Source: Aeromicrobium sp. (GTDB lineage Bacteria > Actinomycetota > Actinomycetes > Propionibacteriales > Nocardioidaceae). Taken from it: a stretch of DNA of 36,673 nt. The notes beneath the pieces were generated by a model. That model did no database searches. It was given only the letters and a program-made list of their open reading frames with translations, and was not told where the DNA came from. The translations under genes were made by a program, and so were the position numbers. Shown in pieces: positions 1-36,673 of the stretch. Within the stretch, counting starts at the first letter, position 1. Each line of letters opens with the position of its first letter. The stretch covers positions 1 through 36,673 of the forward strand of contig JACMOZ010000174.1 in the NCBI GenBank assembly GCA_014377785.1, in the 5' to 3' direction.

Positions 1-672
1 ATCGGCGGCAAGGTTGCCGTGGTCTGCGGATACGGCGACGTCGGCAAGGGATCCGCGGAGTCCCTCCGTGGCCAGGGCGCGCGCGTCATCGCCACCGAGA
101 TCGACCCGATCTGCGCGCTTCAGGCCGCGATGGACGGCTTCCAGGTCGCCAAGCTTGACAGTGTCGTTGCCATAGCGGACATCATCATCACCGCGACCGG
201 CAACTTCGGTGTGATCACCGCCGATCATTTCGCCGCGATGAAGCACCAAGTGATCGTCGGCAACATCGGCCATTTCGACAACGAGATCGACATGGCGGGG
301 CTGGAGAAGACCCCCGGCATCGAGCGCCAGCGGATCAAGCCGCAGGTCGATGTCTGGAAGTTCGCCGATGGCAAAAAGGTCATCGTCCTCAGCGAAGGCC
401 GCCTGCTCAACCTCGGCAACGCCACCGGCCACCCGTCGTTCGTCATGTCGAACTCGTTCACCAACCAGGTGCTCGCGCAAATCGAACTCTTTACCAAGCT
501 CGACAGTTACGAACTCGGTGTTCACGTCTTGCCCAAGCACCTCGACGAGGAAGTCGCCCGACTGCACCTCGATGCACTCGGCGTCGAACTGACCGAGCTC
601 ACCAAGGAGCAGGCCGAATACCTCGGCGTCGATGTTGCCGGTCCCTACAAGTCAGATCTCTACCGCTACTAA
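1..672 (+). CDS. ahcY: S-adenosyl-L-homocysteine hydrolase, 3' part (5' end outside window)
   Basis: The frame is open from the first base, so the gene starts upstream; 223 C-terminal residues are present out of a usual 430-490. The enzyme reversibly hydrolyses S-adenosylhomocysteine to adenosine and homocysteine in the activated-methyl cycle, in the cytoplasm, using bound NAD. Visible are the NAD-binding glycine motif GYGDVGKG (about residues 10-17), the acidic turn of the Rossmann fold (ATEIDP), the TGN loop (TATGNFGV), and the conserved C-terminal block [11 protein letters not shown], ending in PYKSDLYRY. The final Lys/Tyr tail reaches into the neighbouring subunit's NAD site in this family. 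mtrA follows after 11 nt. In mycobacteria tmk lies between the two genes; it is absent here. The identification is secure. Confidence 0.97.
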
Positions 673-683
673 AGCTGCCTGAC

Positions 684-1382
684 ATGAGTTACCGCCGCAA
701 CAAACGTGATCGGGTGCTCGTCGTCGATGACGACGCCTCGCTCGCGGAAATGCTGACCATCGTCCTCGCGGGCGAAGGACTGGCAACGGCGGTATGCCGA
801 TCCGGCGATCAGGTGATGAGAGTGTTCACCGAGTTCAAGCCCGACGTGGTGTTACTCGACCTGATGCTCCCGGGTCTTGACGGTATGAAGGTATGCCGTC
901 AGATCCGGGAGAAGTCGGGTGTGCCGATCATCATGCTCACGGCCAAGACCGATACCGGTGACGTGGTCCGTGGTTTGGAGGCAGGAGCGGACGACTACAT
1001 CACCAAACCGTTCAAAAACCAGGAACTCGTCGCCCGCGTGCGGGCTCGACTTCGCCGAACTGACCAACTCGCCGAGCCGCTCGTATTCGGCGACATCGTG
1101 CTCGACCCGGCCGGTCATACCGTCACCCGCAAGGGCGAGCCGCTTGACCTCACGCCGCTTGAGTTCGATCTTCTCGCCTGCCTGCTGGCCAAACCCGAAC
1201 AGGTGTTCAGCCGGGAAAAGCTCTTGCAGCAAGTGTGGGGTTATCACCATCCCGGCGACACCAAACTCGTCAACGTCCACATGACCAGACTTCGGTCCAA
1301 AATCGAGGACGACGCCGAAAATCCGCAGGTCATCAAGACCGTGCGCGGGATCGGCTATCAAGCAGTGACCCTTTCGGCGTGA
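684..1382 (+). CDS. mtrA: MtrA, OmpR-type response regulator
   Basis: Response regulator of 232 residues, the usual family length. The receiver domain covers about residues 10-122: acidic pair D16/D17, phosphoacceptor D59 (VVLLDLMLPG), switch T86 and invariant K108 (ITKPF). A winged-helix OmpR/PhoB DNA-binding domain covers about 135-230 and ends in the recognition and wing segment VHMTRLRSKIEDD...TVRGIGY. Together with MtrB it controls cell-wall hydrolase, division and osmotic-response genes in actinobacteria. It is called MtrA rather than a generic OmpR regulator because it is followed directly by mtrB and lpqB, the diagnostic order. The stop is 7 nt before the mtrB start, so the two are surely co-transcribed. 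No clear Shine-Dalgarno sequence precedes the ATG. Confidence 0.96.
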   Translation: MSYRRNKRDRVLVVDDDASLAEMLTIVLAGEGLATAVCRSGDQVMRVFTEFKPDVVLLDLMLPGLDGMKVCRQIREKSGVPIIMLTAKTDTGDVVRGLEAGADDYITKPFKNQELVARVRARLRRTDQLAEPLVFGDIVLDPAGHTVTRKGEPLDLTPLEFDLLACLLAKPEQVFSREKLLQQVWGYHHPGDTKLVNVHMTRLRSKIEDDAENPQVIKTVRGIGYQAVTLSA

Positions 1383-1389
1383 TCAGCTG

Positions 1390-2919
1390 ATGCGCTCGTT
1401 GGTCAGGTTGTGGCGACGCTCGATTCAGGCCCGGGTGGTCACGAACACGATAGTCCTCAGTGCCCTGGTGATCTCCCTGACCGGCTGGGCCCTTCTTCGC
1501 GACGTGGCCGGTGGCCTCGCGGACAATCGCCGCACGGCGGCCATTTCCGAAGCCCGGTCGGGATTCAACAGCGCCCAACAGCAAATTGACGCCGCGGTCG
1601 AAACCGAACCGGCGGCTCAATCGCAGACGTTGACCCAGATTGTCGATTCGCTGACCAGCAGTCGGGGCGCCCAGCGCACGTATGAGCTCGTGCTCGAAGG
1701 GCCGTTGGCTGCGGGCTCAAATCAGGTACCTGTCAGATCGTCCGCCGCCATCGCGGCCGGCTCGCTTCCCGATGACCTTGTCGACCAAGTCGAGCTCAAG
1801 GGCGGCACGTATTGGCGCTATTCCACCCTCGGCCTCCTCGGTTCTTCTGATCGTGAACCCGGTGTCGTCGTCGGCAGCCAGCTGCACGTGCCCAGCACCG
1901 GCGAGGACTATGCGCTCTACTACCTGTTCTCGATGTCCGAACAGCAATCGACGCTGAATCTCGTCCGACAGGCGCTGCTCCTCGGCGGGTTCGCCATGGT
2001 GCTCATGGTCGGCGGTGTGGCCTGGCTCGTATCCCGTCAGGTACTCAACCCAGTACGCCTTGCCCGTGGCATCGCTGAGCGTTATGCCAGTGGCAGTCTC
2101 GAACAACGTATGCATGTCAGCGGCAAGGACGACATCGCCAGACTAAGCACCTCGTTGAATCAGATGGCGGCCAGTTTGCAGAGTCAGATCCGTCGACTCG
2201 AAAACCTTTCCCGGTTGCAGCAGCGCTTCGTTTCGGACGTGTCCCACGAACTCCGTACCCCGCTGACGACCGTGCGGATGGCCAGCGATGTCCTGCATGA
2301 CAACCGCAAGTCCTTCGATGCGCAGACCGCCCGGGCGGCCGAACTCCTCCAGAACGAACTCGGCCGTTTCGAGGACTTGCTGTCCGATCTCCTGGACCTC
2401 AGTCGATTCGATGCCGGCGCTGCGCAACTCGACCTGGATACGATCGACCTCGCCGAAATAGCGCGGAGGGCAGTTGACGATCCGCTCCTAAAGCGCAGGG
2501 GAATGAAAGTCGTCCTCATCAATGCCGATCAGCCCGCGGTGGTCGAAGCCGACATTCGCCGCATCGACCGCATAGTGCGAAATCTCCTGACCAACGCGGC
2601 GAAGTACGGCGGATCCGACCGGGTGGAAATCGAGGTCCGACAAAGCGAAAGCTGCGTCTCCTTCGCGGTGCGCGACTTCGGTGTCGGACTCTCCGGCGAC
2701 GAGAATCTGCGTGTCTTCGATCGATTCTGGCGCGCCGATCCGGCCCGTACCCAGGGCGGCACCGGTCTGGGCCTGCCGATCTCCAAAGAAGACGCCGAAC
2801 TCCACGGGGGCACCCTCAGGGCATGGGGCAAAAGCGGCGAGGGCAGTGAATTCATCCTCACTATTCCCAAACCGGGGGGATCGGCCAACCCGCCGGCGAT
2901 CGTGTCGGTGTTCACATGA
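1390..2919 (+). CDS. mtrB: MtrB, membrane sensor histidine kinase
   Basis: Cognate kinase of MtrA, 509 residues. Order of parts: short basic N-terminus, first membrane segment (about 16-38), extracytoplasmic sensor region (about 39-195), second membrane segment (about 196-217), HAMP linker (LVSRQVLNPVRLARGIAERY), HisKA dimerisation domain with phosphoacceptor H286 (SDVSHELRTPLT), and HATPase_c with N box NLLTNAAKYG, G1 box DFGVGL, F box FDRFWR and G2 box GGTGLGLPIS. The segment KEDAELHGG after the G2 box is typical of MtrB. All catalytic motifs are present, so it should be active. The 3' end overlaps the lpqB start as ATGA, indicating translational coupling. Confidence 0.96.
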   Translation: MRSLVRLWRRSIQARVVTNTIVLSALVISLTGWALLRDVAGGLADNRRTAAISEARSGFNSAQQQIDAAVETEPAAQSQTLTQIVDSLTSSRGAQRTYELVLEGPLAAGSNQVPVRSSAAIAAGSLPDDLVDQVELKGGTYWRYSTLGLLGSSDREPGVVVGSQLHVPSTGEDYALYYLFSMSEQQSTLNLVRQALLLGGFAMVLMVGGVAWLVSRQVLNPVRLARGIAERYASGSLEQRMHVSGKDDIARLSTSLNQMAASLQSQIRRLENLSRLQQRFVSDVSHELRTPLTTVRMASDVLHDNRKSFDAQTARAAELLQNELGRFEDLLSDLLDLSRFDAGAAQLDLDTIDLAEIARRAVDDPLLKRRGMKVVLINADQPAVVEADIRRIDRIVRNLLTNAAKYGGSDRVEIEVRQSESCVSFAVRDFGVGLSGDENLRVFDRFWRADPARTQGGTGLGLPISKEDAELHGGTLRAWGKSGEGSEFILTIPKPGGSANPPAIVSVFT

Positions 2920-4685
2920 AAAAGCTTTTGGTTGCGGTATCAGCACTCATAGTGCTCATGGGTTGCGCTGGCATCCCCGCCAGCGGGCCGGTCACCAAGG
3001 TCAATACCGACCGCAGCACGGACCAGAGCACCGTCCGCTATTCACCGACTGGTCCGGCCAAAAACGCGACTCCGCAGGAGATCATAAGGGGTTATCTCGA
3101 CGCGATGCTCGCCTATCCGGTGACGACAGGAACGGCTGCATCATTTCTCACGCCCGAGGCGGCGCGGGATTGGGAGCCCTCGGCGGGAGTCGAGGTCTAC
3201 ACTCAGCCACAGGTGTCGGCGCCGGTGGCGAAGACTCCGATGTTGAAAGACGGCGCCGGCAACATCGACAAACCGGCGGTGGATGTCCATCTCGATGTCG
3301 TCGAGGACGCGCAGCTCGACAGTCATAACAGGTTTGAGCGGCTCAGTGCGCGCAAGCAATTCGTCTTCCGCTTGAACCAGAACAAGGGGCAGTGGCGCAT
3401 CACGAATCCACAGCCCGGATTCCTCGTCAACCGCAAATTCTTCGACGACTACTATCGACCGCTCAACGCCTATTTCTTCGATGGGCCGGGAAAGCGGCTG
3501 GTGGCCGACCCGATTTACTTGCCTGTTGGTGATCAGTTGTCGACGGCACTCGTTTCGGGTCTGCTGCTCGGTCCTGCGGATCTGCTCGGCAAGACGGCCC
3601 GAACTTATGCGCCTGTCGGTACCCGGCTGCGTACCTCCGTGCCGTTGCGCACGGACGGATTGGCCGAGGTTCAGTTCAGCGACGACCTCAGTTCTCTCTC
3701 TGATGGTGCCCAGCAGCGGCTGTCGGCCCAAATCATCTGGACTCTTCGCCAAGTCGAGGAGGTCACCGGTGTCCGCATCACCGGGGGGGACAACGTGCTC
3801 TACCCGGGAAATCGTGGCATCCAGTCAATCGACTCCTGGGCAAACTTTGGCCCGAAGTCCGGCGACGGCCGATTTTATGGCGTGCAGAAGGGCCGGGTCG
3901 TCGAGTTGTCCGCAGGCAATGTCTTGGCCGTCGACGGTTCCTGGGGCAAAGATGCGCGCCAGGCCGTCAGTATTGCCGTTGACTCCGGCCGACTGGCCGT
4001 CGTGGCCGGTGGCCGAAACCGGTTGACGGTCGGCAGCTTTGACAGCGACAAAGTGTCGAACTTCAGCGGGAAGCATTTCTTGCGCCCGATCTGGGACGAC
4101 ACGGGTTCGGTCTGGGCACTAGACAGGCAGGGATCCGACACCCGGTTGCGGATCTTCGAAGACACGCGGTTCCGCCAGATCCCGATCGGGGCTCTCGCGA
4201 AGTTCCGCGTCAAATCGTTCGCGTTGTCGCCCGACGGCGCCCGTTACGCCTTCATCGCCGACGTCGCAGGAACGTCCAAGGTCTATGCCGGGTCGGTGCT
4301 TCGCGACACCAAGGACGTTGTCGTTTCTCTTGGCAAACCCTTACTTTTGCAACCGAACGGCACCAACTTCACCAGCCCACGGTCACTGTCCTGGTCGTCG
4401 GCGACCACCGTGACATTCCTTGCCGACGAAGCAGCAGTCGGCACGCAAATCTTCGATTCCCGCATCGACGGTTCGTACTCGAACGGTGGAACGGCGAGCA
4501 GCGGCGCCTTGCTGCCCGACGTCGATGCCGTCACGCTGGTCACCACCGGCGATGGCGAATCGATTCGCTATGTCACTGACAGGACCGGACGCACCTGGCT
4601 GCTCCGACCCGGTGGTGTATGGGAGCGCCTCGATCCCATCGGTGTGACCGCGATCGCCGCGTCGTCCAGTTCGTCGTTGCGCTGA
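2916..4685 (+). CDS. lpqB: LpqB, lipoprotein partner of MtrAB
   Basis: Lipoprotein of 589 residues. A lysine-containing n-region and hydrophobic stretch lead to the lipobox L14-M15-G16-C17, with C17 the predicted lipidated residue, so the mature protein is anchored to the outer face of the membrane. Next come an NTF2-like region (about 40-180), a GerMN-type region (about 190-290) and a C-terminal beta-propeller-like repeat region (about 310-585). In mycobacteria and streptomycetes LpqB binds the MtrB sensor domain and tunes MtrA phosphorylation; that role is taken from the family. The start overlaps the mtrB stop (ATGA). The following gene begins 48 nt later, so the operon may continue. Confidence 0.95.
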   Translation: MKKLLVAVSALIVLMGCAGIPASGPVTKVNTDRSTDQSTVRYSPTGPAKNATPQEIIRGYLDAMLAYPVTTGTAASFLTPEAARDWEPSAGVEVYTQPQVSAPVAKTPMLKDGAGNIDKPAVDVHLDVVEDAQLDSHNRFERLSARKQFVFRLNQNKGQWRITNPQPGFLVNRKFFDDYYRPLNAYFFDGPGKRLVADPIYLPVGDQLSTALVSGLLLGPADLLGKTARTYAPVGTRLRTSVPLRTDGLAEVQFSDDLSSLSDGAQQRLSAQIIWTLRQVEEVTGVRITGGDNVLYPGNRGIQSIDSWANFGPKSGDGRFYGVQKGRVVELSAGNVLAVDGSWGKDARQAVSIAVDSGRLAVVAGGRNRLTVGSFDSDKVSNFSGKHFLRPIWDDTGSVWALDRQGSDTRLRIFEDTRFRQIPIGALAKFRVKSFALSPDGARYAFIADVAGTSKVYAGSVLRDTKDVVVSLGKPLLLQPNGTNFTSPRSLSWSSATTVTFLADEAAVGTQIFDSRIDGSYSNGGTASSGALLPDVDAVTLVTTGDGESIRYVTDRTGRTWLLRPGGVWERLDPIGVTAIAASSSSSLR

Positions 4686-4733
4686 GTCGTTGTCAGGTTG
4701 TGTCCACAGGCTGGGTTCAGCTACTGGCTGTGA

Positions 4734-5447
4734 ATGCGGGCAACCGGGCAGTCTGAGACCGTGCTCCCGTTCAGTGTTGCTGCTGCCGACCTCATCATTG
4801 GTGCCTCCTGTGCGGGATGCGGCCGACCGGCGATCACGCTGTGCGCCTCATGCGCAGGCATGCTCACACCACAACCGCGTGTCGCATGGCCTCGCCCAAC
4901 TCCACAAATTCTGTGCCAACCGTCGTTGATCGAGCCGATCGCCTCCGGCATCCACGAGGGCCCGCTCAGGGCGGTGCTCGCACAGTTCAAGGAAGAGGGC
5001 CAGTTCGGCCTTGTACGCGTCCTTGGCCACTTCCTTGCCTCATCGGTGTGCTTCGCGGCACCGGCGGACCGCCCCGTCGTGTTGGTCCCCATACCCTCTA
5101 CGCGCGTGACACGGATGCGCAGGGGACAAGACACCATTGGCGACCTGAGCCGGGCAGCCGCCAAGGCCGTGCGGTCCATCGGGATCGACTGCACTGTCGG
5201 CTCGCCGCTGATCCATGCGCGCCGGGTTGCGGACCAGTCCGGGCTCTCCGCCCACGACCGCTCACTGAATATGTCGGGCGCGTTGAGGATGAGATCGGTC
5301 GCCGGTCTCGGTGGTCGCAGCATCATCGTCGTCGACGACATTCTGACGACCGGAGCGACCGTCGCCGAGGCCGTGAGGGTGCTCACCGAATCTGGATTGC
5401 GACCAGCATCGATTGCTGTGATCGCGGCAACCGCCCGCCATCGGTGA
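4734..5447 (+). CDS. ComF-family phosphoribosyltransferase-like protein
   Basis: A 237-residue protein of the ComF/GntX group. An N-terminal four-cysteine motif (C26-x2-C29 and C37-x2-C40) is a likely zinc ribbon. A type I phosphoribosyltransferase domain follows, with the PRPP-binding signature IIVVDDILTTGATVAEA near residues 195-210. ComF proteins accompany DNA uptake machines in competent bacteria. In actinobacteria the gene sits routinely between lpqB and hpf with no proven role, and the substrate is unknown. The start is uncertain: the ATG at 4734 has no good ribosome-binding site, and a GTG at 4761 would remove nine residues and start the protein as MLPFSVAA. It lies in the mtrA-mtrB-lpqB direction and may be read through. 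Confidence 0.85.
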   Translation: MRATGQSETVLPFSVAAADLIIGASCAGCGRPAITLCASCAGMLTPQPRVAWPRPTPQILCQPSLIEPIASGIHEGPLRAVLAQFKEEGQFGLVRVLGHFLASSVCFAAPADRPVVLVPIPSTRVTRMRRGQDTIGDLSRAAAKAVRSIGIDCTVGSPLIHARRVADQSGLSAHDRSLNMSGALRMRSVAGLGGRSIIVVDDILTTGATVAEAVRVLTESGLRPASIAVIAATARHR

Positions 5448-5475
5448 GGCAACCGGGCAACATTTCGGTGAGTCA

Positions 5476-5504
5476 TGGAAAAAAGTCCCTGGGGGGGCTA
5501 CCGT
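5476..5504 (+). promoter_or_regulatory. Putative promoter of hpf
   Basis: TGGAAA (5476-5481), a 17-nt spacer and TACCGT (5499-5504) form a weak sigma-70-like pair ahead of hpf. This would give a leader of about 30 nt containing the Shine-Dalgarno sequence. The spacer includes a run of seven Gs. The -35 matches the consensus at only four of six positions. Confidence 0.35.
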
Positions 5505-5530
5505 CAGAGATACGTAGTGATGCGCCGACG

Positions 5531-5537
5531 AGGAGGT
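5531..5537 (+). promoter_or_regulatory. Ribosome-binding site deciding the hpf start
   Basis: AGGAGGT lies just upstream of the ATG at 5541. It selects this ATG over the upstream in-frame ATGs at 5475 and 5520, which would add residues not expected for the family. Confidence 0.75.
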
Positions 5538-5540
5538 CCC

Positions 5541-6182
5541 ATGGAAATTGTGGTCAAGGGTCGGAACAGTGAAATCTCCGATCAGTTCAGGGAGCATGTG
5601 CACGAAAAGTTGCTCCGCATCGAGAAGTATGACCAGCGCCAGAAGATCCACCGTGTTGAGGTGGAGGTCACCCACGAGAAGAACCCGCGCCAGCATGATC
5701 GCGCGGCCCGAGTGGAAATGACGCTGAGGTCCCGTGGGCCGGCAGTCCGCGCGGAAGCCTCCTCAACCGATCAGCACTCCGCGCTCGATGCTGCGATGGA
5801 CAAACTGGAATCGCGATTGCGCAAAGCCGTTGACCGGTTGCGCGTCCATCATGGCAACCGCACGCCTCAATCGGTGTCCGCGGCAATAGGTGATGTCGGC
5901 CAAGGCGATGCAGACTCTTCGGAGGTCGATGGGTTGCTTGCACGCGGCGCGCTTGCCGACAATGCAGGACCGGTCGACATTGTCGGCGACGGACCGCTCG
6001 TTGTTCGTGAAAAGATCCACGAAGCACAGCCCATGACGCTTGACCAGGCGCTTTATGCAATGGAAATGGTCGGCCATGATTTCTACCTGTTCGTGGACAA
6101 GGACTCTATGAAGCCCAGCGTGATTTACTTGCGCAAAGGCTATGACTACGGAGTCATTCACCTCGACGTCAGAGAAGGGTAG
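5541..6182 (+). CDS. hpf: Ribosome hibernation promoting factor, long form
   Basis: Long-form HPF (S30AE/YfiA family), 213 residues from the chosen start, which is supported by the AGGAGGT site. The N-terminal domain (about 1-100, starting MEIVVKGRN) binds the 30S decoding region. A low-complexity linker follows (about 105-155), then the C-terminal dimerisation domain (about 155-213, VVREKIHEAQPMTLDQAL...YLRKGYDYGVIHLDV). In stationary phase long HPF links two 70S ribosomes into inactive 100S dimers through this C-terminal domain. The position between a comF-like gene and secA is the usual actinobacterial one. The next gene starts 56 nt downstream after an inverted repeat. Confidence 0.94.
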   Translation: MEIVVKGRNSEISDQFREHVHEKLLRIEKYDQRQKIHRVEVEVTHEKNPRQHDRAARVEMTLRSRGPAVRAEASSTDQHSALDAAMDKLESRLRKAVDRLRVHHGNRTPQSVSAAIGDVGQGDADSSEVDGLLARGALADNAGPVDIVGDGPLVVREKIHEAQPMTLDQALYAMEMVGHDFYLFVDKDSMKPSVIYLRKGYDYGVIHLDVREG

Positions 6183-6198
6183 GCGTCACACACCGCAG

Positions 6199-6216
6199 CC
6201 GACACTGATGTGTCGG
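6199..6216. repeat. 18-bp inverted repeat upstream of the response regulator gene
   Basis: CCGACAC (6199-6205), a TGAT spacer and GTGTCGG (6210-6216) form perfect 7-bp arms between hpf and the next gene. It ends 10 nt before a candidate -10 element, so it could be an operator in the -35 zone. It could also be a terminator-like hairpin behind hpf, but no T-tract follows. Confidence 0.6.
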
Positions 6217-6226
6217 TGCGACGTGA

Positions 6227-6232
6227 CATTAT
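6227..6232 (+). promoter_or_regulatory. Candidate -10 element of a leaderless transcript
   Basis: CATTAT is followed by exactly six nucleotides and then the GTG start at 6239. There is no Shine-Dalgarno sequence in the gap. Transcription starting at the usual distance would begin at or next to the start codon. The first base departs from the TANNNT consensus. Confidence 0.45.
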
Positions 6233-6238
6233 CAGGCC

Positions 6239-6901
6239 GTGCCTACAAACGAGGAACGAATTCGGGTGCTTCTGGTCGACGACCAGGAGTTGTTTCGTCG
6301 CGGAGTCAAAATGATGCTCGCCTCCGACGGCGGGCTGGACATCGAAGAAGCCGGCAACGGCGACATGGCGCTCAAACTGATCACCGCCAATCCGCCTGAC
6401 GTGGTGCTGCTGGACGTGCGGATGCCCGGTCGGACAGGTGTCGAAATTTGCGCTGCCATCAAGGCGATCTCGCCGACGACTGGCATCATCATGCTTACGG
6501 CCAGTGATGAAGAGTCCGACCTCTATGAGTCGATCAAGAGCGGGGCTTCGGGTTACATCCTCAAGGACGGGTCAACCTACGATCAGGTCGTCGAGGCCGT
6601 CCGCCTGGTCGCTGCGGGCCAGTCCCTGATCAGTCCGTCGATGGCCACCAAATTGTTGGAAGAGTTCGTTCATATGTCCCGGCCACAGGGGCCGGGGACC
6701 TCCCTTACTGTTCGCGAACTCGAAGTTTTGCGCCAGGTTGCCCGCGGCCTCAGCAACAGGGAAATTGCCGCCGAACTGTTCATCAGTGAAAACACCGTCA
6801 AAAACCACATTCGCAACCTTCTCGAAAAGCTCCAGATGAAATCCCGCATGGAAGCTGCGATGTATGCGGTGCGCAGTAACCTCGTCGGAGACGAGTCATG
6901 A
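6239..6901 (+). CDS. NarL/LuxR-type response regulator, no kinase nearby
   Basis: A 220-residue two-domain regulator. The receiver domain (about 8-125) has D14/D15, phosphoacceptor D59 (VVLLDVRMPG), the T in IIMLTAS and K in YILKDG. A LuxR-type helix-turn-helix domain (about 150-215) has the typical LTVRELEVLRQVARGLSNREIA and TVKNHIRNLLEKL segments. It should dimerise and bind DNA when phosphorylated. No histidine kinase lies next to it; MtrB is the only kinase in the window and pairs with MtrA. The GTG start is preferred because a -10-like element lies six nt upstream. Its regulon cannot be told from the sequence. Confidence 0.9.
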   Translation: MPTNEERIRVLLVDDQELFRRGVKMMLASDGGLDIEEAGNGDMALKLITANPPDVVLLDVRMPGRTGVEICAAIKAISPTTGIIMLTASDEESDLYESIKSGASGYILKDGSTYDQVVEAVRLVAAGQSLISPSMATKLLEEFVHMSRPQGPGTSLTVRELEVLRQVARGLSNREIAAELFISENTVKNHIRNLLEKLQMKSRMEAAMYAVRSNLVGDES

Positions 6902-6933
6902 GTGGAGCGTCGGAGACGAGTCATGAGTGGAGC
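6884..6933. repeat. Perfect 25-bp tandem duplication across a stop codon
   Basis: Bases 6884-6908 and 6909-6933 are identical. The first copy carries the last codons and the TGA (6899-6901) of the response regulator gene; the second copy is non-coding and fills the gap before the next gene. The 25-bp unit is not a multiple of three and looks like a recent replication-slippage event. Confidence 0.9.
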
Positions 6934-6948
6934 GGTTGAAGACCTTCG

Positions 6949-8193
6949 GTGAGCATTAGCCAATTGCAGGCCAGGCGCATTGCCCTCGTGGCACAAGGCT
7001 TTGGCAAACGCCGACCGGACGTCGTCGGATCCCGTCATCTGGCCTCGACGATCGCGCGGCTCGGTTTTTTCCAGATCGACTCGGTCAACGTACTCGTTCG
7101 GGCCCACTACATGCCTATGTTCTCCCGGCTCGGCCCCTACGATCGGGAACTCCTGGACCGTGCGTTCGCACGAGCGCCGCGCAGGCTCTTCGAATACTGG
7201 GCGCACGAAGCGGCCCTCGTCGATGTTTCGCTGCATGCGGCGATGCGTTTTCGAATGGAGTCGGGTGCCCGCATGTGGGGCAACATGTCCCAAGTCGCCA
7301 GCGAACGACCCGAACTCGTCGCCCGGGTGCTCCAGGAAGTCCGCGATCGAGGACCGCTCACGGCACGCGAGATCGAGCACGATGTGGTGCGCAGCAGGGA
7401 CAACTGGGGCTGGAACTGGTCAGTCGTCAAGGCCTCCCTCGAGTACCTCTTCTACAAGGGAGAGGTCACCTCGTCACGTCGAAATTCGGCCTTCGAACGG
7501 GTCTATGACCTTCCGGAACGGGTGATTCCGTCGGCCCACCTCGACGCCGAGACCCTGGGCTCCGACGAAGCCCATCTCTCGCTGGTCCGGTTCGCCTCCC
7601 GGGCTCACGGGGTCGCCTCCGAACAATGCCTCCGCGACTACTTTCGACTGTCGCCCGGGCCGACCCACCGGGCTGTGGAGCAGTTGGTTGCCGCCGGCGA
7701 ACTGATCCCCACCCGGGTCGTGGGCTGGCACCGGCAGACTTACCTTCATCCCGAGGCGAAGAGGCCACGATCGGTGCAGGCGCGAGCGCTCCTGAGTCCA
7801 TTCGACCCGTTGGTTTTCGAACGTCATCGCACCGAAAAAATCTTCGATTTCCGTTACCGCATCGAAATCTATGTCCCCGAGGACAAGCGGGTCCATGGCT
7901 ATTACGTTCTTCCGTTCCTGCTCGGTGATCGTCTCGTGGGCCGGGTCGACCTCAAGGCCGACCGTCACGCCGGCGCCCTGCTCGTGAGGAGCGCCTGGGC
8001 CGAGCCCCACGCCCCCGCTCATACGGCTCTTGAATTGGCTGAAGAGCTCCACGAGATGGCTCGTTGGCTTGGACTGGAGACGGTCATACCGCCGGCCAAG
8101 GGAAATATGGCTGGGGAACTCGCCGATGCTTTGGCCGGTCGCCTAGGATATGAAGGCTCACTCTTCCGATCAGGAGTCCTACCCCGTGCCTAA
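6949..8193 (+). CDS. Winged-helix DNA glycosylase-like protein (HTH_42, YcaQ/AlkX group)
   Basis: A 414-residue protein of the HTH_42 (formerly DUF1006) family. The segment [11 protein letters not shown] contains Q42-I43-D44, matching the QxD catalytic motif of E. coli YcaQ/AlkX, a glycosylase that unhooks DNA interstrand crosslinks; the antibiotic-resistance branch (AlkZ) has QxQ instead. Winged-helix blocks follow (for example around 125-200 and 210-260), then a C-terminal beta-rich domain with [10 protein letters not shown] and [13 protein letters not shown], also typical of the family. Activity on crosslinks is an inference from the family. The GTG start at 6949 keeps the conserved N-terminus ([15 protein letters not shown]). 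The 3' end overlaps the secA start by 8 nt, a sign of coupled translation. Confidence 0.85.
8171..8176 (+). promoter_or_regulatory. Ribosome-binding site deciding the secA start
   Basis: CAGGAG lies inside the end of the upstream gene, nine nt before the GTG at 8186. It supports this GTG over the in-frame ATG at 8150, which would add 12 residues ([12 protein letters not shown]) that SecA proteins do not have. Confidence 0.75.
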
Positions 8194-10918
8194 AGTCATC
8201 GACAAGATCCTTCGTATGGGTGAAGGCAAGATCCTTCGCAAACTCGAAGCCATCGCCAAACAAGTCAATGTGCTTGAAGACGAATTTCGAGCCATGAGCG
8301 ACGAGCAACTTCAGGCGATGACGCCGGAGTTCCGTGAACGCCTCGCCGCCGGTGAAACGCTGGACGATCTCATGCCCGAAGCGTTTGCCGCGGTGCGTGA
8401 AGCAGCGAGCCGCGTGCTCGGCCAGCGTCACTTCCACGTCCAGCTCATGGGCGGCGCGGCAATGCACCTGGGCAACATCGCAGAGATGAAAACCGGCGAG
8501 GGCAAGACCCTCGTCGCCACCCTTCCGTGCTACCTCAACGCCTTGTCGGGCAACGGGGTGCATGTTGTCACGGTCAACGATTACCTTGCCAAATATCACG
8601 CCGAGTGGATGGGGCGCGTTTACCATTTCATGGGTATGTCGGTCGGCATGATCTTGCCAAGCATGACGCCGGCCGAACGCCGAGTGTCCTACGCCGCCGA
8701 CATTACCTACGGCACCAACAACGAATTCGGCTTCGACTACCTCCGCGATAACATGGCCGACGAAATCGCCGATTGTGTCCAGCGCGGACACAACTTCGCG
8801 GTCGTCGACGAGGTCGACTCCATCCTCATCGACGAGGCCCGTACGCCGCTTATCATTTCGGGACCGACCGAAGACGACGTCAAATGGTATGGCGAGTTCG
8901 CCAAGATCGTCGAGGCCATGACTATTGACGACCATTATGAGGTCGATGAAAAGAAGCGCACGATCGCCGTCAACGATTTGGGCATCGACAAGGTCGAGGA
9001 CGTCCTCGGCATCGACAATCTCTATGACGCGGTCAACACGTCTCTCATCAGTTTCCTGAACAACGCGATCAAGGCGAAAGAGTTGTTCAAACGCGACAAG
9101 GACTACGTCGTGATGAACGGCGACGTCCTCATCGTCGATGAGCACACCGGTCGTATTCTCGACGGCCGTCGTTACAACGAAGGCTTGCACCAGGCGATCG
9201 AAGCCAAAGAAGGCGTCACCGTGCGTGAGGAATACCAGACCCTCGCCACGATCACGCTGCAGAACTATTTCCGCCTCTACGACACGTTGTCGGGCATGAC
9301 CGGTACGGCGCTCACCGAGGCCTCCGAATTCGACAAGATCTATAAACTCGGCGTCGTGCCGATTCCGACGAACCAGCCGATCGCCCGGCGCGATCAGCCG
9401 GACCTCGTCTACCGCACCGAGCATGCGAAGTTCGATGCCGTCATCGAAGACATCGTGGAGCGCCACGGGCAAGGCCAGCCCATCCTCGTGGGCACGGCGA
9501 GCGTCGAGAAGAGCGAATTGCTCTCCAAGTTGTTGCGCAAGCGCGGCGTTCCGCACGAAGTTCTCAACGCCAAGCAGCATGATCGCGAAGCCTCGATCGT
9601 CGCGATGGCCGGCCACAAGGGCGCGATCACGGTTGCCACCAATATGGCGGGCCGCGGCACCGACATCATGCTCGGCGGAAATGTTGAGTTCCTTGCCGAT
9701 CAGGCACTCCGCGACAAGGGCCTCGACCCGGTGGAGACTTCCGAGGAGTATGAAGCCGCCTGGCCCACGACGCTCAAGGAGATCGAAGCGCAGGTCGCCG
9801 CCGAACACGATGAGGTCGCGCTGGTCGGCGGCCTCGCGGTGATCGGCACGGAACGGCACGAATCGCGTCGCATCGACAACCAGTTGCGTGGTCGTTCTGG
9901 TCGCCAAGGCGATCCGGGCGAAACACGGTTTTATCTTTCGCTTGAAGACGATCTGATGAGACTGTTCAAGGCCGATTGGGTCGACTGGGTCCTCACGACG
10001 ATGAAGATCCCTGACGACGTGCCGATCGAGAACAAGCGCGTCACTGGTGCCATCGCTTCGGCGCAGGCCCAGGTGGAGGCACAGAACTTCGATACCCGCA
10101 AAAACATCCTCAAGTATGACGATGTGATGAGCAGCCAGCGGCAGGTCATTTATGCCGAGCGCCGTCGCGTCCTTGAGGGCGAAGACCTGCACGACTGGGT
10201 CAGCGAGATGATTCCGCAAGTGACCAATGCTTATGTCGTCGGCGCCACCGAAGGCTTCCCCGAGGAGTGGGAACTCGACAAGTTGTGGACGGCCCTCGGC
10301 ACGCTCTATCCGATCGGGTTGACCGCGGAAGGCGTCGAAGCAGAATACGGTGGCCGCTCCGGGCTCACCCGCGAACTCCTTCAGGACGTCATCTCCGAAG
10401 ATGCGCTGGCGGGTTATCGCAATCGCGAGGAGGAGCTCGGATCCGAAATCACTCGCGAGCTCGAGCGCCGCGTCGTCCTCAGCGTCCTTGACCGCAAGTG
10501 GCGCGAGCATCTCTATGAGATGGATTACCTGCGCGAGGGCATCGGCTTGCGGGCCTACTCGCAGCGCGACCCGCTGGTCGAATATCAGCGAGAAGGCTTC
10601 GATCTCTTTAACTCCATGATGGACGCGATCCAGGAAGAGTCCGTGGGATTCCTGTTCAATCTGGAAGTCCAGGTGCAGTCCGAGGAATCCGATGAGTCCG
10701 AGGAATTCGTGCCGCAGATTTCGGCCAAGGGCCTCGAGCACGAAAAGCAGACCAATTTGTCATACTCTTCGCCCAGTTCGGATGGTTCGGGTGAGGTGGA
10801 ACTTTCCAACGAAGCCGAGGATCCCGAAGAGCAAGCCAAGCAGCGCCAAGTCAACATCAAGTCGAAGTCACGCCAGAAGTCGAAGGCCCAGCGTCAGTCC
10901 CGCAAAAGGAACCGTTAG
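8186..10918 (+). CDS. secA: SecA, preprotein translocase ATPase
   Basis: Motor ATPase of the Sec pathway, 910 residues from the GTG start. It drives unfolded preproteins through SecYEG at the cytoplasmic membrane. The N-terminus ([20 protein letters not shown]) is classic for actinobacterial SecA1. Visible are the Walker A motif MKTGEGKT with K107, Walker [19 protein letters not shown], the preprotein-binding domain (about 220-360), motif [10 protein letters not shown], the [13 protein letters not shown] block, and the helical scaffold and wing. The last 70 residues are acidic, then strongly basic ([21 protein letters not shown]); the cysteine-rich SEC-C zinc tail of E. coli SecA is absent, as in mycobacterial SecA1. 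The stop touches the end of the convergent gene with no gap. Confidence 0.97.
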
Positions 10919-11407
10919 TCAGGCCCAGGTGAGTGCGGTGCATCGCCATTGGCGGACTCCGCGGCTGTTGGACTGCAATTCGAGTCGGACGGCCAAGGCG
11001 CGCGATCGTCCGCCTTGGGCCATCCGTGCGGCGATCTCGGCTGTCGTCTCGGTGACCATGGACACGTGGACCGACACGATTCGCGAACCGGCATTTATGT
11101 GAAGTCGTTGCGGCGCTCGTGCATGCGCCGCGAGTCGCAACTGAAGTTGCTCGTAGACGTCGGGAGACATCCAGACCCCCAGTTGTCTGACCGGTCGTTC
11201 ACCGGTAAGCACCTCGACGAGAACCTGCATGAAATGCGCGGCCCGCTCCTGAAGCGGATTGCGCGAAGGGCCGCTTGCCGGAATGGGCGCCAGAGTGAGT
11301 TGGGCGAACCCCGCGAGCGGTAAAGGCACTTGTTCGGGAGCCGAGGTCGAGAGCCCGAATCGTGGCTCGGGAGCGGTTCGGACCAAAAGCGACGTCGCAG
11401 TTTTCAT
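10919..11407 (-). CDS. Rv3235-family protein of unknown function
   Basis: A 162-residue protein of the Rv3235 family, found near secA throughout actinobacteria. The conserved part is about residues 50-162: AAHFMQVLVEVLTGERPVRQLGVWMSPDVYEQL, a beta-type stretch IVSVHVSMVTETTAEIAARMAQGGRSRALAVRLE, and the end WRCTALTWA. There is no signal peptide or membrane segment; the first 45 residues are proline- and alanine-rich and probably unstructured. No enzyme motif is recognisable. Its ATG overlaps the stop of the LysM gene upstream (ATGA), so the two proteins are made from one message and probably act together. The biochemical role is unknown. Confidence 0.8.
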   Translation of the reverse strand: MKTATSLLVRTAPEPRFGLSTSAPEQVPLPLAGFAQLTLAPIPASGPSRNPLQERAAHFMQVLVEVLTGERPVRQLGVWMSPDVYEQLQLRLAAHARAPQRLHINAGSRIVSVHVSMVTETTAEIAARMAQGGRSRALAVRLELQSNSRGVRQWRCTALTWA

Positions 11408-12039
11408 GGGGATTCCTTCGCAGGCTGAGTGAGTTGTTGGCCGGGGAAGATCAAATCGGGTTCAGGACCGATGAGTGCTCGATTCGCGCCGTACCAGCCT
11501 TCGACGGCGACGCTTATCTCCGAAGGGCTTGCTTCGGAACCGAGGTGACGGGAAGCTATGGACCACAATGTGTCCCCACGATTGACCTGAACGAGGAGAT
11601 GACGAGCCGCTGCCACAGACGCTGCGGCAGCCTCGCCACCGAGCGGGCGATCGGGAAGTCGAAGACCGTCGAGGCTTCGACTGGTCACGCTGCGCTCGGG
11701 AGCTTCCGCGCCGCGGCCAGTGTCGCTGACACCGGCGGCGGGACCGATGGCGAGGGCGCCGGCGGCGCCGAGGAACAACGCGCGCCGAAGGAAACTCGGT
11801 GTGATGAGGTGTGCGAGGACGTCGATCGCGGCGGTTCTGTCGGCGGCGAAGGTGAGCGTCATACAGGCAAGCGACCACGTGCTCAGGGCGACAAGGAGAA
11901 GCGTCACGGCGGCGACCAGCGAGCGGTTGAAGTCGAGGTCGTTGAGGTCGCGAGCTGCCGCGGCTGAGCCCGGACCCAGTGTCAGGAGACTGAACGCGGA
12001 GACGGCGGCAACGCCATAACCGGTCGACGACAATCGCAT
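11404..12039 (-). CDS. LysM-domain membrane protein
   Basis: A 211-residue protein. Hydrophobic segments lie at about 8-28, 40-62 and 85-105, followed by a flexible stretch and a C-terminal LysM domain (about 148-205: VQVNRGDTLWSIASRHLG...IGPEPDLIFPGQQL). LysM domains bind the glycan part of peptidoglycan, so the C-terminus is expected outside the membrane. No hydrolase domain is present, so it is more likely a wall-anchored scaffold than an enzyme. It is the first gene of a minus-strand pair with the Rv3235-like gene, coupled by ATGA. AGCGGGGA just upstream of the ATG can serve as ribosome-binding site. Three 10-bp direct repeats lie in its promoter region. Confidence 0.85.
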   Translation of the reverse strand: MRLSSTGYGVAAVSAFSLLTLGPGSAAAARDLNDLDFNRSLVAAVTLLLVALSTWSLACMTLTFAADRTAAIDVLAHLITPSFLRRALFLGAAGALAIGPAAGVSDTGRGAEAPERSVTSRSLDGLRLPDRPLGGEAAAASVAAARHLLVQVNRGDTLWSIASRHLGSEASPSEISVAVEGWYGANRALIGPEPDLIFPGQQLTQPAKESP

Positions 12040-12050
12040 AATTCCCCGCT

Positions 12051-12080
12051 TCGTTTAAATACGTTCAAGAACGTTTGATT
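12051..12080. repeat. Three 10-bp direct repeats in a divergent promoter region
   Basis: TCGTTTAAAT, ACGTTCAAGA and ACGTTTGATT stand head to tail with CGTT at exactly 10-bp spacing (12052, 12062, 12072). The middle and right units also form the palindrome ACGTTC-AA-GAACGT (12061-12074). The array lies 12-41 bp upstream of the LysM gene and about 65 bp ahead of the divergent gene at 12146. One-turn spacing places all copies on one face of the helix, as expected for a cooperatively bound regulator. Confidence 0.6.
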
Positions 12081-12111
12081 ACAGTGAAAGACATTTGCGT
12101 ACAACTGTCAA
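12078..12111 (-). promoter_or_regulatory. Possible promoter of the LysM/Rv3235 pair
   Basis: On the minus strand a perfect TTGACA (12111-12106) is followed by TGTAAT (12083-12078). The spacer is 22 nt, longer than the usual 16-19, so only one of the two elements may be genuine. If used, the start point would fall inside the 10-bp direct repeats. Confidence 0.35.
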
Positions 12112-12132
12112 CGCGTTTTCCACACTAAGGGG

Positions 12133-12138
12133 TAGCCT
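12133..12138 (+). promoter_or_regulatory. -10 element of a probable leaderless transcript
   Basis: TAGCCT (TANNNT) is followed by seven nt and the ATG at 12146, placing the expected transcription start on the A of the start codon. No Shine-Dalgarno sequence is at a usable distance. Confidence 0.55.
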
Positions 12139-12145
12139 GCCCGTT

Positions 12146-12649
12146 ATGCGGTGGGAAAAATTGTTTGCCGATCTCGAAGGAATCGTCGGTGACGAAGCGT
12201 TGACCGAAAGGGATGCGCTGGTCACCGAGCTCCGGGACGGAGAGCGGGCCGCCACGCGCTGGCAACAACTGGCCGGTGGCGGAGTGTCACTGGAGGTTGC
12301 CGGTGTCGGCCGCATCGACGGCACGGTCCAGTCGGGCAATGATCAGGTCATACATGTGCTCACTGATCGCGCCCACATGCTAGTCAATCCGGTCGCCCTG
12401 ATGGCAGTCCTGGGCGCATCGCAACGCGCGGAAAAACCGACGGTAGTTTCGTCGAAACTGGGCTGGCCGTATGTGTTCCGGTTGCTTCAGCGTGATCAGG
12501 ATCGGGTGCAGGTCTGTCGCACGGACTCCACGTCGAGGGCCGGCAGGGTTGTGCTCGTCGGTGCAGATTTCGTGCAGATCCGTGATGAAGCGGGCAACGC
12601 TCCGATGATTCCGTATTCAGCGATCGCGGTGGTCAGCTGTTCGCGTTGA
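12146..12649 (+). CDS. Conserved actinobacterial protein of unknown function
   Basis: A 167-residue soluble protein starting MRWEKLFADLEGIV, an N-terminus I associate with a widespread uncharacterised actinobacterial family. It has no signal peptide or membrane segment. After a helical first 45 residues it is mainly beta-type (about 50-80 VSLEVAGVGRIDGTV; about 135-165 RVVLVGADFVQIRD...IPYSAIAVVSC), which suggests two small barrel-like folds; no catalytic motif is seen. The ATG at 12146 is chosen over the ATG at 12095 because of the family start and the -10 element seven nt upstream. Its 3' end overlaps the convergent HTH gene by 17 nt, so the two could interfere at the transcript level. Function unknown. 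Confidence 0.75.
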   Translation: MRWEKLFADLEGIVGDEALTERDALVTELRDGERAATRWQQLAGGGVSLEVAGVGRIDGTVQSGNDQVIHVLTDRAHMLVNPVALMAVLGASQRAEKPTVVSSKLGWPYVFRLLQRDQDRVQVCRTDSTSRAGRVVLVGADFVQIRDEAGNAPMIPYSAIAVVSCSR

Positions 12650-12893
12650 TGTCTTCGGATGGTTCGGATTCGTCGCTCGGTTCGAGGTCGGCGAGGGACC
12701 GATCGGTGCGGGCATACTGGCGAGCGATGTAACCCTCGAGTTCGCTGTTTTCGATCCGCCACTGGCCGCGTCCGCCGATCTGGATGCCGCGGAGATCGCC
12801 CCCCCGAACGAGCGCATAAACCTGTCGCACCGTCACATTCAGGACCTCGGCGACATCGGCCAACGTGAGGAATCGGGGCTTGGTGGGAGGCAT
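12633..12893 (-). CDS. Small excisionase-like helix-turn-helix DNA-binding protein
   Basis: An 86-residue protein with a single MerR/excisionase-type HTH (HTH_17) at about residues 7-58: FLTLADVAEVLNVTVRQVYALVRGGDLRGIQIGGRGQWRIENSELEGYI. The winged helix is followed by a 25-residue acidic tail (DLEPSDESEPSEDINANS). Such proteins bind short direct or inverted DNA repeats and act as regulators (BldC-like) or as phage excisionases; no integrase or phage gene is nearby, so a chromosomal regulator is more likely. It is divergent from the SAF/CpaE genes and only 12 bp from a 19-bp palindrome, so autoregulation and control of the neighbouring Tad-type genes are plausible. It overlaps the convergent upstream gene by 17 nt. 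Confidence 0.8.
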   Translation of the reverse strand: MPPTKPRFLTLADVAEVLNVTVRQVYALVRGGDLRGIQIGGRGQWRIENSELEGYIARQYARTDRSLADLEPSDESEPSEDINANS

Positions 12894-12905
12894 ATTCCTA
12901 GTTTC

Positions 12906-12924
12906 GCATGACCCGGTGTCATGC
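12906..12924. promoter_or_regulatory. 19-bp perfect-arm palindrome upstream of the HTH gene, candidate operator
   Basis: GCATGAC (12906-12912), spacer CCGGT and GTCATGC (12918-12924) form perfect 7-bp arms. It lies 13-31 bp ahead of the minus-strand HTH gene and about 150 bp ahead of the plus-strand SAF gene, where a dimeric regulator could block the HTH promoter. Confidence 0.5.
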
Positions 12925-13072
12925 CGGCGGGGACTGTCGCTGCCTGTGGAAAACGGGACAGGGGCTGGACGAATCGGCAAATCTATAGGTGAATACTTCT
13001 TATGAGTATCTGGTGGGGGCCTGATTTTTCGGTGCGGATCGTGAACGGCGGGGCCTTGACCGGCCGGACGCG
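12925..13072. other. Divergent intergenic region between the HTH and SAF genes
   Basis: There is no coding sequence. An AT-richer patch near 12980-13010 has TATAGG and a weak inverted repeat ATACT-N7-AGTAT (12993-13009), the most likely promoter zone for the SAF/CpaE genes. No convincing -35/-10 pair and no strong ribosome-binding site before 13073 were seen. Confidence 0.4.
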
Positions 13073-13702
13073 ATGAGGACGGCGCAGCGTGTAGCCGTCC
13101 ATCCGTGGCGTGATCCGCGTCTTCTCCTCGGCATCATGCTGGTCTTGCTGTCCACCGTCGTGGGAGCAAAAGTGTTTGCCGCGCGCGACGACACCGTCGC
13201 CTATTGGTCGGTTCGAACCTCGGTGGCCGCCGGCGATGAGGTCAAGCGTGAAGACCTGATGACGACCAGGGTGCGGTTGGGTTCTGTTGCGAGCGACTAC
13301 TACGTGCGTACCGATGACGAGTTTCCCGCCGGGATCAGTGAACTTTCATGGGCCCGGGACATCAGCGCCGGCGCACTCCTGGACAAGTCCGCCCTCGTCG
13401 TCGACGACGAGCAGTCTGCTGGTGAACTCCCGCTCAATGTCGCGAACGGCTCCTTTCCGCTCGATCTGCGCAGCGGAGACACTGTCGATGTATGGGTGGG
13501 CCCAGGCCCCGGCCAGCCCACCGAGGGCAAGTCGGTCTTGGTGTTGCAAGCGGCGCGCGTGTTGTCGACTGGTGGCGGCTCCACGGCAATCGGCGGGTCG
13601 CTGGCGCGCACCATTCTCGTTGGGGTCGATGAGGGCGAACTTGCCGGCACGACGTTGAGCGCCATTTCGGCCGGACACGTCACGTTGGTCAGAGTGCCGT
13701 GA
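13073..13702 (+). CDS. SAF-domain protein, CpaB-like pilus accessory
   Basis: A 209-residue protein with one membrane segment near the N-terminus (about 17-36, LLLGIMLVLLSTVVGAKVFAA) and an extracytoplasmic SAF domain (about 42-110: YWSVRTSVAAGDEVKREDLMTTRVRL...SWARDISAGALLDKSAL). A C-terminal beta-rich part (about 115-209) has GDTVDVWVGP, as in CpaB/RcpC proteins. In Tad systems CpaB-like proteins support assembly of the secretion channel and may touch the wall or pilus. The stop overlaps the GTG of the CpaE-like gene (GTGA), so the two are coupled. The ATG at 13073 has no good Shine-Dalgarno sequence. Confidence 0.8.
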   Translation: MRTAQRVAVHPWRDPRLLLGIMLVLLSTVVGAKVFAARDDTVAYWSVRTSVAAGDEVKREDLMTTRVRLGSVASDYYVRTDDEFPAGISELSWARDISAGALLDKSALVVDDEQSAGELPLNVANGSFPLDLRSGDTVDVWVGPGPGQPTEGKSVLVLQAARVLSTGGGSTAIGGSLARTILVGVDEGELAGTTLSAISAGHVTLVRVP

Positions 13703-14874
13703 GGGAAGTCCTGATCGCAGCCGGGGGAGCGGGATGGGAGTCCGCGGCCCTGACATTTCTGGAATCGTCGCGCGACTTCACACTGGCACGACGTTGCGTC
13801 GATGTCGCTGATCTCCTCGCGGCGGCGCAAACCGGCGACGCTGTTGCTGCACTGATTTCGCCGGACGCCCCCGGTTTCGATGCCGACACCGTCTATCGGC
13901 TCGTCCGGGCAGGCGTTCACCCGGTCGCAGTTGAGGCCGACAGCGCCCGCTGTACGGCCCTCGGCATCGCGACCCGCCTTGAAGTCGGCGAACTCGACGC
14001 GCTGGCCGGACACCTTCCGCGCCGGTCTTCGACCGGGGTTGAGGAGGACGTGGCTCACGGAAAGGGCCGCCTCGTCGCCGTATGGGGCCCGACCGGTGCG
14101 CCAGGACGCAGCACCGTCGCACTGGGAATCGCAGCGGCATGCGCCGAACGCGGTATCGGCACGATTCTGGCGGACGCCGATCCCTATGGCGGTACAATCG
14201 CACAGATGCTCGGGGTCCTCGACGAAGTCAGCGGACTCCTCGCCGCCAGCCGCGCCGCCAACAACGGGAGGGCGGCAGAGACGGCCGAACACCTCTATGG
14301 CATCAACGGCAGCCTGTCCATCCTCACTGGTCTCCCGCGGCCCGATCTCTGGGCGCAGGTGCGCGCCGGTGCGGCCGAACTCGTCTTGCAGCAATTGCGC
14401 CACGATGCTGCCATCAGCGTGATCGATTGCGGGTTTTGCCTCGAACAGCCAGAGAGTTTCGATTCGGGGGCTCCGCGACGCAACCAGCTGACCCTGCAAT
14501 CGCTCGAGGCCGCTGACGACGTCATCGCCGTCGGTCGGGCAGATCCGGTCGGTCTCGCCCGACTGGTGCGGGGACTTCACGACCTGGAAGCGCTCATGCC
14601 CTCGGCCGAGATCGCCGTCGTGATCAACATGACCCGGCAGACGATCGGTTGGTCCGATACCGAGATCGGTGCAACAGTCGAACGCCTCACCGGCCGGCGG
14701 CCTGTCGCCTTCCTGCCGCTGGATCAGGCAGCCGTCGATGCCGCCCTGATCGGCGGTCGATTGCTGAGCGAAGCGAGTCCCGATTCGCGCCTCACAAAGT
14801 CATTCGCCCGCTTGGCCCGCGAGTGGGCGACGGAACATGCCGGTGTTGGCTCAGCGTCGTCGGCCGGCACGTGA
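13699..14874 (+). CDS. CpaE-like MinD/ParA-family ATPase of a Tad system
   Basis: A 391-residue protein with an N-terminal receiver-like region without a clear phosphoacceptor (about 1-115) and a C-terminal MinD/ParA-type domain (about 120-385). The Walker A region reads GPTGAPGRST, with R137 where most P-loops have the invariant lysine; the signature second lysine is also missing. DADPYGG at about residue 155 matches the Walker A' strand, and VIDCGF near 240 is the likely Walker B. Arg in this loop is, from memory, common among actinobacterial CpaE-like proteins, so it may bind nucleotide differently. CpaE proteins localise Tad pili. Here the cpaF-tad genes resume 4.3 kb downstream. Confidence 0.8.
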   Translation: MREVLIAAGGAGWESAALTFLESSRDFTLARRCVDVADLLAAAQTGDAVAALISPDAPGFDADTVYRLVRAGVHPVAVEADSARCTALGIATRLEVGELDALAGHLPRRSSTGVEEDVAHGKGRLVAVWGPTGAPGRSTVALGIAAACAERGIGTILADADPYGGTIAQMLGVLDEVSGLLAASRAANNGRAAETAEHLYGINGSLSILTGLPRPDLWAQVRAGAAELVLQQLRHDAAISVIDCGFCLEQPESFDSGAPRRNQLTLQSLEAADDVIAVGRADPVGLARLVRGLHDLEALMPSAEIAVVINMTRQTIGWSDTEIGATVERLTGRRPVAFLPLDQAAVDAALIGGRLLSEASPDSRLTKSFARLAREWATEHAGVGSASSAGT

Positions 14875-14914
14875 GCGGTGGTACTTTTGGGATCACATAT
14901 CACCCAGGAGCACC

Positions 14915-16315
14915 ATGCAACGGATGAGCCCGCTCGATGCAATGTTCTTGAATCAAGACTGCCCGATGGCTCCGCGCCAGATCGCGTCTCTCGCAATTCT
15001 CGAACCCGGTGAACATCGACTCGACTACGACCGGCTCGTCCAGGTCATCAACGACCGTATCGACATCGTGCCGCGTTATCGGCAAATCGCGCTGAGGGTT
15101 CCGGCCGGGCTCGGCACTCCCCTGTGGATCGATGACGAGGACTTCGATATCTCTCTGCATGTGCGTCGATCGGCGTTGCCGAAGCCGGGGACGATGGCAT
15201 CGTTGCGTGAACTTGTAGGCCGGTTGATCGCCCGCCGGCTCGATCCCGATCGTCCGCTGTGGGAGCTTTACCTTGTAGAGGGATTGAGTGCCGGCCGGGT
15301 CGCATTGCTGTTCAAATCCCATCAGGCCCTCGTCGACGGCTCCGAAACCATCGACCTCGCCCAAGTCCTCCTTGAGGAGACCGCCCACGAACGCGACATT
15401 CCGCACGAAGACTGGAATCCGCGCCCCGAACCCGGCGCGGCGGCACTCATCGTCAGTACCGTCAACAAAAATCTGCGTCGCCCGGTCGAGGGACTTCGGA
15501 TCGCCGAGATGAACCTTGGCCGTATAGCGGCCCGGCTTCCGGGGCTGGCTGGCAGGAAGCCTGCGCCGCACGGCATTTTGCTGACCGAACTCAGTCACCA
15601 CCGTCGCTTCGCCTCGCTCGAAACCAAACTCGACGACTACCGCATGGTGCGCGATGAACACGGCGGTACCGTCAACGATGTCATCCTGGCCACGATCGCC
15701 GGCGGTATGCGCGGCTGGATGTTGACGCGTGCTGAGCCCGTCAGTTCGAAAACGCGCTTCCGGGCGATGGTGCCCATGTCGGTCGTTGCCGACGACGGAT
15801 GGCCGACCTCTCTCGGCTCGAAGGTTCGCGGTCATCTGTTGTCCTTACCCGTCGGTGAATCCAATCCGGTTGTGCGTCTGCACCAGGTGTCTTACGCGCT
15901 GAAGGACCACCGAGAGACCGGTTCGGCCGTCGCCGCCAACAAACTTGCCAATCTGCCCGGCTTCGCGACCTCGACTTTCCATGCCGTTGGGGCCCGCGTT
16001 GCCGATGCCGAAAGCGGTCGCGGCCACCAGATCGTCATTACCAACGTCCCCGGCCCGCAAGAGCCGGTCTACATGGCAGGGGCGCGAATGAGCGAGGTCT
16101 ACCCGTGCATACCTCTCAGCGACAACCGGGCGGTGGCAATCGGGGTCACGTCCTACTACGGCAAAGTGTTTTACGGCATCGTTGCCGATCGCGAAGCGGT
16201 GCCCGATGCGGACGTGCTCGCACAATGCATCGACGATGCCCTGGTCGAGATGGTCGAAACGGTTGGCTCTCGTCGCACCCGCGCGCCACGCGGACGCACT
16301 CGGCCCACGCAATGA
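14915..16315 (+). CDS. WS/DGAT-type acyltransferase with altered catalytic motif
   Basis: A 466-residue member of the wax ester synthase/acyl-CoA:diacylglycerol acyltransferase family (N-terminus MSPLDAMFLNQD, later GTVNDVILATIAGGMRGW, and the C-terminal ITNVPGPQEPVYMAGARM). These enzymes esterify fatty alcohols or diacylglycerol with acyl-CoA to make storage lipids. The catalytic HHxxxDG motif here reads H136-Q137-A-L-V-D141-G142: the second His, the general base in characterised enzymes, is Gln. It may be inactive, use another base, or do a different reaction. CAGGAG four nt before the ATG at 14915 supports the start; ATG 14924 is an alternative. The stop overlaps the next gene (ATGA). Confidence 0.88.
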   Translation: MQRMSPLDAMFLNQDCPMAPRQIASLAILEPGEHRLDYDRLVQVINDRIDIVPRYRQIALRVPAGLGTPLWIDDEDFDISLHVRRSALPKPGTMASLRELVGRLIARRLDPDRPLWELYLVEGLSAGRVALLFKSHQALVDGSETIDLAQVLLEETAHERDIPHEDWNPRPEPGAAALIVSTVNKNLRRPVEGLRIAEMNLGRIAARLPGLAGRKPAPHGILLTELSHHRRFASLETKLDDYRMVRDEHGGTVNDVILATIAGGMRGWMLTRAEPVSSKTRFRAMVPMSVVADDGWPTSLGSKVRGHLLSLPVGESNPVVRLHQVSYALKDHRETGSAVAANKLANLPGFATSTFHAVGARVADAESGRGHQIVITNVPGPQEPVYMAGARMSEVYPCIPLSDNRAVAIGVTSYYGKVFYGIVADREAVPDADVLAQCIDDALVEMVETVGSRRTRAPRGRTRPTQ

Positions 16316-16623
16316 TCAGGATTTATCTGTCCGCCACGCTAGGCGATGTTGAGGCGTTGGCGGCGGGTCAAGCCGTGACGGCCGATGCGTTCATGCCCGC
16401 GAGCGACGACGAGGAGGGCGAATTTGCTGCTTTCGGCGAGGCCTCTCAACATGGTCCTGTTGTCATTGCCGCAGATGTCGAAGCCGGTGGTGCACCGGTG
16501 ACCATCGACGACGTGGCGTCATTTCATGTCGCCCTCGATGACAGCGGCGATCTTGCCTGGTTTGCGACTCAGGAAATAGATGCCGTGCTCCTGGCATTGA
16601 GGAGCACGGCATTCCCAACCTGA
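16312..16623 (+). CDS. DUF6912-type small protein
   Basis: A 103-residue soluble acidic protein, starting MIRIYLSATLGDVEALAAGQ and ending in LLALRSTAFPT. I recognise it as the actinobacterial DUF6912 type (start MRIYLPATL in relatives); no function is known to me. The ATG overlaps the stop of the acyltransferase gene (ATGA), so it is translationally coupled to it. A strand-rich fold is suggested by the sequence; there are no catalytic motifs, cysteines, signal peptide or membrane segment. The next gene converges 14 bp downstream. Confidence 0.7.
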   Translation: MIRIYLSATLGDVEALAAGQAVTADAFMPASDDEEGEFAAFGEASQHGPVVIAADVEAGGAPVTIDDVASFHVALDDSGDLAWFATQEIDAVLLALRSTAFPT

Positions 16624-16637
16624 TCGGCTGAGCGCGT

Positions 16638-17129
16638 CTAACTGAGTTTTTTGGTTCCGAGCGCGACCTCGGCGCGAAGCGAGCCGAGGATCGCCTTGGC
16701 GACTTCGGGTTCGATCTTCTTGCCGATGAAAGGAATCGACACCTTCACCTCGCCGTCGAGAGTAAAACTGGCATTGTCGCCGGCGTTGACGATAACGGCA
16801 GTGCCATTCATCTCCGCCGGTTGGCCGATGATCTTCACCTTGACGTTGGCATTGCGGTGGCCGCCGGCATCGGGGCCGGCCCATTCCTCGGTCTGTTTGA
16901 CCTTGACGGTGTCGCCGGTGAGTTTTTTTATGAAGTCGGGCATGTCGGCCGGCATGATACGGATGACCGTGACGGTTTTGCCGCCGCCGGTATTGGGTTC
17001 GACGGTCACCGAGTAGTCCGAGGCACCTTGTTCGGCGCAGGCTTCGGCCCGGAACGCCTGATCGGTGATGATTGCGTAGACGCTCTCGACCGTGGCTCCG
17101 TCATAAGAAAATGTTTCATTGATTTTCAT
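16638..17129 (-). CDS. DUF2505 family protein (START/SRPBCC-like fold)
   Basis: A 163-residue protein starting MKINETFSYDGATVESVYAIITDQAFRAEACAEQGA, the usual N-terminus of DUF2505. This actinobacterial family is thought to have a START/SRPBCC ligand-binding fold (beta-rich with a long C-terminal helix, here about 138-158 KKIEPEVAKAILGSLRAEVAL). Such folds bind lipids or other hydrophobic ligands; the ligand here is unknown. The ATG at 17129 is chosen over far-upstream starts because it begins the conserved domain. The position next to a WS/DGAT-like gene hints at lipid handling, but the genes converge and need not be linked. Confidence 0.8.
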   Translation of the reverse strand: MKINETFSYDGATVESVYAIITDQAFRAEACAEQGASDYSVTVEPNTGGGKTVTVIRIMPADMPDFIKKLTGDTVKVKQTEEWAGPDAGGHRNANVKVKIIGQPAEMNGTAVIVNAGDNASFTLDGEVKVSIPFIGKKIEPEVAKAILGSLRAEVALGTKKLS

Positions 17130-17190
17130 AGCGCCATCATGCCAGCGGAACGAGTTGCTGTCGCATATTCGACGACCCTGAAGCGCACGA

Positions 17191-17218
17191 AAATGGCCCC
17201 AGGTCCCCGGGGCCATTT
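17191..17218 (-). terminator. Intrinsic terminator downstream of pspA
   Basis: AAATGGCCCC (17191-17200), loop AGGTCCCC and GGGGCCATTT (17209-17218) form a perfect 10-bp stem. Read on the minus strand it lies 36 bp past the pspA stop and ends in a short T-run (ATTTTCG). It separates pspA from the DUF2505 gene. Confidence 0.7.
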
Positions 17219-17253
17219 CTGACGGCTCGCCATTCGACCGACCGGGTGCGGAC

Positions 17254-18009
17254 TCAGGGTGCCTGGTCGAGAGCGGGCGCCTCAGGTGTTGCAGCGGCAC
17301 CCAGTCCCTTGAGTTCAGCCAAACGGGCCTCGACCTCGGCGTCAGTGGTCGACGCCTCGAGCTCCTCGAACTGTGAGTCGAGGCTCGACGCGGCGATTTC
17401 GGCCTGACCGGCAACGCGGGCTTCTTCGCGGCGAACCTTGTCCTCGAAGCGTGACACTTCGCTCGTCGGGTCGAGGATGTCGATCGACTTCACCGCATCC
17501 TGGACGCTGGCCTGGGCCTCGGCGGTCTTGGCGCGCGCCACCAACTGATCGCGCTTCGTCTGGAGTTCGGTGAGCTTGCCCTTCATACCGATAAGGCCGG
17601 TTTTGAGTTTCTCGACGACCTCCGTCTGGGAGGCGATCATCGGAGCCGACTCCTTGGCTTCACCCTCGAAACCGATCTGTTTCGATAAGGCAACTTTGGC
17701 AAGTTGGTCGAACTTGTCGGCATCGGTGGGATTGGAACTGCGGAGCGAATCGGCCTTCTGCGAAGCCGTGAGCGCCTTGTGGCCCCACTCCTTGACTGCG
17801 GCAACATCCTCGGTGTGGTCTGCCTCGGCGAGGCGGAGATTGCCGATCGTCTGAGCGACGGCGTCTTCGGCTTCGGCGATCGAATTCGTGTAATCGCGGA
17901 CAAGTTGGTCGAGCATTTTCTGCGGATCTTCGGCTTTGTCGAGCAGCGAATTGATGTTGGCACGGGTCAGTTGCCCGACTCGACCGAGAATGGATTGCTT
18001 TTGAGCCAT
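17254..18009 (-). CDS. pspA: PspA/IM30 family membrane-stress protein
   Basis: A 251-residue PspA/IM30 protein, almost entirely helical and coiled-coil (about 5-225), with an acidic alanine-rich tail. The N-terminal helix (SILGRVGQLTRANINSLLDKAEDPQKMLDQLVRDY) matches the amphipathic helix and hinge with the conserved AEDP. PspA-type proteins are ESCRT-III relatives that polymerise on damaged or strained membranes and prevent proton leak. The family assignment is firm; which stress triggers it is not visible. AGGAGG eight nt before the ATG is a strong ribosome-binding site. It follows the TPM-domain gene in the same direction, and the gap has 16-bp direct repeats. A hairpin terminator lies downstream. 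Confidence 0.9.
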   Translation of the reverse strand: MAQKQSILGRVGQLTRANINSLLDKAEDPQKMLDQLVRDYTNSIAEAEDAVAQTIGNLRLAEADHTEDVAAVKEWGHKALTASQKADSLRSSNPTDADKFDQLAKVALSKQIGFEGEAKESAPMIASQTEVVEKLKTGLIGMKGKLTELQTKRDQLVARAKTAEAQASVQDAVKSIDILDPTSEVSRFEDKVRREEARVAGQAEIAASSLDSQFEELEASTTDAEVEARLAELKGLGAAATPEAPALDQAP

Positions 18010-18022
18010 GGTTCATTCCTCC

Positions 18023-18077
18023 TATTGGAATTGGCCTTCATTTGGATTGGTCTTCTATTGGATTGGCGTTCATCTGG
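18023..18077 (-). repeat. 16-17-bp direct repeats in the pspA leader
   Basis: Three and a partial fourth copy stand in tandem: 18023-18039 (17 bp), 18040-18055, 18056-18071 and the start of a fourth at 18072-18077. Each has ATTGG or TTGGATTGG followed by a pyrimidine-rich CNTTC. Read in the pspA direction the core is GAAGNCCAATCCAA. The array ends a few bases before the pspA Shine-Dalgarno sequence and fills most of the gap to the TPM gene. Confidence 0.8.
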
Positions 18078-18094
18078 AGGGGACCGCTTTTGAG

Positions 18095-18976
18095 TCAGGG
18101 AATTGCGTCACCGGCGTTTTCGGCACCGGCAGTTTTCGTGCGCCCGAGGTTGAGGGCGCGGTGGATGATGTCGATGGCCAACGAGCGCCGGATGTCTTCG
18201 CTTCGCCTCAAGCTGGTGGCAAGGAGATCACTCAATTGTCGGCCCAATTGGATTTTGAGCTCGGGATCCACGACGCCGGCGACGGATAGCTGCGCCTTGT
18301 CGATCAGTTCGTCAAGATCCATGAGTTCAAGCGGGTCGACGGGCTGGCCGTTCTGGTCGCGAATGACGTGGGTTTCGTCGTACCGACGACGGTTTCGATG
18401 GACAACAAGGGCAAGAGCCAGTGCGAGGAGAAGGACACCGGCCACTATGAGCTTCCACGGAAGACCGGAATCCTCCGACGCTTGTTCGTAGCCCTTTGCC
18501 GCGTCGATGGCCACGCCTGGCCAATCGCTCGCGTTGACAGCGGGCCGGATCGTATCGGCGGCAACTGCGTTGAAGTCCTTATCGGATATCCCGTGCTCGC
18601 TGGGTTCGGCGACACCGTAATGGTTGTCGCTCGTCGAAACAGCCAACAGGATGTCGGTGAAGCCTATCGCCGACTGCGCCGCAGTCATCTCTGCCCAGTC
18701 CGTGCCGGTCAGCCCATCGAAACTCTTGACGTAAACGACATACAAGCGCAGACCGGTCTTGCTGGTGAATTCCTTGAGCGAGGTGTCGACTTTGGCCCGA
18801 TCGGCCCCGAGAACCCTGGCGTCGTCGGTGATCGGACTGTTGACCTCCAACGGAGCTTCGGCCGAGGCGGGCCCCGCTGACGCGAGCAACAGGAGGAACA
18901 GCGAAACGACCAGCCCTGAGACTGGGCGGGCCGAGACGAATCGGTGATGAGCCTTCACTCTTCGATCTTGGTGCAT
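18095..18976 (-). CDS. TPM-domain membrane protein
   Basis: A 293-residue protein from the chosen ATG, with a Sec-type signal peptide (hydrophobic GLVVSLFLLLLASAGPASA), an extracytoplasmic TPM domain (about 40-160: SPITDDARVLGADRAKVDTSLKEF...LRLYVVYVKSFDG), one membrane segment (about 177-197, LPWKLIVAGVLLLALALALVV) and a cytoplasmic helical tail. TPM domains occur with PspA in actinobacteria and in the photosystem II repair protein TLP18.3; a membrane-protection role with the adjacent pspA is inferred. The start is uncertain: ATG 18997, ATG 18976 and GTG 18958 all leave the signal peptide intact and none has a strong Shine-Dalgarno sequence. pspA follows 85 nt downstream. Confidence 0.8.
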   Translation of the reverse strand: MHQDRRVKAHHRFVSARPVSGLVVSLFLLLLASAGPASAEAPLEVNSPITDDARVLGADRAKVDTSLKEFTSKTGLRLYVVYVKSFDGLTGTDWAEMTAAQSAIGFTDILLAVSTSDNHYGVAEPSEHGISDKDFNAVAADTIRPAVNASDWPGVAIDAAKGYEQASEDSGLPWKLIVAGVLLLALALALVVHRNRRRYDETHVIRDQNGQPVDPLELMDLDELIDKAQLSVAGVVDPELKIQLGRQLSDLLATSLRRSEDIRRSLAIDIIHRALNLGRTKTAGAENAGDAIP

Positions 18977-18997
18977 CGGAGTGCTGGAAACAAACAT

Positions 18998-19169
18998 GTG
19001 CCGCGAAATCCACCGCAGGCGCTGCCCTACGTCATAGGAATTGATGCTCCTGGGCCGCAATTTCAATGACGTTACGCAGTTTTGCACAGATTTGCGGCCA
19101 ACCCTTCCCAAATAGCTGGGAGTAGGGAAGTATCCGAAGCAGTCTCTCTTCGGGGGAAGGGATAACCGG
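18998..19169. promoter_or_regulatory. Divergent intergenic region ahead of the Tad operon
   Basis: It holds the promoters of the TPM/pspA genes (minus) and of cpaF-tad (plus), but no convincing -35/-10 pair. Two possible stem-loops face cpaF: CTTCCC (19104-19109) with GGGAAG (19125-19130), and CTCTTC (19146-19151) with GAAGGG (19156-19161). The second would pair the purine-rich ribosome-binding site of cpaF. Confidence 0.4.
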
Positions 19170-20414
19170 GTGGCGATTTCAGTAACTGGCGACAAACTGT
19201 TCGAACGTGTGCGCACGGTTGTGCGCGAACAACGCATCGATCCCGCTGGCGATGCGGCGGCGGTCCATCGGGTTGCCACACAAGTCGTCGCCGATCATGA
19301 GGCACGCAGCCTGACCGGCGCCGTCGACAGTATCGAAGAGCCCGATCTTCTCATCGGCCAACTCGTCGCCGACATCGCTGGTTTCGGTCCCTTGCAGCCC
19401 TACCTTGACGATCCGACGGTCGAGGAAATCTGGATAAATCAGCCTTCGCGCGTGTTCATTGCCCGTGATGGCAAACATGAACTCACGTCGACGATCCTCA
19501 CAGCCGAGCAGGTGCGCGAGCTCGTCGAACGAATGCTCAGTTCGAGCGGGCGCCGGCTCGACATCAGCACACCATTCGTCGACGCGATGCTGCCAGGCGG
19601 CCACCGTCTCCATGTTGTCCTGGAAGGGATCAGCAAGAATTTCACGGCCGTTAACATCCGAAAATTTGTTGCCCGCGCACATTCGCTCGATGACCTCGTG
19701 GCGCTCGGCTCGATCGACGCGCAAGTCGCCGCATTTCTCAACGCCTGCGTGGTCGCCGGCCTCAACGTCGTAGTGTCCGGCGGGACCCAAGCCGGAAAAA
19801 CCACCTTGCTGAATTGTCTGGCCGCCTCGATTCCGGGCAATCAGCGACTGGTCTCGGTCGAGGAGGTCTTCGAACTTCAGTGCGGTCACCCCGATTGGGT
19901 CGCTATGCAGACCCGCCAGTCCGGTCTCGAGGGCACCGGAGAGATCGACCTCCGATCGCTGGTCAAAGAGGCATTGCGCATGCGGCCGTCGCGCATCATT
20001 GTCGGCGAAGTCAGGGCAGCCGAGTGCCTCGACTTGCTGCTCGCCCTCAACGCTGGTCTCCCGGGAATGGCCAGCCTGCATGCCAATTCCGCTCGGCAAG
20101 CATTGGTCAAACTGTGCACGCTTCCCTTGCTGGCGGGTGAAAACATCGGTTCACGCTTCGTGGTCCCGACGGTGGCGTCATCGGTCGACATCGTCGTGCA
20201 TACGAGCATTGACGTGTCCGGCCATCGCGGCGTGCAGGAAGTTGTCGCGGTCTCGGGCCGGGTCGAAAACGACAACATCGAAAGCGAACAGATCTTCCTA
20301 CGACGTGGTGGAGTCCTCGAGCGCGGCGTCGGGATCCCCGCTCGCCGCGACCGATTCGAGCAGGCCAGCATCGACCTCGATTCTCTCCTGGCGGTGGGCC
20401 GATGGGCGCACTGA
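19170..20414 (+). CDS. tadA: CpaF/TadA secretion ATPase of a Tad pilus system
   Basis: A 414-residue type II/IV secretion ATPase of the CpaF/TadA branch. It powers assembly of Tad (Flp) pili at the cytoplasmic face of the membrane. An N-terminal helical region (about 1-100) leads to the NTD segment GFGPLQPYLDDPTVEEIWIN. Then come Walker A GGTQAGKTT with K210, the Asp-box-like SVEEVFELQ, the His-box region GLPGMASLHANSARQAL and Walker B MRPSRIIVGEVRAAE. All motifs needed for ATP hydrolysis are present. The GTG start has a GGAAGGG-type site nine nt upstream. It is the first gene of a tightly packed operon and overlaps tadB by 13 nt. Confidence 0.93.
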   Translation: MAISVTGDKLFERVRTVVREQRIDPAGDAAAVHRVATQVVADHEARSLTGAVDSIEEPDLLIGQLVADIAGFGPLQPYLDDPTVEEIWINQPSRVFIARDGKHELTSTILTAEQVRELVERMLSSSGRRLDISTPFVDAMLPGGHRLHVVLEGISKNFTAVNIRKFVARAHSLDDLVALGSIDAQVAAFLNACVVAGLNVVVSGGTQAGKTTLLNCLAASIPGNQRLVSVEEVFELQCGHPDWVAMQTRQSGLEGTGEIDLRSLVKEALRMRPSRIIVGEVRAAECLDLLLALNAGLPGMASLHANSARQALVKLCTLPLLAGENIGSRFVVPTVASSVDIVVHTSIDVSGHRGVQEVVAVSGRVENDNIESEQIFLRRGGVLERGVGIPARRDRFEQASIDLDSLLAVGRWAH

Positions 20415-21259
20415 TCGGACTACTGACGGGCATAGGGTTCGTTTTCATCGGCTGGGCCGTTGCCGAACCGACATGGATGCCCAGGCGACGGAGCACGAAG
20501 ACCCACCGCTTGGACGACCTATTGGCACGTGCGGGTCTTTCGGAGATTTCCCCGAAGAGTCTTCTCGGGGTCTGCACGGCCAGCTTTCTCCTCGTCACGT
20601 TCGTGATGGCCGCCTTTTCCGGGGTGTTGGTTGTCGCCGTGGTTTTCGGACTCCTCGCAGCGATGCTCCCGATAGCCGTACTCCGTGGTCGGGCCACCCG
20701 GCGGTCCCGCGAATTCGCGACGCTGTGGCCCGATGCGGTCGACAACCTTGCCTCGGCTGTGCGAGCCGGGCTGTCGTTACCGGAGGCCTTGCAGCAACTT
20801 GGTGAACGCGGGCCCATAGGACTTCGCCAACCGTTCGAAGCATTTGCCCGCGACTACCAGTCCACCGGCCGCTTCCACGAATCACTGGACCGTTTGAAAG
20901 TCCGACTGGCTGATCCCGTCGGTGATCGTGTCGTTGAAGCCCTGCGGATTGCCCGGGACGTCGGAGGCGGTGACCTGGGCCGGATGCTTCGGGCGCTGTC
21001 CGGATTCCTCCGCGACGATGCGCGAACGCGCGGTGAACTCGAATCGCGCCAATCCTGGACGGTCAACGGAGCCCGACTCGCCGTCGCCGCTCCCTGGATC
21101 GTATTGCTCGTGATGAGCCTCCAGCGCGACGTCGTTGCACAATTCGCGACCGGTGCCGGATTAGTCATTCTCAGCGGTGGGGCGATCCTGTGCGTCGTGG
21201 CCTACCGGCTGATGATGTGGATCGGACGGTTTCCAGCCGAACGCCGGATCCTCGCATGA
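20402..21259 (+). CDS. tadB: TadB-like inner-membrane platform protein
   Basis: A 285-residue T2SSF-domain protein (the TadB half of the Tad platform). Membrane segments lie at about 3-20, 60-78 and 80-96, with a C-terminal pair at about 225-243 and 247-268. The cytoplasmic T2SSF domain (about 110-220) has LWPDAVDNLASAVRAGLSLPEALQQLGERGP and VVEALRIARDVGGGDLGRMLRALSGFLRDD. With TadC it forms the membrane platform on which the TadA ATPase acts. The start lies inside the tadA end (13-nt overlap), and the stop overlaps the tadC ATG (ATGA). Confidence 0.88.
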   Translation: MGALIGLLTGIGFVFIGWAVAEPTWMPRRRSTKTHRLDDLLARAGLSEISPKSLLGVCTASFLLVTFVMAAFSGVLVVAVVFGLLAAMLPIAVLRGRATRRSREFATLWPDAVDNLASAVRAGLSLPEALQQLGERGPIGLRQPFEAFARDYQSTGRFHESLDRLKVRLADPVGDRVVEALRIARDVGGGDLGRMLRALSGFLRDDARTRGELESRQSWTVNGARLAVAAPWIVLLVMSLQRDVVAQFATGAGLVILSGGAILCVVAYRLMMWIGRFPAERRILA

Positions 21260-22170
21260 CCGGCGCCTTGATCGGCTTTGTCTTCGCAACCGGAGTGGTC
21301 CTCGCCTATCGGGGTTGGGCTCGCAATCGCCGCCCGGCTCTCACCGACCGGTTGTTGCCCTATTTGCGTGATGTGCACCCTCAGTCGGTCGCCGTATCGA
21401 GTTCACAATCAGCCGCAGCAGCGGTGTTCGGACCGTACCTCCAAAGGGGCGCACGCACCGTAGGAAACGTGTTGGGCGGATCGGCGAGCGTGGCATCGCG
21501 GCTCAACCGGCTGGGCACCGGGCAGACAGTTGAGCAGTTCCGTATTCGCCAAGTCGTATGGGGTCTCTGCGGTTTCGGTGGATGTGCTGCCGTGTCGGTG
21601 TTGTGGTTGGCCGGCCGCGGATCTGCCTCCGTTTCGCTGCTGGTTTTGTGTGTCGCCGGTTTCGTCGGGGGCGTGCTGGGTTGTGACAACGCCCTGACAA
21701 GCACCATCCGCGTTCATGAGCGGCGGATGAGCGAGGAGTTCCCAACCGTCGCAGATTTGCTGGCATTGGCCGTTGCCGCCGGGGAGGGCCCAGTCACAGG
21801 CCTGGAGCGTGTCGTTCGCGTCTGTCACGGCGATCTCGCCTCCGAGTTGAGCCGGGTGCTCGCCGACATCAGGACGGGAATGACGGTTCAGCGCGCTTTC
21901 GACGGATTAGCTGGGCGCACCGGAGTCGCCAGCATTGCGCGTTTCGCCGAGGGTTTGGCCGTGGCCATCGAGCGCGGCACGCCGTTGGTCGACGTGCTCC
22001 ATGCCCAGGCAGCGGACGTGCGCGAATCAAGTCGCCGCGAATTGATCGAGGCCGGCGGCCGCAAAGAGGTCGCCATGATGATCCCGGTCGTTTTTTTCAT
22101 CCTTCCGGTGACCATCGTTTTCGCCTTCTTCCCGGGCTATATCGGCCTCCATATGACGTCAGGAATGTGA
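21256..22170 (+). CDS. tadC: TadC-like inner-membrane platform protein
   Basis: A 304-residue T2SSF-domain protein. The chosen ATG overlaps the tadB stop (ATGA); the far-upstream ATG at 21190 is rejected because it lies deep in tadB. Membrane segments are near the N-terminus (about 2-18), a central pair (about 95-140) and the C-terminus (about 275-298, VAMMIPVVFFILPVTIVFAFFPGYIGL). The T2SSF domain (about 155-265) has MSEEFPTVADLLALAVAAGEGPVTGLERV, the usual hallmark. It partners TadB in the Tad platform. Twelve nt later follows the small pilin-like gene. Confidence 0.88.
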   Translation: MTGALIGFVFATGVVLAYRGWARNRRPALTDRLLPYLRDVHPQSVAVSSSQSAAAAVFGPYLQRGARTVGNVLGGSASVASRLNRLGTGQTVEQFRIRQVVWGLCGFGGCAAVSVLWLAGRGSASVSLLVLCVAGFVGGVLGCDNALTSTIRVHERRMSEEFPTVADLLALAVAAGEGPVTGLERVVRVCHGDLASELSRVLADIRTGMTVQRAFDGLAGRTGVASIARFAEGLAVAIERGTPLVDVLHAQAADVRESSRRELIEAGGRKEVAMMIPVVFFILPVTIVFAFFPGYIGLHMTSGM

Positions 22171-22182
22171 GAAGGGACAACA

Positions 22183-22353
22183 ATGAAAATAGTATTTATG
22201 AAGATGTCGACCAAACACGATGAACGCGGAGATGTGCCCGGATGGGTGATGATCACTGTGATGACAGCAGGCCTCGTGGCGATCCTGACCACGGTGGCAG
22301 GCCCGCAACTCCGCACCATGCTGGTCCAGGCGCTGACCGCCGTCGGCGGGTGA
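22183..22353 (+). CDS. 56-residue pilin-like peptide of the Tad operon
   Basis: A short gene with a good GAAGGGA ribosome-binding site seven nt upstream of the ATG. The product begins MKIVFMKMSTKHDERGDVPG, then a single hydrophobic segment WVMITVMTAGLVAILTTVAG (21-40) and an amphipathic end PQLRTMLVQALTAVGG. It has the size and position of a Flp pilin, between tadC and tadE. A prepilin-peptidase site could be the G in ERG-DVPGW, but the conserved Glu at +5 of Flp/type IV pilins is Trp here. It may be the major pilin of this Tad variant or a DUF4244-like accessory. The call rests on position, size and hydropathy. Confidence 0.72.
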   Translation: MKIVFMKMSTKHDERGDVPGWVMITVMTAGLVAILTTVAGPQLRTMLVQALTAVGG

Positions 22354-22360
22354 TTCCTCC

Positions 22361-22744
22361 GTGAGGCCAAAGCCCGAACGCGGTTCCGCCGTCGTCGACT
22401 TCGTCCTCATCATGGTTTTGCTGATTCCCATCGTGCTGGGGGTGATCCAGGTGGGTCTGGTCATGCATGTGCGCAACACGCTCTCAGCGGCTGCCTCCGA
22501 AGGCGCCCGTGCCGCCGCTGTGGTTGATGCCGATCCCTCGGTTGGCGCCGACCGCACTCGTGCCTTGATCCGCGCAGCAATCGCCGATAAATATGCCGAG
22601 GGAGTGACCGCCGGCTTCGAACTCGTCGGCGGGATGCCGGGGACTGTCGTCAGCGTGAGGACCGAAGTTCCGGCGTTGGGTCTCTTCGGTCCGGGCGTTT
22701 CGTTGAGCGTCGAGGGCCATGCCGTGCGCGAGGACGTGCCGTGA
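22361..22744 (+). CDS. TadE-like minor pilin/pseudopilin
   Basis: A 127-residue TadE-like protein. The N-terminal segment ERGSAVVDFVLIMVLLIPIVLGVIQVGLVMHVRNTLSAAASEGARAAA has the typical acidic residue after a short small-residue run, one membrane helix (about 14-33) and the family's AAxEGARAAA helix. The rest is a beta-type extracytoplasmic domain. TadE-like proteins are pseudopilins that help start Tad pilus assembly. The start is GTG with no good Shine-Dalgarno sequence, 7 nt after the pilin-like gene, and the stop overlaps the next GTG (GTGA). Confidence 0.85.
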   Translation: MRPKPERGSAVVDFVLIMVLLIPIVLGVIQVGLVMHVRNTLSAAASEGARAAAVVDADPSVGADRTRALIRAAIADKYAEGVTAGFELVGGMPGTVVSVRTEVPALGLFGPGVSLSVEGHAVREDVP

Positions 22745-23175
22745 ATCCACGACGAGAGGAGGGCACCGCTCTCATCGAGTTTGTCTGGCTCGCCTTGCTG
22801 TTGCTCATCCCCGTCGTCTACATACTGATGGCAGTCTTCGATGTCCAAAGAGCCGCATACGGCGTCTCGGCGGCGAGCCGTTCGGCCGCTCGTGCGTTCA
22901 TCCTGGCGCCAGATGTCGCGAGTGCCTACGGGCGCGCCAATCGGGCTGCGACGGTCGCGCTCGGCGATCAGGACGTGACGGGCGCGTCAGTCGAGATCAC
23001 CTGCACCCCGACCGCGGCTGACTGTCTGAAACCGGGATCTTCCGTGCGCATCGTCGTACGCATGACGCAACCCTTGCCGCTGACACCGCAGGCTCTCGGC
23101 GACCAGTTGGCGCCGATCACCGTCGACAGCACCCACGTCGAGCCCTATGGCACCCATCGCGGAGCGAAGAAATGA
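22741..23175 (+). CDS. Second TadE-like minor pilin
   Basis: A 144-residue TadE-like protein, starting MNPRREEGTALIEFVWLALLLLIPVVYILMAVFDVQRAAYGVSAASRSAARAFI. The processing-like motif EEG-TALIEF carries Glu at +5, unlike the 56-residue pilin-like peptide. One membrane helix lies at about 12-32. The extracytoplasmic part contains two cysteines (C84, C92; ITCTPTAADCLKPG), which could form a disulfide. The GTG start overlaps the preceding stop and the end overlaps the next ATG, so three small genes are read as a coupled set. Confidence 0.85.
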   Translation: MNPRREEGTALIEFVWLALLLLIPVVYILMAVFDVQRAAYGVSAASRSAARAFILAPDVASAYGRANRAATVALGDQDVTGASVEITCTPTAADCLKPGSSVRIVVRMTQPLPLTPQALGDQLAPITVDSTHVEPYGTHRGAKK

Positions 23176-23588
23176 GCCGGCGCGACGAAGGTCAGATCGC
23201 GGTTATGGTCGTCGGCTTCTTCATCGTCATCGCTCTGCTGGCAGTTGTCGTCGTCAATTCTTCGGCTGCGTTCCTTCAACGGCAGGAACTCAACAATGCC
23301 GCAGACGGTGCGGCCCTTGCCGCGGCCGACGGACTACGCCAGGAGGCTGTCTACCGCGAAGGCATCGGGGAGAACGCCCCGCTTGATCCACAACGTGCCC
23401 GCCTACTCGTCGGCTCTTATCTTTCGTCGGCAACGAGCGGCGTGAACTCCTGGACGGTGTCAATCGACGAAAATACCGTCCGAGTCCACCTTGACCGTTC
23501 CATCGATTTGCCGCTCGCGCCGCCGGGCTGGTTCGCCACGTCGCGGGTGACGGCCGATGCCGCGGCGCTGCTCCGAATCAGCCAATGA
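23172..23588 (+). CDS. TadG-like pilus assembly protein
   Basis: A 138-residue protein with the TadG/TadE-type start RRDEGQIAVMVVGFFIVIALLAVVVVNSSAAFLQRQELNNAADGAALAAADGL. A membrane helix lies at about 9-29, followed by the LNNAADGAALAAA helix that marks putative Flp pilus-assembly TadG proteins. It is short compared with full TadG, lacking the von Willebrand-type domain, as usual for actinobacterial versions. It closes the Tad operon; ATGA overlap with the preceding gene. A 34-bp gap containing the prfB promoter follows. Confidence 0.82.
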   Translation: MSRRDEGQIAVMVVGFFIVIALLAVVVVNSSAAFLQRQELNNAADGAALAAADGLRQEAVYREGIGENAPLDPQRARLLVGSYLSSATSGVNSWTVSIDENTVRVHLDRSIDLPLAPPGWFATSRVTADAAALLRISQ

Positions 23589-23610
23589 GTCTGGGTCACC
23601 CGTCATCGAC

Positions 23611-23616
23611 TAACCT
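23611..23616 (+). promoter_or_regulatory. -10 element of a probable leaderless prfB transcript
   Basis: TAACCT (TANNNT) is six nt upstream of the GTG at 23623, with no Shine-Dalgarno sequence in between. The transcript is expected to begin at the start codon, separating prfB from the Tad operon. Confidence 0.55.
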
Positions 23617-23622
23617 CGACAT

Positions 23623-24729
23623 GTGGCAATTACTGATTTTCCGGAGCACATCAAGGCCCTTGGCGCGACGCTGACGTCGATCGAGAAGGTGCTCGATCTG
23701 GACAAGATGCGTACGGAGATCGCCGACCTCCAGGAGCAAGTCGCCGTACCCGATCTGTGGGATGACCAGGCAAATGCGCAACGCGTGACCGGCCGCCTCT
23801 CGGTGCTTCAGTCCGAACTCGAACGTATGGTGGCCTTGCGCCTGCGGATCGAAGATATGGAAGTGCTCGCCGAACTCGCACAGGAAGAGGGCGACGCCGA
23901 GACGCTCGCCGAGGCCGACCGGGAACTCATCAAGATCGAGAAGGCCGTCGAATCCCTCGAGATCCGGACACTGCTTTCGGGCGAATATGACGAACGAGAT
24001 GCTCTCATCTCGATCCGATCGGGTGCCGGCGGCGTGGATGCCGCAGACTTCGCCGAAATGCTGATGCGGATGTATACCCGTTGGGCAGAGCGTCACCACT
24101 ACACCGTTGAGGTCTACGACACCTCTTATGCTGAGGAAGCGGGCATCAAGTCGGCGACCTTCGCGGTCAAGGCGCCGTACGCGTACGGCACGTTGTCGGT
24201 CGAAGCCGGAACGCACCGTCTCGTGCGTATTTCGCCGTTTGACAATCAGGGCCGTCGCCAGACGTCATTCGCGGCGATCGAGGTCGTGCCGGTGCTGGAG
24301 CAGACCGATGAGATAGAAATACCCGATGACGACATCCGGGTCGACGTTTATCGCTCGTCGGGTCCCGGCGGCCAGAGCGTCAATACGACCGACTCGGCCG
24401 TGCGCCTCACCCACATACCGACCGGCACCGTCGTCAGTTGCCAGAACGAAAAGAGTCAACTGCAGAACAAAGCATCGGCGATGGTCATCCTCAAGGCCAA
24501 GATCCTTGCCCTCAAGAAGGCCGAGGAACGCGCAACCATCGATGAGATGCGCGGCGATGTGCAGGCCAGTTGGGGCGATCAGATGCGCAACTATGTCCTC
24601 AACCCTTACCAAATGGTCAAGGACCTGCGCACCGAATACGAAACCGGCAACACCCAAGCGGTGCTCGACGGTGAAATCGACGAATTCATCGAAGCCGGCA
24701 TCCGGTGGCGCCGAGCCCAATCCGCGTAG
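23623..24729 (+). CDS. prfB: Peptide chain release factor 2
   Basis: RF2, 368 residues, terminates translation at UGA and UAA codons. The codon-reading tripeptide SPF is at 204-206 ([17 protein letters not shown]), and the peptidyl-transfer motif GGQ at 249-251 ([24 protein letters not shown]). The N-terminal helical domain 1 covers about 1-110. The start and frame are continuous: the UGA programmed +1 frameshift found in E. coli prfB is absent. It is the first gene of the prfB-ftsE-ftsX-M23-smpB string, a conserved actinobacterial order. A 94-bp gap with its own promoter precedes ftsE. Confidence 0.96.
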
Positions 24730-24811
24730 CGGATTGCGGCGAGGTGTACTTCTCAAGCCACCGGCAGTCCAGGCTGGGGCGAGCCTCCCTCGCTCGCAAC
24801 CTGACTATGCC

Positions 24812-24817
24812 TACACT
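24812..24817 (+). promoter_or_regulatory. -10 element of a probable leaderless ftsE transcript
   Basis: TACACT (TANNNT) is six nt upstream of the GTG at 24824. No ribosome-binding site is visible, so an ftsEX transcript beginning at the start codon is likely. Confidence 0.55.
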
Positions 24818-24823
24818 CGATCA

Positions 24824-25513
24824 GTGATTCGATTCGACAAAGTCACCAAGACCTATCCTGGCCAAAAGCGACCCGCACTCGATTCGCTCAATCTCGAGAT
24901 TGAAAAGGGAGAGTTCGTCTTCCTTGTGGGTTCCTCCGGTTCCGGTAAGTCGACTTTTCTCCGCCTGGTGATCCGTGAGACCCGTCCCTCGCAGGGGCGC
25001 GTCTATGTCGCGGGCAAGGAGATCAACAAGCTTTCCAATTGGAAAGTTCCTAAACTCCGACGCCAGGTCGGCACCGTCTTCCAGGATTTTCGGCTGCTTC
25101 CGAACAAAACCGTCAGCGAAAATGTGGCCTTTGCCCTGCAGGTGATCGGCAAGTCCAAGGCCGACATCAACGCATTGGTCCCCGAAACACTCGAAATGGT
25201 CGGCCTGGACGGCAAAGGCCACCGGATGCCCGACGAACTCTCCGGTGGCGAACAACAACGGGTGGCGATCGCCCGGGCCTTCGTCAACCGGCCGATGATC
25301 CTGATAGCTGACGAGCCGACCGGCAACCTCGATCCGACGACGAGCGTCGGCATCATGAAACTCCTTGACCGCATCAACCGCACCGACACGACCGTTGTGA
25401 TGGCGACGCACGACCAGTCCATCGTCGACCAGATGCGCAAGCGCGTGATTGAACTCGAAGACGGACGCATCGTCCGTGACGAGGCGCGCGGCATCTACGG
25501 ATATCAGAACTGA
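24824..25513 (+). CDS. ftsE: FtsE, cell-division ABC ATPase
   Basis: A 229-residue ABC ATPase, the standard FtsE length. Walker [10 protein letters not shown] (K42), Q-loop VFQDFRLLP, signature [14 protein letters not shown], Walker [14 protein letters not shown] and H-loop ATHD are all intact. FtsE binds ATP on the cytoplasmic side and drives conformational changes of FtsX that activate a wall hydrolase during division or elongation, rather than transporting a substrate. The GTG start gives the conserved [13 protein letters not shown]. ftsX follows seven nt downstream. Confidence 0.96.
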
Positions 25514-25520
25514 GACCTTT

Positions 25521-26441
25521 ATGCCCCTCGCAAGTGCCCTTAAAGAACTCGGCTCCGGCCTGACGCGCAACAAATCCATGAGTATTTCGCTCATAGTGAC
25601 GATGACGGTGTCACTTCTCCTTGCGTCGCTCGGCTTGCTGATCCAGAGCCAGGCTGACCGTACCGAACGCTATTTTGGCGACCGGCTCCAACTCCAGGTC
25701 AACCTGTGCACCAAGAACTCCCCGGGTGCTAATTGCCTTGGCGGAGTGGTCACCGTTGACCAAAAGCAGGCGGTGCAGCAGGCGCTCAACACCAATCCTG
25801 AGGTCAAAAACTTCAACACCCGTAAGCCTGCAGACAATTATGAACAGGCCCGCGCCCTGCTCGGCCAGACAGACACCGGTCGCAAACAGCTCGAAACGCT
25901 CGGCCCGGAAGCGTTTCCCGAGTCCTACTTCGTGACGCTGAACGACCCGCGTAAATTCGATGGAGTCGTCAGCCAGGTGTCCGGGATGGACGGTGTCGGC
26001 AACGTCAACTCTTTGCGCAAACTACTCGGACCGCTGTTCGAGATGCTCGACAAGATGCGTTGGGCTGCGCTGGGCACGTCTCTTCTCCTGATCGTTGCCG
26101 CGATACTTCAGGTCTCCAACACGATCCGCATGACCGCGTATGCCCGCCGCCGCGAAATCGGCATCATGAGACTGGTGGGCGCCTCGAGTTGGCATATCCA
26201 GTTGCCGTTCATTCTCGAGTCGCTGATTGCGGCGCTAATCTCTGCCTTCCTGGCCTCCGCGGGGCTCGCGGCATTCATGTATTTCGTCGTTTACGGCTAT
26301 CTCCGTAACACCTTGGGGCAGATAACGACGTGGGTCAATTGGTCCGAGGCTGTCACCGTTATGGGCTACACCACGGCACTCGCCTTGCTTCTTGCTCTCA
26401 TACCGACACTCGTGATGACACGCAAATATCTGGATGTCTAG
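25521..26441 (+). CDS. ftsX: FtsX, cell-division membrane protein
   Basis: A 306-residue FtsX with four membrane segments: about 22-42, 187-207 (WAALGTSLLLIVAAILQVSNTIRM), 233-255 and 278-298. A large extracellular loop lies between the first two (about 45-175), with a cysteine pair (C52, C61; NLCTKNSPGANCLGG) as in mycobacterial FtsX. The loop is where actinobacterial and firmicute FtsX contact their partner hydrolases. The N-terminus ALKELGSGLTRNKSMSISLIVTMTVSL is typical. The ATG at 25521 is chosen because it begins the conserved helix, not the ATG at 25449 inside ftsE. The M23 gene follows 104 nt later. Confidence 0.94.
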   Translation: MPLASALKELGSGLTRNKSMSISLIVTMTVSLLLASLGLLIQSQADRTERYFGDRLQLQVNLCTKNSPGANCLGGVVTVDQKQAVQQALNTNPEVKNFNTRKPADNYEQARALLGQTDTGRKQLETLGPEAFPESYFVTLNDPRKFDGVVSQVSGMDGVGNVNSLRKLLGPLFEMLDKMRWAALGTSLLLIVAAILQVSNTIRMTAYARRREIGIMRLVGASSWHIQLPFILESLIAALISAFLASAGLAAFMYFVVYGYLRNTLGQITTWVNWSEAVTVMGYTTALALLLALIPTLVMTRKYLDV

Positions 26442-26545
26442 CGAAAATCGGATAGGGTCAGTGCAGCAACACCCGTCAACACTGGTCACATTTCATACAC
26501 GTATCGACAGTTCTCAACCGAGAATCTTCCCCTTAGGTCGAGGTC

Positions 26546-27823
26546 ATGTACTCCATTTCGCGCAAAGCGCTGGTCGCCGTCATACTCAGTTGCGCCCTCT
26601 TGGCCTCGTTTGCCAGCCCCGGAAGTGCGGACTCCAAGGGCGACCTGGAGCGGCAGAAGAAGGGTGTCAGCGGCAAGATCGACGGCGCCAAGAAGGACCT
26701 CGACGATACAAGTAAGCAATATGCCGTCGCCGCCACTGCGCTGAAGAAGGCACAGACGAGTCTCGATTCGGCCCAAAATCACTTGAGCAGCACGCGCGGC
26801 CGGCTCGCGGTGGCGAACGCCAAGGACATGGAGATGCAGGCTGCGCTGACTGCTGGCGAAGCGGCTTTCGCCAAAGCCAAGGCCGAACTTTCCGACGGCG
26901 AATCCTCTCTCGCCGCCTCCGAAGTGCAGGTCAAACAGTTCGCTCTCGAAACCTTGCGGGAAGGCGATCGGGGACTGCGTGCCTTCGGAGACCTTTTGCG
27001 TGGTCAAAGTCCGATCGCGTTCTCCGAACAGATGAGCCTCAACAATTCTGTCGGTGATGCTCAACTCGCGACGATGCAGCGACTCGACGCTTCCAAGGTC
27101 ATCTTGAGTCTCAACCGTGACAGGGTGCGCAAACTTCGCGACGAGGTCGCAGCCAAGCGAAAACAGGCCGCCGCGAACCTGGTGACACAAGAAAGTCTCG
27201 AGGCCCAAGCCGTGACCCAGACGGTTCAGGTCACTAAACTTGTCGGCGCCCGAGCCACGGCGGTCCGATCGGCCAACTCCGCGCGCAAGGCCGACGCCGC
27301 CCAACTGGCTGCCCTCGAAGCCGATCGCAACAGCCTGTCAGCCAGATTGCGCGCGCTCGCCGCAAGAGAAGCCTCAAAAGAAGCGGTGAAGGGTGGCGGT
27401 GGCGGCTCATCGGCTGGCGGAGATGGTGGTTCGGCCCTTTCCTACCCCGTGAACGGGCCGATCACATCTCGTTATGGGATGCGCGTGCATCCGATCACAG
27501 GCGTCTACAAACTCCACGACGGCACCGACTTTGGCGTCGGGTGCGGCACCCCGATCTACGCAGCGGCCAGCGGCAGGGTCCTTGAGCGTTATTACAACGG
27601 CGGCTACGGAAACCGCCTGATCGTGAACCACGGGCGAATGCGTGGCGCAAGCGTCGTCACGGCCTACAACCACGCGGCCCGATACATCGTCAGTGCCGGC
27701 GAGCGCGTTTCTCGGGGCCAAAAGATTGGCTATGTGGGCAGCACTGGCTATTCGACCGGCTGCCACATGCACTTCATGGTTCTTGTCAACGGAAACACCG
27801 TGAACCCCATGGGCTGGTTATAG
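26546..27823 (+). CDS. Secreted M23 peptidoglycan endopeptidase with coiled coil
   Basis: A 425-residue exported protein with a signal peptide (about 1-27, ALVAVILSCALLASFASPGSADS), a long coiled-coil region (about 30-275) and a C-terminal M23/LytM domain (about 300-425). All catalytic/zinc residues are present: H324 and D328 (LHDGTDFG), H376 (AYNHAARY), and H407/H409 (GCHMHF). It can therefore cut peptide crosslinks, unlike the degenerate EnvC. The gene directly follows ftsEX, and coiled-coil M23 proteins are FtsEX-activated in other bacteria; FtsEX control is inferred. A glycine-serine linker joins the two parts. A short TTCTC-AACC-GAGAA repeat lies in the 104-bp upstream gap. Confidence 0.9.
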   Translation: MYSISRKALVAVILSCALLASFASPGSADSKGDLERQKKGVSGKIDGAKKDLDDTSKQYAVAATALKKAQTSLDSAQNHLSSTRGRLAVANAKDMEMQAALTAGEAAFAKAKAELSDGESSLAASEVQVKQFALETLREGDRGLRAFGDLLRGQSPIAFSEQMSLNNSVGDAQLATMQRLDASKVILSLNRDRVRKLRDEVAAKRKQAAANLVTQESLEAQAVTQTVQVTKLVGARATAVRSANSARKADAAQLAALEADRNSLSARLRALAAREASKEAVKGGGGGSSAGGDGGSALSYPVNGPITSRYGMRVHPITGVYKLHDGTDFGVGCGTPIYAAASGRVLERYYNGGYGNRLIVNHGRMRGASVVTAYNHAARYIVSAGERVSRGQKIGYVGSTGYSTGCHMHFMVLVNGNTVNPMGWL

Positions 27824-27853
27824 CCACCATAGAACAGCAGGACGCACGAGTGG

Positions 27854-27859
27854 AATAAT
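27854..27859 (+). promoter_or_regulatory. Candidate -10 element of a leaderless smpB transcript
   Basis: AATAAT, five of six matches to TATAAT, is followed by six nt and the ATG at 27866. No Shine-Dalgarno sequence intervenes. Confidence 0.45.
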
Positions 27860-27865
27860 GGCGTC

Positions 27866-28342
27866 ATGTCCAAGGAAACCGGCCGCAAGCTGATTGCGCA
27901 AAACCGCAAGGCGCGCCACGACTATCACATCGACGACACGTTTGAGGCGGGCCTGGTCCTGACCGGGACCGAAGTGAAGTCACTGCGCGCGGGTCGCGCA
28001 TCGCTCGTCGACGGTTTCGGCGACATCGAAAATGGCGAGATCTGGCTGCTCAACGTGCACATCCCCGAATACACGCAGGGGACCTGGACCAATCACGCCA
28101 CCAGGCGCAAACGCAAACTCCTCCTCAACCGGGCCGAGATCGACAAGATCGAACGGCGCGTCGACCAAAAGGGATCGACGATCGTGCCGCTGTCGCTCTA
28201 TTTCAAGGACGGTCGCGCCAAGGTGGAGATCGCCCTGGCCCGAGGCAAGAAGGAATACGACAAGCGTCATGCATTGGCCGAACGCCAGGCCAACCGCGAA
28301 GCGACGCGCGAACTCGGCCGCCGGGTTAAAGGGATCAACTAG
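27866..28342 (+). CDS. smpB: SmpB, tmRNA-binding protein
   Basis: A 158-residue SmpB. It binds tmRNA and places it in the A site of stalled ribosomes for trans-translation. Signature segments: [40 protein letters not shown], then [19 protein letters not shown], the basic RKLLL and [33 protein letters not shown]. The C-terminal tail ([11 protein letters not shown]) is basic, as required in the mRNA channel. Its RNA partner ssrA lies 7.8 kb downstream in the same window. The amidohydrolase start codon follows its stop directly (TAGATG). Confidence 0.96.
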
Positions 28343-29245
28343 ATGTCGGATGTGTGGGAGATGGATGACGCTGATGTTGCCGGCGTCGCCGCCGATCTTG
28401 GTCTGCCCGGACTTTTCGACGTCCACGTCCACTTCATGCCGCCGCAGATTTTGCGGAAAGTGTGGGCTTATTTTGATGCGCAAGGGCCGTTGATCGGTCG
28501 GCCGTGGCCCATCACTTACCGCGGCACCGACGACGAACGTCTGGCCCACTTGCGGAGCATGGGAGTCAAGGGATTTTCCGCCCTCGCCTATGCGCACAAA
28601 CCCGGCATCGCGCCATTCATGAACGACTGGACGGAAGACTTTGCTGCGGACAAACCCGATTGCCTGTGGTCCGGCACGTTCTATCCCGAACCGGAGGCCG
28701 CGACGTATGTGCCTGAACTCATCGGCGCCGGCATCGAGATCTTCAAGGCACACGTCCAGGTGGGCGACTTTGCCGCAAACGATCCGCTACTCGAACCGGT
28801 CTGGGGCGCGCTTGCCGAGAGCGGCACACCTGTCGTGATCCATGCCGGATCCGGTCCTGCGCCGGGCGCACATACCGGACCCGAAGGCGTCGCCGACGTG
28901 TTGAGCCGGCACCCCGATCTTGCGCTTGTCATCGCGCACATGGGGGCACCAGAAGTCTCGGCGTTCATGGATCTCGCCGAGCGTTATGACAATGTCCGGC
29001 TCGACACCACGATGGCCTTTGTCGGCTTTTTCGGCCACGACCCCGCAGCCACACCCGAGATTCGGCCACGACTCATCGACTTGCAGTCCAGGATCTTGCT
29101 CGGCTCGGATTTCCCGAACATTCCCTACGTGTATGCAAACCAGATCGAGGGCCTGCTGAAACTCGATCTCGGGGACGACTGGTTACGCGACGTCTTGTGG
29201 AACAACGGTGCCGCCTTTTTTGGCGGCGGAGCGTTCGGAGCCTGA
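28343..29245 (+). CDS. Amidohydrolase family 2 metalloenzyme (ACMSD-like), substrate unknown
   Basis: A 300-residue TIM-barrel metal-dependent hydrolase or decarboxylase of the amidohydrolase-2 type. Metal ligands are visible: H28 and H30 (DVHVHF), a His in VVIHAGSG, and a terminal Asp in LLGSDFPN; AHMGAPE carries another conserved His. Relatives include ACMSD and gamma-resorcylate decarboxylase. The substrate cannot be told; no pathway neighbours are present. The ATG adjoins the smpB stop without a gap, so it is probably translated by reinitiation. It converges with nei, leaving 6 bp. Confidence 0.8.
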   Translation: MSDVWEMDDADVAGVAADLGLPGLFDVHVHFMPPQILRKVWAYFDAQGPLIGRPWPITYRGTDDERLAHLRSMGVKGFSALAYAHKPGIAPFMNDWTEDFAADKPDCLWSGTFYPEPEAATYVPELIGAGIEIFKAHVQVGDFAANDPLLEPVWGALAESGTPVVIHAGSGPAPGAHTGPEGVADVLSRHPDLALVIAHMGAPEVSAFMDLAERYDNVRLDTTMAFVGFFGHDPAATPEIRPRLIDLQSRILLGSDFPNIPYVYANQIEGLLKLDLGDDWLRDVLWNNGAAFFGGGAFGA

Positions 29246-29251
29246 GCGGTC

Positions 29252-30031
29252 TCACGACTGGCAACGCGGACACCACGAGGTGATGCGCATCTGGGTTGGT
29301 TTGGCGCCGAGCTGACCGGATCGGATCGCCGTGCCGCAGCGTCGGCAGGGCCGGCCCCTCCGCGAGAACACCCAGTGCATGCGGCCCGGCCTAGTGTCGC
29401 CGGTCATCGTACGCTGGACCCGGTCGCGGTTGGCCAGGATCATCCGCCGGCCACGATCGAGGACCCGCGCAAGATCGGGAATCTCCCCGACCGGCCGTGT
29501 GGGCAGTATGCCGCTTAGGAAACACAACTCGTTGACGTATTCGTTGCCGAAGCCGGCCAGGTTGCGCTGATCATGGAGCGCCAGAAAGATCGGCCGCGCC
29601 GGATCCCGGTTGAGCCGGCACAGCGCCTTGACGGCATCCCAGTCGGGACCCAGCAGGTCGGGGCCGAGATGGCCGACTGCGTCGTCCTCGCCATCGTAGT
29701 CGAGGACTTCCATGACTCCGAGTGAGAAGCCGACGGCCTGATGCTCCGCATTTTCCAGTACGACGCGGGCTTCAAATGTCGGTCGCCGCCAGCGCTCGTC
29801 GAGGATGTAGATGTGCCACGCCCCTTCCATCTTCAGATGGGTATGGATGCTGGAGTCGCCGGCTCTGATCAGCAGGTGTTTACCCCGGCTGACGACCTCG
29901 TCGACGCTCAGGCCGCGGAGGTCATAGGTTGCGAACGCAGGGACGCGGAAATCCGTGCGGGTGAGGACCTGTCCCGCGAGTGCCTCGTGCAGATGGTGCG
30001 CGGTCCGCCATACGGTGTCTCCCTCAGGCAC
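29252..30031 (-). CDS. nei: Fpg/Nei-family DNA glycosylase (Nei2-like)
   Basis: A 259-residue endonuclease VIII-type glycosylase and AP lyase that removes oxidised bases. The start is GTG at 30031 so that the mature N-terminus has P2-E3 (MPEGDTVWRTAHHL), the catalytic Schiff-base and general-acid residues; K51 (SRGKHLLIR) is the conserved lysine. The helix-two-turn-helix and a four-cysteine zinc finger at the C-terminus (CRRCGTAIRSGQL...WCPRCQ) are intact. It starts 8 nt inside the end of lhr and is its operon partner, the order of mycobacterial lhr/nei2. Whether it prefers oxidised pyrimidines is inferred from the family. Confidence 0.92.
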   Translation of the reverse strand: MPEGDTVWRTAHHLHEALAGQVLTRTDFRVPAFATYDLRGLSVDEVVSRGKHLLIRAGDSSIHTHLKMEGAWHIYILDERWRRPTFEARVVLENAEHQAVGFSLGVMEVLDYDGEDDAVGHLGPDLLGPDWDAVKALCRLNRDPARPIFLALHDQRNLAGFGNEYVNELCFLSGILPTRPVGEIPDLARVLDRGRRMILANRDRVQRTMTGDTRPGRMHWVFSRRGRPCRRCGTAIRSGQLGAKPTQMRITSWCPRCQS

Positions 30032-33000
30032 TGAGTCGCACTCCTCTCGGCACCGGGGAGAAACCAGCGGCGAGCAAGGCTTCGGCGAACGGTGTCCCAT
30101 TGATCGAGCGGCCGTTGACTCTCTCGATGGTCATGCGGCCGAGGCGACGGGTCTGCACGGTGTGGGCGAGCGACTTCGCCGCGGCGTCGAGGTGGGCCTG
30201 ATCGGGGTCGAAGGCGAGCGCGGTCTTGCCACCGCGTTCGACATACAGGATGAGACGGCCCCCGCACGTCACGACGATGGCGCCGGACTTGCGGCCGGGG
30301 CGGTGACCTTGCGGCGCACCGTCGGCGGCGGGCGGCAGGCCAGGCCACGGCAGCGCGGCACCGAACGGGTTTGCCGGATCCGTCGCCGCCAGGGTGATCG
30401 CCTCTTCGATCTGTGGACGATCGTCTGTCACGGCGAAGGTGCGGAGTCGGTCGACGGTCGCCGCGGCGGTGAACTGGGCGCCGCCGAGGGTCTCGACGAA
30501 ATATCCACGCAGGCTGCGGCCCGACTGCTCCATCTCGCGAAGCACCCGATAGACCGCAGCGAAACCGCCGGGGATACCCTCGGCAACAACCGAGCCGCGC
30601 GTCACCACTCCATAGCGGTCGAGTAGGGATTCGGCCTGCGCGAGGGCGCGGGTCGTGGGATCTCGCTCGGGCTCGGGAAGCAGGGACCATCGCCCGGCGA
30701 CGGTTGGCGGACCGGTGCGGGCCACCTGGGTGAGACGCGGAGGACGGCGGCCGCGGTAGGAGCGGGCGCGTGGCGCAGCGGCCGCCGAGCGGTGACCGCC
30801 ACGGGATCCGATCAGCGTCCGGAGCGGGGCGAGGGTGTCGTTGGTGACGCGGCCCGCCCATACGAGATCCCACAGCGCGGCGATGAGGGAAGTGTCGTCG
30901 AGGCTTCCCACAGCGTCCGACAACTGGCGGAAGAAGAACGCCCCGCCGCCGCCGAGCCCGGACAGGATCTGCCTTTCGAGCTCGGTCGGGTCGGGACTTT
31001 CCAGGGACAGTCCCAACGGCGCCAGATCAGCCGTATGCAGGCGTATCCAGCCATCGTTGCCGGGCAGCACGCCCGCCCCCGACCAGATGACTTCGCCCGA
31101 TGTCGTGAGCACATCGAGCAAGGCGGGCGAGTAGTCGCGAACCCGGGCGGGCAGGATTAGGGTCTCCCACGCCGATGCGGGGAGGGGCACTCCGGCGAGC
31201 TGCTCGACGGCAGCCAGCACGCCGTCCGACCCCCGGCCGCTGCCCCCGACACCTTGCCAGGTGGGCAGGAAGCGGGCGAACGCGACTGGCTCGACGGGTT
31301 CGACCTGCTTGCGCACGGCCGCGAGCGAGCGTGAGCGCAACCGGCGTAACACCTCTGGCTCGACCCATTCAGACCCTGTCGTCTGCGGCCGGAACTCGCC
31401 CTCGACAAGGCGCCCGTCATGGGCGAGCCTTTGCAGCTGATCGGCGACGACGGCCGTCCCGAGCCCGAACCGCTCGGCGGCCGCGGCGGTCGTGAACGGT
31501 CCATGGGTGCGGGAATAGCGAGACAGGAGGTCGGCAAGCGGATCGGGAACGGGTTCGAGGAATGCCTCGGGCACGCCGTGGGGCAACGCCACGCCCAGCG
31601 CATCCCGAAGTCGGGCGGCGTCTTCGATCGCACACCACCGTGTTTCGCCGACGATGACAAGCGCTAGGGCGCGGCGCGCCGCAGTGAGTTGCTCAAGCCA
31701 GTCTTCCGCCTCGGGGAGGCTGCCCGCCGTCGCCCGTTCGGCTGTCTCGGCTGCCGTCAACGGTCCGAGGATCCTGAGCATGTCGGCAACGCCTTCGACT
31801 CCCTTAACCTTGCGGTCGTCGGCCAGGCGCTGGAGCTCGAGATCGTTGCGGATGATGACGTCGGGATCGAGGAGCTCGCGGAGCTCGACTCGCCCGAGCA
31901 ACTCCGACAACAGCGTCGAATCAAATGCGAGGGCCGAAGCGCGGCGCTCGGCCAGCGGCGTGTCGCCCTGATAGAGGAAGGCCGCGACGTAGCCGAACAG
32001 CAGGCTTTGGGCGAACGGAGACGCGCGTTCGGTGGTCACTTCAACAACCTGAATCTCGCGCCCTTCTATCCGCCGGGTCAAGGCCGACAGTGCCGGCAGG
32101 TCGTAGACGTCCTGGAGGCATTCGCGTGCGGTCTCGAGGATGATCGGGAAGTCCGCATAGTTGCGTGCCACGTCGAGCAGTTGTGACGACCGCTGTCGCT
32201 GCTGCCACAGTGGTGCGCGCTTGCCCGGGTTGAGCCGGGGAAGGAGTAGCGCCCGCGCAGCGCACTCACGGAACCGGGCGGCAAAGAGTGCCGATCCACC
32301 GACCTGCTGGGTCACGAGTCGATCGAGTTCATCGGGCTCGAACAGGAAAAGCTCGGCACCGGGCGGCTCCGCCTCGGTGTCGGGTATGCGGGCGACCATC
32401 CCGTCGTCTCCGTCCACGACCGACCCATCGATGCCGTAGCGCTCGGCGATGCGGATGCCGACCGCGAGTGCCCAGGGGGCATGCACCCGGCGACCGTAGG
32501 GGGAGTGCAGGACGAGGCGCCAGTCGCCGAGCTCGTCCCGGAAGCGTTCGAGCACAAGGGTCTTGTCGTTCGGCACATGACCGGTGGCGAGCTGCTGATC
32601 GGACAGGAATGCCAGCAGGTTGTCGATGGCTTTGTCGTCGAGACCCGCTGCACCGGCGCGTTCGCGCGCATCCGCCTCGGACGCTCCTGTCATCGTGCGT
32701 ACGAACGCGCCGATGGCCTCGCCCAGCTCGGCCGGCCGGCCCATGCCGTCACCCCGCCAGAACGGGAGCCGGCCCGGTTGCCCATACGCGGGGGTGACGA
32801 TCACCCTGTCATGGGTGATCTCCTGCACCCGCCAGCTCGTCGCACCGAGCGCGAACACGTCGTTGATCCGGGTCTCGTAGACCATTTCCTCGTCGAGCTC
32901 GCCGACCCTACGGCTGCCCCCGGATTGTTCGGAACCCGCGGCTAGCGTGACCGCGAACATGCCTCGGTCGGGGATGGTGCCGCCGCTCGTGACCGCAAGC

Positions 33001-34586
33001 CGCTGGGCGCCGGGACGACCGGTCAGGGTGCCGGCGACGCGGTCCCATACGACACGCGGCCTCAATTCGGCGAACTGGTCGGACGGGTAGCGACCGGCGA
33101 GCAGATCGAGGGTTGCATCGAAGGCCGAGCGGGGAAGGGTGGCGAAGGACGCGCACCTGCGCACGGTGTCGAACCACATCTCCACATTGAGCTCGTCGAG
33201 CGCTGCGGCGGCGATCGTCTGTTGGGCGAGGATGTCGAGCGGATTGCGGGGAACGCTCAGGAGCTCGATCTGGCCCGCCTGCATGCGTTCGGCGGTCACT
33301 GTCGCACCGAGGAGATCCTGACGGGTCTTCGGATAGATGACTCCGTACGAGACCTCGCCGACCTGGTGGCCGGCGCGTCCGACGCGCTGCAGGCCGCTGG
33401 CCACGGACGGTGGCGTCGACACTTGGATCACCAGGTCGACAAGACCCATGTCGATGCCGAGCTCGAGGCTCGATGTCGCGACGACGCACCGTAGCCGCCC
33501 GGATTTGAGCTCGTCCTCGATGATCGAGCGCTGTTCCTTGCTGACCGAGCCGTGGTGGGCCTTGGCCAGGAACTGGAGCGCGCCGGTTGTCTCACCGCTG
33601 GCGCCGGAGAGTTGAGCCGGCGACCGGGTCGGTGGACTCTCATTGGCGCCGTCGCCGCTGCGTTCGGCATACAACTCGTTGAGGCGGGCGGTCAGCTTTT
33701 CGGCCAGGCCCCTCGAATTGGCGAAGATGATGCTCGACCGCCGTTGAAGGACCTGATCGAGGATGTCTTGTTCGACATGGGGCCAAATGCTGCCTTGTGC
33801 CGACTCGTTGATCGAGTGGGCGGCGCTTCCTCCCCGCGGTTCGCTGGCTGCGATCTCGGTCATGTCGTCGATCGGGACGACGACGCGCAGGACGATCGTC
33901 TTTTCCGAAGGGGGAGCGACGATGCGTACGGGCGCGCGGCCGCCGAGGAACCGGGCGACCTCGTCGTGCGGTCGGATGGTCGCACTGAGGCCGATGCGTT
34001 GTGCTGGCCGCTCGAGAAGATCGTCGAGACGTTCGAGGGAGAGGGCGAGGTGCGAGCCGCGTTTGGTGCCGGCGACGGCGTGGATCTCGTCGATGATGAT
34101 GGTGTCGACACTTCGGAGCGTCTCCTTGGCGGCCGATGTGAGCATCAGGAAGAGGGATTCGGGCGTCGTGATGAGCACATCGGGCGGCTTGGCGATCAGC
34201 TTGCGGCGATCAGCCTGCGGGGTGTCTCCCGACCGGACGCCAACCGTCACCGGGTTCAACGACTCGCCACGACGGGCGGCAGTCTGGGTGATGCCAATGA
34301 GCGGTGAGCGAAGATTGCGTTCGACGTCGACGGCGAGCGCCTTGAGCGGCGAAATGTAGAGCACGCGGGTGCCCTTGGCGTCCGGCGGAGGAGAGGTCAT
34401 TAGCCGGTCGATGCCGGAGAGGAAGGCGGCCAGGGTTTTGCCCGATCCGGTCGGCGCGACGACGAGGACGTGGCCTCCGCCGCGGATGCCGTGCCAGGCG
34501 CCCACCTGCGCCGGGGTCGGTCGGAGGAATGCCCCCTCGAACCATTCCTTGGTCGCGGGGGCGAATCCGTCGAGTGCGCTTGCCAT
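30024..34586 (-). CDS. lhr: Lhr-type large ATP-dependent helicase
   Basis: A 1520-residue superfamily 2 helicase of the Lhr family, the usual full length. Two RecA-like domains cover about 20-420, with motif I APTGSGKT (K50), motif II DEIH (166-169), motif III SATI and motif VI QRVGRAGHQ. Then follow a winged-helix domain and the long C-terminal Lhr part, including a HTH_42-like segment. Mycobacterial Lhr is a 3'-to-5' translocase that unwinds RNA:DNA hybrids and is induced by DNA damage. The start at 34586 is supported by AGGATGG upstream; the ATG 69 bp earlier adds a cysteine-rich stretch not expected. It overlaps nei by 8 nt. Confidence 0.95.
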   Translation of the reverse strand: MASALDGFAPATKEWFEGAFLRPTPAQVGAWHGIRGGGHVLVVAPTGSGKTLAAFLSGIDRLMTSPPPDAKGTRVLYISPLKALAVDVERNLRSPLIGITQTAARRGESLNPVTVGVRSGDTPQADRRKLIAKPPDVLITTPESLFLMLTSAAKETLRSVDTIIIDEIHAVAGTKRGSHLALSLERLDDLLERPAQRIGLSATIRPHDEVARFLGGRAPVRIVAPPSEKTIVLRVVVPIDDMTEIAASEPRGGSAAHSINESAQGSIWPHVEQDILDQVLQRRSSIIFANSRGLAEKLTARLNELYAERSGDGANESPPTRSPAQLSGASGETTGALQFLAKAHHGSVSKEQRSIIEDELKSGRLRCVVATSSLELGIDMGLVDLVIQVSTPPSVASGLQRVGRAGHQVGEVSYGVIYPKTRQDLLGATVTAERMQAGQIELLSVPRNPLDILAQQTIAAAALDELNVEMWFDTVRRCASFATLPRSAFDATLDLLAGRYPSDQFAELRPRVVWDRVAGTLTGRPGAQRLAVTSGGTIPDRGMFAVTLAAGSEQSGGSRRVGELDEEMVYETRINDVFALGATSWRVQEITHDRVIVTPAYGQPGRLPFWRGDGMGRPAELGEAIGAFVRTMTGASEADARERAGAAGLDDKAIDNLLAFLSDQQLATGHVPNDKTLVLERFRDELGDWRLVLHSPYGRRVHAPWALAVGIRIAERYGIDGSVVDGDDGMVARIPDTEAEPPGAELFLFEPDELDRLVTQQVGGSALFAARFRECAARALLLPRLNPGKRAPLWQQRQRSSQLLDVARNYADFPIILETARECLQDVYDLPALSALTRRIEGREIQVVEVTTERASPFAQSLLFGYVAAFLYQGDTPLAERRASALAFDSTLLSELLGRVELRELLDPDVIIRNDLELQRLADDRKVKGVEGVADMLRILGPLTAAETAERATAGSLPEAEDWLEQLTAARRALALVIVGETRWCAIEDAARLRDALGVALPHGVPEAFLEPVPDPLADLLSRYSRTHGPFTTAAAAERFGLGTAVVADQLQRLAHDGRLVEGEFRPQTTGSEWVEPEVLRRLRSRSLAAVRKQVEPVEPVAFARFLPTWQGVGGSGRGSDGVLAAVEQLAGVPLPASAWETLILPARVRDYSPALLDVLTTSGEVIWSGAGVLPGNDGWIRLHTADLAPLGLSLESPDPTELERQILSGLGGGGAFFFRQLSDAVGSLDDTSLIAALWDLVWAGRVTNDTLAPLRTLIGSRGGHRSAAAAPRARSYRGRRPPRLTQVARTGPPTVAGRWSLLPEPERDPTTRALAQAESLLDRYGVVTRGSVVAEGIPGGFAAVYRVLREMEQSGRSLRGYFVETLGGAQFTAAATVDRLRTFAVTDDRPQIEEAITLAATDPANPFGAALPWPGLPPAADGAPQGHRPGRKSGAIVVTCGGRLILYVERGGKTALAFDPDQAHLDAAAKSLAHTVQTRRLGRMTIERVNGRSINGTPFAEALLAAGFSPVPRGVRLSA

Positions 34587-34668
34587 GCGTCCATCCTGAC
34601 AGCCCGGGCTGATGTCGCACCGGGAGTTTGATTGCCGCGACCAGCAGCGGAACAACGACGGCTTGTCG

Positions 34669-34674
34669 TATGTT
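34669..34674 (+). promoter_or_regulatory. Possible -10 element of the MFS gene
   Basis: TATGTT lies eight nt upstream of the ATG at 34683, in the 96-bp divergent gap with lhr. A near-leaderless transcript would result. No matching -35 was identified. Confidence 0.35.
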
Positions 34675-34682
34675 GACCAGTC

Positions 34683-36071
34683 ATGAAGCTCAAGAGCCCG
34701 TCAGGCCGTTGGCTCCTGGTCGCGACGGTGCTCGGCTCGAGTCTTGCTTTCCTTGACGGATCGATCGTCAACATCGCGTTGCCCGCGATCCAACGCGACC
34801 TCGGCGGCGGTGTCGAGGGCCTCCAATGGACGATCAACGCCTACACCCTGAGCCTGGCCGCGCTGATTCTCGTCGGCGGTTCGCTGGGGGATCGGTGGGG
34901 TCGACGGCGCGTTTTCGTCTCCGGTGTCGTGTGGTTCGCGCTCGCCTCCTTCTTGTGCGCCCTCGCGCCGAGCATCGAAGTTCTCGTGGTCGCTCGTGCC
35001 TTTCAGGGCATCGGGGCGGCGCTGTTGACGCCGGGAAGTCTGGCCCTGATTTCGGCTTCGATAGACCGAGAAGACCGCGGTGCGGCAATCGGCGCCTGGT
35101 CCGGTCTCGCCGGTGTGTCGACGGCGTTCGGCCCGTTGCTCGGCGGCTGGCTCGTCGAAGCGGTGAGTTGGCGGGCGGTGTTTTATCTGAACCTTCCGCT
35201 GGCGGCAGCAGTAGTATGGATCACCCTCAAACATGTGCCCGAGAGCAGGGATGAGGAGGTCGAGGGTCGTATCGACTTTACCGGAGCAGCGCTCACCGCG
35301 GCCGGTTTGGCGGCGCTGACATACGGGCTTGTCGGTTCGGAGATCGTGCCCTCGCTGGCAGGTGTCGCTTTGCTTGCCGCGTTCGTTTTTCAGCAGCGGC
35401 GGAGCCCGCACGCGCTGGTGCCGCTGAAACTCTTCGCCAACCGGACATTCACGGCGGCCAACCTCAGCACGTTCGTGGTCTACGGAGCGCTTTCGGGTGC
35501 GATGTTCCTGCTGGTCCTGCAATTGCAGTATGTGGCCGGCTACTCGCCGCTTGCCTCCGGCGCGGCGACTCTTCCGGTGATTATCATGATGCTGTTGTTT
35601 TCTGCGCGGGCGGGACGGCTGGGCCAACGGATCGGTCCACGGTTGCCGATGACCTTTGGTCCTTTCGTTGCCGCGACGGGTTTACTCCTGCTGCTGCCGA
35701 TCGGCCGGGATGCGTCATATCTGACCTCGGTGTTCCCCGGTGTCATGGTGTTCGCCGTCGGACTCACCTTGCTCGTGGCTCCGCTGACCACCACCGTGCT
35801 GGGGGCCGCGCCGAATTCGCAATCAGGGATCGCTTCGGGCATCAACAATGCGGTCTCCCGGACGGCGTCGTTGCTGGCGGTGGCCGCCTTGCCGCCAATC
35901 GCGGGCATCAGCGGCGCGAATTTCGCCGACCCTGCGGTGTTTTCGCCGGGCTTCCGGTTTGGGATACTGATCTGCGCGTTCCTGTTGGTCGGGGGCGGTG
36001 TGATCTCTGGCGTTCTCATTCAAAACAAAACTGCGTTTGACGGGGACGTGTCAACCGAGGCTGTAGACTAG
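34683..36071 (+). CDS. MFS drug exporter, DHA2 (14-helix) type
   Basis: A 462-residue major facilitator with about 14 predicted helices. Early motif LDGSIVNIALPAIQRDL is the D1 motif of DHA2 drug:H+ antiporters, and GGSLGDRWGRRRVF is motif A; motif C-like GPLLGGWLVEAVSWRAVFYLN follows. Members of this family export antiseptics or antibiotics in a proton-coupled way; the substrate is unknown here. It is divergent from lhr and immediately upstream of ssrA. No dedicated regulator gene is adjacent. The ATG has no strong Shine-Dalgarno sequence. Confidence 0.88.
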   Translation: MKLKSPSGRWLLVATVLGSSLAFLDGSIVNIALPAIQRDLGGGVEGLQWTINAYTLSLAALILVGGSLGDRWGRRRVFVSGVVWFALASFLCALAPSIEVLVVARAFQGIGAALLTPGSLALISASIDREDRGAAIGAWSGLAGVSTAFGPLLGGWLVEAVSWRAVFYLNLPLAAAVVWITLKHVPESRDEEVEGRIDFTGAALTAAGLAALTYGLVGSEIVPSLAGVALLAAFVFQQRRSPHALVPLKLFANRTFTAANLSTFVVYGALSGAMFLLVLQLQYVAGYSPLASGAATLPVIIMMLLFSARAGRLGQRIGPRLPMTFGPFVAATGLLLLLPIGRDASYLTSVFPGVMVFAVGLTLLVAPLTTTVLGAAPNSQSGIASGINNAVSRTASLLAVAALPPIAGISGANFADPAVFSPGFRFGILICAFLLVGGGVISGVLIQNKTAFDGDVSTEAVD

Positions 36072-36105
36072 AATTGCCGCGGCAGCGTGGTTTGACAACT
36101 CAAGA

Positions 36106-36476
36106 GGGGCTGAACGGTTTCGACTTTGATCGTTCGGATCAGAAGAAGCGGGTAGAGGATCCAGGGTTATCTCTTTAACGATCTCTGGAAAACTATAAGT
36201 GCCGATTCTAAAAGCACTGACTTCGTTCTTGCTGCTTAAGCAAGACTAAGCGAAGGGCTGGCCTGGGGGCGTCTCCGCTCCAGTCACCGGTCTCATTTAG
36301 GGGACTTGCTTATCTGGCCACGTCGTGGGGCCAGGTTGGGACATTTACGCGACTGAGCCTGTCGACGACGTGTCTGTGCGAGCATCGGGGCTGAGAAAAG
36401 CGTCTAGCAGACTGCACCCGGAGAAGTCCTGATTCAGCATTAGAGGACCGGGGTTCGATTCCCCGCAGCTCCACCA
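36106..36476 (+). ncRNA. ssrA: tmRNA (transfer-messenger RNA)
   Basis: A one-piece tmRNA of about 371 nt. The 5' end GGGGCTGAACGGTTTCGACT is the standard start, and the 3' end shows a T-arm (GGGGTTCGATTCCCC), the acceptor strand CAGCTCC and an encoded ACCA. GGGGCTG pairs with CAGCTCC with one G-U. The tRNA-like part is alanyl in all known tmRNAs. The tag reading frame starts at 36201. With SmpB it rescues stalled ribosomes by trans-translation. The 5' boundary could shift by a base or two; processing by RNase P is expected. The gene follows the MFS gene by 34 bp, and TTGACG/TAGACT upstream (36037-36069) is only a weak promoter candidate. Confidence 0.95.
36201..36239 (+). other. tmRNA tag reading frame
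   Basis: The resume codon GCC is followed by codons for ADSKSTDFVLAA and TAA. The C-terminal LAA fits the recognition end for ClpXP/ClpAP-type degradation; VLAA replaces the more common ALAA. Confidence 0.9.
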
Positions 36477-36520
36477 ACGACAAATCCCCCGACCGTTCTT
36501 TGGTCGGGGGATTTGTCGTT
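36477..36520. terminator. Long inverted repeat after ssrA
   Basis: A perfect stem pairs 36476-36494 with 36502-36520 (19 bp, counting the A of the tmRNA CCA), around a 7-nt loop (GTTCTTT). No T-tract follows, so it is either a terminator of the stem-only type or a barrier to 3' exonucleases. Confidence 0.75.
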
Positions 36521-36576
36521 GATAAAGGCACAGCGAATCGACAGGGCCCCTTCGGCGCGGCGAAGCCGTCGGACCA

Positions 36577-36673
36577 GGGATCCCCGCAGCTCCCGAGCGC
36601 AGCGAGGCGAGGGATCCCCGCAGTTCCCGAGCGCAGCGAGGCGGGGGATCCCGGCAGCTCCCGAGCGCAGCGA
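36577..36673. repeat. 34-bp tandem repeats downstream of ssrA
   Basis: Copies at 36577-36610, 36611-36644 and a third (36645-36673) cut by the window end. The unit starts GGGATCCCCGCAGCTCCCGA and ends GCGCAGCGAGGCGA, with single-base changes among copies. It includes TCCCCGCAGCTCC, which also occurs at the tmRNA 3' end (36460-36472). The total number of copies is unknown. Confidence 0.85.

Follow-up and report, generated by a model that had tools for sequence, protein, structure and literature searches.

A tandem array of short repeats lies behind the tmRNA gene (ssrA) of an Aeromicrobium sp., and each repeat carries a near-copy of the 3' end of that gene. What kind of sequence leaves the end of a tmRNA gene behind the gene itself, several times over? 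The window, the whole stretch of 36,673 nucleotides that was analysed, is a complete contig (G000:C496) from a genome of 519 contigs with 7.25% contamination, and the contig end falls inside the array. A preliminary description had reported 34-bp tandem units running off the window behind ssrA, with a near-copy of the tmRNA 3' end in each, and both observations hold. TRF places the array at 36576-36673 (2.9 copies, 93% match, score 175). TCCCCGCAGCTCC, the last 13 nt of the ssrA 3' end, occurs exactly within ssrA and once in the array (36581-36593), and with one mismatch at 36615-36627 and 36649-36661, which makes one core copy per 34-bp unit. The features at the end of the window are as follows.

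36106..36476, + strand: ssrA (tmRNA), tag ADSKSTDFVLAA (ARAGORN)
36460-36472, + strand: copied core inside ssrA
36475..36521, + strand: long inverted repeat, a terminator-like hairpin directly behind ssrA (self reverse-complement match; folding)
36533..36598, + strand: full unit (covariance models R1 and R2)
36535..36541, + strand: GAATCGA, reverse complement of the ssrA T-loop TCGATTC, where the conserved block starts (sequence; aligned blocks)
36544..36550, + strand: GGGCCCC, conserved left arm of the unit hairpin (alignments)
36551..36575, + strand: variable hairpin stretch GCGGCGAAGCCG, whose stem covaries among relatives (alignment)
36576..36593, + strand: AGGGA and copy 1 of the ssrA 3' end, with the exact 13 nt
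36594..36609, + strand: spacer CGAGCGCAGCGAGGCG
36610..36627, + strand: AGGGA and copy 2, one mismatch, lacking the hairpin part (motif search; weak R1 match at 36602-36666, E 0.34)
36644..36661, + strand: GGGGA and copy 3, one mismatch
36662..36673, + strand: third spacer, cut by the contig end

The number of TCCCCGCAGCTCC matches in the window is not unusual at up to two mismatches (four, against a shuffle mean of 2.30, with four reached in 18 of 100 shuffles). The unusual feature is their position: all four lie at the ssrA end or at most 190 nt behind it, on the ssrA strand. By hand arithmetic, with no tool involved, the chance of one exact 13-mer there is about 2e-5 in such GC-rich DNA. 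The stretch 36474-36593, which includes the terminator-like hairpin, folds with a z of -5.90. A tRNA-Ala(GGC) terminator elsewhere in the same genome (G000:C391:16410-16477) has 23 identical nt in common with the ssrA hairpin, and no unit was seen behind that tRNA gene. The window also holds a perfect 25-bp tandem repeat at 6883-6934 (2.1 copies, TRF). The 34-bp repeat consists of copy, spacer and AGGGA, probably amplified by slippage after the hairpin part was lost, and the array is best seen as the worn end, or slippage-expanded remnant, of a larger unit.

Confinement of the unit to this site in its own genome, raised in the preliminary description, was borne out. No other match was found in the genome for a 23-nt piece of the unit at up to three mismatches, for the longer left half GTCGGANNNGGATCCCNGCAGCTCC, or for covariance model R1 at E <= 1 with 150 candidates scored, and a dispersed repeat within this genome was rejected on that ground. 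A 14-nt piece of the spacer, CGAGCGCAGCGAGG, has one more exact match, on contig C90, in a 12-kb stretch in which no tRNA was detected. A phage or virus source was also rejected: GCAGNTCCCGAGCGCAGCGAG has no match in viral contigs, and the six matches there to GAATCGAGTGGGCCCC, the conserved block of the unit, have no tRNA in the stretch checked. In the genome-contig collection CCCCGCAGNTCCCGAGCGCAGCGAG has no match, and exact GGGAATCGAGTGGGCCCC occurs in 11 stretches, four of which (L221, L224, L226, L231) have no tRNA and were discounted as chance matches. Among 341 Nocardioidaceae genomes GGATCCCNNCAGCTCC gave 39 matches in 34 genomes, not all of them at ssrA, and the backward control gave one. 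In three other Nocardioidaceae genomes a contig (G001:C16, G003:C177 and G024:C221) ends at the ssrA match or within 20 nt of it, similar to the window contig, which ends less than 200 nt from ssrA; repeats or variable islands at this place would break assemblies there.

The arrangement recurs behind ssrA in related genomes. Of 47 Aeromicrobium ssrA loci fetched, 45 were analysed, L148 and L153 having been dropped (no CTCCA end; no tmRNA by ARAGORN). A copy of the locus's own 13-nt ssrA end, with at most one mismatch and on the same strand, lies within 250 nt in 24 of the 45, and a reversed-sequence control gave five matches across 735 kb downstream of the genes, all of them beyond 250 nt. The block GAATCGAGTGGGCCCC sits between the ssrA hairpin and the copy; at up to three mismatches in 48 loci it was found 36 times on the ssrA strand, twice on the opposite strand and never in reversed sequence. 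Within 250 nt, the block is present at 27 of the 45 loci and block and copy together at 22. Both loci of another genus (G008, G030) have copies without the block. In G097 and G098 a full inverted copy of the ssrA end is present as well. At L117 (+47) and L145 (+66) a full inverted ssrA 3' end stands behind the terminator, which gives a single long palindrome made up of gene end, terminator and inverted end.

The unit is not peculiar to ssrA. With model R1 and a cutoff of E <= 0.01, it is detected in 35 of 49 Aeromicrobium genomes. At E <= 0.001, 36 of the 341 Nocardioidaceae genomes are positive, namely 35 Aeromicrobium and the window's genome, and none of 291 genomes in 24 other genera of the family, where 12 candidates were scored per genome and weak matches may be missed. 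The R1 training set included the window's unit, whose E of 2.4e-10 under this model is therefore not independent. Model R2 was built from 10 Aeromicrobium-type tRNA-Gly units, without the window's unit or any ssrA unit; its best match in the window is 36533-36595 (E 0.0014; next-best 29588-29677, E 0.19), and it gives 22 matches in 20 of the 47 Aeromicrobium ssrA loci (797 kb, E <= 0.01). This non-circular result supports a common descent of the unit body across genes. The letters of the window spacer CGAGCGCAGCGAGGCG likewise recur behind the tRNA-Gly core at one Aeromicrobium locus (L217), and close variants occur in other tRNA-Gly units.

In 29 of the 33 non-ssrA unit loci fetched, the gene directly upstream encodes a tRNA: 17 tRNA-Gly(CCC), three tRNA-Gly(TCC), eight tRNA-Ala(TGC) and one tRNA-Val(TAC). 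With ssrA, the unit thus has five host genes. Of the other four loci, L274 lies behind a tRNA-Gly 3' fragment, L283 lies 14.7 kb behind a tRNA-Gly gene, L286 has no tRNA in 20 kb upstream, and L292 also lacks a tRNA directly upstream. At L274/L312 (G072:C1) the tRNA-Gly 3' fragment, which has no 5' part, precedes two units; judged solely by their length and opening residues, the ORFs before it (1191 aa) resemble those of phages, and the place may be the right end of a prophage. The preliminary description had offered a family of dispersed intergenic elements as one origin, and the unit is indeed dispersed in relatives, though not after unrelated genes: it stands behind tRNA and tmRNA genes and carries the local 3' end. 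A dispersed intergenic repeat of the REP/BIME kind, with copies beside unrelated genes, does not agree with these 29 of 33 loci and was rejected.

The unit body is constant and both of its flanks are gene-specific. In 60 of 64 units the copied end matches its own gene best, with four ties (L131, L277, L279, L293) and none lost to another gene. These 64 remain of 78 units parsed; 14 were dropped, seven being tRNA-Ile rows, where the unit is that of the following tRNA-Ala, and seven having no left flank resembling a T-loop complement, a filter that biases the count of T-loop complements (exact own 7-mer in 52 of 64) and not that of copies. The complement is GAATCGA in 29 of 31 ssrA units and 16 of 21 tRNA-Gly(CCC) units, and GACTCGA in six of seven tRNA-Ala units. 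The copy is gene-specific for most variants within one gene as well. An ssrA variant, CCCCG or CCCGG, is matched by the copy in 29 of 31 units (exceptions at L112 and L123), and it changes seven times on the ssrA tree (bootstrap range 6-8), two of these changes being forced by well-supported branches. The tRNA-Ala variants are matched in four of seven units; in the other three (L277, L279, L293) the own-gene match extends to only 8-10 of 13 positions. Dozens of copies elsewhere without the 13-nt core had been named in advance as evidence against an attachment-site origin. Copies without that core do exist, but each has instead the core of the gene behind which it lies, a pattern that speaks for the attachment-site idea.

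We propose, with a confidence only a little better than even, that the unit is a miniature non-coding element inserted site-specifically into tRNA and tmRNA genes at the boundary between T-loop and T-stem, and that the copies are displaced gene ends. The inserted DNA would enter at this boundary and supply a new gene 3' end and a new terminator, which would restore the gene. These would be followed by the T-loop complement, GGGCCCC, the variable hairpin and AGGGA, the last acting as the right half-site. The old gene 3' end would be pushed downstream and appear as the copy, and later insertions, whether more units or cargo islands, would enter at the gene or at an older copy, such that units pile up. 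The unit itself may move by site-specific recombination, with its hairpin and T-loop complement as putative recombinase sites and a recombinase presumably encoded elsewhere or lost. Five gene ends on one body lie beyond ordinary attP x attB exchange, which needs a common core; for this reason the insertion reading is given no more than the confidence stated, and an RNA switch, an attC-like site and duplication are kept as rivals. The absence of a copy within 250 nt at 21 of the 45 Aeromicrobium ssrA loci also counts against insertion, as do the three poorly matched tRNA-Ala units. At one of the relatives, G082, the only ssrA-end copy lies at +4303.

Far copies of this kind occur at four Aeromicrobium ssrA loci, 4.3 kb (G082), 7.8 kb (G018), 10.8 kb (G095) and 16.8 kb (G064) downstream of the gene. 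Together with one tRNA-Gly locus, where 14.7 kb separates tRNA-Gly(CCC) from the unit in G074, they show islands of 4-17 kb between gene and unit or between units. GC content inside the ssrA islands is lower than behind the last copy (0.60 against 0.71 in G082, 0.63 against 0.74 in G095, 0.63 against 0.75 in G018 and 0.62 against 0.69 in G064). The displaced segment of G082 aligns from base 1 behind the ssrA of G095, G074 and G089 (91-93%), relatives that lack an island at that place, the insertion point of G082. That of G064 aligns from base 1 behind the ssrA of G080, G100, G075 and G094 (71-79%), likewise island-free there. Both islands were thus inserted exactly behind the ssrA end. Further, the left 503 bp of the G082 island, which starts at ssrA, are 74% identical to G018 sequence that starts behind copy 1, indicating that a copy served as entry site. 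Among the cargo are restriction-modification genes: G095 has a type I system with an AriA-like ATPase, G018 a type II methyltransferase together with a type IIG enzyme, and G074 a type I system with a protein matching Orf5/HEC-06 models. At least one copy has served as the landing site of an island with restriction-modification genes. In G064 a 4007-aa ORF (4292-16315 in ssrA orientation) takes up most of the 17-kb island.

A displaced 3' fragment and a restored gene, the mark of tRNA and tmRNA islands, are thus present (60 of 64 units; G082 and G064), but the tyrosine integrase expected inside such islands is not found. No PF00589 match occurs in the islands of G018, G064, G095, G082 or G074, the only two such matches in G018 being far from its ssrA locus, and tblastn of 30 ORFs drawn from integrase loci, some of which are frames other than the integrase itself, against 62 loci matched only the positive control. 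A crude motif scan for serine recombinases, run without a positive control, found none; a 93-aa ORF with a resolvase-type helix-turn-helix (HTH_7, E 1.1e-5) lies near the right end of the G064 island. The attachment-site origin put forward in the preliminary description remains the best-supported reading, with copies following the host's ssrA variant, lower-GC islands ending at copies, and one island family that starts at ssrA in one species but in a second species at a copy. The integrase sought with it was not found.

An old terminator would be expected behind the copy, because the copy would be the old gene end. Strong hairpins (z <= -3.5, a threshold chosen after the values were seen) stand there at nine of 55 loci against one of 52 control stretches; the other 46 have none, and the median z of 0.03 is no different from the control. 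By reading, tRNA-Ala in G059 has a terminator behind the copy similar to the new one; in the relative G104 there is one terminator and the copy is lacking. At a tRNA-Ala(TGC) locus in G100 (L303), two terminator-like hairpins stand in tandem with a partial tRNA-Ala end between them and without the unit hairpin body, again by reading.

The unit with its terminator spans about 100-150 bp, and no coding capacity was seen in it. Its hairpin varies in both sequence and length, and it is conserved as structure, not as sequence. In the 35-unit alignment 95.8% of cells are paired, against 85.0% when shuffled and 38-54 in slid versions, and changes on both sides occur in 13 of 20 pairs, including all eight of the variable helix; the outer helix hardly varies and says little on covariation. 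Alignments A1-A4 hold only units with a recognisable block, which favours conservation there. Evidence for the structure is this covariation, since the window's 58-nt unit folded alone shows no stability above shuffles (z 0.48). An Rfam cmscan of three loci (L117, L220, L042) at gathering scores found no family on the unit, RtT included.

Covariation of this kind is unusual for a double-stranded att site and counts against the insertion reading. It speaks for a rival reading, in which the unit would be a structured RNA that forms part of the 3' trailer of precursor tRNAs and tmRNA and lets the precursor switch between a mature-like and an extended fold, tuning maturation. GAATCGA would then pair with the T-loop, and the distal copy would replace the gene's own T-stem and acceptor strand; we consider this reading unlikely. 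T-loop complement and copy both follow the local gene, as one alternative fold would need, and the inverted copy is longer than the T-loop in G097, G098 and several tRNA-Gly units, but at the other ssrA loci, as far as seen, it is degenerate outside the T-loop. Units are also still recognisable 4-17 kb from the gene, behind islands (G082, G095, G064), a strong terminator-like hairpin separates ssrA from the unit in the window, the window's unit by itself folds no better than shuffles, and at E 0.01 no unit is detected in 14 of the 49 Aeromicrobium genomes. If the unit does act as RNA, it would be a control element of tRNA and tmRNA genes of which we found no description in the open-access literature.

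Integron attC sites have R and L boxes, extrahelical bases and a linked IntI. By analogy, a recombinase could recognise the unit in its folded, single-stranded form; the tRNA gene end would then be the entry site and the cargo islands the cassettes, a proposal that we regard as improbable. Conserved boxes do surround a hairpin of variable sequence and length, and islands do end at units, but the island junction is the ssrA terminus (TCCAC) and not AGGGA/TCCC, and the integrase searches above found no tyrosine integrase near the loci. The resemblance is, we presume, one of layout only. Pure tandem duplication or slippage of the gene end with no mobile element, equally improbable for the family, likely accounts for the 34-bp array itself and fits the near-identical units of some arrays (the window, L272, L137), but the same body stands behind five different genes, and tandem units at one locus may have unrelated hairpin stems (L219, L220), which argues that such neighbours are not simple duplicates.

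A bolder reading is tentative and clearly less probable than site-specific insertion: miniature elements that re-tool their ends to the local tRNA or tmRNA gene, combining a constant folded body, an inverted T-loop and a direct 3'-end copy at five genes of one genus. Such a family, if real, would represent one of two things, a novel type of mobile element that takes up the sequence of its target when it inserts, or an RNA switch common to the precursors of tRNAs and tmRNA. A unit that does move would be a very small site-specific element and an example of how one body can pass from one target gene to others.

The tyrT gene of E. coli is also followed by tandem repeats, 178-bp units that reportedly carry the 3' end of tRNA-Tyr. 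These repeats and the rtT RNA (Bosl and Kersten 1991, cited in PMC2965389 and PMC8250186) are similarly structured and in tandem, but concern one gene in enterobacteria, whereas here a common body stands behind five genes in an actinobacterial family. Islands catalogued by Islander (PMC4383910) also have both ends marked by a regenerated gene and a displaced fragment, with integration ascribed in the available text to tyrosine integrases; the unit, by contrast, measures about 100-150 bp with its terminator and showed no coding capacity. Cis-mobilizable elements and accretion, as mentioned in PMC3146451, likewise involve integrase-less islands stacked at one gene end, but a repeated minimal unit with its own conserved fold is seen only here.

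The closest parallel is the ssrA islands of Dehalococcoides (McMurdie 2011, PMC3146451), and the anatomy seen here fits insertion as described there: islands stand in tandem downstream of ssrA, the ssrA 3' end is directly repeated at their bounds, each repeat is preceded by a conserved motif at the point where it departs from ssrA, and insertion is inferred in the T-loop. In the portions of that paper available, 15 of 31 islands lack an integration module and 16 of 31 have a serine recombinase module. The crude motif scan, which had no positive control, picked up no such CcrB-like serine recombinase next to attL; the helix-turn-helix ORF in G064 was all that was seen. The Dehalococcoides repeats differ in being 20 bp long and bounding gene-carrying islands; ssrA alone is treated in those portions, which describe neither a covarying hairpin unit nor copies at several tRNA genes. 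In the open-access literature we found no description of units with this combination of tiny size, covarying hairpin, T-loop complement and one body behind five genes. The usual view of displaced tRNA ends is that they are passive scars; those described here have a conserved and covarying unit attached to them, repeated behind five genes.
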